IMG/VR virus record: IMGVR_UViG_3300037504_000674
Span: 28,753-92,752 of that record
DNA length: 64,000 bases
Direction: 5' to 3' (one strand)
From: a virus
The notes beneath the pieces were generated by a model that was not told the origin of the DNA, ran no database searches, and was given only the letters and a program-made list of their open reading frames with translations. How positions within the stretch are numbered: the stretch's first letter is position 1; each line of letters begins with the position of its first letter. The translations under genes were made by a program, and so were the position numbers. This document shows, in pieces, positions 1 to 64,000 of this stretch.

Positions 1-18
1 TGTAATCCCAATCCCGTT

Positions 19-495
19 TCAATTGTCCTCCTGTCTTAGTCTAAGGTACTCTAGTAGCCAAAGATCGAAACCGCCGCCCAGGTATTCTTGTATCACATCG
101 CGCGATCCACAGCGAGGGCACTGTTCGCCGCCGTTAAATAGGTGCATGCAATTACAGCATTCGTATATGCACCCTAAGCCCAAATATCGCTGGTAGATTT
201 TCTCTGGGTATGCGTATCCATACTTACTCGCCATGATTTGCAGGAGCTCCGCGATCCTGTCTGGAATACCTTGGTACTCATTGTGGCATCGCCTACACAC
301 AGACGCGCGGTTCTTGTCCGAGAAACAGAGCTCCATCTCTTCTTTGGTAGATGCAAACGCCGAGCGGGAAACGATCTCATGAGGGTCTACAGCGGGGGCG
401 TTACAGATGACGCACCTTCCATGATCGCGCTGGTATACCCGTCTCCGCGAATCATAGGTATCATACATATCAATTAAATCTTTTCTAATCCCCAT
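19..495 (-). CDS. HNH endonuclease with C-terminal zinc ribbon
   Basis: A 158-aa protein. A first CxxC (CVIC, about residues 28-31) is followed by a DPHEIVSRS segment that carries the HNH histidine, then NRASVCRRCHNEY, which completes the beta-beta-alpha-metal nuclease fold. A second zinc ribbon (two CxxC pairs, about residues 112-132) may bind DNA. HNH proteins next to terminase genes are common in phages, where they assist packaging or act as free-standing homing nucleases; which applies here is inference. No ribosome site precedes the ATG. A strong promoter ends 8 bp upstream, so the mRNA should be leaderless. Confidence 0.8.
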   Translation of the reverse strand: MGIRKDLIDMYDTYDSRRRVYQRDHGRCVICNAPAVDPHEIVSRSAFASTKEEMELCFSDKNRASVCRRCHNEYQGIPDRIAELLQIMASKYGYAYPEKIYQRYLGLGCIYECCNCMHLFNGGEQCPRCGSRDVIQEYLGGGFDLWLLEYLRLRQEDN

Positions 496-502
496 ATAGC
501 AG

Positions 503-530
503 ATTGTATCACATCATTCTAGTTTGTCAA
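503..530 (-). promoter_or_regulatory. Sigma70-type promoter for the HNH gene (leaderless)
   Basis: TTGACA at 525-530, a 16-bp spacer ending in TGA, and TACAAT at 503-508. The ATG begins seven bases beyond the -10 box, so the predicted transcript starts at or next to the start codon. Confidence 0.75.
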
Positions 531-537
531 GTTTAAG

Positions 538-572
538 TTAAGGTTGGGATACGTCTGAATTTGCGATAAAAT
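538..572 (+). promoter_or_regulatory. Late promoter with TTAAGGTTGG-N4-CGTCTGA motif
   Basis: TTAAGGTTGG (538-547) and CGTCTGA (552-558) recur with identical spacing at 3252-3272. TTGGGA (544-549) and TAAAAT (567-572) with a 17-bp spacer fit -35 and -10 boxes. The predicted start falls at about 579-580, on the ATG at 580. Confidence 0.55.
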
Positions 573-579
573 GTTACCC

Positions 580-1176
580 ATGAGGAAACGCGAGCCATTA
601 CTAAAGAAAGATAAGTGCATATTAGCCGAGATGGTGGCGCGCAAGGGGATTATTTGCTCACCAGACGTCCTCATCATTGCCGATAACTGCAACGCAACCG
701 TTGAGTACGTTCACGACATCATCAATGCTTCCAACAACAAAGGCAAGGATATTAACCAGCGCGTCAACAAATCGCTCGCGCATGTTCCGCTAAACAGCGA
801 CGAGCGCATCATGGCATACGCCCAAGTGATGTTGGAAGACAAGCTGAATCGTAGAAGAATAAATGATTTACAGCTCACTGACCGCGACCCATTAGATATC
901 CTCGACTTCGCCAGGAAGCTGAGGCACCCAGAACGCGGAACCAACATCCAAATCAACAACGCAAATCAGCCACAGATGTTTGACTTTTCTGGATGGGATA
1001 CTGAGCAACTACAAAGGCTTGTCAGCAGAGTACAGTCAGCAATCGAAACTGGAAATATAGAGGCGGTAGATGCAGAATTCAGAGAGATCGAAGATTCTCT
1101 TGCAATTTTACCAGGACGCTCAAGCGACGCTGAACCAGAAGCTATATCAGAAGGCGCTCACCAGGCCGAAGAATGA
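580..1176 (+). CDS. Probable terminase small subunit
   Basis: About 198 aa, lying immediately 5' of the terminase large subunit gene, the usual place for TerS. The N-terminal third is basic and helical, fitting a DNA-recognition domain. The C-terminal third is acidic and helical. No specific motif proves the function, so the call rests mainly on position and size. An upstream in-frame ATG exists at 571. I prefer 580 because no ribosome site precedes either codon and the predicted transcript start falls on 580. The 3' end overlaps terL by 107 bases. Confidence 0.6.
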   Translation: MRKREPLLKKDKCILAEMVARKGIICSPDVLIIADNCNATVEYVHDIINASNNKGKDINQRVNKSLAHVPLNSDERIMAYAQVMLEDKLNRRRINDLQLTDRDPLDILDFARKLRHPERGTNIQINNANQPQMFDFSGWDTEQLQRLVSRVQSAIETGNIEAVDAEFREIEDSLAILPGRSSDAEPEAISEGAHQAEE

Positions 1177-2722
1177 TGACGAGTTATGGGAGTGGATACG
1201 GGATGCGTTAGGATTCAAGATGTCTCGCCACACCACGCACCCAGAGCATAAAACGCTATTCCAATTTATCGCCGATGCGTTTTTCGAGCGCGAGCCGATA
1301 CTACTAGCTAGAGGTAATCGGGGCGGCGGGAAAACGCGCGGCTACTCGATTTTCGAGACTGCCACCACAGTCTTCAAAGACCATTCATTCACTGTGCATG
1401 TAGGAGGTTCTGAGGGGCAAGCGAAGGACGGGTACGCATACTACGCAGGATCAAAAGCCAGGGATGGTGAGGACGGATTGATTCGCAAGCCATACTTCGC
1501 GAACCTACTAGACGAGGAGCCTATGGTGAGCAGAACAGTGCTCACCAACGGGGCTAAGCTAGAGATTCGAACTGGCGGCTCCGAGCGCGCTGTTTCGGGA
1601 CCGCACCCTCAAATTCTGGCGGTAGATGAGGTTGATCATATTGACCCGCAGACGCTCGCCACAGCCATGGAGATGCCCATGGATGGTCATGGATACAAGG
1701 CAACTACCCTTCTTGCGTCTAGTCAATACCACTCTTCCGGGACCATGCAGTCGTTTATCGATACGGCTGAAGAGCGGAATCTACCAGTGTATCAATTTGA
1801 CATCTTTGATACCATGCAGCCGTGCGGAAGAGAATACCCATCGGAATGCGGTGACTGCCCCCTACAATACTGGGTCAATCCATACACGAACAATCACGAG
1901 GAATTATGCACCGGGCGCGGGTCAAGAGCCGATGGGCACTACCCGTACACCAATGTAGTGAGTAAGTTCGTAAACGCAATTGACCCAGAGAAATGGGCTT
2001 TGCAAAACTTGCTTCTCAACGATCGCCAGCAGGGCCTGGTGTACCCGCAATACGATTCTGGGAACCAGCAATCGTTCCCGCCAAGCGGCGCCGATCTAAC
2101 GAAGTGGACCTGCTTTGCGGGTATCGACCAGCGGGGTAGAGGCAGAATTGTAGTTCTTGCTCAGGGGCCAGACGAATACTCTAATGGCAAAAAGCCAACT
2201 TGGGCCATAGCGGAATGGGCTGATGATAACAACACGCCCAGCAAGCTAATCCAAGCCGCAAAAGATATGTCGAGGCGCATTGTTGAAGAGTTCGGGTTAC
2301 ATATATCTGCGTTTTGGTCCGAGAGGGCAGCGGCGGACTTGATTAAAGACTGGCCCGCAGATATGGGCTGCTCAATCATTCCTAAGGAAGTGGCTAACGT
2401 GGCCTACGGCATTGGCGTGGTGAGGGACGCATTCAGGGATAACACCATGACACGCTCGTTATTCATTGATACCGAACGCTGCCCGAAATTACACCGGGCT
2501 ATAGCTAAAAAATACAAGTGCAAGCGTAATGCAGACGGATCATACAACCGAGATAGACCCGGCAAATCCGGCGAGGATTTCGCTGACACTCTCAGGTACG
2601 CCTATGTGGGTGGCGCAGGCAGATCGTATTTCCATCTACCAGAACCTGTCATATTGGGACCTCCGAGAGGCGCGTTCGGTAATCAAGAACGACATACGCA
2701 AAACAAATGGCGACCGTATTAA
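1070..2722 (+). CDS. terL: Terminase large subunit (packaging ATPase/nuclease)
   Basis: A 550-aa protein. The ATPase domain has a Walker A loop, GNRGGGKT, at about residues 82-89 and a Walker B strand, ILAVDEVDH, at about 182-190. The C-terminal half has the RNase H-like nuclease pattern: an acidic strand FAGIDQRG, a middle ERAAADLIK segment and a late GEDFADTLRYA segment. It motors DNA into the prohead and cuts the concatemer. The start at 1070 overlaps the upstream gene by 107 bases but has a GAGGCGG ribosome site. The DDELWEW segment near residue 37, commonly conserved in this family, supports a start upstream of it. Confidence 0.95.
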   Translation: MQNSERSKILLQFYQDAQATLNQKLYQKALTRPKNDDELWEWIRDALGFKMSRHTTHPEHKTLFQFIADAFFEREPILLARGNRGGGKTRGYSIFETATTVFKDHSFTVHVGGSEGQAKDGYAYYAGSKARDGEDGLIRKPYFANLLDEEPMVSRTVLTNGAKLEIRTGGSERAVSGPHPQILAVDEVDHIDPQTLATAMEMPMDGHGYKATTLLASSQYHSSGTMQSFIDTAEERNLPVYQFDIFDTMQPCGREYPSECGDCPLQYWVNPYTNNHEELCTGRGSRADGHYPYTNVVSKFVNAIDPEKWALQNLLLNDRQQGLVYPQYDSGNQQSFPPSGADLTKWTCFAGIDQRGRGRIVVLAQGPDEYSNGKKPTWAIAEWADDNNTPSKLIQAAKDMSRRIVEEFGLHISAFWSERAAADLIKDWPADMGCSIIPKEVANVAYGIGVVRDAFRDNTMTRSLFIDTERCPKLHRAIAKKYKCKRNADGSYNRDRPGKSGEDFADTLRYAYVGGAGRSYFHLPEPVILGPPRGAFGNQERHTQNKWRPY

Positions 2723-2723
2723 G

Positions 2724-3125
2724 TCACCTCGCGTCCCGGTTCAGTCTAGATGCAGTCACGTACTTTAAAATATCAACCCTAATACCTCTACCCACTGTAC
2801 CCCAGGCAACCGCAGACTCGTAATCAATTTCGGCCACGATACCATTACGCACCATCCAATCATAACCGCCATCCTGAATACCAGCGCAATCAACGACTAG
2901 CATGGTCCTGCATGGCAGCGTGCTATCGTGCGGGCACACCAGCACCACATCCCCAATTAGATCGGGCTCCAGTAGCGCAATGCGCCCGTCTGCTTCAGGG
3001 AGCTCTTGTGGTAGCGAGTGGTTTGTCCGCCCAGGGGTTTGCCTGACGCGGATCACCTCTTCCATTTTCCCAGGGGCATACTGAGATGCCCACCCAGATA
3101 GAATTAGAATCAGTATCACGCGCAT
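2724..3125 (-). CDS. Small exported protein, possible 3D/RlpA-like barrel
   Basis: 133 aa with a short hydrophobic N-terminus (MRVILILILSGWAS), which suggests export or membrane anchoring. The remainder is beta-rich and contains VVDCAGIQDGGYDW, resembling 3D-domain/RlpA-like double-psi beta-barrel proteins seen in phages. That assignment is from recollection, not a search. It lies on the opposite strand to terL and ends one base after it. Its ATG follows a 35-aa membrane peptide gene by four bases, so the two form a minus-strand pair. A role in lysis or cell-envelope alteration is a guess. Confidence 0.55.
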   Translation of the reverse strand: MRVILILILSGWASQYAPGKMEEVIRVRQTPGRTNHSLPQELPEADGRIALLEPDLIGDVVLVCPHDSTLPCRTMLVVDCAGIQDGGYDWMVRNGIVAEIDYESAVAWGTVGRGIRVDILKYVTASRLNRDAR

Positions 3126-3129
3126 GGCA

Positions 3130-3237
3130 TTACGGTAGTGTCGATAGCGACTGCATCATGACGAATAGTGCTACCACAGCCAAACATGACAGCGCAACGC
3201 CTAATGCAAACACCAGAACTTTCTGACTTTCACTCAT
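3130..3237 (-). CDS. 35-aa single-span membrane peptide
   Basis: A short gene that starts at an ATG seven bases after a GGAGG. The product has a charged N-terminus (MSESQKV) and about 20 continuous hydrophobic residues, so it should span the membrane once. It is transcribed with the exported protein gene immediately downstream. A lysis-related or superinfection-related role is possible, but there is no direct evidence. Confidence 0.6.
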   Translation of the reverse strand: MSESQKVLVFALGVALSCLAVVALFVMMQSLSTLP

Positions 3238-3251
3238 GATTCGCCTCCAGG

Positions 3252-3286
3252 TTAAGGTTGGTTATCGTCTGATATTAGTCTACACT
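3252..3286 (+). promoter_or_regulatory. Late promoter, second copy of the TTAAGGTTGG motif
   Basis: TTAAGGTTGG (3252-3261), four bases, then CGTCTGA (3266-3272), exactly as at 538-558. The embedded TTGGTT (3258-3263) and TACACT (3281-3286) are 17 bp apart. It precedes the head gene block. Confidence 0.5.
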
Positions 3287-3304
3287 AATTACGCCAAAAG
3301 TCAA
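3277..3304 (-). promoter_or_regulatory. Divergent promoter for the minus-strand pair
   Basis: TTGACT (3299-3304), a 16-bp spacer and TAGACT (3277-3282). It overlaps the plus-strand late promoter, so the two directions may compete. Confidence 0.4.
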
Positions 3305-3323
3305 GCGACCAAAGGAGAAAAGA

Positions 3324-3620
3324 ATGGACACTCTGTTCGTAGCAGAAGCTGTAGCGGCGGCACTGTTTCTCGCCGTCGTTAACAAGACAATTGTTGACGC
3401 GCTCGCCAATCCGGTGCGCCAGAGGTACCCAGATTTGGATATGTGGTGGCTATTTTACGTGGCGCTCTTTACCGGATTTGCAATCGGGTGGTTCTCGGAT
3501 ATCAACGTTTTCCCAGAAGAAATCATGTCCAACATTCTTGTGGGGAAGATACTCACCTCCCTCTTGATTGGTGGTGGTTCTTCGCTGATCCACGACATCT
3601 TTGATAGCCAAGAAGCATAG
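3324..3620 (+). CDS. Holin-like membrane protein
   Basis: 98 aa. Hydrophobic segments lie at about residues 5-22, 40-60 and 72-88, with short charged connections. This is the size and topology of small phage holins. Position at the head of the late operon, before the portal gene, is unusual but not unknown. A good AAAGGAG site precedes the ATG. Holin function is inferred from topology alone; a virion membrane protein is an alternative. Confidence 0.5.
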   Translation: MDTLFVAEAVAAALFLAVVNKTIVDALANPVRQRYPDLDMWWLFYVALFTGFAIGWFSDINVFPEEIMSNILVGKILTSLLIGGGSSLIHDIFDSQEA

Positions 3621-3623
3621 CTG

Positions 3624-3974
3624 ATGTCTGTCCCCAAGAAATACAGCCACATCGATTTCACCCCGCCAGCAGGGGCGCGCAAGGCAGCTAAGCGCGCCCT
3701 AGCCTGGCGTGAGGAATACGGGCGTGGCGGAACAGATGTAGGAGTCGCTCGTGCCAGAGATATCTCAAATGGAGAGCGCCTAAGCCCCGATACTGTTATG
3801 CGCATGCATCAATTCTTCGCTCGTCATGGCAACCACCACGCAAAGCACTACAAGATAAAGAACGGCGAACCTTCCACTTGGCGCATAGCGTGGGACCTAT
3901 GGGGAGGAGATGACGGGCGCTCATGGGCAAATAAGATCGTCAAGCAAATGTACGCCGCTGATGAGAAGGAGTAG
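3624..3974 (+). CDS. Conserved phage head-gene-associated protein
   Basis: 116 aa. The core GRGGTDVGVARARDISNGE, RMHQFFARH and WRIAWDLWGGDDGRSWA matches a small conserved domain often found beside portal or protease genes, either free-standing or fused to a head protease. No catalytic residues are recognisable. Basic residues are frequent. It sits between the holin-like and portal genes, with three bases to each. Confidence 0.6.
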   Translation: MSVPKKYSHIDFTPPAGARKAAKRALAWREEYGRGGTDVGVARARDISNGERLSPDTVMRMHQFFARHGNHHAKHYKIKNGEPSTWRIAWDLWGGDDGRSWANKIVKQMYAADEKE

Positions 3975-3977
3975 CAA

Positions 3978-5984
3978 TTGACTGAATATGGTGTAACCGG
4001 GCTCAATCAATACGCCGGTATGGTATCAGAGTCTTGGATACCATCGCTGCGTACCAGCAGGCAGAAGATTCGCATTTACGACGAGATGTCACGCATTTAC
4101 CCAGTGGGGTCCGCCATGATGCGCACGACATCCATGTTCATGCAGGGCGCCGAAGTTCGTATAAAACCTGCTGGCGAAGAGCAAGCAGACTATGATAATG
4201 CAGACTTCATTAACGATAACATCCACACAATGTACAAAGATTTCTCGGATATCATGTCTGACATCGTAAATTTTGTGGCGTATGGCTGGTTCGACTGCGA
4301 GCTAGTATATGAGCACGGGGATGATGGAAGGATTAGATGGAAAAAGTGGGCACCGCGTCACCCGACGACACTCGATAGGTGGGATATCGGACCTCACGGC
4401 GATCTTCGCGGGATGTGGCAGCAATGGCTCAATCAGAAAGCGTACATACCAATAGAAAAGCTCATACATTTTACCACAACCGGTGCTGGCAAGAATAACC
4501 CAGAAGGCACCAGCGTATTCGAGGGCGGTTACACCAGCTGGTTCTACTCAAAGAACTTATCGATCCTAGAAGCTGTTGTGTGTGAGCGGTTAAGCGGGAC
4601 CCCCACGATGAAGATGCCACCCAACGTTGACCTCACAGAATCCGGCGATAATTCTGACATCGGTAGAGCGAAACGGATAGTCCGCAACATCAAGACTGGC
4701 GACGATATGGGCCTCACGCTACCAGACGGATGGAATTTTGAGTACACCATGCCGTCGCACGGACCGGCAATTGATATCAGCGAGGTCATCCTGCGCCACG
4801 ACCGGGCATTTGCTCGCACGCTGCTAATGGATTTTATCATGCTGGGGGCCAAAGAGACCGGCTCGTTTGCAATGATCAAGGACAAGTCCTCAATGTATGT
4901 GATCGCGCTCAACACATACCTGTCCAAAATAGCAGGCGCGATTAACAACCAGGCTATTCCGCGCCTTTTTGAACTGAATGCAATGCCGCGCGGGTCAGGC
5001 CTCCCCACTCTTTACTTCGATAAGATCAGCAAGGTAGATATTGGCGATTACTCGACGATGATCAGCAATTTGTTCAACGCCGGCGCCGTCACGTACAGCC
5101 TTGATACCGAAAATCAAATCCGCCGCGTTGTTGGTCTAGAGCAAATAAGGGAACCTGGCATGATGCTAAAGCCTAACCTGCCAGCGCAAGCTAACCCTGA
5201 AGACGGCAAAGAGGTAGGCGAGACTAAAATCCCCAAGTCGCAAGCCGCTTACACGGACGCAGAAACAGCCGAGGAAATGGAAGAGATGGCGGACCGCGTA
5301 GGCATGCAGCTTGTTCGCGCCTACGACAAAGCCGCCAAGGGCTTGCGCGACGACATCAAGACAGACAACGAGGAAGAATGGGAAGGCATCGTTGATTTTT
5401 ACTTGTCTGATATCTCCGAAGCTCTCAAGGACCGGCTGAGCAGGTCATTTTTCAGCATGTGGAAGGAAGCGGTTGGCGATCGGCCCGGCGTTGAAGGCCT
5501 GCGGGCTATTGTTATGTACTTATCAGAGCAGGCCGACTACATCGATGATAGCTTGCTGCCCGGCATACGCTCAAAGATACTTGAGAGCGCGCGCAACGCG
5601 AGAGACGAAGGTGTTACCCCGGCGTTCTTCTCCATGGCCATATCTGCCGCTATCGACGAGTTCAGGTATCGCGTTTCTCAATACGCCGGTAGCGTATACT
5701 CGTTGTTCGCCAACCACGCAGGCGCTCAAGCCGCCAAGAAAAAAGCTGATTCCATCTGGTCTACTCATGGACTAAGCGTAAACTGGGACACCGGCAAACT
5801 TGTCGGGGACGGCTTACTCGCGCGCTACAGCGGCCCGGAAGACGAGCGCAACTGCCGTGGCTGCGATCACAATCTTGATCTTGGATGGACCAACCCTGAA
5901 AACCTAACCCCGATTGGGCAGAATGAATGCCTGCATAACTGTCGGCACTTCATAGAGTACAAATATCGTGGGAGGATTTTGTGA
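3978..5984 (+). CDS. Portal protein fused to MuF-like head morphogenesis domain
   Basis: A 668-aa protein. Residues about 1-400 resemble the Mu gp29/DUF935 type of portal, the ring through which DNA enters the head. An acidic linker follows (about 410-440). The C-terminal 200 residues end in NCRGCDHN and NECLHNCRHFIEYKY, a conserved Cys-rich ending of MuF-type minor capsid proteins. The two are separate genes in Mu. The start is a TTG at 3978, seven bases after AAGGAG. Confidence 0.85.
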   Translation: MTEYGVTGLNQYAGMVSESWIPSLRTSRQKIRIYDEMSRIYPVGSAMMRTTSMFMQGAEVRIKPAGEEQADYDNADFINDNIHTMYKDFSDIMSDIVNFVAYGWFDCELVYEHGDDGRIRWKKWAPRHPTTLDRWDIGPHGDLRGMWQQWLNQKAYIPIEKLIHFTTTGAGKNNPEGTSVFEGGYTSWFYSKNLSILEAVVCERLSGTPTMKMPPNVDLTESGDNSDIGRAKRIVRNIKTGDDMGLTLPDGWNFEYTMPSHGPAIDISEVILRHDRAFARTLLMDFIMLGAKETGSFAMIKDKSSMYVIALNTYLSKIAGAINNQAIPRLFELNAMPRGSGLPTLYFDKISKVDIGDYSTMISNLFNAGAVTYSLDTENQIRRVVGLEQIREPGMMLKPNLPAQANPEDGKEVGETKIPKSQAAYTDAETAEEMEEMADRVGMQLVRAYDKAAKGLRDDIKTDNEEEWEGIVDFYLSDISEALKDRLSRSFFSMWKEAVGDRPGVEGLRAIVMYLSEQADYIDDSLLPGIRSKILESARNARDEGVTPAFFSMAISAAIDEFRYRVSQYAGSVYSLFANHAGAQAAKKKADSIWSTHGLSVNWDTGKLVGDGLLARYSGPEDERNCRGCDHNLDLGWTNPENLTPIGQNECLHNCRHFIEYKYRGRIL

Positions 5985-6061
5985 GCGACCACGACCTGAA
6001 ACAGTGCGTAGGATTGTTAATCACGTTCGTATTTGTGATACTGGCAGTGCTCTTTTTATGA
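5981..6061 (+). CDS. 26-aa membrane peptide
   Basis: A GTG at 5981 lies five bases after GGAGG and overlaps the portal stop. The peptide is MSDHDLKQC followed by about 17 hydrophobic residues. Its TGA overlaps the next ATG at 6058, so translation is likely coupled on both sides. Function is unknown. Confidence 0.5.
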   Translation: MSDHDLKQCVGLLITFVFVILAVLFL

Positions 6062-6567
6062 GAGTAGGCCTAGAGCTTGATGGTGTCGTATGTGATATTG
6101 TGAGGGCGGCAGAAGAAGCATGGGGTAAGCCAGATGTTCCATGTGCATATTCACTAGAAGAGATGTACCCGATGGTGTCATCTGATAATTTATCGCTCTG
6201 GCGATCATCAAATAGCACCTACCGGCGCATGCACCCAGTACCACATGCTTGCGAGTCATTGGTATCACTATCCGACAACCATCACATTGTAGTAATCACC
6301 AGTAGACCCAAGCACCTCAGCAAGGTGACACAAGACTGGTTAAAACTTCACGGACTTGATTTTGTCAGAGTAATTCACACATACAGCAAAGATGCTCAAG
6401 TTGTCACCTCAAGAATCGACGTGTTCATTGAATCGCTGGCTGACGTGGCTAATGCTATCAGCGATGTGTGTGACGTTTATCTGTTCAACCAACCATATAA
6501 CGCCGGTCGCACAGTGCAGGCAAAGCGCGTTGGCGACTGGAAACAATTGGTAAAGGAGTTAACGTGA
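6058..6567 (+). CDS. HAD-fold 5'(3')-nucleotidase-like protein, catalytic residues altered
   Basis: 169 aa resembling small deoxyribonucleotidases of the HAD superfamily. Motif I is normally DxDG(V/T). Here it reads ELDGVV, so Glu replaces the nucleophilic Asp at residue 6. Motif II (VITSRP) is intact. In motif IV the usual acidic pair after FIE is replaced (FIESLADV). Loss of both points argues against normal phosphatase activity. The protein may have become a binding or regulatory protein, or may keep weak activity. It lies inside the head operon, between a peptide gene and a 70-aa gene. Confidence 0.7.
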   Translation: MRVGLELDGVVCDIVRAAEEAWGKPDVPCAYSLEEMYPMVSSDNLSLWRSSNSTYRRMHPVPHACESLVSLSDNHHIVVITSRPKHLSKVTQDWLKLHGLDFVRVIHTYSKDAQVVTSRIDVFIESLADVANAISDVCDVYLFNQPYNAGRTVQAKRVGDWKQLVKELT

Positions 6568-6776
6568 AACCCGCAAGTGCAGAAGAGATGCGCAAGATGC
6601 TAGTTAGATACTACCCGCTTATGACATGGCTAGAAAGCCAATGTGGATACGGCACATATATTCTGAAGGTGCATGGCAAAAGACCAGTTAAGATTTGGGA
6701 GGTACTGGCAGAGGAAAACCTTGAGCCCGACGATGAGCGAGCCGTACAATTTTTAAGGTTGTCTTCAGACTTATAA
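6564..6776 (+). CDS. Hypothetical protein, 70 aa
   Basis: The GTG start overlaps the upstream TGA and follows an AAGGAG. The sequence is mixed charged and hydrophobic with no recognisable motif. It is flanked by the HAD-like gene and the protease/scaffold gene, 20 bases before the latter. Confidence 0.6.
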   Translation: MKPASAEEMRKMLVRYYPLMTWLESQCGYGTYILKVHGKRPVKIWEVLAEENLEPDDERAVQFLRLSSDL

Positions 6777-6796
6777 AACAATATGATTGAGGTAAG

Positions 6797-8548
6797 ATGC
6801 CATATAAAAGAATAACAGAGCTACCAAAAGATATACAAGATAATCTACCAAAACGTGCCCAAGAGGTCTTCCTGAGCGCTCTCAACAACTCGATCGAGAA
6901 TGGCGACCTTGAAGAAACTGCATTCAAAAAGGCATGGGCTGCCGTCAAGCGCGGCTATGAGAAAAAGGGCGACGAGTGGGTGAAAATGCAAGACGAGACA
7001 ACTTTCCTAATCCCGTTTGGTGAAGAGGATGACGATGGGTATCGTTTATACTTCCCGATCGCAACAGTTTACCACCATGGGAGAAAGGTGGATTTCACGC
7101 ACGATCGTGCCAAGCAAATGGTTGCTAACTTCCGAAACGACGTACCTTCATATAAAAAACCAATCAGCGTACTACACGACGATAGCCATGGCATTTTCGG
7201 CTACATAGATGATATGAAGCTGTCCGACAAGGGAGTAATGTGGAGACCAAGCTGGCGAGACGGCAAATTCGATGAAGTAAAAGAAAAAGGCTATCGCTAT
7301 ATGTCGCCAGAGGTGTGGTTCGACGGTTATCAGGAAACATACACTGGTGACACATATGATAACGTTGCCCTTGCAGCAAGCATGGTAGCCAGGCCGCGAC
7401 TTGGAGCAAGTACGCTGGTGTTTTCTGACGATAGCGGATGGGGGAAGTACATGGAAGACGATGTTGTCAGAGGTGTGCTGAACAGGCTTGACACGATACG
7501 CGACCTGCTTGGCAGAGACAATATCAACGAAGACACAAAAAAAGAGGTCGTCGGGTTGCTAGAGTCAAGCATGGACGCAGTGAGAAAGATGATGAAATCT
7601 GACGATCTCGACGACGATCAGGGGTGGCTACGCTCGGTCATCACTGGGCTATTCAGGGACCTAGATAAGCTACGTGAGCAGCAAAAAGAGCGCTCGGAAA
7701 AATACGGGATTGCTACACAAGAAAACGGCCATCTCACCAAGCCGAAGGAATGGGAGGATGTCCCGGAATCTCAATGGGCAGACCCGGTCAACTGGAAATA
7801 TCCTGTTCATGATGAGAAGCGTGTGCGAGCGGCGGCGTCATATTTTGCACGCTACAAAGACGAATATGACCCAGAGTCTCGTGAAGTAGTAGCTGAAAGA
7901 ATTCGTAAGGCGAAGGAAAAATTTGGAGTAGGTCAGGAGGAAGATATGTCGGAAAACGTAGTGCAGGAGGATACTGTAAAGCGTGGCCTCGCAGCTTTTT
8001 TTGCGCAATTCAGCAATAATGACGAAGAAGGGGAGACGGAGGAGCAAGACTTTTCTGAGGAATTGCAAGAGAAAAATGCTCAGATCGCCAAGATGCAAGA
8101 AGAGCAGGAAGAACTCGAAGCGAGGTTAAGGAAGTTCGAGGAGGCCAAGAAGGAAGCGGAGCGCATGGCATTCGAGGAGCGTCAAGCCAAGCGGCGCATG
8201 GAGTTCGCAGATCAGGTAAAGCAGCTTGCGGGCGTGCAAGAGGATTTTGCAGATCATCTAATGTGGCTTGAGGACGCAGATGACACTGATGACCAGGGGC
8301 ACTACAGTGCAATTCTTGACGCTATCAAGGCACTGGGCAACCAGCAGGAAAACGCGAACCTATTCTCGGAGGCTGGCAGCGATGTAAGTGGCACTATGTC
8401 CGCAGAGGACAAGTTCCAGGCCGTCGTAGACGAGAAGGTTGAACAGGGAATGGATTACGGGGAAGCTGTAACAGCGGCGGCCCGCGAGAACCCAGAACTC
8501 TACAGAAAGTATGACGCGGCTGTAACTCAGACCGCAAGTGAGGAATAA
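6797..8548 (+). CDS. ChaB-domain / Mu-I-type head protease / scaffold fusion
   Basis: A 583-aa multidomain head-assembly protein. Residues 1-62 form a ChaB-like domain (ITELPKDIQDNLP...AAVKRGYEKKGDEW). Residues about 70-215 match Mu gpI-type head proteases, including ISVLHDDSHGIFGYI and YRYMSPEVW. Residues about 305-380 are a small domain also seen near phage proteases (HLTKPKEWEDVPESQWADP). The C-terminal 200 residues are acidic, with a long coiled coil, as in scaffolds. It likely shapes and then cleaves the prohead interior. See the nested start at 7946. Confidence 0.8.
   Translation: MPYKRITELPKDIQDNLPKRAQEVFLSALNNSIENGDLEETAFKKAWAAVKRGYEKKGDEWVKMQDETTFLIPFGEEDDDGYRLYFPIATVYHHGRKVDFTHDRAKQMVANFRNDVPSYKKPISVLHDDSHGIFGYIDDMKLSDKGVMWRPSWRDGKFDEVKEKGYRYMSPEVWFDGYQETYTGDTYDNVALAASMVARPRLGASTLVFSDDSGWGKYMEDDVVRGVLNRLDTIRDLLGRDNINEDTKKEVVGLLESSMDAVRKMMKSDDLDDDQGWLRSVITGLFRDLDKLREQQKERSEKYGIATQENGHLTKPKEWEDVPESQWADPVNWKYPVHDEKRVRAAASYFARYKDEYDPESREVVAERIRKAKEKFGVGQEEDMSENVVQEDTVKRGLAAFFAQFSNNDEEGETEEQDFSEELQEKNAQIAKMQEEQEELEARLRKFEEAKKEAERMAFEERQAKRRMEFADQVKQLAGVQEDFADHLMWLEDADDTDDQGHYSAILDAIKALGNQQENANLFSEAGSDVSGTMSAEDKFQAVVDEKVEQGMDYGEAVTAAARENPELYRKYDAAVTQTASEE
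7946..8548 (+). CDS. Nested in-frame scaffold protein
   Basis: An ATG at 7946, in frame with the protease gene, lies five bases after AGGAGG, a stronger ribosome site than many real starts here. It would give a 200-aa protein (MSENVVQED...) made only of the acidic, coiled-coil scaffold part. Lambda C/Nu3 and Mu I/Z use the same arrangement. Existence of the short product is inferred. Confidence 0.6.
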   Translation: MSENVVQEDTVKRGLAAFFAQFSNNDEEGETEEQDFSEELQEKNAQIAKMQEEQEELEARLRKFEEAKKEAERMAFEERQAKRRMEFADQVKQLAGVQEDFADHLMWLEDADDTDDQGHYSAILDAIKALGNQQENANLFSEAGSDVSGTMSAEDKFQAVVDEKVEQGMDYGEAVTAAARENPELYRKYDAAVTQTASEE

Positions 8549-8550
8549 CA

Positions 8551-8937
8551 ATGGCTAAGCAATACGAGGGATTTGACGTACCATTCACAGCCAAGGATGA
8601 TATGAGCAGCAAGCAATACTACTTCGTCCAAGTGGACGGCACCACAGATGATCAAGTAGACGTTTGCTCTGCCATCACAGACGTTATCCTTGGTATCACG
8701 CAAACTACCGGGACAACCGGCGCTGGCGTATCCGTTCGCGTCACTGGCCACAGCCAGCTTACGATGGGCGAGTCAGTGAATGCGGGTAGCTTGATCGGCA
8801 CTGACACTTCTGGTCGCGGCGTTGCGATAACGGCGGGATCGGACACTACTCAGTACGTGGCTGCACGCTGTGTAAAGGGCGCGGACACCAACGAGTTGGG
8901 CGAAGTTGTGCTAACACTCGGCGGGCGCGCCGCTTAA
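8551..8937 (+). CDS. Capsid decoration/cement protein (DUF2190-like)
   Basis: 128 aa, beta-rich and glycine-rich, with a pattern typical of DUF2190-type capsid cement proteins: an early YYFVQVDG strand, LGITQTTG, and a late VGxx-like VVLTLGGRA strand. It lies between scaffold and major capsid genes, the classic place for a decoration protein that stabilises the expanded shell. Confidence 0.75.
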   Translation: MAKQYEGFDVPFTAKDDMSSKQYYFVQVDGTTDDQVDVCSAITDVILGITQTTGTTGAGVSVRVTGHSQLTMGESVNAGSLIGTDTSGRGVAITAGSDTTQYVAARCVKGADTNELGEVVLTLGGRAA

Positions 8938-8952
8938 TGAGGAGAGATAAAC

Positions 8953-9921
8953 ATGCCTAAGATTTTACCTAGCGCAAGAGACGTACATGTCAACAAGATG
9001 CTCACCAACGTATTGGTGGGCTACACCAACCAAGAATTCATCGCCGACGATATCTTCCCCGTCGTAATCGTCAATAAGCAGGCGGATGTCGTTCCTGCGG
9101 TGAAACAGAGCCACTTTTTCCGCAACGAAGCCGGCACGCCTCTTGGTGAGTCGGACACAGCGGCTGACGTTGGTTACGATGTTGATACCAGCGACACGTA
9201 TCACTGCCTACGCTACGGTACGCGCCACTTTATCAGCGACGACCGCCGCATCAACGAAGACAGCCCGTTTGACAGCGACCGCGACGCAACGATGCTGGTC
9301 ACCAACCAACTACGCCTACAACGCGAGGCGAGTTTTACATCCGACTTCTGGGCAACCAGCAAGTGGACAACGGACGTAACCGGCGGAACAACCGTGGACC
9401 AGTGGAGCGACTACGGAAGCTCGGCACCAATAGAGAATGTGCGCACGTATAAGCGCACCGTGCGCCGGCTCATTGGGCGCGATCCAAACCGCATGGTTCT
9501 GGGCGACTTGACATACGATCGGCTGGTAGACCACCCGGATGTACTTGAGCGCATTGCTGTAACGACAACCGGCATCGCCAACGAGGACTTGCTTGGCGCG
9601 CTGTTCGGTCTGGACATGCTGCTGGTCGGACGCACGATTTACACAACGGACGCCGAGGGTACATCAGAGTCTTCGGTTTCATACTCGGCTCACTGGGATG
9701 ACGACGCACTGCTGTACTACGCACCATCACAGCCATCATTGTGGACGCCGAGTGCGGGGTACACATTTGTATGGAATGTTGGTATGGGCAACAACATGGA
9801 GTGGGTCCGCAAGTACCGCCAAGAAGAGAAGCTCGGAGAGTACATCGAGGTTCGCTCGTACTACGACCAGAAGCAAATTGACGCCGACGCCGGGGTTTTC
9901 TTCTCGGATATCGTAGACTAG
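8953..9921 (+). CDS. Major capsid protein
   Basis: A 322-aa HK97-fold candidate. It opens LPSARDVHVNKMLTNV and contains FIADDIFPVV and the C-terminal segment GEYIEVRSYYDQ, features of the major capsid proteins that accompany DUF2190 decoration proteins. Length, a good ribosome site (GGAGAG) and position after scaffold and decoration genes all agree. It is expected to be the most abundant virion protein. Confidence 0.85.
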   Translation: MPKILPSARDVHVNKMLTNVLVGYTNQEFIADDIFPVVIVNKQADVVPAVKQSHFFRNEAGTPLGESDTAADVGYDVDTSDTYHCLRYGTRHFISDDRRINEDSPFDSDRDATMLVTNQLRLQREASFTSDFWATSKWTTDVTGGTTVDQWSDYGSSAPIENVRTYKRTVRRLIGRDPNRMVLGDLTYDRLVDHPDVLERIAVTTTGIANEDLLGALFGLDMLLVGRTIYTTDAEGTSESSVSYSAHWDDDALLYYAPSQPSLWTPSAGYTFVWNVGMGNNMEWVRKYRQEEKLGEYIEVRSYYDQKQIDADAGVFFSDIVD

Positions 9922-9929
9922 GGGATATC

Positions 9930-10205
9930 ATGGGAGCACACACCGGGAAATACGTAGTTGCCAGAAAGAGCTTTGGATATGCTGGCAGACACCGGGATAT
10001 CGGTGAGGTGTTTAAGCTGAAAGGGATGCGCAACGACGACAAGATATGGGGCCTCGAAGTGAGCGGAAAGCCAAAGATGGCTCGTTATACGAGGCCGTTC
10101 AGAAAGGACCCCGGAGGATTGCCGAGGTGCGCCGAGTGCGGTGCATTCTTTATTAACCACACTGCCCTTTCGGCACATGGTAACAAAAGACACCAAGGAG
10201 ATTAA
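9930..10205 (+). CDS. Small basic protein with C2H2 zinc finger
   Basis: 91 aa. The C-terminus carries CAECGAFF followed by a HGNKRH ending, a C-x2-C-x12-H-x4-H arrangement close to the classical C2H2 finger. The N-terminal 60 residues are basic and beta-rich. It lies directly after the major capsid gene, where head-completion proteins are usual, so it may bind the DNA end or portal rather than act as a transcription factor. The role is inferred. Confidence 0.65.
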   Translation: MGAHTGKYVVARKSFGYAGRHRDIGEVFKLKGMRNDDKIWGLEVSGKPKMARYTRPFRKDPGGLPRCAECGAFFINHTALSAHGNKRHQGD

Positions 10206-10207
10206 GC

Positions 10208-10618
10208 ATGCCAAAGAAACAAAAAGGCAGAGTATGGCAGACGGGTGTCGTGTCTCCGGGGCCTACTTCTTCTTATCAACTCAACGTATCAAAGGCAACG
10301 CTAGATTACGGCGATACAACTTCAACCGATCTGTTCGTCATTCCCGCTAACGCAAACATAGCGCTGATTAACACAGACGTTGTGACGGCATTTAATGATA
10401 GCGGAACTGACGTAGTATACATCGGCAAAAGTGGGGCGACCACGCACTTCGTAAGCGCGCTGTCCGTAACAGCTACCGGCCAAACAGTCACCGGGTACTC
10501 AAATCTCGGAGACGTTGGGAGTTCTGATATTACGGTAGTCGGTCGCTACATCGGGCAAAACAGCGATGCCACAGCAGGCTCAGCAGACGTGTACATTCAA
10601 TGGTACCAAGATAAATAG
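10208..10618 (+). CDS. Beta-rich structural protein, probable head fibre or decoration
   Basis: 136 aa, rich in Ser, Thr, Val and Gly, with a low-charge beta-sandwich pattern and a positively charged start (MPKKQKGR). It follows the zinc-finger gene by two bases and is the last gene before a terminator. A virion surface role is inferred from composition and place. Confidence 0.55.
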   Translation: MPKKQKGRVWQTGVVSPGPTSSYQLNVSKATLDYGDTTSTDLFVIPANANIALINTDVVTAFNDSGTDVVYIGKSGATTHFVSALSVTATGQTVTGYSNLGDVGSSDITVVGRYIGQNSDATAGSADVYIQWYQDK

Positions 10619-10640
10619 CACTTAGCGTGCACAAAGATTA

Positions 10641-10674
10641 AACCCCCTGACCCCGCTAGGGAGCGGGGGGTTTT
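10641..10674 (+). terminator. Rho-independent terminator after head genes
   Basis: AACCCCC pairs with GGGGGTT around a GC-rich loop, followed by TTTT. It ends the head-protein unit before the first glycosyltransferase gene. Confidence 0.8.
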
Positions 10675-10710
10675 CTCAACCTATAGGAATATCAGCCCAC
10701 AGGAGAGAAT

Positions 10711-11415
10711 ATGTCTGACATTATGCTTGCCACATGCCGCGAGAGAATTGCGTATTGGGAACACGTGGACTCAGTCAATTTGGCTCGCAGCTACCTAGCG
10801 CAGCATGGGCATCGCGTTGGTCAAGCGTACACCAGCCCAACTTACATACGCCAGGGCCGCCAGGATTTAGCAGAGGCGTTCCTTGCGTCGGACGCGGAGT
10901 ACATTTGCTACATCGACTCTGACAATGTGTTGCACCCCGCCACGGTTTACCGACTACTTCAGAATGATCTACCAATTGTCAGCGCGCTCTACTTTAAGCG
11001 CAAGGGCGGGCCAGAAGCAGTAGCATTTAACTGGGCAGACGACAATAGAGTAGCAACATATTCTGAGTCGAAGGCGATCAGTGAATGGCTAATTGAGCAC
11101 GATGTGCAGCCGAGCACCCAAGAGCGCTGCCTTGAGTTAGACAATAGCTTGATGAAAGTTGACGTTGTCGGGTTTGGGTGCTGCCTAATCCGCAGGGATG
11201 TCATGGAGGCGCTATCAGATTCTCACAAAGATTTATTTGGCAATCACACGCATAACATCGGAGAGGATGTTTATTTTTGCAGAATAGCACAAGATGCAGG
11301 CTTCCCGATATACGTTGATCTGAATTTGCATATTGGTCATATAAAGCACTACTCAGTCTCAAGCGCGGATTTCCTGCATGTTAAGGAGTGGATTTTGGAT
11401 AATGAGCAATCGTAG
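10711..11415 (+). CDS. Glycosyltransferase, GT-A fold
   Basis: 234 aa. CYIDSDNVLHP at about residues 69-79 supplies the DxD motif that binds metal and nucleotide-sugar. The later ALYFKRKG and GEDVYFCRIAQDAG segments match the acceptor side of GT2-like enzymes. It is the first of four glycosyltransferases between head and tail genes. It probably decorates a virion protein or the host surface; the sugar and acceptor are unknown. Confidence 0.8.
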   Translation: MSDIMLATCRERIAYWEHVDSVNLARSYLAQHGHRVGQAYTSPTYIRQGRQDLAEAFLASDAEYICYIDSDNVLHPATVYRLLQNDLPIVSALYFKRKGGPEAVAFNWADDNRVATYSESKAISEWLIEHDVQPSTQERCLELDNSLMKVDVVGFGCCLIRRDVMEALSDSHKDLFGNHTHNIGEDVYFCRIAQDAGFPIYVDLNLHIGHIKHYSVSSADFLHVKEWILDNEQS

Positions 11416-11746
11416 AGTATCTGGGAAAATATCTAATATCACAACTGGAACAGTGAATTCATCTGGCGACAATGTAATACTGCCAGCGCCAGGGTCAGGA
11501 TCGCGCTACGTGATTCGATCCTTCGTAATTCAAGACGAATCGGCCACCCCGGCTGTGCTGAGGTTAGTAGATGGGTCCAACGGTAAAGGGTGGCGGTACC
11601 TAGCGCAAAACCAGGGCGATCATTTGGCAATGACATTTAGCCCAGACTCGGAATGGATAATCACAGATAACGCTCAAGTGAAGCTAAATCTATCAACTTC
11701 CGAATCCTGCGGTTACACACTGCACTATTACGAAGAGCTCACCTAA
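11402..11746 (+). CDS. Small beta-sandwich structural protein
   Basis: 114 aa, starting MSNRRVSGK and overlapping the glycosyltransferase stop by 14 bases. It is beta-rich with no catalytic motif. Its composition resembles the head-surface protein at 10208. An in-frame ATG at 11378 gives a longer alternative, but that start lies upstream of the AAGGAG. Virion decoration is likely but unproven. Confidence 0.5.
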   Translation: MSNRRVSGKISNITTGTVNSSGDNVILPAPGSGSRYVIRSFVIQDESATPAVLRLVDGSNGKGWRYLAQNQGDHLAMTFSPDSEWIITDNAQVKLNLSTSESCGYTLHYYEELT

Positions 11747-12762
11747 TGCTATTAACGCAATACGATGATCAGAACACCACAATAACGCTTACTAGCTCCG
11801 GCGCTGACCAGCAATTAGCGCAGGGATTCCAATTCAAGCGCGACGCTAATATAGGCCGCGTGTATCTGCATTTGTCAGTTACCGGCACTCCCGGCGGGTA
11901 CTTACAAATAGAAATACAATCAGATGATAGCGGAGTCCCGTCGGGCACAGCAATCGACGCGGGGGCATCAGAGCCTATACTGGTCAGCGAGGCAGAATCG
12001 GGCACCCTAAACGCCTTTCACTTTGACCTAGACGACCGCCCCGCCGGGAGTGCTAATACGCAATACCATATTGTCCTAAAATCTGGCGCGGGTTACACCC
12101 AGGACGCCAGTAATTACGTTGCGATTGGTGGCGATCAAACCACACCTCACTACACACGCGGCGCCGGTAGCACTTACGACGGAGCAGACTGGACCACCAT
12201 AGCCACCGACACCGATTTCACATTTTCTATGTACAGCGGCACTAACCGTGAAGTGTACTCAGTTATCCGCGAGGTAGAAGCGCTCACCAGGCACCTAACA
12301 AATGCCGGGAAGTATGACTCAACAACTGTTCCCACATCGGCCAACGTCATGGACTTCGAAGAATCTGTGTCAGCCATGATAGACGGATGGTTAAAGGGCG
12401 CCGGAGTGCAGACCCCAATCACATCTTCGGATTCGCAAAAAATTCTCCGCAATTACGCAAACTACTGCGTGGCGCTGAATTGCGAAATGACGCAGCGAAC
12501 GGCTGGCTTCAGGTCTCAGGAAAGCGATACCAGAGCAGCCGCGTTTAGAAATATGTGCTATGACCTCAAGAGAGATACTGAAAAAAATGGCCCGATAACC
12601 AAGACCATCAAGGGGTCCGATCCAAGCTCGTCGGCTGGCTTAACGTGCGGCATGATAGATGTAACCGAACGAGAAAACCGCCAAGACGACGACACTATTA
12701 TTCAGCCTAGATTCGAGGTTGGGATGTTCGACAACTTAGGAGAAAGCCTCAAAGATGACTAA
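11746..12762 (+). CDS. Fusion of carbohydrate-binding-like domain and head-tail connector
   Basis: 338 aa in two parts. Residues about 1-165 look like a jelly-roll surface or carbohydrate-binding domain (QGFQFKRDANIGRVYLHLSV, YHIVLKSG). Residues about 170-290 are helical and connector-like. The ATG overlaps the upstream TAA. Its place before the gp10-like gene suits a head-tail adaptor. A surface domain on a connector is unusual and might bind glycans at the neck. Confidence 0.5.
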   Translation: MLLTQYDDQNTTITLTSSGADQQLAQGFQFKRDANIGRVYLHLSVTGTPGGYLQIEIQSDDSGVPSGTAIDAGASEPILVSEAESGTLNAFHFDLDDRPAGSANTQYHIVLKSGAGYTQDASNYVAIGGDQTTPHYTRGAGSTYDGADWTTIATDTDFTFSMYSGTNREVYSVIREVEALTRHLTNAGKYDSTTVPTSANVMDFEESVSAMIDGWLKGAGVQTPITSSDSQKILRNYANYCVALNCEMTQRTAGFRSQESDTRAAAFRNMCYDLKRDTEKNGPITKTIKGSDPSSSAGLTCGMIDVTERENRQDDDTIIQPRFEVGMFDNLGESLKDD

Positions 12763-13306
12763 GCTAAAATACAAGCTACGCATCAACAAAAACTCCGTGT
12801 TCGGCAATAAGGTGTACAACACAATTGTCGCCATGGAGCAGGGGATGAACGAGCTAGGCAAGAAGATGGTTGCCACAGAGCGCAAGATACTAAACAGAAT
12901 CCGCTATCGCGGCGACTTGCAGAAATCCGTGGGGCACAAAACATCGACAGGGCTTGCGGTAGGCAAGAGTGCAGTCAGGACGGTTATGCGGCTTGAGGTT
13001 GGGCCAAACGTGCCGTCGGGGAGCGAGCCGGAGGGTAAGATATGGGGTGTGTGGAAAGGTGCGCGCGCCAGATGGGTCCCTCTACACAGACTTGAGGGAT
13101 GGTTGGCAGTCAAGGGGCCAAGAGTTACAGCGAAATGGCTACAAAAAAGAATCGCCGGTGTAGTACCTGGGTACCAGGGAGGCACCAGCTTATATCAGCC
13201 AAACAAAGAATTCCCATTCCCGGAGGAAACATTGTGGATGTCAGCTGGCGATATGTACGCAACATCACATGAGCTGGCTAAGGATATATCCGCGATAATC
13301 AAATAA
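12755..13306 (+). CDS. Head-tail joining / minor tail protein (HK97 gp10-like)
   Basis: 183 aa, basic, with an N-terminal helix and a GKSAVRTVMRLEVGP strand typical of the gp10-like neck family. Order in the operon (connector, this gene, tail terminator) supports the call. It overlaps its upstream neighbour by eight bases. Confidence 0.55.
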   Translation: MTKLKYKLRINKNSVFGNKVYNTIVAMEQGMNELGKKMVATERKILNRIRYRGDLQKSVGHKTSTGLAVGKSAVRTVMRLEVGPNVPSGSEPEGKIWGVWKGARARWVPLHRLEGWLAVKGPRVTAKWLQKRIAGVVPGYQGGTSLYQPNKEFPFPEETLWMSAGDMYATSHELAKDISAIIK

Positions 13307-13764
13307 TGCCATACACTGAAGACGATCTGATGGATGAGCTGCTTACAATCATAAAAACATCCGACAACTACAATGATGACAATTCGTCAATCCAAGATTT
13401 CAAAATACTTGACCGTGGTATCACCCGCGCCGTAATACTGGAGGAGGGTACATTCAGAAGCGAGCGCGATGATACTGTGGTGTACATGAACGCTGGCTCA
13501 AATACCAGTTACAATTTCGGGCTAAGCGTATGCCGGAAATACGGCGACGATTCAGATACACACGAGAACTTGAGGTCGGATGTCAGGGTAATACGCGAGC
13601 TAGTTGATAGCTACAACACCCTCAACGGGAAAGCGCAAAGCTGCAAAGTGGTACGCGGCGACAGCCCAGAATATCTATTTAGGGAAGATGGTACGGGGCC
13701 GTACTTCGCGCGAAGGGTATTAACGGTCGCCATATCAGTTTTGGAGAATAGGGAGATTGCTTGA
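13306..13764 (+). CDS. Probable tail terminator / tail completion protein
   Basis: 152 aa with an alpha/beta layout: an N-terminal helix (DDLMDELLTII), central strands and a terminal strand. This fits tail-terminator proteins that cap the tube and join it to the head. The ATG directly abuts the upstream TAA. Identified mostly by order and size. Confidence 0.5.
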   Translation: MPYTEDDLMDELLTIIKTSDNYNDDNSSIQDFKILDRGITRAVILEEGTFRSERDDTVVYMNAGSNTSYNFGLSVCRKYGDDSDTHENLRSDVRVIRELVDSYNTLNGKAQSCKVVRGDSPEYLFREDGTGPYFARRVLTVAISVLENREIA

Positions 13765-14018
13765 TGGTAGGCGTAGCTGCGCTCTCAATATGCTTAGTTA
13801 TCATGGCTATGCCGATCCTTAGGAATGAATTTTATGCATGGTTGGTCATGCTGATTATTATCAACGCGGCAGTTTTGGCACTCGATATAGATTTCATCCT
13901 GTTGATTAGCTGGCTATTATCTATTACAAAGCTCTTCTTGTGTCATCGGCGAGTAGCACTCTCAAACAGTCAATACGAGCAATATATTAGAGTTAAGGTC
14001 GGTCTTGAAAATGGATAA
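13764..14018 (+). CDS. Membrane protein, 84 aa
   Basis: Begins at an ATG overlapping the upstream TGA. The first 60 residues are almost entirely hydrophobic (two or three spans, with I, L, V and A runs). The last 20 are polar. It lies between the tail terminator and a coiled-coil gene. Function is unknown. Confidence 0.55.
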   Translation: MVGVAALSICLVIMAMPILRNEFYAWLVMLIIINAAVLALDIDFILLISWLLSITKLFLCHRRVALSNSQYEQYIRVKVGLENG

Positions 14019-14595
14019 AAACATAGAGTTATTCGAGAAAGTTCTTCATGAAACACGCGAGCAAGCAAAACTGGAATCCGCCCGAATCTCTCTTGAGGAA
14101 CGCAGGGTTAATCATGAGGAAAAGAGATTGGCGATTGAGGAAAGAAACCATGCCCTGCTTAGCAAAATAAGCCACGATGTTGAATTGCTACTAGAGCTAT
14201 ATCACAATGATTTAGAACCGCAGATTACGACTGCATGCGGTAGAACGGATATATTGGTTGAATTTATGAGGGTTCTCACGAATCGACTCTCAAACATTGG
14301 CGACCAAGAGGCTGACAGACTAGAGAGGCTACTGAGGGATTTGGCAGGTATGGAAGTAAATGTGCATGGTGGTACAATTAGAGATATCATCGAAACGCAA
14401 AATAACTACGAAACACAGATTCATAGCATAGAAAAAGCCATAGAGAATGGTGACCCGGAAGCCGCCGAGTCGTTATTGAACACATTGCCCAAAGATGCAA
14501 TTGATGTAGCCGTCGCGTCAATCGCTGGTCCGCTCAATGCCGCAAAGATGATTGCCAAGAAAGTAGGAGATAAAATCGTTGTACGTAGAAAATAA
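14011..14595 (+). CDS. Coiled-coil protein of unknown function
   Basis: 194 aa. Residues about 5-55 form a charged coiled coil rich in E, R and K (LEERRVNHEEKRLAIEE). The rest is helical. It overlaps the membrane-protein gene by eight bases and the next glycosyltransferase by 17, so the three are probably co-translated. It might form a complex with the membrane protein; inference only. Confidence 0.55.
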   Translation: MDKNIELFEKVLHETREQAKLESARISLEERRVNHEEKRLAIEERNHALLSKISHDVELLLELYHNDLEPQITTACGRTDILVEFMRVLTNRLSNIGDQEADRLERLLRDLAGMEVNVHGGTIRDIIETQNNYETQIHSIEKAIENGDPEAAESLLNTLPKDAIDVAVASIAGPLNAAKMIAKKVGDKIVVRRK

Positions 14596-15259
14596 CCACT
14601 GCGTAGTAATACCGGCATACAATGAAGAGAGCAGAATTGGCAACCTAATCGACAGAGTGTCTTTTTTGCCTGTTGTGTCAGTAGTAGATGGTAACGACGG
14701 GACGGCAAATATCGCCCGATCCCTTGGGGCAACTGTTTTAGAGAGCGACCACAAACGCGGATACGGCAAGGCTATGATCCATGGGCTCGTTTACGCATAC
14801 ACTCATGGGTATAACTTCGCTACCGTTATGGATGTGGGTACATGCGACCCAAGCGATCTCATTCACCCAGAGATGTTCTTCTATGATGTATTCCTCAGAG
14901 AGAGAAAACCAAGCAGAATTGGCTTGCGCGAAGTGATTAGTAAAATATCTGCGATTTGCTTTTCATGCGCTATGTGGTATAATGTAAGTGACTGTACATT
15001 CGGCTACCGAACGTACAATTTGCTTAGCATAACCCCGCTCATCAAGCACATTCAAACAAATGGGCACAGCACGAACATGGAACTACTGGGGTTATGTATT
15101 AAGCACGGCTTGGCAATTGGCAAGACAAAGGTGCCGTATTACAACCCAGGCGCTGACACCCAATTGAAAGCTGCCGATTTTGTTGATGCTCTGCGTACAC
15201 TCAATAGACTGAGGAGTTACGAAATTGAAACCTTCAATTGTAGACGTAGTTGTCGATAG
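14579..15259 (+). CDS. Glycosyltransferase family 2, polyprenyl-phosphate-sugar type
   Basis: 226 aa. VIPAYNEESRI at the start is the GT2 signature, followed by VVDGNDGTANIA (nucleotide site) and ATVMDVGTCDP in place of a standard DxD. It resembles dolichol-phosphate-mannose synthases, which load sugars onto a lipid carrier. A hydrophobic stretch (ISAICFSCAMW) may touch the membrane. The start is a TTG overlapping the upstream gene. It could supply the lipid-linked donor for the neighbouring transferases. Confidence 0.75.
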   Translation: MYVENNHCVVIPAYNEESRIGNLIDRVSFLPVVSVVDGNDGTANIARSLGATVLESDHKRGYGKAMIHGLVYAYTHGYNFATVMDVGTCDPSDLIHPEMFFYDVFLRERKPSRIGLREVISKISAICFSCAMWYNVSDCTFGYRTYNLLSITPLIKHIQTNGHSTNMELLGLCIKHGLAIGKTKVPYYNPGADTQLKAADFVDALRTLNRLRSYEIETFNCRRSCR

Positions 15260-16013
15260 CAAACTGCAATACTTCAAGAAAAGTTTCCAGTCCCTGATAA
15301 ACCAAACATATACCGACTTTGAGCTTTTGCTGTGCGTAGGGTATCCTGGAACTCTAGTCAACGAGTACTTGGCGGGATTCGACGAACTGCCATTCAAGCT
15401 CAACATCATCCAAGAGCCGCCACGAGAGAGATACCCAGCGCGCGCTTCGGCAAACAACCTAGGCCTAAATGCTGCGACCGGCGATATTTACATTGGTACG
15501 CAGGATGATGTTATATTCCCCGATAACTGGGTGGAGCGCCATATCTGGTGGCACGAAACTCATGATGCACCGATATTCGTGTACAACCAAGTCACCGGCG
15601 CTATCGCCAGAACAGAGGAGGCTCAAAGCGAGGATGAATGGTGGCAAAAGAAGACCAACCCGCGCCACCTCCCCATTGCCTCCCGGTGGCAGTACGCCAG
15701 CGGCCACAGCTTCAGCATGACAATGTCAATTGCCAAAACCATCAAGCATGACGAGAGGTATAATGGCAACTGGGGTTTTGAGGATATTGACTGGTCCTAC
15801 CAGGCCTTTCTTGCTGGCTGCAAATTCTACATAGACACGGAGTGCAAGGTATTTCACCAAGACCACGGCGACAAAGCAATTGACCGCAGGCGCCGTGGAA
15901 AGGAGGAGTTTATGGATTGGCTAAGGCAACGCAGTCGTAATCGCAGGGTATTCGCCGACAAGTGGGGATTCGACCCAGAATACGGCATAGTTATGTTCGG
16001 GGGCGCGCAATGA
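15225..16013 (+). CDS. Glycosyltransferase family 2
   Basis: 262 aa. It has the GT2 helix FQSLINQTYTDFELL, the TQDDV motif as DxD equivalent near residue 91, and WGFEDIDWSYQAFLAG, the ED acceptor-base segment. The TTG start lies eight bases after GAGGAG and overlaps the previous gene by 35 bases. Probable role: adding a sugar to a virion protein or surface glycan. Confidence 0.85.
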   Translation: MKPSIVDVVVDSKLQYFKKSFQSLINQTYTDFELLLCVGYPGTLVNEYLAGFDELPFKLNIIQEPPRERYPARASANNLGLNAATGDIYIGTQDDVIFPDNWVERHIWWHETHDAPIFVYNQVTGAIARTEEAQSEDEWWQKKTNPRHLPIASRWQYASGHSFSMTMSIAKTIKHDERYNGNWGFEDIDWSYQAFLAGCKFYIDTECKVFHQDHGDKAIDRRRRGKEEFMDWLRQRSRNRRVFADKWGFDPEYGIVMFGGAQ

Positions 16014-17035
16014 GAATCGGGCTACTGTACCCAGCACAACCCACTAGTAACTTCGATGTAGCCAAGGGCTACGCTGCGGCATTTCGCAAACTAGGGCACC
16101 GCGTCAAAGAGATTGAGTATCACAAGCTATTCATGATGTGGAGCGAGTATTACAGGTTCTTCGGATTGATACAAGGCGTAGAAGAATACTCATACACAGA
16201 TGAGGACATCATTAAGAGCGCCAGCATCAATGCGATCATCAAGATTATGGAAGACGCCCCAGATTTAGTTGTGGTTATTGATGGCACCAACTTTCACCCT
16301 GCTGGCTGGTTCTGGATAACAAAGCTACAGCAGCTCTCGAACACAAAAGTCGTGATAGTGGGAACAGAGAGTCCCTATCAAGACCGTGGCGTTGCATTGG
16401 TATCTCAGTATGCAGATGTGGCCTACACCAACGAGCGCACGTCGTCAGAGCGCACAGGTATCAAGTACCTCCCAACCGCTTATAGCCAATTAAAGCACTA
16501 CCCAACCACAGTCCCCGACACACTGCGGCATGACGTGGTATTCATTGGGTCCGGCTTCCAAGAGCGCATAGAAATGCTATCCGGCGTCAACTGGGATGGC
16601 ATTGACTTTGCTATGTGGGGCCATTATCCCATCGACCATGATCATCCACTTGCCCCGTACTACAAGGGTGCTCAAATCCCCAACGAGCGCGCCGCTATTA
16701 TGTATTCTGGGGCCAAGATAAGCCTCAACCTTAATCGCACGAGCGTTGACTATGACGGCGAAATGCACATACCTGAGGCGGAGTCCATGAGCCCGCGAGC
16801 CTACGAGATACCAGCTTGTGGCGGATTCATGATATCTGAGTATCGCCCGGAAGTTCTGGATATATTCGGAGATATGGTCCCCGTATTCAGGACTAGCGAA
16901 GAGCTAGAACATCGGATTAGATATTGGCTAGACAGAGAAGAAGAACGCCGAGAACTAGCGGATCGCATGCGAACGTGCGTACATGGTCACTCTTACACAG
17001 ATAGAGCAAAAGTGATATTGCAGGACATCGCCTAA
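16010..17035 (+). CDS. CgeB-like glycosyltransferase, GT-B fold
   Basis: 341 aa. The C-terminal half matches the CgeB/YkvP type: RAYEIPACGGFMISEYRP, then DMVPVFRTSEELEHRIRYWL. The N-terminal half is a Rossmann-like domain with VVVIDGTNFHP. The start ATG overlaps the stop of the preceding transferase (ATGA). It is the last gene before a terminator. Confidence 0.8.
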   Translation: MRIGLLYPAQPTSNFDVAKGYAAAFRKLGHRVKEIEYHKLFMMWSEYYRFFGLIQGVEEYSYTDEDIIKSASINAIIKIMEDAPDLVVVIDGTNFHPAGWFWITKLQQLSNTKVVIVGTESPYQDRGVALVSQYADVAYTNERTSSERTGIKYLPTAYSQLKHYPTTVPDTLRHDVVFIGSGFQERIEMLSGVNWDGIDFAMWGHYPIDHDHPLAPYYKGAQIPNERAAIMYSGAKISLNLNRTSVDYDGEMHIPEAESMSPRAYEIPACGGFMISEYRPEVLDIFGDMVPVFRTSEELEHRIRYWLDREEERRELADRMRTCVHGHSYTDRAKVILQDIA

Positions 17036-17053
17036 CAGGCACAGCGACAAACA

Positions 17054-17090
17054 AAAAAGCCCCCCTCTTAGCAAGGGGGGCTTTTGTTTT
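17054..17090 (+). terminator. Rho-independent terminator after glycosyltransferase block
   Basis: AAAAGCCCCCC pairs with GGGGGGCTTTT around a short loop, followed by GTTTT. It separates the glycosylation unit from the tail unit. Confidence 0.9.
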
Positions 17091-17128
17091 AAGGTTGTTT
17101 GAAGGTCGCCATACTTGTATCCTATGAT
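17089..17128 (+). promoter_or_regulatory. Promoter for tail genes
   Basis: TTAAGGTTG (17089-17097), shared with the late promoters at 538 and 3252, precedes TTGAAG (17099-17104), an 18-bp spacer and TATGAT (17123-17128). The CGTCTGA half of the late motif is absent. Confidence 0.5.
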
Positions 17129-17157
17129 AGTAGAGAGACCTCAAGGAGGAGAATAGT

Positions 17158-17556
17158 ATGGCAACATTTGCAACTGGTTTGCTGGGTGCGGTGTACGTTG
17201 ATTCTACTCTGATCAACTTCGTCACCAATATCACGGTCAATATCGAGCGCGATAGCGCAGAAGAAGCCGTTATGAATCAGCAGTATAAGATCAAGCGCGT
17301 TGGCGCTTATGGCGGCGAGTTTTCTGGGAGCGCGCTAGTTGACCTGGATAGTAAGCAGTTGTTTGACCAGGTTACCGGACAGTCAACCGCAACCAACGTC
17401 CTGAGCATATATCCGGTGTCGAGCGACCTTACCGATTACTGGTACGGAGATGCACAGTTTAACAGTTGGTCAGCAGAGGCGTCGCCAGCAGACTTGTGGA
17501 GCGGCGACTTCGGCGGCGTGTTTACCGGCGAGATTTTCGCAGTAGGATTCAGCTAA
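17158..17556 (+). CDS. Major tail tube protein
   Basis: 132 aa, almost all beta, with a short N-terminal arm and a hydrophobic C-terminus (GEIFAVGFS). It has its own promoter and a strong AAGGAGGAG site, as expected for an abundant tube subunit. It precedes the tail chaperone and tape measure genes, the conserved siphovirus order. It is small for a tube protein, but the position makes the call likely. Confidence 0.7.
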   Translation: MATFATGLLGAVYVDSTLINFVTNITVNIERDSAEEAVMNQQYKIKRVGAYGGEFSGSALVDLDSKQLFDQVTGQSTATNVLSIYPVSSDLTDYWYGDAQFNSWSAEASPADLWSGDFGGVFTGEIFAVGFS

Positions 17557-17605
17557 ACATAACAGTTTAATAATCACCTAACCAATCTCAATAGGAGGAG
17601 ATCGG

Positions 17606-18019
17606 ATGGTTAATTACCCCACAGTCAAGGTAAATTCAGACGGCCTCAAGCTAGAGTTCAAGGGGCATGAATGGGTTCCCCATGAGGGAGAATATGTCGT
17701 GTTTGTCCCCTACCTATCAGCAGGCGATATGCTGATGCTACTGGAGGCCTGGAACGATCTAGCCGAAAACGAGGGCGATGCAGAAGCCAGCGAAAACATC
17801 CGCGTCATCAACAAAACCGTCGCCCCGCTATTGGTAAAAGTGATCGACCACTGGACATGGCATCATCCAATTACTGGTGACGAGCTTGGTCCGAAGGCCG
17901 GAAATGAGGAAGTGTTCAGGCCCAGGACGGAGGACATCGCCAGCTTGGGCTTCGAGGAAATTGGTTGGTTGGTGAACAACTTCTTCGCATTGGGCGAGGA
18001 GGGCGAAAACCCTCAGTAG
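17606..18019 (+). CDS. Tail assembly chaperone (G-like)
   Basis: 137 aa, acidic, helical at the C-terminus. It lies between tube and tape-measure genes and overlaps a second frame at its 3' end. This is the G/G-T chaperone arrangement, in which both products coat the tape measure during tail assembly. The zero-frame product ends at 18019. Confidence 0.7.
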   Translation: MVNYPTVKVNSDGLKLEFKGHEWVPHEGEYVVFVPYLSAGDMLMLLEAWNDLAENEGDAEASENIRVINKTVAPLLVKVIDHWTWHHPITGDELGPKAGNEEVFRPRTEDIASLGFEEIGWLVNNFFALGEEGENPQ

Positions 18020-18432
18020 CCCTCGTCAGAACGATCCTGTCCGGCGCTGGTAGGCCACCAAAAGAGGCGCTGATCTTGGCTATGTGTGAGATGTTTCATT
18101 GCAGGCCGTCCGAGCTAGAGGCAGAGGACGGCCTGTTGTTATTGCAACTGATGGACATCAAGCATTGGCGGGATGTCGCCAACCGCTACGCAGATAATCC
18201 ATCCACTAAGTCAGTTAGCTCTGAGGACCTACATAGGTTAGCATTCCTAATAGCCGGTGATGACGAGGCTTTGCATATTGATAGAGACGAACTAACCTCG
18301 GAGCGTTACCGCTCGCTAGACAGGTCGAGAGCAATTAAGATTACCGAGGGTCGCAAGCGGGAGCTAAAGAAGAAAGCCGTGGGCGCGTCCGGCGAAGTGC
18401 GTCCGGCAAGGAAGGTTATGGGTGGCAGGTAA
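17965..18432 (+). CDS. Tail assembly chaperone T region, expressed by -1 frameshift
   Basis: This frame has no ribosome site of its own and lies -1 relative to the upstream chaperone. The shift most likely happens at GGCGAAAAC (18002-18010), eight bases before the zero-frame stop. It would give a fused protein of about 275 aa (135 + 140). The heptamer C-GAA-AAC is not a textbook X-XXY-YYZ site, so the exact slip point is uncertain. The T part is basic at its C-terminus. Confidence 0.65.
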   Translation: MVGEQLLRIGRGGRKPSVALVRTILSGAGRPPKEALILAMCEMFHCRPSELEAEDGLLLLQLMDIKHWRDVANRYADNPSTKSVSSEDLHRLAFLIAGDDEALHIDRDELTSERYRSLDRSRAIKITEGRKRELKKKAVGASGEVRPARKVMGGR

Positions 18433-21400
18433 ACCAACAGGAACGATAGTAGTAGACGCAGTAGATGAAACCGGCAAGGTTATCAAGAGCATCAGCGTGA
18501 AAATGAACAAGCTTGGCGACAAGGCCAAGAAGGCGAGCACTAAAGCCAGCAATGCATCAAAGATGCTGAAGAAAGCCTTACTGGGGGCCGCTAAGGGCGC
18601 CAAAAAGTTCATTGGTAAGCTGGCGCTTGCCCCGCTGAGGGCATTTGGATCAGCGCTCAAGAACATCAGCACGATCATCTTGGGTATGCTGGGATACCAG
18701 GGGTTCCGCGCTATTGGTCGAAGCATTGCCAATATGGTCGAAGAAGCCGGTCCTATCCAATCTGTGCGCACGCAGTTTGCCAACTTCATGCAACAGGCAA
18801 ACGCTCATATCCCCGATTTTAATACCGGCGCCGATGAAATGATCGCCAAGATGCAGGGAATGACCGGGGGCGCACTAGACGTAACCCGCATGCTCAAGGC
18901 GTCAAACCTAGCATTTTCTCTCATAGGCGAGCGAGTCGGCAAAGATTTACCTAGAATGCTAGGAGTCGCACAGGCAGCATCGCTTACCACGGGTGAATCG
19001 ATTGAGCGTATGTTCAACAGCTTGGTGAAGGGCGTCGGGCGCTTGTCAACACGGTGGCTAGACAACTTGGGCATCACGGTATCTACCACCGAGGCATACG
19101 GCAGATACGCCGATGAAAACGATCTCGTTGCCAGTAATCTATCGCATACCCACAGAGTTCAAGCCATGCTCAATGCGGCAATGGAGCAAGGCGAAAAGAT
19201 TATGATGCGCACGGGTGACGTGCAAGCATTCCTCTCAACCCAAATGTCAGCGCTCAATGCTAACTTCCTCAATACGCGCGATTCCGTAATCAACGCATTC
19301 GCCCCACTCGCAACAACTGTGCTTATGTTTGTCAATGATATGACCTCGCAGGTCACCCCCAAAGTGGAAGACTTCGCCACCGCTTTCGCTATGACCTTCG
19401 CTAAGATACCACCCTCCGCTTATGCGTCTGCGCAGAATACCGTCGCCGGATTAACCGAGGGTATGAACCTTGTTGAGCCTGTGGTCTTGTCAGCGCAAGA
19501 GAGAATGGGTGAACGCGCTGCAAACTGGGCAGTCAACGCATTATCATGGGGTGCCAATGTAGGCGCTCAATTTGTCAGCGGAATCATCCAGGGGTTCTCC
19601 GCCCTGATAGCCGGGGCAATGAATTACATCTCTGCGGTTCTGGCTAGTTGGCTCAGGCCTGGTTCGCCACCAAAGGTTTCCCCGCAAATAGATAATTGGG
19701 GCTACGGTACAATGGAGTCATGGGTAGAGGGAATGCTGGACTACCCAGTTGACCCGGTGCTCCTACCAAAAATCAAAGGCGACCTGAAGGATGTTTTCGA
19801 GTCAGGAGTAAAGGACTCATTATTTCAGTGGGGTGCTGACTCGATAGCAGAGTGGGCCGAAGGTTTGTCGATTATTGACATGGACTTCCTCAGCCAGGCG
19901 ATTGAGGAAGCCACCGTCAAGGCCAAAATCCTCAACAAGGAACTCACATCGACCTACAAGGAGCAGCGCACTGAGCTATTCAAGCTAAGAGTGCTGAACC
20001 GTGACCCGAAAGCAATTAGGGCACAACAAAAGCGCGTCAAGACTTCCAAAAACGCCCTGAAAACTAACGAAAAGGAGCTAGAGCAGCTAGAAAACCGGCG
20101 TAAACTAATCAGAGAGCAACTAGAGCTACTGAGGCTACTAGAGCGCGCACTAAAAGATATGGAGCGCACATCTAAGCGCGGCGGAGGCGGCGGGAGAGGC
20201 GGTGGGGGTGACGGCGCTCCGGGGCTTGACGACATACCAGCACCTGAACTACCACTAGTTGGCACATCCAGCCTAGAAAGCCAGATAACAGGCCTGAAAG
20301 AGCGCCTGAAGGAGATTTTCGGCGAGCCGCTACAGCAAGTTGCGGACTCATTCTCGAAAGCAGCCGACGAGATAGGGCTGGCATGGGGAAACCTCAGAAC
20401 CACCATTGAGGAGAACTCGCCAGCTATCAAGGAGAAGTCACAAGATGCTGCGAAGTCCATCGGGTCTTTCTTCGCCGAGGCAAACAAGCAAATCTCGCCA
20501 GCATTGCAGGACCTAAAGCAAGCATTCATCGATGCCGCTCCAGAATTTCTAAAGGCTGGTGACAGTGCCATGAAGTTCGCCGGGCTGTGGCGGCTCGCCG
20601 GTAAGGTGTACGGATTTGCATCAGCTATGATAGCAAAATTACTAGCAATACAGGTCAGGGCGCTTGGCAGGTTCGCCAGCAGAATGAGCGAGAAAATTGA
20701 TGGCCTCAAGATGTTGTTCTCCAGAGACTTGCTTGGGGGTTTAAGGAGAATTTTCTTCTCAGGAGCGTCGGATATCAACACATGGCCAGAATTCATGTGG
20801 GCTATGCTCAAGAGGGGCTTCATGAATTCGTTTGACTTTCCCTCCATGTTTACTAATGTGTTCACCAACCTCTTCAAGCCTGGTGTGATTAAATTCCTAG
20901 ATAGCGCTCGCGGGCTTATCAAGAGGGTATTTGGGGAAGCGGCGGCTGAGTCCTCGTCTGATTGGTCAGCGACTTGGGGTAGCGCGGCAGTCGAAAGCGG
21001 TAGCGCGATAGTTCAGGGGGTAGCTGACGGGGTATCACAAGGCGCAACAGGGGCGACCAACTCAGCCAATCAATTTGCTTCCGGGCTTCAATCTCAGTTC
21101 GCCACAGAGTTTGACCCATCAATGTACTCTGTATATGGTGAGAATATAGCCATTGGTATAGGGGATGGGTTGACAAGCGGGGGGAGCGATGCAAACCTAG
21201 CGATGGAGGAAATGTACAATCAATTCCTGAAAACAACAGAGTCTTCTGTGGGGTCCGGCGAAGAGTCGCCGTATTCTCAATACGGATCATATATTCCTGA
21301 CGGAATCTCTCAGGGAATCGAGAGCAACGCCGAGAGCGCCAACATGACGCTTGAGGAAATGTACCAAAACTTTCTTGACACATCTGACGCTAGTTTGGGA

Positions 21401-22057
21401 ACCGGGGGCGCTGGCTCATCATCAACCGTCTTCAATGACTATGGTCAAATCATGCCAACAAGTGTAAGAGACGGCATCATGAACAACCAGCAAGCCGCCT
21501 GGGACCAAATGGGCAATATGTGGCAGGGCGTCATCGACACGACGGACTCGTATGGCGAGCCGCTTACAACGTCGGTTGATACAATGACGAGCTCTTCGCT
21601 TATTGCGCTTGAGCTCAAGATACCCCAGTTCAAATCTAGCGGAGAGGCGCTAATCCAGGGTCTGATTGACGGTATTATCGGCAAGATGCCGGAGGCTGAG
21701 AGCGCGGTGAAAGATGCCGCAGATAAAGTATCCGATGCGGCCTCGTCTGCCTGGGATATCTCATCTCCGTCAGGGGTTTTCGAGAAGATGGGTAATCAGC
21801 TAATGTCTGGCACGCAAAAGGGCATTCAAGACAAAGCGTATGTGCCAATGAGAGCTATGCAGCGCGCTGCTGGCGGCGTGATTAGCGCTGGCCCAGGAGC
21901 GACTGGCGGGAATACTAACAACACAACGACCATCGTGATCCAGGGCCCAATCATTGAGACAATGAGCGTTCCGAACATGCGCGTCGGTAGAGAAATGTCG
22001 CGCCAGATTGGTCGAGATTTATCAAATATGGCTAGTATGAAAAGGAGCCCAGCATAA
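18422..22057 (+). CDS. Tape measure protein
   Basis: 1211 aa, the second longest gene in the window, directly after the chaperones. A basic, Ala/Lys-rich N-terminus is followed by hydrophobic segments (IIQGFSALIAGAMNYI), a coiled coil near residues 500-590, a Gly-rich linker near 580-600, and about 900-1060 imperfect repeats of roughly 50 residues (PYSQYGSYIPDGISQGI and relatives). At about 0.15 nm per residue it implies a tail near 180 nm. The GTG start follows AAGGAAGG. Confidence 0.9.
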   Translation: MAGKPTGTIVVDAVDETGKVIKSISVKMNKLGDKAKKASTKASNASKMLKKALLGAAKGAKKFIGKLALAPLRAFGSALKNISTIILGMLGYQGFRAIGRSIANMVEEAGPIQSVRTQFANFMQQANAHIPDFNTGADEMIAKMQGMTGGALDVTRMLKASNLAFSLIGERVGKDLPRMLGVAQAASLTTGESIERMFNSLVKGVGRLSTRWLDNLGITVSTTEAYGRYADENDLVASNLSHTHRVQAMLNAAMEQGEKIMMRTGDVQAFLSTQMSALNANFLNTRDSVINAFAPLATTVLMFVNDMTSQVTPKVEDFATAFAMTFAKIPPSAYASAQNTVAGLTEGMNLVEPVVLSAQERMGERAANWAVNALSWGANVGAQFVSGIIQGFSALIAGAMNYISAVLASWLRPGSPPKVSPQIDNWGYGTMESWVEGMLDYPVDPVLLPKIKGDLKDVFESGVKDSLFQWGADSIAEWAEGLSIIDMDFLSQAIEEATVKAKILNKELTSTYKEQRTELFKLRVLNRDPKAIRAQQKRVKTSKNALKTNEKELEQLENRRKLIREQLELLRLLERALKDMERTSKRGGGGGRGGGGDGAPGLDDIPAPELPLVGTSSLESQITGLKERLKEIFGEPLQQVADSFSKAADEIGLAWGNLRTTIEENSPAIKEKSQDAAKSIGSFFAEANKQISPALQDLKQAFIDAAPEFLKAGDSAMKFAGLWRLAGKVYGFASAMIAKLLAIQVRALGRFASRMSEKIDGLKMLFSRDLLGGLRRIFFSGASDINTWPEFMWAMLKRGFMNSFDFPSMFTNVFTNLFKPGVIKFLDSARGLIKRVFGEAAAESSSDWSATWGSAAVESGSAIVQGVADGVSQGATGATNSANQFASGLQSQFATEFDPSMYSVYGENIAIGIGDGLTSGGSDANLAMEEMYNQFLKTTESSVGSGEESPYSQYGSYIPDGISQGIESNAESANMTLEEMYQNFLDTSDASLGTGGAGSSSTVFNDYGQIMPTSVRDGIMNNQQAAWDQMGNMWQGVIDTTDSYGEPLTTSVDTMTSSSLIALELKIPQFKSSGEALIQGLIDGIIGKMPEAESAVKDAADKVSDAASSAWDISSPSGVFEKMGNQLMSGTQKGIQDKAYVPMRAMQRAAGGVISAGPGATGGNTNNTTTIVIQGPIIETMSVPNMRVGREMSRQIGRDLSNMASMKRSPA

Positions 22058-23928
22058 TGTCAGACGTTATCAAGCTGTCGGATGGAACCACCGATATCGA
22101 CCTATACTACGATACTGATGCGTTTGTGATGATGCAAGAGGGTAATAACTTCGGCATACCAGAACACCAGCGAGTTATGCATGAGTCGGACTTCTCAGAT
22201 GGCCAAACCATTATCCGCAACACACTTGGGAACCGCATGTGGCCCATGCAACTCGCGGTATACGGTTCAGACAACGACGCGGTAGTTGATAACCTTAATG
22301 CTCTCTCTAGATTCGCCAAGCAAGCACGTAGGTACCAGCTAGACGAGACACGCAGCGAAGTTTATTTACAGGTTCAACTAGACGGCATGACAAACTGGAC
22401 TAGATTCAGCGTGATTGACATTGAGTACGACAGCGCGGCGTTCTTCAATTACTTCAATCTGGGTGAGGATAAACTAATTTTTGGTGATGGGCTGACACTG
22501 ACAATAATCACCGACCCAATTGGGTACGGAGAGGAAGTGACTCTCAAGAACTATCTCAAGAATCCCCACTTCGAAGAAGTGAACACCGGGATAGATCAAG
22601 GATCGGGGGCCGCGAAGCACTGGAACGACGACGGGTCGCCAACTCTCACATTCGATTGGGATATTCGCGTATGCGGCGCCAGATCACAGAAAGTGGTAAC
22701 CGACGCTAGTAGCAACCAGGCGATATACAGCGATACAGTTTCATGCTCAAGCTCGCAGGACTTTGCGTGCTACGTATGGGTCCATAAGGCTTCAGGAGAC
22801 GATATCTCGCTTTACGTGAGCGGTGATGCGTCAGGGGTTATCGACACAGCCACATACAGCGCGGCGGCAGAAACCAAAACCGGAGCTAATGGTAACACCT
22901 GGAAGAGACTTGAGGTGACCGGAACAACCGGAGCTTCTGACTCAACGTTGACCGTTGGTGTTCAGAGATCATTGGGGGATGCGACTGCTGCCACAACATT
23001 CTACGTCGATCAGTCTTACTTACAGCTTGGCGCAAGCTCAATCCCGTCTGGCTGGGCAAGTTACTACAGCATCAATAATCACTATCAACCGTCCTCAAGT
23101 ATTATACCATATCTCGATGTATGCGATATTCCAGGCGACGAACCAGCAGATTGCAAATTTGTCATTGACGAGACTGATAGCAACACATCTATCAGATATC
23201 TATACATGATGAATAGCGCTCAGGACAACATTGCGAGCATGAGGTTCTTTTTGGATAGCGATGACGCCGGCGTTCCCGGCGGGACAAACACAGTCACAGA
23301 TTCTGATAGGAGCGGCGGTAGCTACGGAAATTTCACTACAAGTTCTACTTTTGCGGACGTAGCGAGGTTCGCACCATCCGATTGGAGCGATTGGTATCTG
23401 TCCTATGTGGTATTTGCGGCAGTTAATGTTGGGTCAGGCCTGGAATTCAGAATTGAGTACCCGCCAGTGGGGAACTACCCGCAGTACAACACAGGTGAAA
23501 CATCGGTTGCCCATACAAATCAGTGGGAGCTGCTGAACCTTGGCGTGATCAATCAGATTTCTGCAAACGATGAGTTCATATTTGCAGCGAAGGGCGGAGA
23601 TGTCAACTACGACTTCTTCTACTGCGTCTCGATATCAGATGGGTACTCGATTATTGACTGGGGCACCTATGTTATCGGAGGAGCCTCGTCTCCCCAGGCA
23701 ATCATTGACCCAATGGAGAACCTAAGGTACACCAAGACGGGCGCGGGTATCATACAATCAACATCAAACGCTCACCTTGGAGACTATATACAAGCAAAAC
23801 CAGGTAGGTTCAACAGAATAATCATGATCGGCACGGGAGATGAGAATGTACACACGCCAGCTAATGGGAACATCGAGGTGACTCTAACATATCGCCCAAG
23901 AACGGAGCTTCTACTGGGGGTGACCTAG
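22057..23928 (+). CDS. Distal tail protein with inserted carbohydrate-binding modules
   Basis: 623 aa. Residues about 1-165 and the last 80 match the Dit ring domain (GDGLTLTIITDPIG, then VTLTYRPRTELL). Between them lie two beta-sandwich modules: about 165-345 (NYLKNPHFEE...WKRLEVTGTT, typical of CBM-like inserts) and about 350-540. Such evolved Dit proteins bind host glycans. The ATG overlaps the tape measure stop. Confidence 0.75.
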   Translation: MSDVIKLSDGTTDIDLYYDTDAFVMMQEGNNFGIPEHQRVMHESDFSDGQTIIRNTLGNRMWPMQLAVYGSDNDAVVDNLNALSRFAKQARRYQLDETRSEVYLQVQLDGMTNWTRFSVIDIEYDSAAFFNYFNLGEDKLIFGDGLTLTIITDPIGYGEEVTLKNYLKNPHFEEVNTGIDQGSGAAKHWNDDGSPTLTFDWDIRVCGARSQKVVTDASSNQAIYSDTVSCSSSQDFACYVWVHKASGDDISLYVSGDASGVIDTATYSAAAETKTGANGNTWKRLEVTGTTGASDSTLTVGVQRSLGDATAATTFYVDQSYLQLGASSIPSGWASYYSINNHYQPSSSIIPYLDVCDIPGDEPADCKFVIDETDSNTSIRYLYMMNSAQDNIASMRFFLDSDDAGVPGGTNTVTDSDRSGGSYGNFTTSSTFADVARFAPSDWSDWYLSYVVFAAVNVGSGLEFRIEYPPVGNYPQYNTGETSVAHTNQWELLNLGVINQISANDEFIFAAKGGDVNYDFFYCVSISDGYSIIDWGTYVIGGASSPQAIIDPMENLRYTKTGAGIIQSTSNAHLGDYIQAKPGRFNRIIMIGTGDENVHTPANGNIEVTLTYRPRTELLLGVT

Positions 23929-25385
23929 TGCCACTATATACACAAATCTGGTCGAATGGCGCTTCTTCGCCGTCATTCGAGAAAGACATATCGCGCCGCA
24001 TCAGCTCCACGCGCATACTGTGGGAACTGCACGGCGGAGTACGGGCTATTGAAAGTCAGTGGTCAGACGACTTAACATCTGCTTACAATTTTTATAAAGA
24101 CAACATCGGTAAGCGCATCATCATCAGCGACCACTACTGTGATATGCCGGTTGCCGATGGATATATCACTAACATGTCATTAACGCCAGAGGGTGTGATG
24201 TTTGTTTCTCGCGGAAACTGGTATCGACATGCAGATCAATTGTACAATTTCGATACTACCACCAAGGATTCAGAGCAAGGTAACCTAGCCTACGACCCAG
24301 GCGCTACAACTGATACATTCCAAGATGATGGACAAGACTTTTCTGATTGGGAGCCGTCTGGCCCAACAGCGGAGTACGAAATCAGTATTGTCAACGCAGA
24401 TGGGACAATTACGTATGCCTTCATCGGATCGGCGTTCACCACAACCAACTCAAACGACTCCATTAACGTGTACACAGACTACGAACTCAACACATCGGGA
24501 TGGAACGGTGATTCTCCATCCGGTAAAACACCTAGCTCATACACCATATCGCTGGTTTACGACGCAAAAACAACATCTGAAGTGATCAAGGAGGCCCTGA
24601 CTGACGAGGTGCCCGTACTAAGTTCAGACCAATCAAATATAGACGAGACCAATACCGTAATCGGGGGGTGGGAAACACCCATCGAGGAAGGCGGGATGTA
24701 CCCGTCCGTTTTCATAGAGAAGATGGCCTCGTTCTCTGATACCAGCAATCGTCAATGGAATTACTGGGTAGCCAATCAGAGGTTCGATGTCACTAGCCCA
24801 CAGAAGGGGGTACCGCACTTCGAAGCGCAAGTAAATAGCGGTAGCTTTGACTGGGATATTGAAAACTGGATGATATCCGCCGGCAATCCCATGGCGACAC
24901 GATCAATTGAGGAGATGCGTAATCATGTCAGGATAATATACCGAGACATGGAAGACGATGACTTGATCACAATCACAGACGCGGCGCAAGACAACGATAG
25001 CCAAGATAAATACTGGCGCCGCGAGGCGGTTGTGTCTGGAGGGGACGCGGTACCATCAGTGGCTGAAAAATACCGCGATCTTTACCTCAATAAGTTTAAG
25101 GATGCACTTATGGCGGAGCCGATCGTGATTAGCGCGCCATATATTCTTCGCAGAAGCGGGGCAAGAGTACCATTGTGGACCCCCATCAAAGAAAGTAAAT
25201 CTTATTTTAGACTGTCTGAGTTATTCCCCTCACTGGATTTATTCGATTCATCCTGGGACCGCCTGCGCAGCGGGCAAGCAATGAGCATGGAATACGAGAG
25301 CGTTTCTAACACTCTTAGGGTTCACCTTGACCAAGAGAGCAACGAACTAGACGCCCTAATAGCACGCATGGATGCCTGGAGGTAA
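23928..25385 (+). CDS. Tail hub / baseplate protein
   Basis: 485 aa, beginning with a GTG that overlaps the Dit stop. Beta-rich start and helical middle. It sits between the distal tail protein and the fibre, where siphophages carry the tail-associated hub (Tal-like). The call is by order and by the hub-like C-terminus (SMEYESVSNTLRVHLDQ). No peptidase motif was seen. Confidence 0.6.
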   Translation: MPLYTQIWSNGASSPSFEKDISRRISSTRILWELHGGVRAIESQWSDDLTSAYNFYKDNIGKRIIISDHYCDMPVADGYITNMSLTPEGVMFVSRGNWYRHADQLYNFDTTTKDSEQGNLAYDPGATTDTFQDDGQDFSDWEPSGPTAEYEISIVNADGTITYAFIGSAFTTTNSNDSINVYTDYELNTSGWNGDSPSGKTPSSYTISLVYDAKTTSEVIKEALTDEVPVLSSDQSNIDETNTVIGGWETPIEEGGMYPSVFIEKMASFSDTSNRQWNYWVANQRFDVTSPQKGVPHFEAQVNSGSFDWDIENWMISAGNPMATRSIEEMRNHVRIIYRDMEDDDLITITDAAQDNDSQDKYWRREAVVSGGDAVPSVAEKYRDLYLNKFKDALMAEPIVISAPYILRRSGARVPLWTPIKESKSYFRLSELFPSLDLFDSSWDRLRSGQAMSMEYESVSNTLRVHLDQESNELDALIARMDAWR

Positions 25386-25388
25386 CAC

Positions 25389-28300
25389 ATGCCTATACGG
25401 CCACAAAGAGCAAATATCAAGCCTTTTCTGGAAGACATGCGCCCCTATTATTCTGGCGGGCGCACGACCATCCGTGGGGATGCAGTTTCTAGCTTTGTTG
25501 GTCTAAAAGACAACGCCGGGCAAGATGTAGACCCATCCACTGACCAACGCATTCAGATAACCGACGACAGCAAAGTCAACGCTGACAAGTCTGGCAACAC
25601 TATCGCCCTCTCGGTCACTGATAGCCAGATTGACCACAACAGCCTAAGTAACTACGACAGCAACGAACACATCGACCACACAACAATCACCATCACAGCC
25701 GGCAGCGGATTAACCGGTGGGGGCAACATATCATCTTCGCGCACCATCAACATCGGCTCTGGTGACGGAATCACGGTCAGCGCCAATAGCATAGCCCTAA
25801 CCACACCCGGCACGATCACTGCCGCAACGCCAAATTCTTCATCCGGTAACCACACCCACGCAACCGCAACATCCAATAACGGCACGGCGAATCCATCCAC
25901 GATCGCGGCGTTCAATGCCAGCGGGCAGATTACAGCAGAGGATTTCTTTGTTCCCGACGGCGGCGCCGTGGGCATCAGCGGCAATGAGCTGCTAACGTTC
26001 AACACGGCGGGAAACGCGACGTTTTCCGGCGTGACCAGCGTCGTCGTGCCGGACGGCGCGTGGGTGGGGGCGGGCGCGGATTGCTCATGGGTGTTTGACG
26101 CCACAAATGGGGACGTGACGACGCAGGACAAAGTTGGCGTAGGCGTGGTTAGCCCGCAAGCCAGTCTTCATGTAATAGAACTTGGAACAGCGGGCACGCC
26201 CTCCATCTCCTCAGCAACAGCGGCTGTTTTTCAAAGATCAGCAAGCGCGACAAATGCAAATTATGTATCTATTATTAGCGGAAATGCTCAGATCGCCGGT
26301 CTGAATTTTGGTGACGCGGATTCTGAAACCGCTGGGCAAATAGAATATCTACATCAAGAAATCCCTATTGCTATGCGGTTCAATGTTGAGGGTAATGAGA
26401 TTATGAGGCTAATAGCCTCCGGCGACGTCGTCATCGGAGACACCACCGCCGACCGCCGTTTCCACGTGGTTGATGCGACAACGTATCAGGAGCGCGTTGA
26501 GTACGATGGAACACATTACACTGACTTAGGCACTGATTCAAATGGATATTACAATATGTCGCCTAGCGGGCAGCAAGTACGCATGGATGGCGACTTGATG
26601 TTTGTGGGCGCCCAGGCGATCTCAACAACCACCGACGGACTCACTCTCTCACCAGCGGACGGGATAAGTCTCGATCCATCATCAGGTGATGTAACCGCCA
26701 CAACAGCGATCAGCGCGGATAACTTTGTTTCACAGACAACTGGTTGGCAGGTTGCCTACAACGGAAACGCCGACTTCAGAAATATATACGCAGACGAGCT
26801 TCACGTGCAAGCGTTTATCGCAGATGTATACAGCGCGCTTGCCGGCGGTTTGATTATCACACAATCACGAGCCGAGGTAACACGAGATTTCACGATCCCG
26901 GATACTGGAAACACATCGACTCTATATGTAGCAGACCATGAGGGCATACCAGACACAGCCGTATTTAGCGCTGGCGACTACATCAGACTCAGAGTGATTG
27001 ATCGCTCTGGCGGGGGCCTAGTTGTCAGCGACGTATACGGCACCGTTAGCGGATATAGCGACCTATCTGGCGGGGAGCAGTCATGGACATTCACCACCAC
27101 AACAACTGGTTACAACAGCTCTGATGTTATTTACACCGGTAGTGTCGCACTCGATTACGGGCAAACGGGCAGCGGCAGCCAGGGCGTATGGGAAGCCACT
27201 GTGCTAGATTCAGCCGGCAGCCCGTACTCTCAAATAAAATCATGGGATACCATCACAGACGGCGAGCCCGACAACTTCACTGCACATGTAAGGCTGGGTA
27301 ATCTTGACGGCCTGGCTGGTGTAGGCCTTGAATACGGGTTATTCGCCGGTGACGGAATTACCGATACTGACAGCTACGCACTTATCACCGACACGCAAGC
27401 AGAGCTGCATAATATAGACTTGAATGTGTACAACAGCGGAAGCACGGTATTTAAAATTGACGCATCGACCCCATACTACAGCCTTGGTACCAGCGCCCCA
27501 ACCGACTTTGACACCGGGGTCGGCGTGTGGGCCGGGTTGCATAGCGGATCATATAAATGGCGCGCAGGTGACCCAAGCGGGATTAGAATGCAGTGGGACG
27601 GAACCGACTTGGGTATATACGATGATAGTGGCACAGTTAGATTTCAAGTTAACAGCTCTGGTGCGTGGCTATCTAACCTGGCGCTCAGCGAAACACTCTC
27701 CGACAGCCTCTTTACATCAGGCAGCGGGTTATTGCTACTTGGCCCGTATTGCGAGATAACCACAACTAGTTGGGCATCGCTGCGGGGGCAGTCGGCGACG
27801 ATCAGCGGGGCGTTTCACCAGTCAGCTGGGCGCTGGCCCGGAACGCGGGCGCTGGTGGTGGAGGAGGGCACGACTAACTACTGCACAAATCCACGAATGT
27901 ATGATGGCAACAGCGATAATCGCGCAGACTCGTTTGGTCGCAATAGCAATCTGTCTGGCGCACCCACCGAATCCATCATTTCTCACCCTATTAGCGAAAG
28001 GGGGTGGGCTCAGCGCATTCAATATACAGGTGTTGCAGGCGACAGCAACCAGGTTTGGTTTTATAGGTTCGGCACTGCCTCAGGGGAATTTTCTGCTGGC
28101 GATGATGTTACTATCTCGTTTGATTATTGGGGTAGCGCTGATAATGGATTGGATTTTTTTATACAGGCGTTCGACGCATCGAATAATGTCATAGCGAGCG
28201 TTTCCTTGCCTGATTTAGTGCCGACTGAGTCAGTGCAGCGCGCATCACTGACGTATGAATCGCTACCAGCCAACACTGACTACGTTCGGTTCCGATTCGA

Positions 28301-30344
28301 TGCTGTAGATAGTTGCTCCACTGGTGATGAATTCGATGTGCGATTTGGCGCAGTGCAGATAGAAAAATCAGCCTACGCCACATCATACTGCGCGGGGTCA
28401 TTGAGCCACTGTTCGTGGAGCGGTACGGCCCACAACAGCACCAGCACCCGAACAGCCACAGAGGTCAATCTAGATGACCACGCCGAACTGCTTTCAGGTA
28501 ACACAGAATTCACGACTCACATAGTTTTCCAGGTGCAATATGACTACGACGCCAACTGGCCCGAGGCGACTTACAACTACATCTATGACGCATACGACTC
28601 AGGAAGCAGCAACAGGACCTTCTTCTATTACGACCCGACTGACGAGCGATTCGAGGTAAGGCCTTCGAGTGGTACGACGTTTACTGGTAGTACACAATCC
28701 TTCTCAGCGGGTGACTGGATTGTAGCTACAATCACCTATGACTACACCAATGACGAATATAAACTTTATATCAACGGAGCAGAAGATGGCAGCAGCACAT
28801 CGTCATTGTCCGCGCAGACTCTCAGTGAACTGAATGTTGGGGCACGCTTCAATGCAGCCGGGCAGGGCGGAATCGCTGTCTCGGAGTTTGCGATTTTTGA
28901 CTCCGCCCTCACCGCCGAAGAGGTCGCGGCTCTATACCAGCGCAACGCGCCGCTTGAGGATACCGGGGCGATAGATAAACCGGGCATCTATCTATATGAC
29001 GCTTGGCTTTTAGCAACATCAAGCGCTGGCAGCAGAGTTGCTATAGACCCGTCAGACGGAATACAAGCATACAGCGAGGAGAGTGGTAATCCACAAACTG
29101 TTCAGATCGATGTTGATGGGGACGTATTTCTCGGTTCTGACATCAGTTCCGTAGCAACCACAACACTATCTATTTTCTCGAACGCTCAGACTTATGACGG
29201 GGAATCGATGGGTGCCGGCGACATCCTGATGGGCCCCAAGGGCACGGACATGTTTAACATGCTGTGGGATGTGTCTACTGGGGACATGAAGCTCCGAAGG
29301 GATGAAACTGATTTCTTTGAGGTAAGCGGATCGGGTGGCACGCTTAAATTTGGGAAAGATGTAAGTGGCGTTGACACAACAGCAATGGTGGTGTTCTCCG
29401 CATCAACTACATACAACTCTGAGGGCGTGCAGGGAAACGCGGTCCTGATTGGTAGCAACAGTAGCGGATACCCAAACCTGCTTTTCAATGTCGATAAATT
29501 TATGATACGCGACGGCACAAATGATCGCTTCAAGGTTGACGCGGACACAGGAGATGTCTGGATAGGTCAGGTTGCATCTGGAAAATACAACTTCTATTGG
29601 GATGACAGCGAGGGCACCGTTGAACTCCGCGAGAACACAACGCCATACTTGATTGCAGACGGCGGTGATCAGCTGCTGGCATTCGGGGCAAATGTAAACT
29701 CAGTAAGCACTACGGCGATTGTTGTGTTCGGGGCAGACTCCACAACCTATAATTCCAACTCATACGATTCCGGCGATTTATTGCTTGGGGATGACAGCAG
29801 CGGTCACGCTAATGTATTTTGGGACAAGTCAACTGGCGAGCTTAACTTCAGAGCCGGTAGCACATCACAACTCAGGATAAATACCTCTGGGGCAATCGAG
29901 GCCGCCAGCAGCAACCGGTTCCAAATCAGTGATGCCGGTATCAAATTAGCGCGCGGCGACTCCGCTTACAACAAAATAAGTTGGACTGACAACAGCTTCA
30001 GTACAGCATACGGGGAAATATACACAGAGCTCACTGGTACCACTAGCCAAATAGTGATTAGTGCAGACGCGCCATCCGGTAATCTTGGTGGGGTATTCTT
30101 GTACGCAGAGGACGGAGATGGGTCATCCGTACAGGCGACATTGACCGTTGCTGATGGGTTAATTGTTGGTGATAACATCGGTACAACTAGCGGAGATATT
30201 TATTGCAGCGGGACGGTTTCAACTGATGGAGGCACCACAACGTGGGACCTGGGTGGGTACACATCCGCCAGCATCACGGCGGATGGTTATGTCACGGTAA
30301 CTATCGGCGGGTCTACCTACCGACTGTTGGCGGACGCTGTTTGA
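25389..30344 (+). CDS. Tail fibre / receptor-binding protein with LamG-like domain
   Basis: 1651 aa, the longest gene. A short N-terminal anchor is followed by Gly/Ser/Thr-rich fibre repeats (ITAGSGLTGGGNISSSRTI). A CBM-like module lies at about residues 830-1010 and a LamG/concanavalin-like module at about 1030-1180 (VATITYDYTNDEYKLYINGA, AIFDSALTAEEVAALYQ). Then come repeated VFSASTTYNSEG-type segments. It should recognise the host surface. Two GC-rich patches (about 25980-26160 and 27780-27870) suggest module exchange. Confidence 0.8.
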   Translation: MPIRPQRANIKPFLEDMRPYYSGGRTTIRGDAVSSFVGLKDNAGQDVDPSTDQRIQITDDSKVNADKSGNTIALSVTDSQIDHNSLSNYDSNEHIDHTTITITAGSGLTGGGNISSSRTINIGSGDGITVSANSIALTTPGTITAATPNSSSGNHTHATATSNNGTANPSTIAAFNASGQITAEDFFVPDGGAVGISGNELLTFNTAGNATFSGVTSVVVPDGAWVGAGADCSWVFDATNGDVTTQDKVGVGVVSPQASLHVIELGTAGTPSISSATAAVFQRSASATNANYVSIISGNAQIAGLNFGDADSETAGQIEYLHQEIPIAMRFNVEGNEIMRLIASGDVVIGDTTADRRFHVVDATTYQERVEYDGTHYTDLGTDSNGYYNMSPSGQQVRMDGDLMFVGAQAISTTTDGLTLSPADGISLDPSSGDVTATTAISADNFVSQTTGWQVAYNGNADFRNIYADELHVQAFIADVYSALAGGLIITQSRAEVTRDFTIPDTGNTSTLYVADHEGIPDTAVFSAGDYIRLRVIDRSGGGLVVSDVYGTVSGYSDLSGGEQSWTFTTTTTGYNSSDVIYTGSVALDYGQTGSGSQGVWEATVLDSAGSPYSQIKSWDTITDGEPDNFTAHVRLGNLDGLAGVGLEYGLFAGDGITDTDSYALITDTQAELHNIDLNVYNSGSTVFKIDASTPYYSLGTSAPTDFDTGVGVWAGLHSGSYKWRAGDPSGIRMQWDGTDLGIYDDSGTVRFQVNSSGAWLSNLALSETLSDSLFTSGSGLLLLGPYCEITTTSWASLRGQSATISGAFHQSAGRWPGTRALVVEEGTTNYCTNPRMYDGNSDNRADSFGRNSNLSGAPTESIISHPISERGWAQRIQYTGVAGDSNQVWFYRFGTASGEFSAGDDVTISFDYWGSADNGLDFFIQAFDASNNVIASVSLPDLVPTESVQRASLTYESLPANTDYVRFRFDAVDSCSTGDEFDVRFGAVQIEKSAYATSYCAGSLSHCSWSGTAHNSTSTRTATEVNLDDHAELLSGNTEFTTHIVFQVQYDYDANWPEATYNYIYDAYDSGSSNRTFFYYDPTDERFEVRPSSGTTFTGSTQSFSAGDWIVATITYDYTNDEYKLYINGAEDGSSTSSLSAQTLSELNVGARFNAAGQGGIAVSEFAIFDSALTAEEVAALYQRNAPLEDTGAIDKPGIYLYDAWLLATSSAGSRVAIDPSDGIQAYSEESGNPQTVQIDVDGDVFLGSDISSVATTTLSIFSNAQTYDGESMGAGDILMGPKGTDMFNMLWDVSTGDMKLRRDETDFFEVSGSGGTLKFGKDVSGVDTTAMVVFSASTTYNSEGVQGNAVLIGSNSSGYPNLLFNVDKFMIRDGTNDRFKVDADTGDVWIGQVASGKYNFYWDDSEGTVELRENTTPYLIADGGDQLLAFGANVNSVSTTAIVVFGADSTTYNSNSYDSGDLLLGDDSSGHANVFWDKSTGELNFRAGSTSQLRINTSGAIEAASSNRFQISDAGIKLARGDSAYNKISWTDNSFSTAYGEIYTELTGTTSQIVISADAPSGNLGGVFLYAEDGDGSSVQATLTVADGLIVGDNIGTTSGDIYCSGTVSTDGGTTTWDLGGYTSASITADGYVTVTIGGSTYRLLADAV

Positions 30345-30368
30345 CAAAGACGGCGACTGTGGTAAAAT
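30341..30368 (+). promoter_or_regulatory. Consensus promoter, 16-bp spacer, extended -10
   Basis: TTGACA (30341-30346), a 16-bp spacer ending in TGG, and TAAAAT (30363-30368). It overlaps the fibre stop codon and drives the small genes at 30400 and 30588. Confidence 0.8.
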
Positions 30369-30399
30369 AGATGGTGTCAACTATACTAGGAGGTCGCCG

Positions 30400-30579
30400 A
30401 TGGAAGGACCAGACAAACATTTTCTGCCGACGCCGACACCAATGATATCAGTGATACCAGCCCCGGCGCCGCCGAACGAGACCAGTACTCACCAGCTCGA
30501 GGGCTCTGGTAGCGCGGCTGGCTTATTGCTAATCTTAGTCATCTTTGCCGGGTTGGTGGCTGTAATCACAAAAAATTAG
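30400..30579 (+). CDS. 59-aa C-terminal-anchored membrane protein
   Basis: The ATG lies six bases after AGGAGG. The N-terminal 35 residues are Pro-rich and polar (LPTPTPM, APAPPNETS). The C-terminal 20 are a hydrophobic span (AAGLLLILVIFAGLVAV) ending in TKN. It looks like a tail-anchored small protein, possibly lysis-related (holin or spanin). Function is unproven. Confidence 0.65.
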   Translation: MEGPDKHFLPTPTPMISVIPAPAPPNETSTHQLEGSGSAAGLLLILVIFAGLVAVITKN

Positions 30580-30587
30580 GAGGAGTA

Positions 30588-30923
30588 ATGCAAGAAATCG
30601 AATTCACGATTTGGCAGCGTCTTTCGCTCTTGCAGGTACTAGGGGGGTTGCGAGGAGACCTTAGTGTCATGCGGCGCGGGGTGAAAGTGATGGATAAAGT
30701 AGACCTCTCGCAAGATGAGCGCGAGTCTGCCGGTGTGAGGCCTGAAGGAAATTCGTTGAAATGGGAAAACCAGGCAACAAAAACCATTGAGCTAACCGAG
30801 CCGGAGTTCTCGCTTGTCAAGCGCGTCGTGAGAGACTATCAGGGTTGGACGCTGGCAGGGGCAGATGAATTATTCGACCTAGCGGAGAAACTTGACATCG
30901 AAATATCTGATAAAGACGGCTAA
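30588..30923 (+). CDS. Hypothetical protein, 111 aa
   Basis: Good TAGGAGGAG site. The first two-thirds (LLQVLGGLRGDLSVMRR, WENQATKTIELTEPEFSLV) resemble small proteins found in many phages near late genes. The rest is acidic. It shares a promoter with the 59-aa membrane protein and ends at a bidirectional terminator. Function unknown. Confidence 0.6.
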   Translation: MQEIEFTIWQRLSLLQVLGGLRGDLSVMRRGVKVMDKVDLSQDERESAGVRPEGNSLKWENQATKTIELTEPEFSLVKRVVRDYQGWTLAGADELFDLAEKLDIEISDKDG

Positions 30924-30937
30924 CAGACTAGAAAACA

Positions 30938-30966
30938 AAAAAGGGCTCCGATTAGGAGCCCTTGAT
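30938..30966. terminator. Bidirectional terminator between convergent genes
   Basis: AAGGGCTCC and GGAGCCCTT form a nine-pair stem with A-rich and T-rich flanks on both sides, so it can stop transcription from either direction. The clamp gene's stop codon lies in its loop. Confidence 0.85.
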
Positions 30967-32010
30967 TGTTTTGCTAAACAATATATGTTCGTAGGTTTCG
31001 TCTTTGATTGACATCATCCTGTCGGATATCGACACAGATAGATCGCCGCTCACGCGCATCATAATTTTTCCAAGGCGATCCGCGCTGACAAATATCTCGC
31101 CCTCGCCAGTGTAGTTGGAAACTGGCATATCCACGTGGTATGCAATTGGCACATCGGCATGATGATCGTAACCGACACCCTCTCCGGCGCTCAGCCAGAG
31201 CACACCACCCTCAAGCCTCAGTCTGGCGACATCACTCTGAGAGAATTTTCTCGCTGCTTCACAGTGTCTACGTAGCACGCTTCTGGGAACTTCAAGCGAG
31301 CAAATGGACTCAAACTTACTTAGCAGCGACTCAAACTCAGGGATGTTACCATCGCGCATCGTAGCGCAGAACCTATTTTGGCTAGACGCCATCATAACCG
31401 TGCTACCCGAATCCGATATGTAAAAGTCATACTCGCCATCCGGCAGTACTGCGCCGGCGACGCCGATTGACCTCGTTGGCACAATCAGCCCATCATATCC
31501 AAAATTGCAACGCGACAACATCACCCCGTCAGCGCAGTACGCCATGCCATCTGTGGTCATAACGGAGCCCAAGGCGTCAATATATGAATCCTCATCAGCC
31601 GAAATGAACAAATTCTTCAAAGCGGCGATCTGCGCGTGCGTGATAGCACCCAACTGATTACCCTCTCCAATCCATAGGTCAGGCATCATTGTATCGCTCA
31701 TCATTCTGTGAGCAGATAGCGCCTCACCTTCTATCTCTAGCGCAGACTCACGCACCCTCAGATCAAAATACTCTGACGCATCATGTTCTAGGGCTGATAG
31801 AGTTGCATACTCTACCACAATGTCATCGCTCAATTCCTCACTAGCCTCAATGTGTGTATATAGCGACATGCCATCGACTACGCTGGCGGCGTACATGTCC
31901 AAGCCGCCAGATAATCGTATGCACTTCTCGTTGCTTCTGTTTGTTCTGGTTGGGATAATACGACGCATGTTGCTGATAGCATTGACAAATTCACTTGCTC
32001 TGACCCTCAT
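30952..32010 (-). CDS. DNA polymerase sliding clamp (beta-like)
   Basis: 352 aa. It shows the threefold clamp pattern: a conserved DIVVEYATLSAL strand, DGMAYCADGVMLSR (like the clamp's 'TDGHRL' region) and late IFVSADRLGKIM. It is the usual length for a bacterial beta clamp (about 370). It holds polymerase on DNA. The start at 32010 is chosen for its AAAGGGG site and because upstream codons lack one. No clamp loader is visible in the window. Confidence 0.7.
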   Translation of the reverse strand: MRVRASEFVNAISNMRRIIPTRTNRSNEKCIRLSGGLDMYAASVVDGMSLYTHIEASEELSDDIVVEYATLSALEHDASEYFDLRVRESALEIEGEALSAHRMMSDTMMPDLWIGEGNQLGAITHAQIAALKNLFISADEDSYIDALGSVMTTDGMAYCADGVMLSRCNFGYDGLIVPTRSIGVAGAVLPDGEYDFYISDSGSTVMMASSQNRFCATMRDGNIPEFESLLSKFESICSLEVPRSVLRRHCEAARKFSQSDVARLRLEGGVLWLSAGEGVGYDHHADVPIAYHVDMPVSNYTGEGEIFVSADRLGKIMMRVSGDLSVSISDRMMSIKDETYEHILFSKTIKGS

Positions 32011-32033
32011 CTGTGAACCCCTTTCAATCTTAT

Positions 32034-32061
32034 TTGACAAATTGCGCTTTTGTGGTAGAAT
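32034..32061 (+). promoter_or_regulatory. Consensus promoter giving a leaderless mRNA
   Basis: TTGACA (32034-32039), a 16-bp spacer ending in TGG, and TAGAAT (32056-32061). The ATG at 32068 is six bases beyond the -10 box, at the expected transcription start. It diverges from the clamp gene. Confidence 0.8.
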
Positions 32062-32067
32062 AAGTCC

Positions 32068-32847
32068 ATGATTGGACTAACTAAGTTCTCAAAATACAGT
32101 GACGACGATATAGCAACTGCTCAGCGCGTTGGCGCCCAGGCGATCAGCTCGCTACTAGGGCAGGATACGATGCCGGGTATGAAGCTGTACCACAACGTAA
32201 TCGCCGAGCAGCTAGACGCACCAACCAAGTATTTGAAGAGCGTGCTTGGTAAAATAGCGACCGCCAGACAGGTGGGTGTATCACACTTCGATTTACATTA
32301 TTACCCTAACTCTCGTGGCTCGGGATATGGATGGGCATGGAACAATGGTGAGCAGTTTTGCTCGTGGTGGTTACCAGTGTACTACGGTATTAAAGAGGAA
32401 TTCCCCGATCTGCACATTGGGTATCCGAAACTAGAGATGGGGACCGGTATAGGAGATTATCGCTGTAGCTCTAGGCAGTTTATGGCGGATAGCTGGCCTG
32501 CTATTGAGGCCGCTGACTTCTTGAGCGCGCTCACAACCTGGGATGACAACGGAGATGACGGTGTGTCGCGCTCGATATGGTACATGTATTATCTATCTGA
32601 GAAAATCAATAAAGACCTAACGGTAACTTTTTATAATAGCAACAACAACGTTGCCAAGCGAAGAAAGGCTGAGCAGTACATTACGTTCTACGAGGAAATG
32701 CGAAATCTTGACAACGTTATTGCTGCGTTTTGCCACACACTAAGTAGCCCGGAGGATAGCGAGGTGTGGGCTACTTGGAGGAGTGACTCTGGTGAATCCC
32801 CGATTCCATCTCTCGTTGCTCGATATATTCGAGGACTTGATTCTTGA
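32068..32847 (+). CDS. Possible TIM-barrel glycoside hydrolase, candidate lysin
   Basis: 259 aa. Alternating beta-strand and helix segments (VGVSHFDLHYYPN, LHIGYPKLEMGTG, LSALTTWDDNGDDG) with many Trp and Tyr suggest a (beta/alpha)8 hydrolase. Asp and Glu at strand ends could be catalytic, but no family signature is certain. No ribosome site is present; the start codon lies at the predicted transcript start. Its 3' end overlaps the convergent gene by 77 bases. A peptidoglycan or surface-glycan target is a guess. Confidence 0.4.
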   Translation: MIGLTKFSKYSDDDIATAQRVGAQAISSLLGQDTMPGMKLYHNVIAEQLDAPTKYLKSVLGKIATARQVGVSHFDLHYYPNSRGSGYGWAWNNGEQFCSWWLPVYYGIKEEFPDLHIGYPKLEMGTGIGDYRCSSRQFMADSWPAIEAADFLSALTTWDDNGDDGVSRSIWYMYYLSEKINKDLTVTFYNSNNNVAKRRKAEQYITFYEEMRNLDNVIAAFCHTLSSPEDSEVWATWRSDSGESPIPSLVARYIRGLDS

Positions 32848-33808
32848 GTCTCAGCTTCAGACGCATCAAGTCATCCATGACTGCATATGGAATTTCCTCT
32901 AGCGTCAAAACGCTTCCGTCAACTCTCTGCAAAACAATGCGATACTCTGTTGACAAGATTGTGTTATTTTCGCCAAGCTGATTGTGTTTGACGTAAACCC
33001 ATCCATCCCTGAATTCGTACTCAACCTCGACGAGAGTTTTTTCCTCGATGTACTTAATGGCATCAGTCTTTGATAGCCCGTCCTTGTGTAGCTCTCTCCC
33101 CTCGCGGATGAGATCGCGCGCGATCTTAGCAGCGGCTCTAATGCGCTCATCTGTTTCTTCTGGCAACTTACCATCGTGACCGAGCTGCTGAATCACGTAG
33201 TCATTGGTTCCGACAATTTCTGGGCTGGCGCCGTGCTTTCTTTCAAAGTGCGTCTCGAATATCGCGTCAAACACGGAGCTACCCATTGTGCGGAACTCAA
33301 CGACGTCCTTCACGATCTTGCGAAACTCTCTCTCCGGGATATCGTCGGTATCATTGGCTATCATGTACAGCTCAATCTCTCGCTTGATTTGAGAGTGGCG
33401 GGCCCAGAATGTGTTGCGGTTGAGTATGTTTGCCATTGACCTAATGAACTGAGCTTTAGATGTCCACGTTCTGCGCTGCATATATCGAACACGACCGGTG
33501 TCTGACGCAATAGCTGGTGGGACATCGCGCTGGTCATCCCACTCGTCACCAGTGATCGTATCCACGAACTTGCCGGTGGTCGCAGACTGCCACAGAGACC
33601 GCCATAGAATCCATGACATATACAGCGTTGCCGCGTAGTCAGATATATTCTGAACGCGCGCTGCCAGCAATAACTTCTCGAAGATGTCCTCGAAGTTTTC
33701 ACCGCTTAGTGGCGGCTGCAGGAGAGCGCGTAAACCCTGGAACACGCTCTCCTTGTCAGTCGTCGCTACGATATTCAGATCATCAGGTAACACTATCTTG
33801 TCAGCCAA
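32771..33808 (-). CDS. Hypothetical protein, 345 aa
   Basis: Mostly helical and charged, with no recognised motif. It overlaps the recombination gene upstream by eight bases and is therefore likely co-expressed with the SSAP. Its 3' end overlaps the plus-strand hydrolase gene by 77 bases. The context suggests a DNA-metabolism role, but nothing in the sequence proves it. Confidence 0.6.
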   Translation of the reverse strand: MADKIVLPDDLNIVATTDKESVFQGLRALLQPPLSGENFEDIFEKLLLAARVQNISDYAATLYMSWILWRSLWQSATTGKFVDTITGDEWDDQRDVPPAIASDTGRVRYMQRRTWTSKAQFIRSMANILNRNTFWARHSQIKREIELYMIANDTDDIPEREFRKIVKDVVEFRTMGSSVFDAIFETHFERKHGASPEIVGTNDYVIQQLGHDGKLPEETDERIRAAAKIARDLIREGRELHKDGLSKTDAIKYIEEKTLVEVEYEFRDGWVYVKHNQLGENNTILSTEYRIVLQRVDGSVLTLEEIPYAVMDDLMRLKLRLKNQVLEYIEQREMESGIHQSHSSK

Positions 33809-34652
33809 CAGCTCTCACCATTTCCTTGACTGTTTTTTCATCAACGCCGTTCACGAGCTGGTTAAGCGCCTGCCAGAATACCAGGGTGTCCGATATGGTC
33901 ATCTCTGACATCTTTTTTCCAAACAGCTCTTCCGTGTAAGAGAATTTCTTGCCCGCTTTACTCAGCAGCTTGCTAAGACTACCCCTAAATCTTGACGTGG
34001 CATCCTCCCCCAGAACGGAGCTAATCTCAGATATCGACAAGTATCCATCGGCATCTCGGAGAGCCATAAGCTGAGCGGTTAGGGCCAAGCTGTCATCGGC
34101 ACGGTCAACAAACTGATCTGGGCTAAACGGTAATTGCGCAGCTTCCAATATCCCAAACTCGGCTTCCGCTTCTTTATCCACATAATCCTTCGATGTATGG
34201 GACCTTAGTCCCTTGTACACGGATAACTGCCAACCAAGCTGACTGGCGGCCTGGTTAAGGAAGTTTGTAATGGCCCCCTTCATCGCGTAGCCGCGCCCGT
34301 TAGGGTTCTCGTGGAACCCATTTGCCTGCACGGTGATAGTTTTCTCTTCACCGTCTATAATCAGCTTATACCAAAATTCCCCACTATGAATCTCTGCCGT
34401 ATGAAACAGAGTTCCTTTATGATTTTTGTACTGCCCGACCTTGAATTCAGACGGATCGTAACTAAACCCCCACCCGTAACCGCACAGGCCGAAATACTTA
34501 TTGAAGAACTCGTTGCGGTAAGCCGGGCTAATGTCAGTTAGGTATTGAGCATTCCGCACGGCCTTATAAGCATCTTCGTGCAATGGCGCGTCCAACTTTT
34601 CTACTACCTCTTCCAATGTATATCCGCTCAGTGTCTCCGCTTCGATTATCAC
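33801..34652 (-). CDS. Rad52-like single-strand annealing protein
   Basis: 283 aa. Residues about 40-155 carry the Rad52/Sak-type core: YFGLCGYGWGFSYD, then a beta-beta segment (FWYKLIIDGEEKTITVQANG), then GYAMKGAITNFLNQAASQLGW, which corresponds to the 'KeAvTDAlKrA' helix. The C-terminal half is helical. Such proteins anneal complementary strands in phage recombination. The GTG start follows AGGAGG, and a dedicated promoter lies at 34685. Confidence 0.75.
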   Translation of the reverse strand: MIIEAETLSGYTLEEVVEKLDAPLHEDAYKAVRNAQYLTDISPAYRNEFFNKYFGLCGYGWGFSYDPSEFKVGQYKNHKGTLFHTAEIHSGEFWYKLIIDGEEKTITVQANGFHENPNGRGYAMKGAITNFLNQAASQLGWQLSVYKGLRSHTSKDYVDKEAEAEFGILEAAQLPFSPDQFVDRADDSLALTAQLMALRDADGYLSISEISSVLGEDATSRFRGSLSKLLSKAGKKFSYTEELFGKKMSEMTISDTLVFWQALNQLVNGVDEKTVKEMVRAVG

Positions 34653-34684
34653 ACTTTCCTCCTAATGATCAATAGCTTATATAT

Positions 34685-34712
34685 ATACTACCACAATACC
34701 TATGATTGTCAA
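34685..34712 (-). promoter_or_regulatory. Promoter for the annealing-protein operon
   Basis: TTGACA (34707-34712), a 16-bp spacer ending in TGG, and TAGTAT (34685-34690). It overlaps the end of the helicase gene. Confidence 0.75.
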
Positions 34713-35767
34713 GTCGCCAACTCCTCCTCTCTGGCTGCCAGCCTGAGATAGGCTGGGTGAAAGAATAACGGCCACATCGCCCTGCCAGACGCCCCCTTCT
34801 GCTTGACCATATGAAGCAGGAACAGCGACTCGCTTAACAGCAGGTGCCTATCATCCATACCGTTACTACCGGGTATTTCGACATAACCGCCGCGCACAAC
34901 CCTCAGGCCATTCCTACCCTCAACAATACGCCCATGATCTACACCCCCCAGCTCTGAGCGCCAGGGCCGCCAACAGGCAAAGACCTTGTTTGCGTCCTGC
35001 TCAATAGCACTGGAATGCTGACAGTGCCCCATCTCCGCCAGCTTGATGTCCAGTTGCTCAACAGCCCGTGACGCCTGCACGGCCGCGTGAACGCTTGTCC
35101 CCACCCTCACAGCCAACTCTTTCATGCGATGGATGGCTTCGGTAACCTCCTCTACCCGGTTAGATGATCCGGGGACAGGGATGCGCTGGGCGTAATCTAC
35201 CATGACCATCGCCACCTTGTTAACAGAGTCATACTCTTGTTGCAAGCACTCGATGGCGTCGAATACAACATCGGGCGTCATTCTGATGGGCGGTGAGCCG
35301 CTGAATAAAGCACTCCTTGATATACTGTGACCAATGATCCAGATTGGTAAGCTGGCACGCCTGACCGCGCGCTCCTTGAGTAAATCGATATCTACTTTCC
35401 CCCAGGCTACATCAGTTGAAGAGATTCCTTTGTAGCCCTGAATGAAAAAGTTCTCGATCTCCTCCGCAGAGTCATCGAAGGTCACAAATACAACCACCTC
35501 GCCTTCCCGGCTCGGGTCATTGGCGATCAGATTTGCCTCCCTGAGCGCCCTGTAGGCCAATAGTGAGCTTTTGCCATCTGACGGTCTCCCCATATAGACA
35601 ATTAGCTCTCCCGGTCGGTCAGGGATAACCAATCTGTCGATTTCTGGAATCCCCCAGGTCGAACCGTCTGTTTCTGCCTGAGTCCTTGCCCAGTCGATGT
35701 GAGCGGATGCCGCTTCAGAAGGGCTGAAGATCAACCGCTGAACTTCTGGTCTTAGTTTAGAAGACAT
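34709..35767 (-). CDS. DnaB-like replicative helicase (RecA fold)
   Basis: 352 aa. Walker A is GRPSDGKSSL near residues 60-69, Walker B VAMVMVDYAQRI near 190, and AVQASRAVEQ supplies the Gln/Arg sensor segment typical of DnaB. The N-terminal primase-binding domain of full DnaB is missing, so the protein resembles the short helicases of phages. The ATG overlaps the primase stop, so the two are translationally coupled. Confidence 0.85.
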   Translation of the reverse strand: MSSKLRPEVQRLIFSPSEAASAHIDWARTQAETDGSTWGIPEIDRLVIPDRPGELIVYMGRPSDGKSSLLAYRALREANLIANDPSREGEVVVFVTFDDSAEEIENFFIQGYKGISSTDVAWGKVDIDLLKERAVRRASLPIWIIGHSISRSALFSGSPPIRMTPDVVFDAIECLQQEYDSVNKVAMVMVDYAQRIPVPGSSNRVEEVTEAIHRMKELAVRVGTSVHAAVQASRAVEQLDIKLAEMGHCQHSSAIEQDANKVFACWRPWRSELGGVDHGRIVEGRNGLRVVRGGYVEIPGSNGMDDRHLLLSESLFLLHMVKQKGASGRAMWPLFFHPAYLRLAAREEELAT

Positions 35768-36722
35768 TTGTGTACCTCACTGGAGAAGCATTATCAATCA
35801 TTGCGGACATATCGTTGGGAGTTGCACCATACTTGACAACACAGTCATCAAATTTGGCCGGTAGCGATGCTACCCTTGGGGAGAAACCGCGCTTGAAAAA
35901 TTCCTGCGCTAATTTGTAGGCTGACATCTGAGCGTCTGGGTCTAGCGCGATCACAATATCTTGACTCTTGTTAAACCAATCAAACCACCTGGGTTTCCAT
36001 TTATGCTGCCCCATAACGCCAACCGCAGAATACCCAAGCTGCACACCATGAATTGTTTTCTTCTCACCCTCCAAGATTAGCACCATATCAGGATTATTCC
36101 CAAGGATATCGGAGTTGAACAAATGAGAGCCCAATCCAGCACGATGCGGTCTATACTTATCCTTGGTGGCACCGGCGATGCGGTGGCTGATATTCACAAG
36201 CGCATTATTCTCAAAGATTGGTATGGTGTACGACGAGCGCCCCCACTTATCACTTGGGCAATGACTACAGTACCCAAGAACAAAAGCATCAATCGAAGCA
36301 TCAGTAATCCCCTCGCTTTTCCAATACCGGACCGCACCACCATCTAAATTATTGCGATATGTCAGGTGGTCGGTGCATTGGCGCATATACTCAAGCGCGC
36401 GGATGCGTTGCTCTTGCTCCTCTTGACGGCGTTCCATCTCTGCCTGGCGGCGCTCAATCGCAATCAAGCGCTTTTCTTCATCAGACATCTCATCCCATTG
36501 ATCCGCCTCGCCAGTAAGCTCGTCTAGGAAACCCTTCTTACCACATTGGCGACACCAGTAGTTTTGTTGCGCTTCCCACACGTGGAATCTATCAGACATC
36601 CCCTTAGACGACCCACACCAAGGGCAACCGTTTGTGCTGGCATACTCGCCGTGAGTCACTTTCCTAAAATTGATTCCAAACTCTCTAGAAAACCAGTCTA
36701 CAATATCGTATCTGCTTGTCAT
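35757..36722 (-). CDS. DnaG-type primase
   Basis: 321 aa. A zinc site (CPWCGSS near residue 33, CRQCG near 57) precedes a charged coiled coil (about 80-110). A TOPRIM domain contains LILEGEKKTIHG (metal Glu) and IALDPDAQMS (the DxD). It makes RNA primers with the helicase encoded next to it. It is shorter than bacterial DnaG and lacks the helicase-binding tail. It overlaps the initiator gene by four bases. Confidence 0.9.
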   Translation of the reverse strand: MTSRYDIVDWFSREFGINFRKVTHGEYASTNGCPWCGSSKGMSDRFHVWEAQQNYWCRQCGKKGFLDELTGEADQWDEMSDEEKRLIAIERRQAEMERRQEEQEQRIRALEYMRQCTDHLTYRNNLDGGAVRYWKSEGITDASIDAFVLGYCSHCPSDKWGRSSYTIPIFENNALVNISHRIAGATKDKYRPHRAGLGSHLFNSDILGNNPDMVLILEGEKKTIHGVQLGYSAVGVMGQHKWKPRWFDWFNKSQDIVIALDPDAQMSAYKLAQEFFKRGFSPRVASLPAKFDDCVVKYGATPNDMSAMIDNASPVRYTNVF

Positions 36723-37732
36723 AGCACGATTTTTATCCCCCCAGACTTGTCCTTGCGGCTAAGGTCGCGCGCCGTAGAGAACAGTGAGAACGGGCTTCCA
36801 ATCGTCATTCCGCTCTCTTTGAGTTTGCGATAAGCCCGGACAAACAGACTTGGATCGCCGTTTAACCTAGCCAGCTTTATCAAACCTGCACCCCAAGATT
36901 TAACGTCTGATACGTCCCCCCAAACCGGTGCGAGTCCGCATTGCTCGTCAAGCGCCTTGCCAATACGTAGTGCTGCATCCCTGAATTCTGGATGCCTATC
37001 GAGAGCTTTTTGAAGTGCGTCAGATGACACACCCCATTTGCCCCTTATTCTGTCAGCATATGTTTTTCTAGTTTCGCCAACACGGAACTTGGCATACTCA
37101 TCTGGTGTCATTCCTTCTGGAACCCTGAACTCGCTTTTACCGTTGTTGCTTGGTGGTCTTTCCGCTAAACGAGGAATGAAGTCTTCCAGTGCTTTTTGTT
37201 GGTCAGTTGACTGTTGCGCGCCTTCGGCGCAATTATTTGTAGTAGTCTCTGTAGTAGTCTCTGGTAACGCTCTTGCATTCTGCGTCTTCGATTTTTCACT
37301 CTGCAAAATGGTTGCGTCTATCTGCAATGGGTATCCATCTAGAACGTATCCGAGTTCTAGCAGATCGCTTTGTATCTTTACAATGTTGGGGCGGTACTGC
37401 AATGTTCTATCCCATTTGTGATTGGGGTTATTGCGACGACCTAACCACCCGGACTTCACCAGTTGGCGGAGACGACGACTTATTGTGGAAGATGAAGCGA
37501 TTCCCATCAATTCCTCAGACAACTCTTCCGCGCTCTTGTAAATCCATCCATTGGTGAGCTCGCAGCTAGAATCGCCGTTTGCTCTGCGAAGCTCTTCTTC
37601 TAGGTATTTATCCGTGTCTCTGGTGCGCTCGCTCCAATACAACATTTGAGACAGGATCATCGCAGCTATAGGGTCGCCGGTTAAGGCTACCAGGTTTTCT
37701 TTGAGCGTTACGGTTTTGATCTTAGTCTTCAT
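36719..37732 (-). CDS. Winged-helix replication initiation protein
   Basis: 337 aa. Residues about 10-120 are a winged helix (LSQMLYWSERT, SSSTISRRLRQLVKSGWLGRR), as in phage and plasmid initiators. A Thr/Gln-rich linker near residues 155-180 is encoded by two 12-bp tandem repeats (GTAGTAGTCTCT on the plus strand near 37240). The C-terminus is helical. It starts the helicase-primase operon. The ATG at 37732 has AGAGGGAG in front; the upstream TTG codons do not. Confidence 0.7.
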   Translation of the reverse strand: MKTKIKTVTLKENLVALTGDPIAAMILSQMLYWSERTRDTDKYLEEELRRANGDSSCELTNGWIYKSAEELSEELMGIASSSTISRRLRQLVKSGWLGRRNNPNHKWDRTLQYRPNIVKIQSDLLELGYVLDGYPLQIDATILQSEKSKTQNARALPETTTETTTNNCAEGAQQSTDQQKALEDFIPRLAERPPSNNGKSEFRVPEGMTPDEYAKFRVGETRKTYADRIRGKWGVSSDALQKALDRHPEFRDAALRIGKALDEQCGLAPVWGDVSDVKSWGAGLIKLARLNGDPSLFVRAYRKLKESGMTIGSPFSLFSTARDLSRKDKSGGIKIVL

Positions 37733-37750
37733 GAAATCTCCCTCTATAGA

Positions 37751-37916
37751 CAACAAAAAACGCCCTCGTCGGGAAACTCAACCACAAGGTCACGGTGGCC
37801 AGACAGTGTGGCCGCTTGTGTCTGAATCTCCCGACGAAGGCGCTGTCTCTAAGCACTGCTGCCTCCTCTACTAGGTTTCGCCCCGTGACGAGCGGCGGGC
37901 CCTTGTCTCGCCCACA
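37751..37916 (-). ncRNA. Structured ncRNA or attenuated leader before the initiator gene
   Basis: A promoter with perfect -35 and -10 boxes starts a transcript at about 37916. Its 5' third can fold as GGGCGAG/CTCGTC. Its 3' part forms a nested structure: CGCCTTCGTCGGGA pairs with TCCCGACGAGGGCG (37752-37843), enclosing CACAAG/CTTGTG and GGCCA/TGGCC. The outer stem is followed directly by TTTTTT, so it acts as a terminator. Length is about 165 nt. A short GTG open frame with an AGGAGG site begins at about 37857, so a leader peptide is an alternative. Confidence 0.6.
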
Positions 37917-37921
37917 CTCTT

Positions 37922-37949
37922 ATTATACCACGCCCGGCGGCTCTGTCAA
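37922..37949 (-). promoter_or_regulatory. Perfect-consensus promoter inside an operator-like palindrome
   Basis: TTGACA (37944-37949), a 16-bp spacer ending in TGG, and TATAAT (37922-37927). GCCCGGCG and CGCCGGGC (37932-37959) flank the -35 box as an eight-base inverted repeat, a plausible repressor site. It overlaps the stop codon of the pentapeptide gene. Confidence 0.85.
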
Positions 37950-38714
37950 ATCGCCGGGCTCGCTGGCGCAGAACCAGCGCTCCTCCTCCCACGCCGCAAT
38001 GGCATCGGCCAGCTCAATGAGTTCTGCCTCATCGTCAGGGTCTGGCCCGATGTCTGTTAGCTCATCCATCAGCTCCTCGGCCCGCGCCAGGGCCGAGGTG
38101 TACTCTGCATCATTATTTATCTTCACGGCTCCTCCTCTATCACCGTTCTCGATCTCAGGTAAACAGCGCCGCTCGATACCGTCCCAATCATTCGCTAGTT
38201 CCACGAGTGCCGCGCGCGCCACCCGCAGCCTCTCGCGCTGCTCCTCGGTCATTTGCTCCATCGCAGGGCTGCGACGCAGGGTGTGATATGCCTGCTGGCA
38301 TTCCTGCTGATAGTCAGTTATGATGCCAAATGATCCGCACCATAATGGAAAACCTGACGAAAAGTCCAGATGTGCACCTTCCAGATTCGCACCTTCCAGA
38401 TTCGCGCCCTTCAGATTCGCGCCCTTCAGATTCGCACCATCCAGATTCGCGTCTTCTAGATGCGCACCCTTCATATTCGCGCCCTTCAGATTCACGCCCC
38501 TCATATTCGCACCCTCTAGATGCGCACTATTCAAATTTACACCATCCAGATTCGCGTCCGTCAGATGCGCATTCTTCAGATTCACGCCCCCCAGATTCGC
38601 GTTCACCAGATACGCGCGTCTAGGTTTAAAATCTACGCCAAAGCCTCGCCACGCCAGGTGCGGCCCGTACCACTCATGCACCCGCAAATGCGCCGGGATT
38701 TTATACATCGCCAT
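37923..38714 (-). CDS. Pentapeptide-repeat protein with helical C-terminal domain
   Basis: 263 aa. Residues about 30-105 contain some fifteen tandem pentapeptides of the A(D/N)LxG form (ANLDGVNLNSAHLEGAN...), which fold into a right-handed beta-helix. The encoding DNA repeats every 15 bp (38385-38620). A short WCGSFG segment and an acidic helical domain follow. Some pentapeptide proteins mimic DNA and inhibit gyrase; whether this one does is unknown. The ATG at 38714 is set by GAGGAGG. Confidence 0.85.
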   Translation of the reverse strand: MAMYKIPAHLRVHEWYGPHLAWRGFGVDFKPRRAYLVNANLGGVNLKNAHLTDANLDGVNLNSAHLEGANMRGVNLKGANMKGAHLEDANLDGANLKGANLKGANLEGANLEGAHLDFSSGFPLWCGSFGIITDYQQECQQAYHTLRRSPAMEQMTEEQRERLRVARAALVELANDWDGIERRCLPEIENGDRGGAVKINNDAEYTSALARAEELMDELTDIGPDPDDEAELIELADAIAAWEEERWFCASEPGDLTEPPGVV

Positions 38715-38738
38715 TTCAAACCTCCTCGTATACACAAA

Positions 38739-38972
38739 TTAGTCTATTGTCAGGTCTCCGTCCTCCCAGAACTTCCACAGCACTCTAGTGAGCACGAGCT
38801 GGTGCCTCCACTCCCCGTTCGCGTACTTCTTTATGACAACGTAGATGTCATCAATGACTGGTGACACGATGTAGTAAACACCATTGTGTCGATTGTCTGG
38901 TTGGGGAAACTGCAAACGGTATGTTCGCGCGCTCATTAGCTCGCTAACAAATTCTTCCTCTGTCTGTTGCAC
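38739..38972 (-). CDS. Hypothetical protein, 77 aa
   Basis: The GTG start abuts the stop of the nucleoside transferase-like gene. It has a central beta-hairpin pattern (VYYIVSPVIDDIYVVIKK). No motif recognised. Part of the SSB-to-pentapeptide operon. Confidence 0.6.
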   Translation of the reverse strand: MQQTEEEFVSELMSARTYRLQFPQPDNRHNGVYYIVSPVIDDIYVVIKKYANGEWRHQLVLTRVLWKFWEDGDLTID

Positions 38973-39425
38973 CTAATCGCACTCCGCAAAAGTTTTTAGA
39001 TACTTCATAGCCTCTTGCCAATCCTCAAACACTATATCAGCAGCCTCCAACACGAAGGCGTGCTGATGAATGTTGGTTTCGTTCATCACTACAACGGTGT
39101 GCTTGTGCATCAGTGATGCCCAGGCTAGTTCGTACATCGTGCCTATGCTAACCCGGTCATGGCCATGCGTAAGATCGGCAAACACAATATCAGCATTAAG
39201 CACCATAAACTGGTCGCGCTCGAAGATCGCGTGGTTTGTGCTGATGGGATTGCCTGTGTAGCCGTGTGATTTGAACTCCAACTCAGTTCTCAGGTGTTCT
39301 TTTGCGCTCATTGGTGAGAGAACATCATACCCGTAGCCGCGTAGCATACGGCTGGTCTCTTCCAGATGCTTATTCACTTGCTCGTAACTTAGACCGCTGA
39401 TTGGGCCTGCGATGTACACCTTCAC
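38973..39425 (-). CDS. Nucleoside 2-deoxyribosyltransferase-like protein
   Basis: 150 aa with MKVYIAGPISG at the start, the family signature. The later GTMYELAWA segment supplies the candidate catalytic Glu. ADIVFADLTHGHDR matches the core strand. Enzymes of this fold exchange bases on deoxynucleosides or hydrolyse nucleoside phosphates. It could alter the nucleotide pool during infection. The GTG start follows AGGAGG. It lies right after the four TNSSS proteins in the same operon. Confidence 0.75.
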   Translation of the reverse strand: MKVYIAGPISGLSYEQVNKHLEETSRMLRGYGYDVLSPMSAKEHLRTELEFKSHGYTGNPISTNHAIFERDQFMVLNADIVFADLTHGHDRVSIGTMYELAWASLMHKHTVVVMNETNIHQHAFVLEAADIVFEDWQEAMKYLKTFAECD

Positions 39426-39465
39426 GAGTTTGGCCTCCTGTAGTCTAAAACGCTTTGTTAGGTAG

Positions 39466-39927
39466 TTAGGTACCCTTAATCGCTTCCAGGGCCGCAGAGA
39501 GCGTCCCGTGCGCTCTCATAGCATTCTCTGCGTCCTCCCTATCTATCCCATACGCATAGAGCACAAATGCGAGTAAGTTTTCGTCACGTATATGCTCCAT
39601 AGTACAAATGGGGCATTGTTTAGTTGAGATGCTGCCTTCCGCGTAATTCCTAGCCACATCGTATCCGCCAGCGCGTATCTCTTTTGCGTAACGCTGCGCA
39701 TAGTCGTATGGCTGCCGCTCGAAGTATGTTGCTACTTCGTCTACATATTCTTCATCACCAATTTCTAAATCTAAGCGGTAGCCCTCAAGGAATTCATGGC
39801 CCGCTAAGCAATGTAAGAATCCTGCGTCAGATTCTACCAAGTCCCACCCAGATACAACTTCGCCAGAAACAGCGCAGATATAGGATGTTGAGCTACTGTT
39901 GGTTACGTGGGCTAGTTTAGTTTTCAT
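39466..39927 (-). CDS. TNSSS-motif protein D (candidate radical SAM substrate)
   Basis: 153 aa. The N-terminus MKTKLAHVTNSSSTSYIC matches the three sister proteins in a block of about 16 residues and in nothing beyond. The rest is acidic, with KQCPICTMEH near residue 107 as a possible metal site. The ATG overlaps the upstream TGA. The shared start looks like a recognition or modification segment and is not a signal peptide, because it lacks a hydrophobic core. Last of the cassette. Confidence 0.75.
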   Translation of the reverse strand: MKTKLAHVTNSSSTSYICAVSGEVVSGWDLVESDAGFLHCLAGHEFLEGYRLDLEIGDEEYVDEVATYFERQPYDYAQRYAKEIRAGGYDVARNYAEGSISTKQCPICTMEHIRDENLLAFVLYAYGIDREDAENAMRAHGTLSAALEAIKGT

Positions 39928-40277
39928 GCGCACCGTCCACCTTTGCCATATCGCTCCTCGATTTCCTTGGATGTTTCGCTTGGATAGTAGTCTGCTTCCC
40001 CAATTTGGACTACATAATCACCTTCTGGGATATGTATTACCTTTGTATCGCCATCATAGAACTCAAAAAACACAGTTGGCCTAAATACCTGATATTCTTC
40101 CATCATGTATATCATCACGGCGACTATGTTTTCATCAGTGATCTTGATAACATCGAGACCCTCGTAGAGCATATCCCCGACAACCACATCACCTGGCTGA
40201 GGCTCATGAACGATATTCCCCACAATCAGGTAGTTCACACTGCTGCTATTTGTTACATGGGCTTGTTTTATTTTCAT
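39924..40277 (-). CDS. TNSSS-motif protein C (candidate radical SAM substrate)
   Basis: 117 aa. It opens MKIKQAHVTNSSSVNYLI and continues into a beta-rich, acidic body (VYEG-type strands, FFEFYDGDTKVIHI). It has a single Cys, near its C-terminus. It starts one base after the previous stop codon. The body shares no visible similarity with the other three proteins. Function unknown. Confidence 0.75.
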   Translation of the reverse strand: MKIKQAHVTNSSSVNYLIVGNIVHEPQPGDVVVGDMLYEGLDVIKITDENIVAVMIYMMEEYQVFRPTVFFEFYDGDTKVIHIPEGDYVVQIGEADYYPSETSKEIEERYGKGGRCA

Positions 40278-40278
40278 C

Positions 40279-40758
40279 TTAGTGGCACTCCATTTGGTCA
40301 AGGGCGTATTCTTCAATAGCCCTGTTCATCTCGCTAGACAGATAACCACTCATGCCCTCGTCAGATTCCCGGATAAACAGCAAGTTCTTTCCGAGTTCGT
40401 AGAACCATCCCATAATCCATGGGCCAAGATTTATGTCCAGCGTGCTCAGGTAGTCTCCGTACTTTAGCGCATCTCTCCCCACCTCGTAAGATGTGCCTCG
40501 CCCCACGCCGATCTTAGATGCTTTTGCCAGCTCGGCCTGTTTTTCTAGGCGAAAGTACGTCTGACCTCCGTACTCTTCCGAATCAACGATTTCAAATCCA
40601 TCGCTTAGCAATCTCCCCACCTCTTGATGGCGCTTTCTGTACACTCTTATGGTTACATCCATAGTAGATTCGAGTGCAGATTGCACAACCGGGTTGGAAA
40701 GGTCTAGAATATAGCATGTTGAGCTACTATTGGTCACAAAACCTTGTCTAATTTTCAC
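40279..40758 (-). CDS. TNSSS-motif protein B (candidate radical SAM substrate)
   Basis: 159 aa. The GTG start, set by an AGGAGG, gives MKIRQGFVTNSSSTCYIL. The body is mixed alpha/beta. It overlaps the radical SAM gene by 11 bases, so the enzyme and this protein are likely made in step. Start choice is firm because the upstream codons have no ribosome site and the shared motif begins here. Confidence 0.75.
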   Translation of the reverse strand: MKIRQGFVTNSSSTCYILDLSNPVVQSALESTMDVTIRVYRKRHQEVGRLLSDGFEIVDSEEYGGQTYFRLEKQAELAKASKIGVGRGTSYEVGRDALKYGDYLSTLDINLGPWIMGWFYELGKNLLFIRESDEGMSGYLSSEMNRAIEEYALDQMECH

Positions 40759-41848
40759 TGCGATCCTCCTTTTTACACAGAACAATCTCTGGCTTCAACG
40801 GGCAGCCGCCCATGCACTCGTTCCTATTCTGGCAGGATGGGCAACTTGTCCTCAAATGGTCTCTGAATCGCTTGAACTTGTCGCTCGCCCATGCTTCCTC
40901 GATAGTGTGGTCTCTGAGAGAGACACCATATTCAGCACTTTGATCAAATGAGCATGGTGTCATGATCATATCCGGCGTGATATACGCACTGAACCTGGCT
41001 CCCTCGCAAGTATCCAGGTAGTCCATACGGACGCTACTTGCGAAATTGACAATACCTGGTGTTGAGCAGCTATCAACGCCGATGCTGAAGTTGCCCTGCC
41101 AGTTGCTTACAATGTCGAAGAACTCGTGCACTCGCGGGTCTTCAGCTCTCAGAACCTCAGATTGATCGCCAAGACCAACTGGTTTATGAATCAGGAAAAC
41201 GACCGCATTGATGCGGTTGGTTCCGTCTCCGAAGAAGTTGTTTTTCTTGAGCCTGTCGATGGCTTCGTCGATAGAGCTGTTGCTGAGGACGTAGTGGATG
41301 TTTGTGGTTGCACCAGCGCTAATAAAGGCATCGAGTGCCTTAAGGGTATATTTAGATCGGTACCAGGAAACCGCAACCGCGCCGCAGTACTCAACTGTCA
41401 GGCTCACTTCGTCTTGGGTAAGTTTGAGGCCGGAGGTGGTATAGTTCGGCACGATATCGTTAGCCCTGGTGAGCTTCAGTATATCACCAAACTGCTGGTG
41501 CTTGTTGGGGTCCCCGCGCCCGCCAAGAGCAACCTGCATGACCTTACCGCGAACCTGCCGAATGATTTCCTGATAGTCCAAATAACTCATATCTGGCTGA
41601 TGGACTCCCAGGCCGTCTTGATAGCATTGTACGCCAGCTCTCACGCATAGACCGGACGTACCGTGCTCGCAGCTACCCATGATACCGATGTCTAGCAGAT
41701 TTGGGAAACTGCGCATGAATGGGTCCTCACCAGTTAGAAACGACTCTGAGCGCATATATAACCCATCCTTGGCTCGGAACACTTCCCCGAACCCGAACTC
41801 AGTATCGAAGTACCTTGTAATACCGTGCAATTTTTTACTGTTGATCAC
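40748..41848 (-). CDS. Radical SAM/SPASM enzyme with non-canonical cluster motif
   Basis: 366 aa. A C-terminal SPASM region is clear: CPSCQNRNECMGGCP near residues 340-354 is the exact C-x2-C-x5-C-x3-C spacing, with another Cys before and after. The N-terminal cluster site is not the usual C-x3-C-x2-C. The only candidate is C60, C68 and C75 (CEHGTSGLC then CYQ), spaced C-x7-C-x6-C. A TIM-barrel body (VMQVALGGRGDPNKH, VAVSWYRSK) fits the family. SPASM enzymes usually modify peptides or proteins. Its neighbours with a shared N-terminus are the natural candidates. GTG start after GGAGG. Confidence 0.8.
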   Translation of the reverse strand: MINSKKLHGITRYFDTEFGFGEVFRAKDGLYMRSESFLTGEDPFMRSFPNLLDIGIMGSCEHGTSGLCVRAGVQCYQDGLGVHQPDMSYLDYQEIIRQVRGKVMQVALGGRGDPNKHQQFGDILKLTRANDIVPNYTTSGLKLTQDEVSLTVEYCGAVAVSWYRSKYTLKALDAFISAGATTNIHYVLSNSSIDEAIDRLKKNNFFGDGTNRINAVVFLIHKPVGLGDQSEVLRAEDPRVHEFFDIVSNWQGNFSIGVDSCSTPGIVNFASSVRMDYLDTCEGARFSAYITPDMIMTPCSFDQSAEYGVSLRDHTIEEAWASDKFKRFRDHLRTSCPSCQNRNECMGGCPLKPEIVLCKKEDRSEN

Positions 41849-42387
41849 TTTTTCACCTCCGTTATCAACATGGACGGGAGAATAATCTGCTCGATGGTTT
41901 TAACATCTGAGATTTCGAGGATAACAAACTCCATTTGATCTGACGGCCCAAGATACTGGCACTCGAAAATCGTATCACAATAAGGGCACCGGAAATCATT
42001 CAGATCATCTAGATCGTATTCAGTTGAGAATATACCAGATAGTTCAGATTCGCTCTCGCAAACCGGGCATTGTATCCTCACCTGAGCTGGCGTATACTGG
42101 TCGTACCAGTATCTAAGCAAGTCTACAATATAAACCTCCCCAACTTCGTGAGTCTGTGCTTCTGCGATCAGATTGGCTTTGCGGATTTCTGAATATAGTC
42201 TCATCCGGTCTATAGTTGTCTTAAATGTGCCATCAGATATGAGTCTTTTGATATCACCCCACTCGTAATCACAGAATTTCTTGATGTAACCATCAAGAAG
42301 ATTTCTCTCCTCTGGCGTCAGGGCTTCTTTTGACAAAACGAAACTACTTGAACTTGAGTTTGTAACGTGACCATGCCTGCACTTCAT
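41845..42387 (-). CDS. TNSSS-motif protein A (candidate radical SAM substrate)
   Basis: 180 aa. It opens MKCRHGHVTNSSSSSFVL. A later zinc ribbon (CPVCES near residue 116, CPYCDT near 141) suggests nucleic-acid or metal binding. Its stop overlaps the radical SAM start by three bases. It is the first cassette gene. A two-stem RNA hairpin lies just upstream (42404-42441). The ATG at 42387 is chosen so that the shared motif starts the protein. Confidence 0.75.
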   Translation of the reverse strand: MKCRHGHVTNSSSSSFVLSKEALTPEERNLLDGYIKKFCDYEWGDIKRLISDGTFKTTIDRMRLYSEIRKANLIAEAQTHEVGEVYIVDLLRYWYDQYTPAQVRIQCPVCESESELSGIFSTEYDLDDLNDFRCPYCDTIFECQYLGPSDQMEFVILEISDVKTIEQIILPSMLITEVKK

Positions 42388-42403
42388 AATCAAAAATCCT
42401 TTC

Positions 42404-42441
42404 GCGCCCTAAACCACCGGCTGTTCGGTAGAGGAGGGCGC
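42404..42441 (-). promoter_or_regulatory. Two-tier hairpin before the TNSSS cassette
   Basis: GCGCCCT pairs with AGGGCGC. Inside, ACCG pairs with CGGT around AACAGC. The hairpin ends 16 bases before the ATG, so it could control cassette translation or trim the operon RNA. There is no clean U-run, so it is probably not a terminator. Confidence 0.5.
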
Positions 42442-42464
42442 ATAACTGTGTTGATTTCCATGCT

Positions 42465-42752
42465 TCACGCCGATTTGATAGTGGTTTTGTAGATACCCCA
42501 ATCTACTTGGTCGGGGAGGTAATTTCTTCTTCGCCAGTTGAGGTACGACTCGGACATGCTTCCGAGTTTGTAAGCCTCACCGCTGGTTGTCATCACGATA
42601 TTGCTGGCATACGAGGTGATTGAGCCAGTGCAAATACGAACGCCGTCATGGTACTCTGGGTGATTGTAGACATTACCACACACAACGTGAAACCTAAAGT
42701 TTCCCTGCAAATCGTCTTGTTGCATTATAGACCACTGATCAATTATAACCAT
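42465..42752 (-). CDS. Hypothetical protein, 95 aa
   Basis: Good GGGGAGAGG site. The body is beta-rich (FRFHVVCGNVYNHPEY, IVMTTSGEAYKLG) and resembles small phage proteins with no known role. It lies between SSB and the TNSSS cassette. Confidence 0.6.
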   Translation of the reverse strand: MVIIDQWSIMQQDDLQGNFRFHVVCGNVYNHPEYHDGVRICTGSITSYASNIVMTTSGEAYKLGSMSESYLNWRRRNYLPDQVDWGIYKTTIKSA

Positions 42753-42770
42753 CTAGCCTCTCCCCTTTTA

Positions 42771-42802
42771 AGCACAGTCCCCCATCGCTGGGGGCCTGTG
42801 CT
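42771..42802 (-). promoter_or_regulatory. Strong hairpin between SSB and downstream genes
   Basis: AGCACAG and CTGTGCT close an inner CCCCC/GGGGG stem. No U-run follows in the minus direction, so it is more likely an mRNA processing or stability element, or a weak attenuator. Confidence 0.5.
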
Positions 42803-42813
42803 CAGCATACTTA

Positions 42814-43191
42814 CTAAAATGGGATGTCATCATCAAGTTCGTCTTTTGGGCCCTCCTTCTGGCGATTACCGTAGTCGGACAGGGCCTGAAATCCATACGT
42901 ATTAACCTCAAAAGAGGTGCGCGCCTCTCCCGAGTTGGAGGTCCACATGCGCGGGCCTCCAGTGTCCTTATCGAATCTCAGCGTTCCCTCAACAAGCACG
43001 AGGGAGCCCTTCCTGAGCAGGCTGGTGGCGTTCTCGGCCTGCTTACCCCAGACGGACACCTTCACCCACATCGTTTCCTGACCGTATGAGTTCACAGCCA
43101 GATTCAGCGATGTTACCGGCTTACCATCAGGGAGAAAGCGCATTTCCGGGTCGCGCCCAAGTCTTCCAACAAGCGTGATTTTTTGATACAT
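42814..43191 (-). CDS. ssb: Single-stranded DNA-binding protein
   Basis: 125 aa. An OB fold (KITLVGRLGRDPEMRF, SLNLAVNSY, VKVSVWGKQAENATSLLRKG, VLVEGTLRF) is followed by a short linker and the acidic tip DELDDDIPF, through which SSB recruits partner proteins. It has its own promoter just upstream and a strong AGGAGG. It is the first gene of a long minus-strand operon. Confidence 0.95.
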   Translation of the reverse strand: MYQKITLVGRLGRDPEMRFLPDGKPVTSLNLAVNSYGQETMWVKVSVWGKQAENATSLLRKGSLVLVEGTLRFDKDTGGPRMWTSNSGEARTSFEVNTYGFQALSDYGNRQKEGPKDELDDDIPF

Positions 43192-43224
43192 ATTTCCTCC
43201 TGTGCGGTAGCGTATACTTACATT

Positions 43225-43252
43225 ATTGTAGCACAGGTGCTTATTAAGTCAA
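43225..43252 (-). promoter_or_regulatory. Promoter for the ssb operon
   Basis: TTGACT (43247-43252), a 16-bp spacer ending in TGC, and TACAAT (43225-43230). It begins two bases after the 3' end of tRNA-Pro, so tRNA and mRNA transcription are tightly joined. Confidence 0.75.
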
Positions 43253-43253
43253 G

Positions 43254-43326
43254 TCTGGAGGGCCGGACTCGAACCGGCGATCTCCGAGTCCCAAACCCGG
43301 CGCTGTACCAGCTCAGCTACCCCCAG
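43254..43326 (-). tRNA. tRNA-Pro (UGG)
   Basis: Full cloverleaf. The anticodon loop is TTTGGGA on a CCGGG/CTCGG stem. No CCA is encoded. Confidence 0.9.
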
Positions 43327-43330
43327 ATAG

Positions 43331-43401
43331 AGGGATGCCTGGGATTTGAACCCAGTCTGTCGGTGCCACAAACCGATGTGCTACCGCTACACCAGCATCC
43401 C
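43331..43401 (-). tRNA. tRNA-His (GUG)
   Basis: The anticodon loop is TTGTGGC on a TCGGT/ACCGA stem. The base before the acceptor stem is C, so the extra G of tRNA-His must be added after transcription. Confidence 0.85.
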
Positions 43402-43405
43402 GCAA

Positions 43406-43478
43406 TACCCTCGCCAGGACTCGAACCTGGATTGACGGTTTAGGAAACCGTCGCTCTGTCCTATTGAGCTACGAGGGC
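43406..43478 (-). tRNA. tRNA-Arg (CCU)
   Basis: The anticodon loop is TTCCTAA on an ACGGT/ACCGT stem. It reads AGG. Confidence 0.9.
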
Positions 43479-43486
43479 TTCTGGTT

Positions 43487-43699
43487 TCACCAGATGTGCT
43501 CTCTGAAGAGATATTCAACCTCCTCCGGGTGATTCGTGTTTCCGCCAGCCAGCAATCTAATACCATTGCTGGCCTGATCGTCTAGCTCAACTATCTTGAC
43601 TGCGATATCCTTCACAGGCTTGCAGAATCCAACTATGCTCATGAGGATATAGCAGAGTGCTTTCAGGAATTGAATTTCCGACGCGCCTCGTTGTGCCAC
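43487..43699 (-). CDS. 70-aa helical protein inside the tRNA array
   Basis: The GTG at 43699 lies five bases after AGGAGG. The product opens MAQRGASEIQFLKALCYIL, then an acidic tail. A closer ATG three bases after the site is in another frame and leads to an early stop. It lies between tRNA-Arg and tRNA-Glu. Function unknown. Confidence 0.65.
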   Translation of the reverse strand: MAQRGASEIQFLKALCYILMSIVGFCKPVKDIAVKIVELDDQASNGIRLLAGGNTNHPEEVEYLFREHIW

Positions 43700-43720
43700 A
43701 TCTACCTCCTTTATGTTCAG

Positions 43721-43793
43721 TAGGAGCGGCGGGATTTGAACCCGCGATATCAGGGTTGAAGGCCCTGCGGCTTGTCCGCTTGCCCACGCTCCC
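43721..43793 (-). tRNA. tRNA-Glu (UUC)
   Basis: The anticodon loop is CCTTCAA on a CAGGG/CCCTG stem. Confidence 0.85.
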
Positions 43794-43797
43794 GCGA

Positions 43798-43870
43798 CAG
43801 GGGGAGTAGGGCTCGAACCTACGACCTTGGGCTTCAAAGGCCCTCGCTCTTCCAATTGAGCTATCCCCCT
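43798..43870 (-). tRNA. tRNA-Gln (UUG)
   Basis: The anticodon loop is CTTTGAA. The top pair of the anticodon stem (27-43) is an A-A mismatch. The acceptor AGGGGGA/TCCCCCT is intact. Confidence 0.8.
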
Positions 43871-43872
43871 AG

Positions 43873-43945
43873 TGTTCGGTGCAGGGCTTGAACCTGCGAC
43901 CTCTGGCGTGTAAAACCAGCGCTCTCCCAACTGAGCTAACCGAAC
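43873..43945 (-). tRNA. tRNA-Val (UAC)
   Basis: The anticodon loop is TTTACAC. The acceptor GTTCGGT/ACCGAAC is perfect. Confidence 0.9.
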
Positions 43946-43949
43946 TAAG

Positions 43950-44031
43950 TGGGGGCGGGAGGACTCGAACCTCCGAAGCTCTCACACCTGATTTACAGTC
44001 AGGCTCCTTTGCCGCTCGGATACACGCCCCC
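43950..44031 (-). tRNA. tRNA-Tyr (GUA)
   Basis: The anticodon loop is CTGTAAA. It has a long variable arm, as expected for bacterial tRNA-Tyr. Confidence 0.9.
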
Positions 44032-44034
44032 AAT

Positions 44035-44107
44035 GGCTGGCGGGAGGACTCGAACCTCCATAGGGCGCCTTACAAGGACGCTGCTTAATCCATTCAGCCA
44101 CGCCAGC
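44035..44107 (-). tRNA. tRNA-Thr (UGU)
   Basis: The anticodon loop is CTTGTAA on a GCGTC/GGCGC stem. Confidence 0.85.
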
Positions 44108-44110
44108 TTA

Positions 44111-44182
44111 TTCCCGCTCCTGGAATTGAACCAGGCACCCCCGCGTTATCAGCACGGCGCTCTACCGATGAGCTAAGCGGGA
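44111..44182 (-). tRNA. tRNA-Ile (GAU)
   Basis: The anticodon loop is CTGATAA on a CCGTG/CGCGG stem. The acceptor is TCCCGCT/AGCGGGA. Confidence 0.85.
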
Positions 44183-44187
44183 CAAAG

Positions 44188-44260
44188 TGGATCAGGCAGG
44201 ACTCGAACCTGCAACCCACTCGTTATGAGCAAGTCGCTCTAACCGTTGAGCTACTGATCC
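44188..44260 (-). tRNA. tRNA-Met (CAU), elongator, or Ile2
   Basis: The anticodon loop is CTCATAA on an ACTTG/CGAGT stem without initiator G-C pairs. A lysidine-modified isoleucine tRNA cannot be excluded from sequence alone. Confidence 0.85.
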
Positions 44261-44265
44261 AAAGG

Positions 44266-44350
44266 CGGAGAAGACAGGAATCGAACCTGTAGGGCTGTCA
44301 CACCTGACGCTTTTCAAGAGCGCTTGACTCACCACACTGTCCACTTCTCC
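44266..44350 (-). tRNA. tRNA-Ser (UGA)
   Basis: The anticodon loop is CTTGAAA. It has a long variable arm of class II. Confidence 0.9.
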
Positions 44351-44354
44351 GTAG

Positions 44355-44426
44355 AGGCAACGGTCGGAATCGAACCGACGAAATGCGCATTTGCAGTGCG
44401 CCGCCTTGCCACTTGGCTACGTCGCC
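44355..44426 (-). tRNA. tRNA-Cys (GCA)
   Basis: The anticodon loop is CTGCAAA on a GCGCA/TGCGC stem. Confidence 0.9.
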
Positions 44427-44472
44427 AACTTGTGCTTCTTGCATCCACAGGACATTATTCTCATTCAGCTCC

Positions 44473-44694
44473 TCAGTGGTCGTAGTCCGCGTGCTCCGCG
44501 CCGCACTGCGGGTATTCGTACTGGCAATCTGCCAACTCGTCTGGCTCCGGGCACTCGCCGTTTAGATACACCGGGCACGTGCAGCCGCACCCTCCGTCCA
44601 TCCCGATATGAAAACACGGATCGCCCGTGATCATATGGTGAATCGGCCCGATGTTTGTCATATCGTTGATTGGCTCTCCATTGTATTTAAACAT
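44473..44694 (-). CDS. Cys-rich small protein, 73 aa
   Basis: The ATG at 44694 follows GGAGGGAGC. Six Cys and six His residues are spread through the protein (FHIGMDGGCGCTCPVY, CPEPDELADCQYEYPQCG), a likely metal-binding pattern. It lies between tRNA-Cys and tRNA-Ser. Function unknown. Confidence 0.65.
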   Translation of the reverse strand: MFKYNGEPINDMTNIGPIHHMITGDPCFHIGMDGGCGCTCPVYLNGECPEPDELADCQYEYPQCGAEHADYDH

Positions 44695-44797
44695 GCTCCC
44701 TCCAATGTAGCGGGTCGCCGTGCCCACCCCCACCGAATTGCCGTCTTTCCGGCTTTCAGTAGGGTGGTACTTAATGCACTTGATGAGCCCTACGCAG

Positions 44798-44885
44798 CGG
44801 AGAAGGCGGGAATCGAACCCGCAGGCCTATTACAGACCACTCGTTTAGCAAACGAGCGTGCCGAACCAATATGCACCTCAACTCC
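44798..44885 (-). tRNA. tRNA-Ser (GCU), mismatched acceptor
   Basis: The anticodon loop is TTGCTAA on a CTCGT/ACGAG stem, with a long variable arm. The acceptor pairs GGAGTTG with CTTCTCC, so pairs 5 and 6 are U-U. This may be tolerated or may mark a decaying gene. Confidence 0.75.
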
Positions 44886-44889
44886 ATGG

Positions 44890-44961
44890 CGGGGATAACG
44901 GGAATCGAACCCGTGTCTTCTGTTCGACAGACAGATATTCTTGCCGCTGAACTATATCCCC
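44890..44961 (-). tRNA. tRNA-Asp (GUC)
   Basis: The anticodon loop is CTGTCGA. The acceptor is GGGGATA/TATCCCC with discriminator G, as usual for Asp. Confidence 0.9.
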
Positions 44962-44962
44962 A

Positions 44963-45033
44963 TGAGCGCAGAGAGACTCGAACTCCCATTTGCTGATTAA
45001 GAGTCAGCTACTCTACCGTTGAGTTATGCGCCC
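44963..45033 (-). tRNA. tRNA-Lys (CUU)
   Basis: The anticodon loop is CTCTTAA on a GCTGA/TCAGC stem. Confidence 0.85.
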
Positions 45034-45037
45034 GCTG

Positions 45038-45110
45038 TGCCGCCTCTCGGAATCGAACCGAGGACCCCCGGCTCTTCAGGCCGATGCTCTACCAACTGAG
45101 CTAAAGCGGC
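45038..45110 (-). tRNA. tRNA-Phe (GAA)
   Basis: The anticodon loop is CTGAAGA on a TCGGC/GCCGG stem. The cloverleaf is intact. Confidence 0.9.
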
Positions 45111-45114
45111 GGAG

Positions 45115-45187
45115 CTCCCAGGGCAGGACTCGAACCTGCACACCTCCGGTTAACAGCCGGACACTCTGCCAATTGAGCTACCTGGGA
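45115..45187 (-). tRNA. tRNA-Asn (GUU)
   Basis: The anticodon loop is CTGTTAA. The acceptor is TCCCAGG/CCTGGGA. Confidence 0.9.
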
Positions 45188-45781
45188 TTATGGTCTCACC
45201 ACTTGGCGGTACGGCTGTCGCCAATTGTCCGTGGTGTTTGGCGATATGAATTCTATCGCCCCTTGCCTTCGCTTTCTAGTAACACCTAGCCCAGAGCGCT
45301 TGATTACGTCATCTACGAACAGCCCCGGCTTAGTGATAGCGTGTGTGTATGATAGCGTGTGGACCTGGATGTCCGCTTCGTCTAACCTGACAACAAACCT
45401 GGATATCCGGTCGCATGTTAGCCTGAGCTCCCCCATGAACGGAGCACTTCGGTCGCCAATCCTCCTCTGCGTTACAGAGACAGGGTCCTTGAGTATTGCG
45501 AAGAATATAGGGTTTCTGAGAATGCGGTTAAGCCTTCTCAGGTGAGCATGAGCGCCGACATGCTTAAATCCCCACACGTCGTGGTCAGCGTTACGTCGCT
45601 GCACTAGCGCTTGCAATTCTTCGTCAGAACCCTTGAGAGCCCACCTTATTTCCTGGTCTTCCCAGGACATTCTGAGATAATCATCGCCAACCATCGGGAC
45701 GCCAAGTTGCTCAAATATACCTGTGAGCATCGTGGTGCCCGAATGTGCAAAACCACATACAACTACCGTTTTTTTGTCCAT
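45188..45781 (-). CDS. Sulfotransferase-like protein
   Basis: 197 aa. It opens MDKKTVVVCGFAHSGTTMLTGIFEQLG. The GFAHSGTT segment is the PAPS-binding loop of sulfotransferases. The Arg/Ser segment for the 3'-phosphate (about residues 110-120) is plausible (KDPVSVTQRR). It may sulfate a glycan or protein, complementing the glycosyltransferases. Its ATG lies two bases after the mature 3' end of the initiator tRNA and no ribosome site is visible, so processing of the tRNA would leave an almost leaderless mRNA. Its stop lies against tRNA-Asn. Confidence 0.7.
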   Translation of the reverse strand: MDKKTVVVCGFAHSGTTMLTGIFEQLGVPMVGDDYLRMSWEDQEIRWALKGSDEELQALVQRRNADHDVWGFKHVGAHAHLRRLNRILRNPIFFAILKDPVSVTQRRIGDRSAPFMGELRLTCDRISRFVVRLDEADIQVHTLSYTHAITKPGLFVDDVIKRSGLGVTRKRRQGAIEFISPNTTDNWRQPYRQVVRP

Positions 45782-45783
45782 AG

Positions 45784-45855
45784 TTGCGGGAGCCGGATTT
45801 GAACCGGCGACCTTCGGGTTATGGGCCCGGCGAGCTACCACTGCTCCATCCCGCA
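45784..45855 (-). tRNA. Initiator tRNA-fMet (CAU)
   Basis: The anticodon loop is CCCATAA next to the GGG/CCC pairs that mark bacterial initiators. The TTCAAAT T-loop also matches. The first pair is T-A rather than the usual C-A mismatch. Confidence 0.85.
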
Positions 45856-45856
45856 G

Positions 45857-45928
45857 CAAGTGTGACTGGACTCGAACCAGTATCGCCGGTGTTGGAGACC
45901 GGTGCTTTTCCAGTTAAGCTACACACTC
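45857..45928 (-). tRNA. tRNA-Trp (CCA)
   Basis: The anticodon loop is CTCCAAC on a CCGGT/ACCGG stem. Confidence 0.9.
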
Positions 45929-45932
45929 CCAG

Positions 45933-46005
45933 TGGATGTGGCGGGATTTGAACCCGCGACCTCCTCCGTGCAAGAGAGGCGCGCTCCCATCTGCGCTACA
46001 CACCC
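45933..46005 (-). tRNA. tRNA-Ala (UGC)
   Basis: The anticodon loop is CTTGCAC on a CCTCT/GGAGG stem. The third acceptor pair is G-T, the alanine identity pair. Confidence 0.9.
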
Positions 46006-46016
46006 AAGTTATCAGC

Positions 46017-46167
46017 AGAGAGCGAGGGGCAGGACTCGAACCTGCAACCGCAGCCTGTCAACTGCGTAGGCGCCCAGGAAATCCAAGTGACAGCTTGGAC
46101 GCCTGCGGATACACCTCTCGGCTCACATAGGAGCCTTAGCCTCGCTCTGTGGCAGCCCTCGCTCTCT
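46017..46167 (-). ncRNA. Oversized tRNA-like element, 151 nt
   Basis: A perfect 12-bp inverted repeat (AGAGAGCGAGGG with CCCTCGCTCTCT) closes the element. Its 3' part has a normal T-arm (GCAGG, TTCGAGT, CCTGC) and acceptor strand. The middle holds hairpins GGCTC/GAGCC, CCAAG/CTTGG and CGCAG/CTGCG, but no seven-base anticodon loop on a five-pair stem fits. It may be a tRNA carrying an insertion, a class II tRNA with a rebuilt middle, or a tRNA-mimic. Confidence 0.5.
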
Positions 46168-46179
46168 ACTGACAATCAG

Positions 46180-46250
46180 GGCGGGTGAGGGGGATCGAAC
46201 CCCTATCATTGGCTTGGAAGGCCAAGGCCCTACCGTTGGACTACACCCGC
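46180..46250 (-). tRNA. tRNA-Gly (UCC)
   Basis: The anticodon loop is CTTCCAA on a TTGGC/GCCAA stem. Confidence 0.9.
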
Positions 46251-46253
46251 ACA

Positions 46254-46324
46254 TACGGGCAGCCGGACTTGAACCGGCATCTTCAGCATGGCAAGCTGAC
46301 GTTCTACCGTTGAACTACGCCCGT
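46254..46324 (-). tRNA. tRNA-Gly (GCC)
   Basis: The anticodon loop is TTGCCAT on a TCAGC/GCTGA stem. The acceptor is ACGGGCG/TGCCCGT. Confidence 0.9.
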
Positions 46325-46335
46325 TAAAACCGGTG

Positions 46336-46479
46336 TTAAGCCGATTCGCCATTGAGATAATGCACACGCTCGGCGGCCTCCTCCGGCGTATTCCAGTCGC
46401 TTTCTGGGAACCATTTCCCAGTTGGGTCATAAAACCCGACCGTCCATAGACCCGGCTCAGATCGAATATACACGTACAT
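46336..46479 (-). CDS. Small phage protein, 47 aa
   Basis: The ATG lies six bases after AGGAGG. The sequence contains WTVGFYDPTGKWFPESDW and AAERVHYLNG, a pattern seen in many small phage proteins. It has its own promoter at 46516. Function is unknown. Confidence 0.7.
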   Translation of the reverse strand: MYVYIRSEPGLWTVGFYDPTGKWFPESDWNTPEEAAERVHYLNGESA

Positions 46480-46515
46480 CTATTGCCTCCTTCGCCTCGT
46501 TTGGCATCCTAGTGT

Positions 46516-46543
46516 ATTATATCACGTTGTTGTTAACTATCAA
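46516..46543 (-). promoter_or_regulatory. Promoter within the tRNA region
   Basis: TTGATA (46538-46543), a 16-bp spacer ending in TGA, and TATAAT (46516-46521). It drives the 47-aa gene and the tRNA-Gly to tRNA-Pro block. Confidence 0.75.
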
Positions 46544-46576
46544 CTGACATGCATCACGTCACAAGCGTGACATACG

Positions 46577-47059
46577 TCAAACCTCAAGATATACTTTCCA
46601 ACTCTTGGGTATTCTTCCTCTTGCCACCAGATAGTCAACCCTGGGTGTTTTTGGTTCCCACATGAGCTTCATACCGGCCTCATGTGGGGTGCGGTCTGCT
46701 TTACGCTGATTGCACTCGTAGCATGAGCAAATCGTGTTACCCCATGTGCTCTTGCCGCCGTGCGATACCGGGACCACATGGTCAATCGTTCGGCCCGGCC
46801 TACCGCAGTACCCGCATGTATAATCATCGCGCTTGATCACACCGCGACGTGTCCATCTCGCGTTTCGTCTGGGTACATTTACATAGTGTTTAAGCCGGAT
46901 AACCTCCGGCACATCAAAACAACCGGACACAGTTTTGAAGCTGCGTGCCAGATCGTCGGTTACACCATGCGCAACATTCTTCCAGAGCAGCGTGGCCGCT
47001 TTGCGGTCCGACACCACGCGCAACGGCTCGTAACTTGCATTAAGCAATAGAACTGACAT
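46577..47059 (-). CDS. HNH endonuclease
   Basis: 160 aa. It opens MSVLLLNASYEPLRVV, as in stand-alone bacterial and phage HNH proteins. The nuclease motif is CGYCGRPGRTIDHVVPVSHGG followed by NTICSCYECNQRK, with the DH pair at about residues 92-93. Ribosome site TAGGAGA. It lies between tRNA-Lys and the small-protein promoter. It may be a mobile nuclease or take part in DNA processing. Confidence 0.85.
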   Translation of the reverse strand: MSVLLLNASYEPLRVVSDRKAATLLWKNVAHGVTDDLARSFKTVSGCFDVPEVIRLKHYVNVPRRNARWTRRGVIKRDDYTCGYCGRPGRTIDHVVPVSHGGKSTWGNTICSCYECNQRKADRTPHEAGMKLMWEPKTPRVDYLVARGRIPKSWKVYLEV

Positions 47060-47071
47060 TTTTTCTCCTAG

Positions 47072-47145
47072 TGAGGGTGGCAGGATTTGAACCTGCGGTC
47101 CTTGGCTTAAAAGGCCACTGCTCTACCAGGCTGAGCTACACCCCC
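47072..47145 (-). tRNA. tRNA-Lys (UUU)
   Basis: The anticodon loop is CTTTTAA. The first anticodon-stem pair is a mismatch; the rest of the cloverleaf is intact. Confidence 0.85.
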
Positions 47146-47150
47146 AAACA

Positions 47151-47231
47151 TGGCGATAGAGGGAGTCGAACCCTCATGCTTTCGCGGTGCATTTTAACTG
47201 CCCTGTGTATGCCTGCTTCCACCATATCGCC
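47151..47231 (-). tRNA. tRNA-Leu (UAA), copy 1
   Basis: Class II variable arm (GCGAAAGC). The loop GTTAAAA gives anticodon UAA. The anticodon stem GGGCA/TGCAC has one mismatch, so this copy is less regular than the next. Confidence 0.75.
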
Positions 47232-47235
47232 TTAG

Positions 47236-47317
47236 TCTCGCCGCAGGGAGTCGAACCCTGATAGTCACTAGGACACTGGTTTTAAACCAGCCGCGTAGCC
47301 ATTTCCGCCACGGCGAG
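47236..47317 (-). tRNA. tRNA-Leu (UAA), copy 2
   Basis: The loop TTTAAAA sits on GCTGG/CCAGT. The acceptor CTCGCCG/CGGCGAG is perfect. Long variable arm. Confidence 0.85.
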
Positions 47318-47324
47318 GTGAATC

Positions 47325-48179
47325 TTAACTGCGCTCTTGGCAATGAACCCTTAAGTGTTTCTTTATTGCGTTGTCAGACACGCCAAGTTCTCTTCCCAAA
47401 GCAGAGTAGTTGCTTTCATCAAGTCTTTGTCTAAGTTCTTCGCAGGAGGGCCAATCTATCTTGAAGTTAGCCCGATGCTTTCCGGCGCATGGCTTGCACC
47501 TCGTCGCGTTACATGATATTTTTGCGCCGCAGTCCACACAATACTTCTGCTCTGATCCTCTTTTTATCTGCAAGCCATTTTTTGCCATCAGCTTGTATGC
47601 CCTGTTGTATGTTGCGCCTATGGAGAGACCTACCGAGAGCAACGCCTGCCTAATGCTATCTTCTTCCCTGAGCGCTCTCAACAATTCCTCATCACTAACT
47701 ACAGCATTTGACTTGTTCTTGCCACAATAAGTAGGTGTTTGGGAGTGGCAGTTTGGGCACAAGAATCTTAGGTTCGACAACCTATGATCTCTGCGTCTTC
47801 CATTCACATGATCTAGTTGAAGAACAAGCTCTTCCCCCATCCACTTCCCGTCATTTCCGCAAATATCGCACGCATATGGAATTAGCCCTTCTTTTATAAT
47901 AATTTCTTTGATAGTGTTGCGCGGCGTCTTCGAGCCTTTACAGAACTTTTCGTCTGGCGAGGCTCCTATTCTTTCATCAGAGTATGAGGTTTTCCCAAGC
48001 GCCCACCCCTGCCCAAGAAAGTGATCAGTCTGTATCCCCAAATTTTCTATTCTGTCCCTTACAAGAGCGTGACTCCCGCTGCCCTTTAGTCCAAGCTTCT
48101 TTCTTACAGAAGCATAAGACTCAGATGTTTTACATGCCTCTATCAATTGATCATCTGTCCAACTTCTTCTTCTGCTCAC
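47325..48179 (-). CDS. HNH homing endonuclease with DNA-binding repeats
   Basis: 284 aa. It starts SRRRSWTDDQLIEACKTSESY, the N-terminal helix-turn-helix of a free-standing HNH homing family, and has FLGQGWALGK after it. The HNH motif is LVLQLDHVNGRRRDHRLSNLRFLCPNCHSQ. The C-terminus has another zinc knuckle and helix-turn-helix (ALGRELGVSDNAIKKHLR). The GTG at 48179 follows AGGGGGA. The frame stays open to 48371, but that part overlaps a duplicated segment of the next gene. It is probably a mobile element in the tRNA array. Confidence 0.8.
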   Translation of the reverse strand: MSRRRSWTDDQLIEACKTSESYASVRKKLGLKGSGSHALVRDRIENLGIQTDHFLGQGWALGKTSYSDERIGASPDEKFCKGSKTPRNTIKEIIIKEGLIPYACDICGNDGKWMGEELVLQLDHVNGRRRDHRLSNLRFLCPNCHSQTPTYCGKNKSNAVVSDEELLRALREEDSIRQALLSVGLSIGATYNRAYKLMAKNGLQIKRGSEQKYCVDCGAKISCNATRCKPCAGKHRANFKIDWPSCEELRQRLDESNYSALGRELGVSDNAIKKHLRVHCQERS

Positions 48180-48268
48180 TTTTCCCCCTATTAGGAAACT
48201 AAAGGGGCTATCTTGGTGAATAGGCACCAAGAAGGGCCGTCGCCTTTTCGCCCCGATTGACAACAGTG

Positions 48269-48323
48269 CTGGTGGTTTCCGCATTTCCTTCGACCACCGA
48301 CGCAGCGCATCATTTTCTTCTCT
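48269..48323. repeat. 55-bp direct repeat, left copy
   Basis: 54 of 55 bases match 48668-48722. This copy lies just upstream of the homing nuclease start. The other is inside the next gene. It probably came from a partial duplication when the nuclease inserted. Confidence 0.9.
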
Positions 48324-48352
48324 TAGGTATTTCCATTTCCCGTCATCTGGGC

Positions 48353-48916
48353 TTAGTGCGTAGGAATCCAATGCCCCCAGCTAGTTCTTTTGCGCGGAAG
48401 CCAGTCATTAGTGCGCTGGCGGCGCTCAAGCTCTGCACGCCATCGCTGCCACCCCGATCTCCGATAAACCTTGAGCAGCATGTCCGCGAAAACTGGGTAA
48501 GGGTCATCGGGCCAGCTATAGTATTGCGTTAAGTCTATACTGCGATACGCCTCAGACAGCTCATGCGTCCAGGGGTAGCACATAACCCGCCCAATCAACC
48601 TTTGGCGCAGCCGCTCGTCGGTAAGCCATAGCGGATTTACATCGTTGCTGCTAATCAGGTGCCCGCACTGGTGGTTTCCGCATTTCCTTCGACCACCAAC
48701 GCAGCGCATCATTTTCTTCTCTACGCCCTCGACGAATGGGCACAGCCAGCCATCATGCCATGAAACAGAGAGCGGGCCAAAATCACCCCACAATTTACGT
48801 GCCGACTCGCCAAGAGTGGGGTAGCAGTAGTATTCTTTTGGCTCCATCCACTTCACTTTGCGACCGTAGCGGTTCTTTATCCAAAGCCCTTTACGGGTCC
48901 GGCGCTCCATTTTCAC
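48353..48916 (-). CDS. Hypothetical protein, 187 aa
   Basis: The GTG start lies five bases after GGAGG, which itself lies against the 3' end of tRNA-Arg. The protein is rich in Trp, Arg and Tyr and has a short Cys cluster (RRKCGNHQCGHL) at about residues 79-90. No domain is certain. An internal stretch is repeated outside the gene, at 48269-48323. It may itself be a relic of a nuclease. Confidence 0.55.
   Translation of the reverse strand: MKMERRTRKGLWIKNRYGRKVKWMEPKEYYCYPTLGESARKLWGDFGPLSVSWHDGWLCPFVEGVEKKMMRCVGGRRKCGNHQCGHLISSNDVNPLWLTDERLRQRLIGRVMCYPWTHELSEAYRSIDLTQYYSWPDDPYPVFADMLLKVYRRSGWQRWRAELERRQRTNDWLPRKRTSWGHWIPTH
48668..48722. repeat. 55-bp direct repeat, right copy
   Basis: Internal to the 187-aa gene; the partner of 48269-48323 with one base difference. 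The copies are 399 bp apart. Confidence 0.9.
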
Positions 48917-48929
48917 TTTTGCCTCCAGG

Positions 48930-49002
48930 CTCCCCCGTCAGGACTCGAACCTGAATCACCCACTCCGCAGGCGGGCACTCTATCCAATTGAGCTACAGGG
49001 GA
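48930..49002 (-). tRNA. tRNA-Arg (GCG)
   Basis: The anticodon loop is CTGCGGA on a CCCGC/GTGGG stem. Bacteria usually read CGC/CGU with ACG (inosine), so G34 is unusual and avoids the need for the host deaminase. Confidence 0.8.
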
Positions 49003-49003
49003 A

Positions 49004-49075
49004 TGCGAGCAGGGAGAGTCGAACTCCCGTCTGCGGCTTGAGAGGCCGCTATCCTTCCCGCTAGACGATGCTCGC
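49004..49075 (-). tRNA. tRNA-Glu (CUC)
   Basis: The anticodon loop is CTCTCAA on a GCGGC/GCCGC stem. The acceptor GCGAGCA/TGCTCGC is perfect. Confidence 0.9.
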
Positions 49076-49078
49076 TAG

Positions 49079-49202
49079 TGGAGATGGCCGGAATCGAACC
49101 GGCGTCCGCAATGCGTACATGCTCCTCGCCGCAAGTTTGTTCTCCGCGCTTTTCTCTTGCTAGAAACATGCCTGTAGCACCACGTCTAATCCGATCATCC
49201 CC
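49079..49202 (-). ncRNA. ssrA-like: Miniature tmRNA-like RNA, 124 nt
   Basis: The 5' end (GGGGATGATCGGATTAGACG) matches the tmRNA tRNA-like domain. The 3' end (GGACG, then CCGG-TTCGATT-CCGG, then CATCTCC-A) is the conserved tmRNA T-arm and acceptor. Pair G3-U70 and discriminator A73, the alanine identity elements, are present. Between them only about 75 bases remain, too few for the four pseudoknots and the peptide-tag region of ordinary tmRNA (300-400 nt). One frame could read AENKLAA, but no stop codon follows. It sits two bases from tRNA-Leu. Confidence 0.7.
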
Positions 49203-49204
49203 AA

Positions 49205-49292
49205 TGCGGGCGGGGGGAGTCGAACCCCCACCAAGGTTCAACCTTGTACCTGGCGCCTAAGACCAGAGCATCTGCCATTCTGCCACGCCCGC
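49205..49292 (-). tRNA. tRNA-Leu (UAG)
   Basis: The anticodon loop is CTTAGGC. Long variable arm. A promoter -10 box ends six bases upstream, so transcription should begin at the mature 5' end. Confidence 0.9.
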
Positions 49293-49298
49293 TTGATC

Positions 49299-49326
49299 AT
49301 TATACTGCTTTTGCCGAACTTGTCAA
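49299..49326 (-). promoter_or_regulatory. Promoter for the tRNA array
   Basis: TTGACA (49321-49326), a 16-bp spacer and TATAAT (49299-49304). The next transcribed base is the first base of tRNA-Leu(UAG). TTAAGG lies two bases before the -35 box. Confidence 0.85.
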
Positions 49327-49335
49327 AACCTTAAG

Positions 49336-49359
49336 GGGGAGGGTTTTGACGCCCTCCCC
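49336..49359 (-). terminator. Probable terminator between early genes and tRNA array
   Basis: A perfect eight-base stem, GGGGAGGG with CCCTCCCC, around a seven- or eight-base loop. A T-run is only partial, so efficiency is uncertain. Confidence 0.6.
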
Positions 49360-49368
49360 GCAGTGGCT

Positions 49369-49734
49369 CTACAGCTCTTCAATCATCGCCTGAATCTCTT
49401 CGGGCGACAACTCTTCAAGCTGCTGTTCTTGCTTGCGCTCTAGCACTTCTAGTAACTGCCGCTTCTTGGCGGCACGTGCAGCCTCGTTCTTGGCTTGCTG
49501 CCGCTCTTCCAGCTTGACACCGACAATGTGCTTGATGATGCCGATCTTCAACTGCAAGACATCATCCTGCTTACCCTCAGAAAGAAGGCTGTCTTGTTGC
49601 TGTTCCCTTGCGACTCGATTAAGGTTTTGGTAAATGCTGTCCAGAGCCTCACAGCTCAAGTCCCAAAGGTCCTCTGCGCACAGAGAACCGCGATACTGCC
49701 ACCGTAACTTCAAACGCAGCGCCTCTTCAAACAT
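49369..49734 (-). CDS. Conserved phage coiled-coil protein, 121 aa
   Basis: It starts MFEEALRLKLRWQYRG and has AEDLWDLSCEALD, LQLKIGIIKHIVGVKLEER and a long C-terminal coiled coil. This combination is common in phage genomes next to a larger partner gene, here 49745. Function unknown. The ATG at 49734 follows GGGGG. Confidence 0.7.
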   Translation of the reverse strand: MFEEALRLKLRWQYRGSLCAEDLWDLSCEALDSIYQNLNRVAREQQQDSLLSEGKQDDVLQLKIGIIKHIVGVKLEERQQAKNEAARAAKKRQLLEVLERKQEQQLEELSPEEIQAMIEEL

Positions 49735-49744
49735 TTTGTCCCCC

Positions 49745-51781
49745 TTAGTTGAAAACGACTTTGACAATACGATTACCGTTGATCCTCGCCACAATGTAAT
49801 TATCTCTTGTGGCGCTGAATCCTACGCCGGAAAGTTGCTCGTCATCATCCTCTACCCGCATCTTATTGCCAAGCGCTGCAAAAATGCGCTTGTGCTTCAT
49901 CAATTCTTCTGGAAGATACTCGTTGAAGAAGCCGCTTGGCCTTTCGTCGTTCTTGGTACCAGGAATCATGAATAAGTAGTGCCGGTGCCCAATGTGATTA
50001 TCACCCCAGTAGTTTGGCGAGTAACACACCAACGACACTCGATGGAACCGATTGGTATCCAGGCCCCAGACCTCGCGGCTGCTGTCCGATGTAGGCAGAG
50101 ACTTGATGAAGCGGATACCGCGCTGTCTATCGAACTCGATTTTGGCGACAAGCACCTGCCCCTTGTGCGGTATATCCTTGCGGTATTCAAACTCGAATAC
50201 CTGACCATTATACTCGATCTCCGCAGAAAAGCCAGATCGCCCACCCCGATGCTGATAGTTTTTGACAAACAGCTTATAAACACCGGGTTGCATGAGGCTA
50301 GGGTCAGACCAGGTGATATTTTCTACTGCCACCTGTCTAACCTTTGGGTGAATGATGTCTACGTCAAGAACACCAGAAGACGGATGTGTTTGTCGTTTGT
50401 TGGGAAAGTAGATGTGGTTTCCGTCGGGCTCGATGCAATGCGCGTCATAGTCATTACGGTTGTCAAATTCTTCATTCCATTGCAACGAGAACCTCAGAAC
50501 GCCCTTGACGTTCCCGCCAGCCGCCTTGACCCGGCGCTTCATATCCGAGTCCGCCATGTTACCAGAGTATGCCCAAGTAAATCCATTGCTCCACTTTGTC
50601 AGTGGCTTGCTATCGGTTGCTTGTGGAGCAATCAAAGAGACGAGGTTAGCTGCGTGCCGATTCTCAAGCAGAACCTCGATCTTGGCGGATTCCGGGATGA
50701 CATTGTCGATGAATTCCTGAGCACCTACCGCTGCGACATCACGGAACTTGCGCGGGTTGACAGTTTCTTCATCCCTTAAAACATCGAATACACCCCCGCT
50801 GCCCGCCATGTGCGGCATCGCATCTCGGTCGGCGAACAGCACGTCATTCACGGTAACGTCTCTGAGGTGAGCAAACCTACGCGGCAGAGCGCTCGTGACC
50901 CCCAGCCTCTCCGCATCCTCTTCGGCTTCGTCAACCATCTTGCGTGTATAGATGGCTTTAGGCCGCTTATAGTTATGCGGCGCGACGATGTTCTCGTAAC
51001 GACGCACGGATTCGATAACGTCCTTGCCATCTGAGATGTCAGCGAGCAGGACGCCGATAGAGTGATTGCGTAACCTAGTCAGCGCGCCGCCAGCCTCGGC
51101 GGCCTGCTTCCAACAGAAGTTTGTCTTCTGATTTTCTGGTAGTTCCGAGTATTCGTGTTGCAACACGCGGAACCTACTCAGGAGCCCGCGCCACTCCTCG
51201 CCCTTATACAGATTGCCCTCCTCAATGAGATCGAGGATAGTCTCGATCGCGTAGGGGTCAATCTCTTCTAGCGAGCGTTCAAAGACGTGCCGTGAGTCTC
51301 TGATGGTGGCCTGGAACTCGCTTGCGGTTTGGTGATCTGGGACCACCAAATGATCTGGCAGCTCGACATAGAAGTGGTGCCATGTATGAACATCGCCACT
51401 CTCAAGCATTTCCCGGTTTGCGTTAGTGCCAATCTTCGCCAGCTTAGAGGCAAAGGTGTTGGCCACCGGATTACTCTTGACGTACTCTGATAGGGCATCG
51501 ATGACTGGCTGGTAAACCTCGTCAGCCTCGAAGTCCCACACCGACACAAGTTCGTTATCAACGATGGCGACCACGTCGCCGAACTTCTTGATGAAGTGGC
51601 GGCAGCACGAACAATCAAATGCCCTGCGTTCGCGGTAGATGCCGTTGACGCCTTCCGGGAAGCTGTCTAGGTACAACTCCCAGAGCTGCTCGTGATCTAC
51701 ATCTGTCACGAACAACACAGACTCGGATGACATCGAATCGAAATGCTCTTGGAACAACGCCTTGAATTCTTTGAATTGCAT
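49745..51781 (-). CDS. Large conserved phage protein with YfaP-like C-terminal domain
   Basis: 678 aa. N-terminal FDCSCCRHFIKKFGDVVAI and a helical middle (EEIDPYAIETILDLIEEGNLYKG) are typical of a widespread phage protein with no known role. Residues about 430-560 match a DUF2135/YfaP-like metal-binding beta-sandwich (NDYDAHCIEPDGNHIYF, SGVLDVDII, GVYKLFVKNY). It is often encoded beside the coiled-coil protein, as here. The ATG at 51781 has AAAGGA in front. Confidence 0.7.
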   Translation of the reverse strand: MQFKEFKALFQEHFDSMSSESVLFVTDVDHEQLWELYLDSFPEGVNGIYRERRAFDCSCCRHFIKKFGDVVAIVDNELVSVWDFEADEVYQPVIDALSEYVKSNPVANTFASKLAKIGTNANREMLESGDVHTWHHFYVELPDHLVVPDHQTASEFQATIRDSRHVFERSLEEIDPYAIETILDLIEEGNLYKGEEWRGLLSRFRVLQHEYSELPENQKTNFCWKQAAEAGGALTRLRNHSIGVLLADISDGKDVIESVRRYENIVAPHNYKRPKAIYTRKMVDEAEEDAERLGVTSALPRRFAHLRDVTVNDVLFADRDAMPHMAGSGGVFDVLRDEETVNPRKFRDVAAVGAQEFIDNVIPESAKIEVLLENRHAANLVSLIAPQATDSKPLTKWSNGFTWAYSGNMADSDMKRRVKAAGGNVKGVLRFSLQWNEEFDNRNDYDAHCIEPDGNHIYFPNKRQTHPSSGVLDVDIIHPKVRQVAVENITWSDPSLMQPGVYKLFVKNYQHRGGRSGFSAEIEYNGQVFEFEYRKDIPHKGQVLVAKIEFDRQRGIRFIKSLPTSDSSREVWGLDTNRFHRVSLVCYSPNYWGDNHIGHRHYLFMIPGTKNDERPSGFFNEYLPEELMKHKRIFAALGNKMRVEDDDEQLSGVGFSATRDNYIVARINGNRIVKVVFN

Positions 51782-51818
51782 TGGTTTATCCTTTCGGCTA
51801 TAGAAAAGTTTCCAAATA

Positions 51819-52235
51819 TCACCGCATCTCAGCAAGGGCGTCATACATGGCCGTAACAAGCGTGGGCGCCCACCCGATCGCTAGTCTTTTAGTGTGCCCC
51901 CTCAGCACCCATCGCCCAAGCTCTGCGCTATATCTGAACCAGACATTGTGTCTGGTGAGCAACCGCTCCATCTCGTCTGCCACGAACCGATGCAGAAAAA
52001 CTTCCGCATCGTGGCAATAACTAAACTCCGTGGGTGTATACCACGGGCTTCCGCATAGCGCAAGGGCGTCGTCTATCAACATGTTGGAATACTCAATCGA
52101 TTTTCCATCGACGGCTTTAACGAACAGCGTGTGGTCGTAGTGTCTGAAGTAGCGAACAATGGCGTCAGCGTGTTTGTTGTCCAGGCGTCTCCTTTCCTCT
52201 TCTGTCATTTGATCTTTGTTCAGTTCGCTCAACAT
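51819..52235 (-). CDS. Hypothetical protein, paralogue of 57085
   Basis: 138 aa. It shares a KGKS-type/GKSIEYSNMLIDDALALCGSP segment and a following YCHDAEVFLHRF segment with the protein at 57085-57753. The rest differs. The motif is shared with no family I know. GGAGGATAAAAA precedes the ATG. Confidence 0.65.
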   Translation of the reverse strand: MLSELNKDQMTEEERRRLDNKHADAIVRYFRHYDHTLFVKAVDGKSIEYSNMLIDDALALCGSPWYTPTEFSYCHDAEVFLHRFVADEMERLLTRHNVWFRYSAELGRWVLRGHTKRLAIGWAPTLVTAMYDALAEMR

Positions 52236-52238
52236 TTT

Positions 52239-52469
52239 TTATCCTCCAGTGGTGGTTAGTATCATGGCTTTGTTGACATCATCCTCTTCAGCAAGTGATA
52301 GAACTCGCCTAGCGCACTCCAAGTATTGTTGTTTGGTGACGCCTTGGGCGGACAAGATAATGTGAGAAGGAATGATGGATCGGTTAAGGGATAGAAACTC
52401 TGCTGCACCCCGCGCGCTTCTGCCACGCCGGGCAGTCGCCGCAGCCTGGCGCTGGCTTCGTGGGGTCAC
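52239..52469 (-). CDS. Small basic protein, 76 aa (uncertain)
   Basis: Arg/Ala-rich N-terminus followed by a helical part. The GTG start lacks a clear ribosome site. It fits the gap between neighbours (three bases before, 17 after) and has no better alternative frame. Confidence 0.4.
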   Translation of the reverse strand: MTPRSQRQAAATARRGRSARGAAEFLSLNRSIIPSHIILSAQGVTKQQYLECARRVLSLAEEDDVNKAMILTTTGG

Positions 52470-52486
52470 GGGTCGTGCGCGTCGTT

Positions 52487-52879
52487 TTACTGCTCGTCAT
52501 CGGGTACCTCTAATTTAACCGTCTTCGGCGCAACGTGGTCGCGCCACTCCAACAGCGCCGTGCGATCGTCGTGCTCGCTAACATCTATGCGCTCTTGGAG
52601 AAGGTCGTCGCAGTACGCTTGCACCTCTGCGCGGATTCCGTCAATCTCGTCTGCGCCATGATACTGAATCACCACAGCGCCTAGATCGTGGAGATTGCGT
52701 AGCATAAAAGACGAACAGGAGGCATCAAGCGTAATCGCCGTATAATATCGACCGTGGCGTAATTTACCCCGCCATTCCTCGAACCCGTGAATTGGTCGCG
52801 GTGCGTTAAACACTATTGCGTCTTTTGGTACACCCTCAGGTCGTGGTGAGAATGTGTGGACAATCTCAAATTCTGGCAT
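52487..52879 (-). CDS. Hypothetical protein, 130 aa
   Basis: AGGAGAG site. Alpha/beta with SCSSFMLRNLHDLGAVVIQY and an acidic C-terminus. No recognised motif. It follows tRNA-Arg(UCU) in the same direction. Confidence 0.6.
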   Translation of the reverse strand: MPEFEIVHTFSPRPEGVPKDAIVFNAPRPIHGFEEWRGKLRHGRYYTAITLDASCSSFMLRNLHDLGAVVIQYHGADEIDGIRAEVQAYCDDLLQERIDVSEHDDRTALLEWRDHVAPKTVKLEVPDDEQ

Positions 52880-52912
52880 TGTTCTCTCCTAGTCTAGTTG
52901 AATACACTTCAA

Positions 52913-52986
52913 TGCCCCCACCAGGACTCGAACCTGGAACCCACTAATTAGAAGTTAGTGGCACTATCCACTTGTGCTATGGGGGC
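52913..52986 (-). tRNA. tRNA-Arg (UCU)
   Basis: Stands apart from the main array, 3.6 kb away. The anticodon loop is CTTCTAA on an ACTAA/TTAGT stem. The acceptor GCCCCCA/TGGGGGC is perfect. Confidence 0.9.
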
Positions 52987-53024
52987 TGGTGCCGGTTTTG
53001 GCGTGATCCGGCAACACTTAGCGA

Positions 53025-53243
53025 TTAAGCGCGGATCCCGAATGTCAAGTTAAACTCTGGTAGTTGCAGGCCGAAAACGCGCTCTTGCCGTGGGCTGATG
53101 TATACGTATCTGATGACAGGCTCCCCGCCGTTACGGAAGTTGATCACATCCGTGACGCGGACGCAGTTGCCTGTCGCTCGGTTGTAGTACGTTCTGTCAA
53201 TCATGTCGCTGTGTGCTTGGCATTGATAAACAAAGCGTTTCAC
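53025..53243 (-). CDS. Hypothetical protein, 72 aa
   Basis: The GTG at 53243 overlaps the upstream TGA (GTGA) and follows GGAGGG. A longer ATG start at 53267 has no ribosome site. Beta-rich; no motif. Confidence 0.6.
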   Translation of the reverse strand: MKRFVYQCQAHSDMIDRTYYNRATGNCVRVTDVINFRNGGEPVIRYVYISPRQERVFGLQLPEFNLTFGIRA

Positions 53244-53467
53244 TTTTCCCTCCATGATATTAGCCATTCTGGGTACGAGACTATCTCGCCCCTGATTACG
53301 AACTTAATTGTGATGTCTTCGCAACCTGGGATACCCCTAGTTTGCATGGTGTGGCCTATGATACTGCGGCCACACCCAGACACCTCCCAAAACCTTGTGC
53401 TCCGCACGTAGCCGAACACAATTAAGACAACCACTAGCACCGCGACGCCGAACAGTAGAACCTTCAC
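53240..53467 (-). CDS. Membrane-anchored protein, 75 aa
   Basis: An N-terminal span (VLLFGVAVLVVVLIVFGYV) is followed by an exposed domain with two Cys (SGCGRS, IPGCED). The GTG overlaps the preceding stop. It may be a lysis or envelope protein. Confidence 0.6.
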   Translation of the reverse strand: MKVLLFGVAVLVVVLIVFGYVRSTRFWEVSGCGRSIIGHTMQTRGIPGCEDITIKFVIRGEIVSYPEWLISWREK

Positions 53468-53646
53468 CTAGATACTGCCTCTAGCAGCGCAATCAGCGCC
53501 ATGACTGGCCAGAACGCCGCCACCAGCGTCGCGGATACTATGACGCAGAGGGGGCTACGCAAAGCCCCCCTCTGAACCTCCCTGGCGACCAGGAGCAACA
53601 ATGTTGATATTGCTCCAACTGCGTAAACACCCCACAGGTTAACCAT
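53464..53646 (-). CDS. Two-span membrane protein, 60 aa
   Basis: Two hydrophobic segments separated by a basic loop (REVQRGALRS). The ATG overlaps the upstream TAA. Together with its downstream neighbour it makes a membrane-protein pair. Confidence 0.55.
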   Translation of the reverse strand: MVNLWGVYAVGAISTLLLLVAREVQRGALRSPLCVIVSATLVAAFWPVMALIALLEAVSR

Positions 53647-53836
53647 TGACTGCCTGCGTGGGTGTCGGTGACTCGAACGCCACATCTTCGACGTGACCGT
53701 TAACGCACTCGCCACGAGCGTTACCACCGCCAGAGGCGCGCAGCTTGGCGATCAATGCTCTGTTGATAGGAACGAACATCGCTTTTCCGCACACCCTGCA
53801 ATTGATTACGTTCATGCCCATCTTCGGGTTCCTCAT
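53639..53836 (-). CDS. Zinc-ribbon small protein, 65 aa
   Basis: CRVC and GECVNGH provide a four-ligand zinc site. Strong AGGAGG. It is the first gene of an operon with two membrane-protein genes and has its own promoter at 53866. Confidence 0.65.
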   Translation of the reverse strand: MRNPKMGMNVINCRVCGKAMFVPINRALIAKLRASGGGNARGECVNGHVEDVAFESPTPTQAVNG

Positions 53837-53865
53837 CTTGCCTCCTATGACTAGTATACGTACAC

Positions 53866-53893
53866 ATTATATCACCGACGCGATGAATTACAA
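53866..53893 (-). promoter_or_regulatory. Promoter with palindrome over the -35 box
   Basis: TTGTAA (53888-53893), a 16-bp spacer ending in TGA, and TATAAT (53866-53871). CGCGATGAAT and ATTCATCGCG (53879-53908) form a perfect ten-base inverted repeat that covers the -35 box, a likely operator or an upstream terminator stem. Confidence 0.7.
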
Positions 53894-53924
53894 GTGACAT
53901 TCATCGCGCTGAAACCGCAATCTG

Positions 53925-54245
53925 TCACCGCATTTGCAACACAGCGGCCCGCTCTTCCGCATCGTTCTTTGGATTGCCGGGCCTAGCGCGAAGCCGATAC
54001 TTGGCGATGCACATGTCCATCGCCGCATCGACATCCATGCCACACATACTGGCTGCGGCATGGATAGCTTTGACGGCGTAGTACACCACATCTGCGAGCT
54101 CTGTCAGCGCGCCGAGGTGATCGTCATCCACTATCGCCGTCTTCAGCTCTTCTTGCTCTACTGATAGTTTTTGAACAGCCCTGTAATCTGGAATACCGCT
54201 CGGCAAACGAGCGGCTAGTTCCAGAATTTCTTTTATCTCTTTCAC
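53925..54245 (-). CDS. MazG-like nucleotide pyrophosphohydrolase
   Basis: 106 aa, all-helical. VEQEELKTAIVDDDHLGALTELADVVYY contains the EExxE-like and ExxD metal-binding pattern of the MazG/dUTPase all-alpha superfamily. It ends in KYRLRARPGNP, common in the family. It likely hydrolyses a noncanonical or signalling nucleotide. The GTG start lies five bases after a GGAGG. Confidence 0.75.
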   Translation of the reverse strand: MKEIKEILELAARLPSGIPDYRAVQKLSVEQEELKTAIVDDDHLGALTELADVVYYAVKAIHAAASMCGMDVDAAMDMCIAKYRLRARPGNPKNDAEERAAVLQMR

Positions 54246-54262
54246 AGTTTCCTCCAGGTGCG

Positions 54263-54490
54263 CTACAAATCATCGACTCTTTCCCTAACAACCGCAAACT
54301 CAACAACCTCAATACATTCTGGTATTGAGGCCCAGAAGCCATTAACTTCATCGTTCCAGCAACTGTGCTCCCACAACATCTCTTGAAGCCCAGGATTTCC
54401 TGAATCATCAAGAGTTTTCACGGTGACAAACTCTCGTTCTCCAAGAATCTGAGCTGCCTTGTCTGCGGAGACCCAAACCCAATCAGCCAT
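54263..54490 (-). CDS. Hypothetical protein, 75 aa
   Basis: The ATG at 54490 lies eight bases from GAGGAGG. It opens MADWVWVSADKAAQILGE. A partial copy of the structured leader RNA lies directly upstream. Function unknown. Confidence 0.6.
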   Translation of the reverse strand: MADWVWVSADKAAQILGEREFVTVKTLDDSGNPGLQEMLWEHSCWNDEVNGFWASIPECIEVVEFAVVRERVDDL

Positions 54491-54504
54491 ATGTTTCCTC
54501 CTCT

Positions 54505-54548
54505 CAGTGGTGGGGGCTTCGCGGGATTGCCGGGATAAGCTCCCGGCG
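54505..54548 (-). promoter_or_regulatory. Leader RNA element, partial copy
   Basis: Has the first hairpin (GCCGGGA/TCCCGGC), the AATCCCGC strand and the beginning of the next stem, then runs straight into the ribosome site. The second half seen in the full copies is missing. Confidence 0.5.
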
Positions 54549-54561
54549 GGCCCTTCCCGCA

Positions 54562-54816
54562 TTATCCTTCTGCGAAGGCCGCAGCTTTTTCAAATGCCTC
54601 CACCTTCAGTTTGTCTTCATCCTCGAACGGCACCGTTTTTTCCCAGAGCGTCTTGTAAGGATCGCTCTTCAGGAAAATTTGTGCCGTGGCCTCCGTGTTC
54701 ACTAGCGTAAACGGAGTCCAGTCCGTGATAAACCGAACGACAACACCCTCTCGCTCGTATCGAAGTTCTAACACGTTGCTGTCCACCTTCTTGAACCCAC
54801 GATTCACCTTATCCAT
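54562..54816 (-). CDS. Hypothetical protein, 84 aa
   Basis: The ATG at 54816 follows AGGGAGG. Beta-rich (VLELRYEREGVVVRFI), with a helical C-terminus. A full copy of the structured leader RNA precedes it. Confidence 0.6.
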   Translation of the reverse strand: MDKVNRGFKKVDSNVLELRYEREGVVVRFITDWTPFTLVNTEATAQIFLKSDPYKTLWEKTVPFEDEDKLKVEAFEKAAAFAEG

Positions 54817-54845
54817 TTCTATTCCTCCCTGTTTAACTAACCTTC

Positions 54846-54935
54846 TCCCCACCACCTGCCCGCTTTTCGGGCTTACCCCGCGCCACCAGTAGTGGGGATT
54901 TGCGGGATTGGCAGTGGTGACGGGATGCCAGCCCG
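54846..54935 (-). promoter_or_regulatory. Leader RNA element, copy 3
   Basis: The long stem TCCCCAC/GTGGGGA encloses GCCCG/CGGGC. CCCGC upstream can pair with GCGGG inside the stem as a pseudoknot. The first hairpin is altered to GGCA/TGCC. Confidence 0.6.
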
Positions 54936-54945
54936 GCCGACAATG

Positions 54946-55932
54946 TCACTCTTCGTCGGACGTCTCGCCGGGTGCCTCGGGCGTCTCGGGCGCTTTCGGC
55001 ACACGCCAGCGGCTCCGCGTCCAGTACCGCCCTCCTCCGCCCGCTTCCGCGAGCGGCAACTCAAAAAATTCCCCAATTGAGTATCCGTGGTTTTCGTTTC
55101 CAAGCGCATCCAGATACTCTGTCAGTATCTGATGTGCCTCAAAGGGGTCGCTTGGTACACCAAATGGCACCTCTAGTAGCCTGCATGCGGGCCCAGCAAC
55201 GTCCTCCCAATTCACGAGGACTTGCCGATGGTCCTTGTGACTATAAACAACGGCCTTACCACCAAGATTGAATATGTAATTCTGGCAACAATGCGCCAGT
55301 ACAACTTTGATTGCCGTCATGCTCGCCTCATTGAGCGACACCTCAGATGACCATCCGTCCCGGCAGCAGCCCCAGCAGCACATCGTTCTTCTCCTTCGTG
55401 TTGTGCCCAGCCCATGGTGGCGCGGGGCCTTGGAGCGGTGCGTGGTATTGTGGGCTGCCGCATACCCCCTGGACGAGAAGCCTGTCCAGGATTTAAACTC
55501 GGACGACAGGAGCTCGCGCTCCTCCTCAGAGCCGCCGTAGGGGCGAATCTCGCCCTCCACGACGAATCCCGCCCCGCTCCGCACGATTTTGCCGACATCC
55601 CCGTCGGCAAAATCGCCGACGGGCATCGCGACAGCGCCGCGACCATCTGGCGGGCCGCCGTTATCATCCGCTGGGTTGCATCCCACAATCTCGATTACAG
55701 CGTCAATATACAAAATTACCAAAATCAGGATGTTGCCGTCTAGGGCCGGGTCATCTTCCGGGTCATTCTCATTTCGATCCCACCCCAGCATGCGCTCAAG
55801 CTCCTTCATGCGCGCAACAAGCGCGCGCCCGCGCTCCGTCGTCGGTTCGCCCTGCTCGGGCAGTTCGCCACGGTGGAACAGCTCGAGCGAGATGTCGCTG
55901 TGCTCCTGCTTCAACTTGGTTTCATTTAACAT
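54946..55932 (-). CDS. Hypothetical protein, 328 aa, possible two-gene fusion
   Basis: Residues about 85-160 (ADDNGGPPDGRGAVAMP, VRSGAGFVVEGEI, WTGFSSRG) match the protein at 59312-59659. A basic, Cys/Trp-rich stretch (about 160-195) looks out of place. From about residue 205 a new domain begins at MTAIKVVLAHCCQNY, with GAGG before that Met. It may therefore be two genes read as one or a sequence-level fusion. Start ATG at 55932 has GGAGG. Confidence 0.55.
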   Translation of the reverse strand: MLNETKLKQEHSDISLELFHRGELPEQGEPTTERGRALVARMKELERMLGWDRNENDPEDDPALDGNILILVILYIDAVIEIVGCNPADDNGGPPDGRGAVAMPVGDFADGDVGKIVRSGAGFVVEGEIRPYGGSEEERELLSSEFKSWTGFSSRGYAAAHNTTHRSKAPRHHGLGTTRRRRTMCCWGCCRDGWSSEVSLNEASMTAIKVVLAHCCQNYIFNLGGKAVVYSHKDHRQVLVNWEDVAGPACRLLEVPFGVPSDPFEAHQILTEYLDALGNENHGYSIGEFFELPLAEAGGGGRYWTRSRWRVPKAPETPEAPGETSDEE

Positions 55933-55952
55933 TTGCTTCCTCCTGTTTAACC

Positions 55953-56246
55953 CTATAACACTTCTATGACAACCCCATCTTCAAAATTACACCGGAAACA
56001 AATCGAGATGCTCTCGCCGGCTTGCGTCGCAAAGCGGAATTCCACTTCGATCGCGTGTCGGCAATGAGCAATAACCCCCCAATCCTCATCCAATTCCATA
56101 ACACCCAGCTCCCTGTGCGCTATGGCACGTGCCCTATGCAACATATTTTCAATCACCGAATCCTCTCTGCTTGCTCGACCTTCTCTCCACGACTTGTGAC
56201 TATCTTGAGTGACTTCTTCGAGTCGCTCTAAAACCTCCGCCTCCAT
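55953..56246 (-). CDS. Hypothetical protein, 97 aa
   Basis: AGGGAGG site. An acidic helical N-terminus is followed by a beta pattern (IEVEFRFATQAGESISICF). It overlaps nothing and starts one base after the upstream stop. Confidence 0.6.
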   Translation of the reverse strand: MEAEVLERLEEVTQDSHKSWREGRASREDSVIENMLHRARAIAHRELGVMELDEDWGVIAHCRHAIEVEFRFATQAGESISICFRCNFEDGVVIEVL

Positions 56247-56549
56247 CTATTCCTCCCTATTTGTTAGACTTTCCTCCCCACTACCGGGGGCACCCCAAAG
56301 CCTTTCCCTTTCCGCTCGTGCCCGTGCCGCCGCCAGCGCCGCCTTGCGCACTAACCATCCGGGTGACTGTAGCCTACTACCGCTGGCGTCAAACCACGCA
56401 GTAGGATCACCGCAAAAGGCTGGCACAAACTCAAACTCAAGCTCAACTGTCATGTCATCTAGGAATACAACTTTCACCATCGGCTCTTCGATTTTGACGA
56501 TGATGTTATACTTGCTTTCCCAAACCTTCTTAGCCTGCGCGGGTGTCAT
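56247..56549 (-). CDS. Hypothetical protein, 100 aa
   Basis: GGAGGATAGGG site. The N-terminal half is beta-rich and acidic (VKVVFLDDMTVELEFEF). The C-terminal half is an Ala/Arg helix. No motif recognised. Confidence 0.6.
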   Translation of the reverse strand: MTPAQAKKVWESKYNIIVKIEEPMVKVVFLDDMTVELEFEFVPAFCGDPTAWFDASGSRLQSPGWLVRKAALAAARARAERERLWGAPGSGEESLTNREE

Positions 56550-56552
56550 ACC

Positions 56553-57092
56553 CTATCCTCCGCAGCCCTCGCAGGCTGGGCTTCCGAAGAAGTCAGTCCC
56601 CGAGGCCGACATCCCGCAATAATGGCATACGGGATCGGCCTCGTCTACGGGGGCCTCGAACCGCTTCGCCCATCGTCGGGCCTGCTCATGAACGTCTCCG
56701 GTTGCTTTAAAAGCAAACTCGCAATCACCATTTCCCATACTCAGGTAAACAGCACTGCTCTCCGACACAGAGAGTAGATACCTATCACCTATATAAACCA
56801 CCCTAAGTATCTCTCGGCGGCCTCCCGTGCCGAACGAGGGCTTGTACCACGTCGCGCCTACGCGATTCAGCGCTTTGGCGGACTCGTAATCAACCGCGTC
56901 AACCCTGCTCAGATACTCTTCCTGAGCACCATTCTCACGGTCGATTGCAGCTTTTGCGTCCTCAATGGTCTCGAATCCGTAACCGGCGGTGGCCTGATAC
57001 GGCTTGCCGCCAAGACGTCGATTTAAATACGAGGCACTGAATTTGCCATCCTGGTTAACTCTAATTACGCCATCGTGATAATGCTTATTCAT
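56553..57092 (-). CDS. Hypothetical protein with C-terminal zinc knuckle
   Basis: 179 aa. The N-terminus (VNQDGKFSASY, GYGFETIEDAKAAID) resembles the small AP2-like DNA-binding domain of phage integrases. The C-terminus has CHYCG and CEGCG as a zinc site. The combination suggests nucleic-acid binding. It overlaps the next gene upstream by eight bases. Confidence 0.6.
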   Translation of the reverse strand: MNKHYHDGVIRVNQDGKFSASYLNRRLGGKPYQATAGYGFETIEDAKAAIDRENGAQEEYLSRVDAVDYESAKALNRVGATWYKPSFGTGGRREILRVVYIGDRYLLSVSESSAVYLSMGNGDCEFAFKATGDVHEQARRWAKRFEAPVDEADPVCHYCGMSASGTDFFGSPACEGCGG

Positions 57093-57753
57093 TGCTCTTC
57101 TCCTTGGTTTGCATCACCTTAAAATGATCGGACAAGTATAACTCGTACAGGTGCTCCGCCTCCGACAGTGCATCATCGGTGGCGCGGACGCCGTCCTCCA
57201 ACACCTCGAACTGGTCATCAAGCTCGGTTTGCTGTAGGAAATACACAAGGTCATCGACAGTTGCGAAGTGTGTATCCTCCTCCCATCGAGCTCCATACGG
57301 GAGGTGTCTCACCACCCATCCTAATGCGTCATCGCGGATGCATTCGATACCCGCGACGATAGCGTGGAACTGGTTGGAAGCGCCGCCTTCGACCAGAATC
57401 TCCCCGTCTTTCAGCACACGGAACGAATGATCCCGTTCCGTGTAATCAAGGACGTAGGGCCCTAGCGCCAGGGCGTCCTTGAGTTCTGGCTTGATGAACT
57501 CAAACAGAAACTCACAGGCTTCGTCGCAGTACCTGAAATTTGTGAGCTGGAAAAATGGGGAACCGACTAACGCAATACTATCATCAAGTAACATGTTGGC
57601 GTACTTCGACGATTTTCCTTTGGTTGCTCGCTTGAACAGATCGTCGTTGTAACGCTCGTTATATTTCCGCATAGCCGCGAGGTCTGTGGTATTGACTTCA
57701 GCTTTCGCCGCCTCGTTCATCTTCGAGTATTTTTTGTGTATATCGGAAAACAT
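57085..57753 (-). CDS. Hypothetical protein, paralogue of 51819
   Basis: 222 aa. Residues about 45-95 (KGKSSKYANMLLDDSIALVGSP, YCDEACEFLFEFI) are shared with the 138-aa protein at 51819. The C-terminal 90 residues are extra. Acidic overall. AAAGGAG site. Duplication within one genome suggests a useful early function. Confidence 0.65.
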   Translation of the reverse strand: MFSDIHKKYSKMNEAAKAEVNTTDLAAMRKYNERYNDDLFKRATKGKSSKYANMLLDDSIALVGSPFFQLTNFRYCDEACEFLFEFIKPELKDALALGPYVLDYTERDHSFRVLKDGEILVEGGASNQFHAIVAGIECIRDDALGWVVRHLPYGARWEEDTHFATVDDLVYFLQQTELDDQFEVLEDGVRATDDALSEAEHLYELYLSDHFKVMQTKEKSNE

Positions 57754-57757
57754 TTTT

Positions 57758-58153
57758 TCACTCCTTTAGCCACAGGTAGCCCAGTTCATCTCGGTCGAAC
57801 GTGCTATTGCAAGCACGCTCAAACAGACGCACATTGTCTTGAGCAGAGTGGGTCGGCCTAAACCAGATTTGCACAACCCGCTCGGATGAGATAATCTCAT
57901 CCCGCAACTCAAGCCCAACTCTCCTGAGCTCCGGGACAAGCGCGTCCATGATTTCGCTGGCGTACTCCTCTTCGTCTTTTCGCCAGCCGAGCGACACTGC
58001 GAGGGATGGATAAACCGCCCCCGACTGGTGTTTGCTAACGTATGCAAACACTACGTCGCCGCCCTCGATTGGCCCACCACGGGGCGCCTCAGTGGTGGTG
58101 ACCCATTCTTCTTTACCCCGCATAACGGGGCCGACCATTTTCACCTTAGTCAT
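57758..58153 (-). CDS. Hypothetical protein, 131 aa
   Basis: The ATG at 58153 lies eight bases after GGAGG and four after the FtsK-like stop. Alpha/beta; no motif recognised. Confidence 0.6.
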   Translation of the reverse strand: MTKVKMVGPVMRGKEEWVTTTEAPRGGPIEGGDVVFAYVSKHQSGAVYPSLAVSLGWRKDEEEYASEIMDALVPELRRVGLELRDEIISSERVVQIWFRPTHSAQDNVRLFERACNSTFDRDELGYLWLKE

Positions 58154-58157
58154 CTTA

Positions 58158-59312
58158 TTATCCTCCAAATAACCTTGATAGCCAGCCCCGCCGTTTGGGC
58201 GGCTCAACAACAGCCCATTGGCGGCTTTTCCCTTGCACATACTCATGAACTTCGTCATCGCTGACGAAGCTCCCTTGGAATCGCACCGACCGACCGGGGA
58301 CCGACAGAATCCCATCACCCCGCCCGGCCAACTTCTCCGCACCCGCGCTATCTAATACCACGCGGGAATTCACGGCAGACGCCATGGTGAAAGCCACGCG
58401 CGCCGGGAAGTTAGCTTTCACGACGCTATTCACAACGTCCGCTGTTGGATATTGGGTCGCCAAAATAATATGCAACCCTGCGGCCCTGCCCTTCTGAGCA
58501 ATGAGCGTCAACTGACGCTCAATCTCTTTTCCTCTATCGCTCATGACGAGATCGGCATACTCGTCAATCACAATAACGACATCTTGGTCGCCGCTCAGGC
58601 TAATATCTTTGCGGCGACCGCACACTTCAAATTTCAGTTTAATACCTCCGGAGGTGAGTTGCTTGAAGTCCCTCACGCCCTCCTGGGCCATGGCCTGGTA
58701 GCGGTGCTCCATGACCGCTACCAGGATTTTGATTGCCGCCAGCGCCTCAGGGGGACTACGGAACACCATCCCGCCGCTATGCGGGGCTGACACGAACGGC
58801 GTCAGCTCAACACGCTTTGGGTCAATCAGGAATAGGCTCAGGTCTTCTGGCGAATAATCGCGCACCAGCGAACACAACATAGCGTTGATGCATACGCTCT
58901 TGCCGGAACCCGTTTGACCGGCAATCAGAACGTGCGGAGAGATACTATCTCTCAAATTCAACGCGGCCTCTTTACCCTTTACTGTCTCCCCAAACCGGCA
59001 CCACAGGCCGTCTCCGGCCTGGCTGTTGGGCAGCGATACATTCTTGCTCGACTTCTTCGGGACCTCAATCCAGATTTCCCCATCATCCACCTTGAGCGTC
59101 AATCCTCCAACGCCCAGGGCGACACCCACGTCTGTGAGACTTGATTTAATTTGCCTCACAGTCAAATAATCTTTTCTCTCGCGCCCGGTTGGCGTATAGC
59201 GCCTTCCGGGCTCAACTCGGAATCGTGTAAGCTGAGGTGCCTCGACAACCTCAACCACACTAATTTCCTTGTTGAATCTGCTGTACGCCCCCTCAATGTC
59301 GTTTTTATCCAT
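58158..59312 (-). CDS. FtsK/SpoIIIE-family DNA translocase ATPase
   Basis: 384 aa. An N-terminal beta domain precedes the motor: Walker A GQTGSGKSV near residues 132-140, LFLIDPKRVEL, VVIVIDEYADL (Walker B) and HIILATQYPTADVV, all hallmarks of the family. No membrane segments and no C-terminal gamma domain are present. It therefore resembles a soluble motor. It might move phage or plasmid-like DNA, or clear proteins from it. The ATG overlaps the upstream TGA. Confidence 0.9.
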   Translation of the reverse strand: MDKNDIEGAYSRFNKEISVVEVVEAPQLTRFRVEPGRRYTPTGRERKDYLTVRQIKSSLTDVGVALGVGGLTLKVDDGEIWIEVPKKSSKNVSLPNSQAGDGLWCRFGETVKGKEAALNLRDSISPHVLIAGQTGSGKSVCINAMLCSLVRDYSPEDLSLFLIDPKRVELTPFVSAPHSGGMVFRSPPEALAAIKILVAVMEHRYQAMAQEGVRDFKQLTSGGIKLKFEVCGRRKDISLSGDQDVVIVIDEYADLVMSDRGKEIERQLTLIAQKGRAAGLHIILATQYPTADVVNSVVKANFPARVAFTMASAVNSRVVLDSAGAEKLAGRGDGILSVPGRSVRFQGSFVSDDEVHEYVQGKSRQWAVVEPPKRRGWLSRLFGG

Positions 59313-59659
59313 CACTCCTCCAGGGGGTTAGTCTGGCCGTAGGCCTCCCCTCTTGAGGAGAAGCCGGCCCACCCCAGTGGATATCGCTCCTCCAGGAGGA
59401 CCCTCTCCGAACCCGTACCATCATAACCCTCAATGATATCACCCTGCACCACTAGCAGGGCGCCCTCGCGGACCAACTCTTTGACCGCGAACGGATCAAA
59501 CTCATCTAGGGGCGCGATCCACGCCGTGCCGTCTGGCGGGGCTCCGTTATCGTCTGATAGGATTCGGCCCTGCCCGCTCCGAATCTCATTTAGGCGCTCG
59601 AACACTTCGTCTTGATTAAAACCGCTTGCAACTTTAACAAGTAATTCTTCCCTAATCAT
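59312..59659 (-). CDS. Hypothetical protein, paralogue domain of 54946
   Basis: 115 aa. DDNGAPPDGTAWIAPL, VREGALLVVQGDI and WAGFSSRGEAYG are shared with the 328-aa protein. It sits between a full copy of the leader RNA and the FtsK-like gene. The ATG at 59659 follows GGAGG. Confidence 0.65.
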   Translation of the reverse strand: MIREELLVKVASGFNQDEVFERLNEIRSGQGRILSDDNGAPPDGTAWIAPLDEFDPFAVKELVREGALLVVQGDIIEGYDGTGSERVLLEERYPLGWAGFSSRGEAYGQTNPLEE

Positions 59660-59681
59660 TTTTTTCCTCCGTTTAGTTTTC

Positions 59682-59767
59682 TCGCTACCCCCTGCTCCCA
59701 CTTCGGGAGCTTACCCCGCACCACCAGGGATAGCGAACCTGCGGGATTGCCGGGATGGGCTCCCGGC
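59682..59767 (-). promoter_or_regulatory. Leader RNA element, copy 2
   Basis: GCCGGGA/TCCCGGC forms the first hairpin. TCGCTA/TAGCGA closes the long stem around GCTCCC/GGGAGC. CCCGCA can pair with TGCGGG as a pseudoknot. It ends 22 bases before the ATG of the downstream gene. Confidence 0.65.
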
Positions 59768-59774
59768 GGGCCTG

Positions 59775-60248
59775 CTAGTTCACCCACTCAATGCGGTCAA
59801 ACTCAAACCGCATTGGGGGCTCGACTGAAATTTCAACATATCCCGCACGCTTTTCATCAATCCTAGCACGCGGATTTGCGAACCCGACAGCACCGGCAAC
59901 ATCAGCTTCAAACATGTTGCCGTCAGAATACGCGAATTCCCGCTTCTGCGTTTCCGGGCGTTCGCCAGGAACGCTATACACAAACCCAATACGCGGGAGT
60001 GCGACGCGCCCCAGACACGCCAGGCCCCACATCGCCTGCGCCACCATCGGCGGCGCGGCTTGAAAAATGACGTGAGTAAATTCACTTGCGCTGTCGAAAA
60101 TGAGGTTTGTCACGTCATCCGCATCTTTGAATGTTGGGTTGATATTCTTGAATTTGACTCCATCGCCGCCAACGTACTCGGAGTACTCACCTTCCGAGTA
60201 CGGGTGACGACCCACCACCAATACATGCGCGTCTGTATGCGCCTTCAT
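59775..60248 (-). CDS. Hypothetical protein, Rossmann-like, 157 aa
   Basis: HVLVVGRHPYSEGEY and FTHVIFQAAPPMVAQAMWGLACLG suggest an alpha/beta sheet fold. No catalytic motif was recognised. Directly downstream of a full leader RNA copy. Confidence 0.55.
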   Translation of the reverse strand: MKAHTDAHVLVVGRHPYSEGEYSEYVGGDGVKFKNINPTFKDADDVTNLIFDSASEFTHVIFQAAPPMVAQAMWGLACLGRVALPRIGFVYSVPGERPETQKREFAYSDGNMFEADVAGAVGFANPRARIDEKRAGYVEISVEPPMRFEFDRIEWVN

Positions 60249-60277
60249 CTTTTTCCTCCTGTTTGATTAACCCTTTT

Positions 60278-60363
60278 TCCCCACCACCTGCTCCCGCCTC
60301 GGGAGCTTACCCGGCACCGCCAGCGGTGGGGATTTTGCCGGATTGCCAGGATGGGCTCCTGGC
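60278..60363 (-). promoter_or_regulatory. Leader RNA element, copy 1
   Basis: GCCAGGA/TCCTGGC hairpin. TCCCCACC/GGTGGGGA closes the long stem around GCTCCC/GGGAGC. CCGGCA can pair with TGCCGG. The pairs differ in sequence from copy 2 (CCCGCA/TGCGGG), so the pairing is supported by covariation. Confidence 0.65.
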
Positions 60364-60384
60364 GGGCCTTTTCCGCACTTCCCC

Positions 60385-60885
60385 CTATATACGCCAGTCT
60401 CCATGCACACTCCAGATGCTGGAGACTTCCTCCATCCTACTGAGCAGTCCTTCAAGGTCGTCGAAGGACTCAGTGTAGTGTGGCGGCAGGCCGCCACGAC
60501 ACCACGCCAGACGCGGCTTGTCGTGGTTGCGGGTATCAGCCCACAAGATTGTGTCGCCGCCGTGCGTGGCGGCTCGCAGTCTACAACCACGATTGAGGGT
60601 CTCCGTGATACCCTCCTGGCTCAGGATGACCCATTCAAAATCCGACCACACGCTAAGCGTGATGTGTTCAACATCATGTTTGGCCCGCTCGGGGTCCCCG
60701 GCATCCGAGACTGAGATGCGGCCCTCGACCCCCGCCTCAATCTCGATTTCGGCATTTGGGAACTCCTTGCAGAGCTCCTGGCGTACCCGGTCGATGAACT
60801 CTTCCTGGGATGCTTCCGCATCCCAGCCGTCGGAGTACTCCGATCCGAAGAGGTAATCATGCGCGAGCTCAATCTTGATGAACAT
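60385..60885 (-). CDS. Hypothetical protein, 166 aa
   Basis: The ATG at 60885 follows GGGAG. Acidic alpha/beta (MFIKIELAHDYLFGSE, HITLSVWSDFEWVIL). No family recognised. Confidence 0.6.
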   Translation of the reverse strand: MFIKIELAHDYLFGSEYSDGWDAEASQEEFIDRVRQELCKEFPNAEIEIEAGVEGRISVSDAGDPERAKHDVEHITLSVWSDFEWVILSQEGITETLNRGCRLRAATHGGDTILWADTRNHDKPRLAWCRGGLPPHYTESFDDLEGLLSRMEEVSSIWSVHGDWRI

Positions 60886-60904
60886 TTTTTTTCTCCCTTT
60901 CACA

Positions 60905-61288
60905 CTATATTTTATCAGACTCAAACACCGGGTAGTTTTCACGAAGAGCTGCACAGAGCTCTCGCTCCGTGCATTCTTCATGCACGTCGTAAACAATTTT
61001 GTCTTCGTCTGGGACCCTGTGCATTGTTTGTGTGTAAACAACGTCATGGGACGTGGCTTCTTCTATTTCCATGTCCACATCATCGGGCAGGCTTTCGCCA
61101 GGCACCGGTACCGCGTAGGTCATGCACGGCCACAATTCAACGCTTGGCGAAAGCGAGCACACATGAACTCGCTTGTTGGGGTCATACACGTAGACAGTGA
61201 AGATGTTGGAGATGTTGTTTTCGCGCAGGAAACTGTCGTTCCAGTACTCCGTTTCGTCAATCTTGATTGCAACCATATTCTTTTTCAT
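60905..61288 (-). CDS. Hypothetical protein, 127 aa
   Basis: The ATG at 61288 lies five bases after GGAGGG. Acidic, beta-rich first half and helical second half (TERELCAALRENYP). No family recognised. Confidence 0.6.
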   Translation of the reverse strand: MKKNMVAIKIDETEYWNDSFLRENNISNIFTVYVYDPNKRVHVCSLSPSVELWPCMTYAVPVPGESLPDDVDMEIEEATSHDVVYTQTMHRVPDEDKIVYDVHEECTERELCAALRENYPVFESDKI

Positions 61289-61289
61289 G

Positions 61290-61616
61290 TTACCCTCCTC
61301 CATGCATACTCAACAACAAGAACGCGATAGCGTCCTTGTGCGACACACTCTGAAACTCTTCATTGTCCACGTTGACCTCAAAGGCCAACGCTTCGGGATG
61401 CTGTTTTAGCACGGCTTCAAGCCAATCTACTTCATCCTGGTTTGCGGCACACAAGTGTGTGCCGCACTCCCTGAGGACCCAAACAAACTCGTTTGGGCAA
61501 TCATCGCCCAAGAGTCGGTCCGCGTCGTGCAGTAGGTCGCTTTTGAAATGCTTCGGCAGGCCAGTCTCGTTTGATTCCTCAATCATATTTTGCCAGACTT
61601 TTTGCTTACTGTTCAC
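61290..61616 (-). CDS. Hypothetical protein, 108 aa
   Basis: The GTG overlaps the upstream TGA and follows GGAGGAAAAGC. Helical; DADRLLGDDCPNEFVW and LKQHPEALAFEV. No family recognised. Confidence 0.6.
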   Translation of the reverse strand: MNSKQKVWQNMIEESNETGLPKHFKSDLLHDADRLLGDDCPNEFVWVLRECGTHLCAANQDEVDWLEAVLKQHPEALAFEVNVDNEEFQSVSHKDAIAFLLLSMHGGG

Positions 61617-62287
61617 GCTTTTCCTCCTTCACACTTCACCTTCTCCAGGAAGCTCTCTGCATTCGACCTTGCTTCCTCTTTGGCCTCCCGCTCAAATTGC
61701 TGGCGGGCCTCCTCACTGCAATCAGACGGGAATGTGCATGAAAAACCCCTACCGATTGTCTTTCCGTGCAACGTCGCGCGCGCGACGATGCGCATGTAGC
61801 GCCAAGTCTTACCATAATCGCTTGCGCGTTCATAGTCCTGCGTTAAGTACAGGGCGTACACTCGCAATCCCTTTTGAGTCTCGCTTTCGGCGCCCTCTAC
61901 CTGGACTCCGTGGCGCCTGAAGTCACCACGCTCCAGGTGATGGTCAAAATACTTTGCGAGCTCGCCGATATCTCCGTAGTCGCATTGGAAATACCGGTGC
62001 TCTCTAGTGCTCATTCTTGGAAGGTAGTCTACCAGCACCTTCCGTTCCGTCCAAGATACTGCTTTCGCTCGTACCCACACATCCTTCAATTCCAGGGGTA
62101 GGTTTCCTGCAAAGTCTTCTGCCTCCTCTGCGGACGTGAATTCACGGTACTTCTCGATCTCAATGTAGATTTGTCCATTGAGTCTGTCAACAAATAGCGG
62201 GGCGTCTGGGGAGTCCGTAAACTCACCTTGCATAGCGAGGTAGCCATCCTCTGCAATTTCAGTTTCAATAGTAATAGTAATATCCAT
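61613..62287 (-). CDS. Hypothetical protein, 224 aa
   Basis: TAGGAGA site. Mixed alpha/beta with a charged, helical C-terminus (EREAKEEARSNAESF). No family recognised. Confidence 0.6.
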   Translation of the reverse strand: MDITITIETEIAEDGYLAMQGEFTDSPDAPLFVDRLNGQIYIEIEKYREFTSAEEAEDFAGNLPLELKDVWVRAKAVSWTERKVLVDYLPRMSTREHRYFQCDYGDIGELAKYFDHHLERGDFRRHGVQVEGAESETQKGLRVYALYLTQDYERASDYGKTWRYMRIVARATLHGKTIGRGFSCTFPSDCSEEARQQFEREAKEEARSNAESFLEKVKCEGGKA

Positions 62288-62301
62288 TTTTTTCTCCTAT
62301 A

Positions 62302-62466
62302 CTAGGGGAAGCTGATTATGCTTCCCGATACCCATGTACCAGTCTCCGTCTCGAACAAGTATTGACCATCGGCGCCGCCTATCACAAGACGATAGCCGGT
62401 CAGTACAAACGGGATTGCGCGCGGGCCAACAACAACGCGCAATCCTTTCAGCGCCTCAGTGAACAT
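62302..62466 (-). CDS. Small beta-rich protein, 54 aa
   Basis: The ATG at 62466 overlaps the upstream gene's end and follows GGAG by eight bases. The sequence (RVVVGPRAIPFVLTGYRLVI) has the density of a small barrel. It is only just long enough to be sure. Confidence 0.5.
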   Translation of the reverse strand: MFTEALKGLRVVVGPRAIPFVLTGYRLVIGGADGQYLFETETGTWVSGSIISFP

Positions 62467-63148
62467 GCTGCAACTCCAGGCCAATGGTTTTTGGATGAAG
62501 AACCTGGAACAAGAAATCTTGCTCGGGGTTTGGGTCGAATTGGCATGAGGGGGCGTCATATGCTCCCGCCTCATACGCGGCTTTTGCGACAACCGGGAAC
62601 CTGAGTAGAGAATCCCGGTCTTCGCCTTCCAGTAGTTCTTCAACATCCACCCACATGCCACCTGACTCTTCGATGAAGTACATGTTTTTCTGCTCCATCA
62701 TTTTTCGAATTACATGGTCAAGGTAACCATCAAGAGGAATGTCTGTTTTGAAGATGTTTTGCAACTTTTCAACAAATTCTTCTTCGACCCACTCTAGTGC
62801 TTCGTTCTCCCACTCCAGGGAGACTTCGGCCCAGATTTCTTCGTCGTAAATCGGATATTCTTCAATCATCTCGATGTACTTACAGAGTACTTTCTTGTCT
62901 TCTCTCGACATGCGCGCGGGGCATACGACTAGATCAGTGTAGCCATGCGCCAAATTGCGTACACTGGCGCATGACTCGCTCAGTTCATCCTGAAGTGCGC
63001 GTCTGTTCGATCCTTCTAAGGTGCCCCCCACATAGTCCCCGTTTCCCGTTAGGGGGACAGCGAACCATGCTTCGAGGCCCTTCCCGCCATGCCGGAAGGC
63101 GTTAAACCGAACCAACGTGCCGTATTTGTCTTCTACCAGCTTTTCCAT
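62456..63148 (-). CDS. Hypothetical protein, 230 aa
   Basis: AGGAG site. Acidic, mostly helical (YDEEIWAEVSLEWENEALEWVEEEF). No family recognised. Confidence 0.6.
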   Translation of the reverse strand: MEKLVEDKYGTLVRFNAFRHGGKGLEAWFAVPLTGNGDYVGGTLEGSNRRALQDELSESCASVRNLAHGYTDLVVCPARMSREDKKVLCKYIEMIEEYPIYDEEIWAEVSLEWENEALEWVEEEFVEKLQNIFKTDIPLDGYLDHVIRKMMEQKNMYFIEESGGMWVDVEELLEGEDRDSLLRFPVVAKAAYEAGAYDAPSCQFDPNPEQDFLFQVLHPKTIGLELQHVH

Positions 63149-63312
63149 TTTTCACTCCTCTTAGACTAGTTTACAGGTTTTGGACACATTGCCATGCACA
63201 TGCGGGCCCGTTTGGCGGGCAAACCATGGCGGCCCTTACTCATTCATATCTCTATGAACTAGCACCTTCCCGATGCCCTGGGATATTGCCCTTGGCGCAA
63301 CATATGCACGCC

Positions 63313-63341
63313 AATGTGGCCAAAAACTACTTGACCACATT
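63313..63341. repeat. Imperfect palindrome TGTGRCCAA, copy 1
   Basis: AATGTGGCCAA and TTGACCACATT face each other across a seven-base loop. The sequence recurs at 63797-63825. Both copies lie just after a stop codon. Confidence 0.7.
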
Positions 63342-63349
63342 CACAATTG

Positions 63350-63727
63350 CTATACTTCTTCACTGAGCATCTGTGAGATTCCTGACTCAACACGCTCCAT
63401 GATATTCATCATTTCATCCTCTTCGGTACAATGTGAATACCATTTTTTAACGATGGACTCAAATCCTCCATCGAGGCACAATCGCGCCTCGAAGAGGAAG
63501 TACACCCAGCCGCTCTCCGTGCGGAACGGAACACGGAGGAATATGCTGGCATTATCGCTCGCATGCAGTATCAGCGTCGGATTGGCATCAAAGCCTATCC
63601 CGGCCGGTGCGCTATGCTGAACAATCTCATTGATTTTGTCTTCACACAACTTTGCATAAATCGTATTTGCGTCTCTGTATTGTTTGTATGCAATTATCAG
63701 AGATGCAAGCTTTTCATAAACTTTCAT
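63350..63727 (-). CDS. Hypothetical protein, 125 aa
   Basis: AGGAGGG site before the ATG. A helical start is followed by strands (PTLILHASDNASIFLRVPF). No family recognised. Confidence 0.6.
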   Translation of the reverse strand: MKVYEKLASLIIAYKQYRDANTIYAKLCEDKINEIVQHSAPAGIGFDANPTLILHASDNASIFLRVPFRTESGWVYFLFEARLCLDGGFESIVKKWYSHCTEEDEMMNIMERVESGISQMLSEEV

Positions 63728-63758
63728 TTTTCCCTCCTAGAATAGGTTTGCTTTTGAG

Positions 63759-63802
63759 CACATTGAACTGTACATTGTGTATTGAATGTACAGTTCAATG
63801 TG
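63759..63802. repeat. Perfect 18-bp inverted repeat
   Basis: CACATTGAACTGTACATT and AATGTACAGTTCAATGTG with an eight-base loop. No U-run follows on either strand, so this is not a simple terminator. Confidence 0.9.
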
Positions 63803-63825
63803 ACCAAAAACTTCTTGGCCACACT
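63797..63825. repeat. Imperfect palindrome TGTGRCCAA, copy 2
   Basis: AATGTGACCAA and TTGGCCACACT around AAACTTC. Its left arm overlaps the end of the 18-bp inverted repeat. Confidence 0.7.
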
Positions 63826-63833
63826 CCAAACTG

Positions 63834-64000
63834 TTACACTGAGGTATCGCGCAATCTATCAAGCACGATATCGTGAAAGTCAAGGAGTTCTTCTTCGCTG
63901 TCGCGCACGTCCAGATACTTTTGCAGGAAGCAGGCGGCCCTATGGGCCAACTCCTGCTTCCATAGATATTGAGAAAGACGGACCGCCTCCTCAATCGAAG
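63834..64000 (-). CDS. Hypothetical protein, partial (runs off the right edge)
   Basis: The last 54 codons of a gene whose start lies beyond the window. Helical and acidic (KYLDVRDSEEELLDFHD). The stop is at 63834. The competing frame listed over the same bases reads through the inverted repeats and is less likely. Confidence 0.55.
   Translation of the reverse strand, partial: SIEEAVRLSQYLWKQELAHRAACFLQKYLDVRDSEEELLDFHDIVLDRLRDTSV

Follow-up and report, generated by a model that had tools for sequence, protein, structure and literature searches.

A short N-terminal sequence element, referred to here as the head, is conserved at the peptide level and genetically tied to one family of radical SAM/SPASM enzymes across phages and bacteria. 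This linkage, the unrelated bodies of the proteins that carry the head, the residue-specific core of the head and the fold class of the enzyme together make the head the likely substrate. We infer, with a probability of about 0.7, that the enzyme recognizes the head and modifies it internally; no modification has been observed. In the two-part protein-modification system that we propose, a dedicated radical SAM/SPASM enzyme would recognize the fixed N-terminal head on co-encoded, otherwise unrelated proteins and would make a radical-based change inside it.

Four headed proteins are encoded around a radical SAM/SPASM enzyme

The window (the whole stretch of 64,000 nucleotides that was analyzed) covers positions 28753-92752 of a 92,752-base (92.8 kb) virus record, which belongs to a tailed phage encoding a portal and a tape-measure protein. 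Five contiguous genes, all on the minus strand, are translationally coupled. Headed protein A (41845..42387, minus strand; 180 aa; head MKCRHGHVTNSSSSSF) has a body with zinc-ribbon-like cysteines (CPVC...CPYC) that gave sub-threshold zinc-ribbon matches in Pfam. Its stop codon overlaps the GTG start of the gene for the radical SAM/SPASM enzyme (40748..41848, minus strand; 366 aa, with the full SPASM cysteine set), and the end of the enzyme gene overlaps by 11 bases the start of protein B (40279..40758, minus strand; 159 aa; head VKIRQGFVTNSSSTCY; GTG start). Protein C (39924..40277, minus strand; 117 aa; head MKIKQAHVTNSSSVNY) follows, with a stop codon overlapping the ATG of protein D (39466..39927, minus strand; 153 aa; head MKTKLAHVTNSSSTSY). 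These coordinates confirm the layout described in the initial annotation, namely four proteins with a common N-terminus around a radical SAM/SPASM enzyme, with overlapping start and stop codons. Proteins B and C had no family match in the profile libraries, including Pfam, NCBIfam and PHROGs.

The headed-protein cluster is adjoined by a single run of 29 tRNA genes (window positions 43253-52986), among which lies an HNH endonuclease (47325-48371), and by an ORF resembling single-stranded DNA-binding proteins (42814-43191, minus strand). A P-loop, sulfotransferase-like ORF is found within the tRNA cluster (45188-45859, minus strand), and an ORF with pentapeptide-like repeats of the ANLxG type is located at 37923-38735 (minus strand); these three ORFs were recognized by eye. 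Defence-system models gave no match to the window proteins.

The head is conserved as a peptide on unrelated proteins

The heads of proteins A-D follow the pattern (M/V)K-x-(R/K)-x-x-(F/H)-V-T-N-S-S-S. They scored 21 to 35 on a profile built from 324 heads found elsewhere than in the window, where the next best site scored 0.4; a scan of the first 20 kb of the record with the head profile revealed nothing comparable to the window heads. The serine codons vary between the four heads (AGT, AGC and TCA), so it is the peptide and not the DNA that is under selection.

Among 447 heads, position 0 was aromatic in all but one (F 410, Y 31, H 4, W 1; L 1) and position +1 was V or I in 444, followed by Thr or Ser at +2, according to group, and by Asn at +3. 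The single Ala exception at +2 (IAN, in L404) was found by a frame filter and lies outside this count. Ser+4 and Ser+5 hardly vary, and Asn+3 varies less than the aromatic at position 0. The Ser/Asn/Thr cluster, initially proposed as the target, is a plausible one, but the invariant core also includes the preceding aromatic residue, which had not been singled out.

The 295 headed proteins examined fell into 67 unrelated body families and therefore have only the head in common. Their lengths range from about 47 to 920 aa, and some bodies contain LRR, BRCT, HIRAN or PQQ-type repeat domains. In one headed protein, the BRCT domain alone gave a match to a candidate defence model. In some bacterial headed proteins (L314, L321, L358 and L356), a hydrophobic, signal-like stretch stands directly behind the head, so these may be membrane-bound or exported.

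No relatives of the window bodies were found here except for D, which has 28 relatives in other loci and belongs to the commonest head family of phages. C18, C40, H44, C105 and C108 are invariant in the D family and, judged by this conservation, are likely to form a metal site. In the structural model of D, residues 1-9 are flexible or disordered and the first strand (residues 13-17) begins with the Ser run, so the head is predicted to be accessible in this protein; a fold search with the model gave no match. One phage family of unknown function, phrog_7397, probably contains a headed protein, since it resembles the heads of A and B, at a weak E value of 0.04, over its first 21 positions only.

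The enzyme is predicted to have the fold of peptide-modifying SPASM enzymes

The window enzyme matched the Pfam SPASM family PF13186 (E 2.4e-6; 28.2 bits, cut-off 21.5) and, just over the cut-off of 27, TIGR04085 (28.6 bits). Its C-terminal part contains the cysteines C-x17-C ... C-x2-C-x5-C-x3-C ... C, the full set, as expected from the exact SPASM pattern first reported for it. The radical SAM cluster motif is C-x7-C-x6-C (CEHGTSGLCVRAGVQC), not the standard Cx3Cx2C. This spacing is found in the clade of the window enzyme; the motif is variable in some phage relatives and takes the standard form in deep branches, and the three cluster cysteines are kept in all aligned rows.

A radical SAM barrel is supported by an AlphaFold model (pLDDT 94), which matched SuiB, PqqE and anSME in the PDB with E values of 1e-9 to 1e-12. 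The nearest solved folds were SuiB, PqqE, anSME, CteB, SkfB and ChlB, and the nearest solved structures by sequence were SkfB, SuiB and PqqE. Apart from PqqE, which represents a small-peptide case, the enzymes with the nearest folds are clearly peptide or protein modifiers; the modeled fold of the window enzyme is that of peptide-modifying SPASM enzymes. The window enzyme is also related to phrog_7293 (E 3.4e-20 over residues 27-335, about 27% identity), and none of the NCBIfam equivalogs fitted it or four relatives, with scores far below the cut-offs. Only about 45 residues precede the barrel, and an N-terminal peptide-binding (RRE-like) extension comparable to that of SuiB is absent.

The enzyme gene of one viral contig (3300032038_000305; L037, 3795-6128) carries an intein of ~420 aa (CLSENEIVL...IISHN before Cys) after about residue 105. 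That of locus L247 may carry one as well, since only residues 106-362 were matched.

Heads and enzyme occur together in viruses and bacteria

With the window enzyme as a single query, viral and bacterial contigs gave no match; an alignment-based search yielded 80 viral and 80 bacterial loci. By the strict pattern, heads were present within 10 kb of the enzyme in 68 of the 80 viral loci, mostly in the adjacent gene. In the opposite direction, viral contigs were scanned for FVTNSSS with two codon-specific DNA patterns, so the sample of heads is incomplete. True heads, defined by a start codon and K/R upstream and an aromatic residue after the Ser run, were found in 55 viral loci, where as many as 8 headed genes adjoin one another; phage clusters often comprise 2 to 11 of them. 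The enzyme family was present in 39 of 50 virus records with real heads (two weaker heads included) versus none of 49 control records, in which the pattern match was no head. The head records lacking the enzyme were mostly fragments shorter than 55 kb, and one was 92 kb. Since some records are near duplicates, these counts are not all independent.

Of the 80 bacterial loci, 77 encode a headed protein, mostly in the adjacent gene (66 by strict heads, 75 by a relaxed profile and 77 after two more were examined, with whole-genome matches and an ATA-start head contributing to the rise); two of the other three end less than about 60 bases past the enzyme. The headed gene usually lies directly next to the enzyme gene, at a spacing of -42 to +90 bases. 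A headed gene with its start codon read as ATA is located at 4094-4495 of L345. The carriers, as labeled, include Clostridia, Anaerolineaceae, Bacteroidales MAGs, Coriobacteria-type actinobacteria, Desulfobacterales, Synergistaceae and others; these host ranges are provisional because MAG contigs may hold prophage or misbinned DNA.

Two genome samples gave a consistent picture. Among 391 genomes of one class, the enzyme was present in 6, each with a head. The strict head pattern detected 3 of these 6 and produced one spurious match (TNCSC); in two others (G411 and G180), the head was found on reading the enzyme locus, and in G155, whose contig is that of L281, a GFVTN head lies about 2 kb upstream. 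Among 201 genomes of another phylum, two had the enzyme and the same two had the head, in each case together on one contig. Across both samples, the same 8 genomes had heads and enzyme, and none had a real head without the enzyme. The center genome of each sample was picked for having the enzyme, so that one match per sample is not independent. A head motif as frequent without the enzyme family nearby would have refuted the association first proposed; with the comparison run both ways, the viral and bacterial counts did not refute it.

No conserved third gene family, including a protease or transporter, was found near the enzyme in the 80 bacterial or 55 viral loci. The system therefore does not resemble one that exports a small peptide product. 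A conserved protein of 516 aa (MSNFVSNMKKTMLADNNYSMTENGAMGY; L223, 7678-9225, and relatives) is encoded near the enzyme in 10 of the 55 viral loci.

A second head form goes mainly with a second enzyme branch

Heads of a second form, GFVSNSSS, are associated mainly with a second branch of the enzyme, represented among others in culturable T4-like phages such as RB43, a classic laboratory phage of E. coli. T4-like phages of Slopekvirus and Pseudotevenvirus encode a distant enzyme in 172 records and two headed proteins each, with the head form MKIRSGFVSNSSSSSF. One of the T4-like heads was found in 174 records, with host counts almost equal to those of the enzyme; this agreement rests on totals and not on a record-by-record comparison, among phages that are closely related. 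The 6-kb flanks of the enzyme had suggested that these phages are headless, which was overturned by GFVSN heads located 20-24 kb from the enzyme. True heads were identified in 24 records by scanning for GFVSNSSS; 16 of these 24 had a strong match (E <= 1e-100) to the second enzyme branch, versus 0 of 7 controls at this threshold. For two second-form records with heads (114 and 261 kb), which may be incomplete, the enzyme search gave no strong match.

On a tree of 74 enzymes, 65 rows of which were labeled for head form, the head form required one change, versus a mean of 16 after shuffling, and none of 500 shuffles was as low. On this tree, head form follows the enzyme branch, as a co-divergence seen once and not as repeated events. 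In one genome of the Chloroflexota sample (G550), a GFVSN head adjoins a deep-branch enzyme, so a second change of head form must have occurred; a one-to-one mapping of Thr versus Ser on the enzyme tree is weakened by this genome.

Modification inside the head is the preferred explanation

That the enzyme recognizes or modifies the head, as the initial annotation suggested, is supported by the linkage in both directions, and the chemical modification itself is still an inference. The change could be a cross-link in which a C-C bond, formed with loss of 2 H, joins the aromatic at position 0 (F, Y, H or W) to the Thr/Ser at +2. This is our leading guess but a tentative one, which rests on residue preference alone and has not been demonstrated; as no cyclophane-enzyme model matched, it is a lead and not a claim of membership.

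Another radical chemistry acting on the head, such as Ser oxidation, a change on the invariant Asn, epimerization or backbone cleavage, is possible, and we would not rely on it. Anaerobic sulfatase maturases oxidize Ser to formylglycine, and anSME is among the nearest solved folds; the near invariance of Ser+4 and Ser+5, and an Asn+3 more constant than the aromatic, would also fit. Against this, the heads lack a sulfatase-type motif, the anSME model scored far under its cut-off, and Ser oxidation alone leaves the aromatic-only position 0 unexplained.

The head might instead serve only as a docking tag (leader), with the enzyme modifying the bodies elsewhere. A precedent exists in known RiPP systems, whose radical SAM enzymes bind a conserved N-terminal leader and alter a separate core. 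The docking reading is unlikely: the 67 unrelated body families have no common downstream motif, the core of the head retains chemically specific residues and not a loose docking signature, and the enzyme, with its ~45 residues before the barrel, has no RRE-like extension comparable to that of SuiB.

We give even less credence to a sorting, packaging or degradation signal with the enzyme as a frequent neighbor acting on something else. Targeting signals also occur on many different proteins, as the head does, and phage clusters of 2 to 11 headed genes are frequent, but virion packaging misfits the chromosomal bacterial pairs, and an unrelated neighbor would not persist in 77 of 80 bacterial loci and in samples from two phyla, with matching branches of head and enzyme. 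A structural or mRNA-level coincidence, in which the head is a recurring first strand (the Ser run of the D model is the start of strand 13-17) or a translation-start element, is very improbable, since codons vary freely while the peptide is fixed, unrelated bodies share the head, and the enzyme linkage, left unexplained, contradicts it.

Several observations weigh against modification of the head by the enzyme: the main clade has an irregular cluster motif (C-x7-C-x6-C), though deep branches have the standard one; the T4-like heads lie 20-24 kb from the enzyme; the headed 92-kb record and the 114- and 261-kb second-form records have no strong enzyme match, though they may be incomplete; and the Thr/Ser rule is imperfectly tied to the main enzyme branches, as G550 illustrates. 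The broader proposal of a general tagging system of phages and anaerobic bacteria, in which one enzyme per genome would mark, possibly with a small ring, a portable head borne by dozens of unrelated proteins, has in our view a little less than an even chance.

The known substrates of radical SAM/SPASM enzymes are mainly short peptides or single protein types. The family described here is linked to one head of 16 residues that at least 67 unrelated bodies carry, in phages as well as in bacteria of several phyla. Should the head prove to be modified, protein chemists would gain a portable post-translational tag, and there would be a first clue to the function of many phage proteins now called hypothetical.

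Relationship to known systems

Curated libraries contained no family for the heads or for this enzyme, and a search of open-access text, which leaves subscription papers outside its scope, found no description of the head motif or of its pairing with the enzyme.

Among the nearest described systems, the phrog_7293 radical SAM proteins of Slopekvirus and Pseudotevenvirus (e.g. RB43ORF169c) are homologous to the window enzyme and are annotated as radical SAM or hypothetical proteins, with no link to heads noted. Their phages differ in carrying the MKIRSGFVSNSSSSSF head instead of ...FVTNSSS and in having heads that do not adjoin the enzyme; those of RB43 are RB43ORF116c and RB43ORF121c.

The RiPP-modifying SPASM enzymes SuiB, SkfB and CteB are nearest in fold or sequence, yet only 14-17% identical. 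They act on short peptides that carry leaders, whereas the head loci have no leader/core arrangement, conserved protease or transporter, and no RiPP-type short precursor was found beside the enzyme, where the headed proteins are about 47 to 920 aa long. Like the head enzyme, anSME has a SPASM domain and a similar fold, and it modifies a Ser or Cys of a full-size protein; it differs in that the sulfatase motif is absent from the heads, and TIGR03942 (anaerobic sulfatase maturase) scored only 12.7 to 19.7 bits, against a cut-off of 349.

The three-residue cyclophane enzymes (XncB, OscB, MscB, YxdB, HaaB and YhhB) are SPASM proteins that join an aromatic residue i (Trp, Phe, Tyr or His) to residue i+2, including Phe-Ser (PMC11002830). 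No triceptide maturase model was among the NCBIfam matches for the window enzyme (E up to 1) or for four relatives (E up to 0.001). The aromatic-x-Thr/Ser core of the head equals the residue choice of triceptide maturases at i and i+2. Those maturases act on the core of short precursors, whereas the site here would be the N-terminus of proteins of up to 920 aa. The enzyme type and its logic are already known; the substrate arrangement has no known counterpart.

Follow-up and report, generated by a model that had tools for sequence, protein, structure and literature searches.

A previously uncatalogued family of phage cis-acting pseudoknot RNAs tied to the downstream gene

Three full copies of a pseudoknotted RNA element were found in the window, the stretch of 64,000 nucleotides that we analysed as part of a 92.7 kb virus record, and ten further virus contigs contain 15 additional distinct copies, which brings the total to 18 full members in 11 contigs. 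We regard them as a real and previously uncatalogued family of cis-acting pseudoknots of phages, tied to the gene that follows them. Comparison among the members strongly supports a selected pseudoknotted RNA fold. The best single reading of the family, which we hold tentatively, is that of a riboswitch-like cis-regulatory RNA and a candidate ligand sensor.

Results

Copies in the window

All the genes around the copies lie on the minus strand, and the RNA is therefore to be read on that strand (Table 1). The three full copies and the partial one that had been listed in the initial annotation are indeed present there. A pattern search of the whole 92.7 kb record found the core motif three times, at the three full copies, and the reversed core pattern used as a control gave no match in the record. 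From 5' to 3', each full copy in the window has an upstream hairpin (H1), one A, the 5' strand of helix P1 (AUCCNGNN), 2-4 nt, the 5' strand of P2, CUGGYGG, the 3' strand of P1 (NNCNGGGU), AA, the P4 hairpin, AGG and the 3' strand of P2, which is followed by the Shine-Dalgarno sequence and the start codon. Two of the full copies are 81% identical over 96 nt. The truncated copy is without the core and the 3' half and runs into the next ribosome site; it is 94% identical to W2 over 32 nt and scored 15.1 bits with a covariance model (G000:83230-83282).

Table 1. Pseudoknot elements and neighbouring features in the window
Feature	Position	Strand	Parts or description
W1, full copy	60278..60363	-	H1 60345-60363; P1 5' strand 60336-60343; P2 5' strand 60324-60332; CUGGCGG 60317-60323; P1 3' strand 60309-60316; AA 60307-60308; P4 60290-60306; AGG 60287-60289; P2 3' strand 60278-60286
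W2, full copy	59682..59767	-	H1 59749-59767; P1 5' strand 59740-59747; CUGGUGG 59721-59727; P1 3' strand 59713-59720; AA 59711-59712; P4 59694-59710; AGG 59691-59693; P2 3' strand 59682-59690
W3, full copy	54846..54931	-	H1 54910-54931; P1 5' strand from 54908; CUGGUGG 54883-54889; P1 3' strand 54875-54882; AA 54873-54874; P4 54858-54872; AGG 54855-54857; P2 3' strand 54846-54854
Truncated copy	54505..54547	-	H1 54529-54547; P1 5' strand; P2 5'-like stretch
Gene after W1	59775..60248	-	157 aa; ribosome site ~60255-60260
Gene after W2	59312..59659	-	115 aa; ribosome site ~59666-59670
Gene after W3	54562..54816	-	84 aa; ribosome site ~54824-54829
Gene after truncated copy	54263..54490	-	~75 aa counted from ATG
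Stretch like the W3 3' end	56247..56300	-	perhaps a remnant of a deleted copy
Gene upstream of W3	54946..55932	-	328 aa
FtsK/SpoIIIE-like gene	58158..59315	-	translocase-like
tRNA array	43253..52986	-	29 tRNA genes (ARAGORN)
tmRNA match	49076..49202	-	inside the tRNA array; 127 nt, 68.6 bits (Rfam)

Several other features of this region were observed. Similarity to the 3' end of W3, from the P2 3' strand to the ribosome site, was seen in one stretch (GGTAGTGGGGAG...AAATAGGGAGGAATAG), which is perhaps what is left of a deleted copy, now within the end of a coding frame. The 328-aa protein contains a part homologous to the protein encoded after W2 (44% over 78 aa); no pseudoknot element stands in front of this longer paralogue. 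Between the element copies lies an FtsK/SpoIIIE-like translocase gene, and among cultured phages its best relatives (37% identity) are FtsK-like genes found in large mycobacteriophages. The large tRNA array contains an Rfam tmRNA match that spans the full model in only 127 nt; its ends are tmRNA-like and there is little space for the tag and pseudoknot domains. ARAGORN did not call this tmRNA, and it was absent from an Rfam rescan of the short stretch.

Members of the family

The other members came from core-pattern scans of IMG/VR and from a covariance model of P1 and P4 (R1). They are eight loci (L009, L015, L017, L022, L023, L152, L154 and L185), three copies in a 333 kb phage (record G006; J1 = L134, J2 = L131, J3 = L140) and four in a 55.8 kb phage (K1-K4; L307, L311, L312 and L313). 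Two further contigs have an identical copy (L020 to that of L017, L148 to that of L140). Besides the window phage, the carriers are about ten phages that are mostly unrelated, and in three phages several copies stand ahead of different genes. R1 was trained on seven sequences and recovered J2, J3 and K2-K4, which were unseen in training, at E values of 1e-12 to 1e-6. At 30.3 bits, K4 lay close to the chance ceiling of 29.7 bits. We nevertheless counted it as a member, since none of its parts is missing or out of order, it sits where the element is expected in the genome, and its phage contains three sister copies. A second model, of P2 and P4 (R2), was built from all 18 members, scored them at 50-73 bits and found no additional full copy on the carrier contigs. 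The pattern scans and the covariance model R1, a kind of search that the initial annotation had proposed, brought further members in other phages.

Searches elsewhere were negative within their scope. R1 was run over 350 genomes from a single bacterial phylum, to which a Caldilineaceae MAG belongs, and gave two weak, chance-like matches of 29.7 and 27.2 bits, which is weak evidence of absence because only 14 candidates were scored per genome. The core pattern matched 59 times over 84,980 bacterial and archaeal genomes, and filtering by structure followed by inspection left no match with the full structure. Four elements used as BLASTN queries found nothing, or fragmentary chance matches, among 50,697 phage records, and among the matches listed for a very loose viral pattern none was new beyond L017, L148 and L152. 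No Rfam 15 family matched the pseudoknot elements in the window at the gathering threshold, in the window region at E values up to 5 or in ten member loci at E values up to 3, which agrees with the earlier remark that no known riboswitch class was recognised. A literature search, with most subscription papers outside its reach, found no description of the RNA; "uncatalogued" is a firmer term for it than "unpublished".

Fold, covariation and conserved core

The fold common to the family is the upstream hairpin H1 followed by an H-type pseudoknot of P1 (about 8 bp) and P2 (8-10 bp), with the P4 hairpin inside it. In each of P1, P2 and P4, the partner strand of the same member was better than all 20,000 permutations in which strands were swapped between members. 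In the alignment of the 18 members, 88.6% of the cells can pair, compared to 66.5% in shuffles, and 86 cells, compared to 25, were changed on both sides. The covariation score was 0.570, against 0.174 in shuffles and at most 0.135 in slid controls. The strands of the window copies named in the initial annotation do covary, and over the 18 members the signal lies far above both controls. Because the alignment was fitted to the P1 and P4 model, with P2 outside it, P2 and the alignment-free permutation test the fold more cleanly, and both were decisive. Single copies folded alone were modestly better than shuffles (z of -1.2 to -2.9), and the case is therefore carried by the comparison among copies.

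About 20 bases are nearly invariant: A-AUCC-N-G in the P1 5' strand, CUNGNGG, C-N-GGGUAAG and C-AGG. In P1, pairs 6-40, 7-39 and 9-37 are invariant and pair 8-38 between them occurs as three pair types; pair 5-41 is U-G in 15 members, C-A in two and C-G in one. Such invariance around a freely varying pair, together with the near-invariant unpaired bases at the junction, suggests that bases make contacts beyond pairing. CUNGNGG, AA, the AUCC/GGGU end of P1 and CAGG make up the near-invariant core, which surrounds the junction. H1 can be drawn in nearly all members, most weakly in L015, and its loop is not conserved.

Position between genes and link to the downstream gene

In 17 of the 18 members an ORF ends with a stop codon 27-68 nt before P1, just ahead of H1, and in all members the next ORF downstream has a ribosome site of its own. 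The element is thus intercistronic and not an operon leader. The window copies had been described as leaders that lie between genes, end just before ribosome sites and precede early genes. They do stand directly after the upstream stop codon, and P2 ends 11-17 nt ahead of the Shine-Dalgarno sequence in W1-W3. The word leader is imprecise for elements in this intercistronic setting, and promoter-like sites in the region, like terminator-like ones, were no commoner than chance. Nothing in the analysis supports calling the genes early. Across the family the distance to the ribosome site ranges from 2 to over 60 nt. P2 holds the ribosome site in no member, and predicted pairing that would mask this site was inconsistent when compared among members. 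Pairing of the conserved AUCC strand with the Shine-Dalgarno sequence was considered as a general switch and rejected, as it is seen in a few members and inconsistently.

By gene comparison, the element is linked to the downstream gene and not to the upstream one. Four members (L015, L017, L023 and L185) have homologous downstream genes and non-homologous upstream neighbours, and all five contigs returned by an IMG/VR profile search with the shared downstream gene carry the element. The shared protein has no match in cultured phages. In four phages (L340, L342, L360 and L366) a second conserved gene, of ~146-188 aa and with a helix-turn-helix-like segment, comes after the element-linked gene, and the two form a conserved gene pair. 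In the 55.8 kb phage (L314, G011:15000-30000), two of the four copies are ahead of mutually homologous DUF6197 genes. The gene after J3, in the jumbo phage, is weakly phosphoribosyltransferase-like (PF00156, 24.5 bits, below the Pfam cut-off), and this copy is conserved in a second contig, G008, a close relative of G006. Almost all of the downstream genes are functionally unassigned, and as a set they give no hint of a ligand.

Discussion

The general features of a riboswitch are partly present here, in that a conserved structured RNA lies upstream of, and is linked to, a candidate target gene; an expression platform coupled to the fold, either a terminator or masking of the ribosome site, was not seen. 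H-type pseudoknot riboswitches place the ribosome site in P2. The family resembles the preQ1-II type in its two crossing helices, the hairpin inserted in the last loop, the conserved core and the position upstream of a ribosome site. However, P2 here is without the Shine-Dalgarno sequence, the conserved sequences differ, the element is between genes and Rfam gave no match. That phages can carry riboswitches has a precedent in the glutamine riboswitches, and like the Downstream-peptide RNAs our element stands ahead of small genes without known function (PMC2864571, PMC9004378). It differs from the glnA and Downstream-peptide RNAs in its conserved core, is without a match to the Rfam models, and was found only in phage contigs, between genes. 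The manA and wcaG RNA motifs of cyanophages are likewise structured candidate cis-regulatory RNAs carried by phages (PMC2864571); those precede metabolic genes, whereas our element precedes uncharacterised phage genes and matches no Rfam family.

The carrier contigs range in GC from 0.37 to 0.63 and most pairs of carriers have zero to six detectable ORFs in common. BLASTP found no protein family common to all carriers, a comparison in which contigs may be incomplete and remote homologues missed, and this makes a cognate protein encoded by the phages unlikely. A partner supplied by the cell, whether a small molecule, a protein or the ribosome, fits the data better. An RNA conserved across phages with so few common proteins is likely to read, or make use of, something that infected cells have in common. 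The suggestion in the initial annotation that the element may sense a ligand or bind a phage protein is thus weakened in its second part. A rather unlikely alternative to ligand sensing is that the pseudoknot is a site for a host or phage protein or for the ribosome, repressing or boosting downstream translation. Its place between genes just upstream of the ribosome site would suit this, as would the multiple copies before different genes of one phage, which recall the operator of a common regulator. With no protein found by BLASTP to be common to the carriers, however, only a conserved host factor could serve as a protein partner.

The order of the helices, P1-P2-P1'-P4-P2', each of P1, P2 and P4 being supported by covariation, is that of HDV-like ribozymes, and their theta group is also carried by phages and lies between genes (PMC10879173). 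Membership in this class was the first idea and was rejected mainly because the P3 stem with L3 and P1.1 are absent. Only the 7-nt CUNGNGG, with no CC in the loop, lies between P2 and the P1 3' strand, and the inner P2 pairs (24-85, 25-84 and 26-83) covary as P2. The element moreover has the extra hairpin H1 abutting P1, is not at tRNA 3' ends and matches no Rfam ribozyme family. A new self-cleaving ribozyme, with a cut close to the H1/P1 boundary that would separate genes of the polycistronic transcript, is improbable on this evidence. According to the theta-ribozyme paper, it is essential that J4/2 begins with a C (PMC10879173), and J4/2 as drawn is AGG in 18 of 18 members. The one reservation concerns the invariant C79. 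This base, which is drawn as the last base of P4, directly precedes this AGG at the P4/P2 junction and could be read as part of J4/2 if the C79-G45 pair does not form. The stable H1 and pseudoknot in every intercistronic gap might instead block exonucleases mechanically and so shield one side of the transcript, as xrRNA or REP/BIME elements do. We consider this slightly less probable still, since the element goes with the downstream gene, which makes 3' protection of the upstream gene unlikely, and since plain stem-loops are enough for such protection, yet conservation extends to about 20 bases of the core. That the elements are ordinary terminators, or GC-rich hairpins that arose by chance, is very improbable. 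GC-rich hairpins do lie between genes and the single-copy folding scores are modest, but the full window copies have neither a U-run nor a terminator-like site on the minus strand, and covariation and a conserved core extend across the eleven contigs. The initial annotation had allowed that copies and significant covariation might fail to appear elsewhere, or that the elements act only as terminators; the further copies, their covariation and the lack of any terminator overlapping the elements speak against both.

We therefore rank riboswitch-like control ahead of a protein or ribosome site, a new ribozyme and a nuclease barrier, in that order. The support for riboswitch-like control comes from the covariation of three helices, the near-invariant unpaired bases at the junction, the invariant P1 pairs, the linkage to the downstream gene, the several copies ahead of different genes in three phages and the ribosome site downstream of every member, and the lack of a common protein across carriers of such different GC favours a partner from the cell. 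Against it count the lack of a consistent expression platform, the absence of any hint of a ligand among the downstream genes, and the invariant core itself, which is just as compatible with a protein site or a ribozyme. After the upstream stop codon, the mRNA can fold H1 and then the H-type pseudoknot with the inserted P4, and the core would be a putative aptamer for a partner supplied by all host cells; a small molecule or an ion is the most likely one. Within a polycistronic transcript, folding or ligand binding may then alter the translation of no gene but the downstream one. As there is no consistent way to hide the ribosome site, we infer the mode of control. By such a mechanism one signal could set several phage genes.

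A further proposal, which we consider possible but somewhat doubtful, is that the family is a phage-specific aptamer class by which unrelated phages would sense one common signal of the host cell and adjust the translation of several genes in their polycistronic messages. Riboswitches are said to be rare in phages (PMC9004378), and such a class, if real, would be a multi-gene riboswitch regulon in viruses. The eighteen aligned members and the two covariance models make the RNA directly testable. To identify its partner would be to learn what phages watch for, or exploit, in the course of an infection, and would open a way into a set of functionally unassigned genes.
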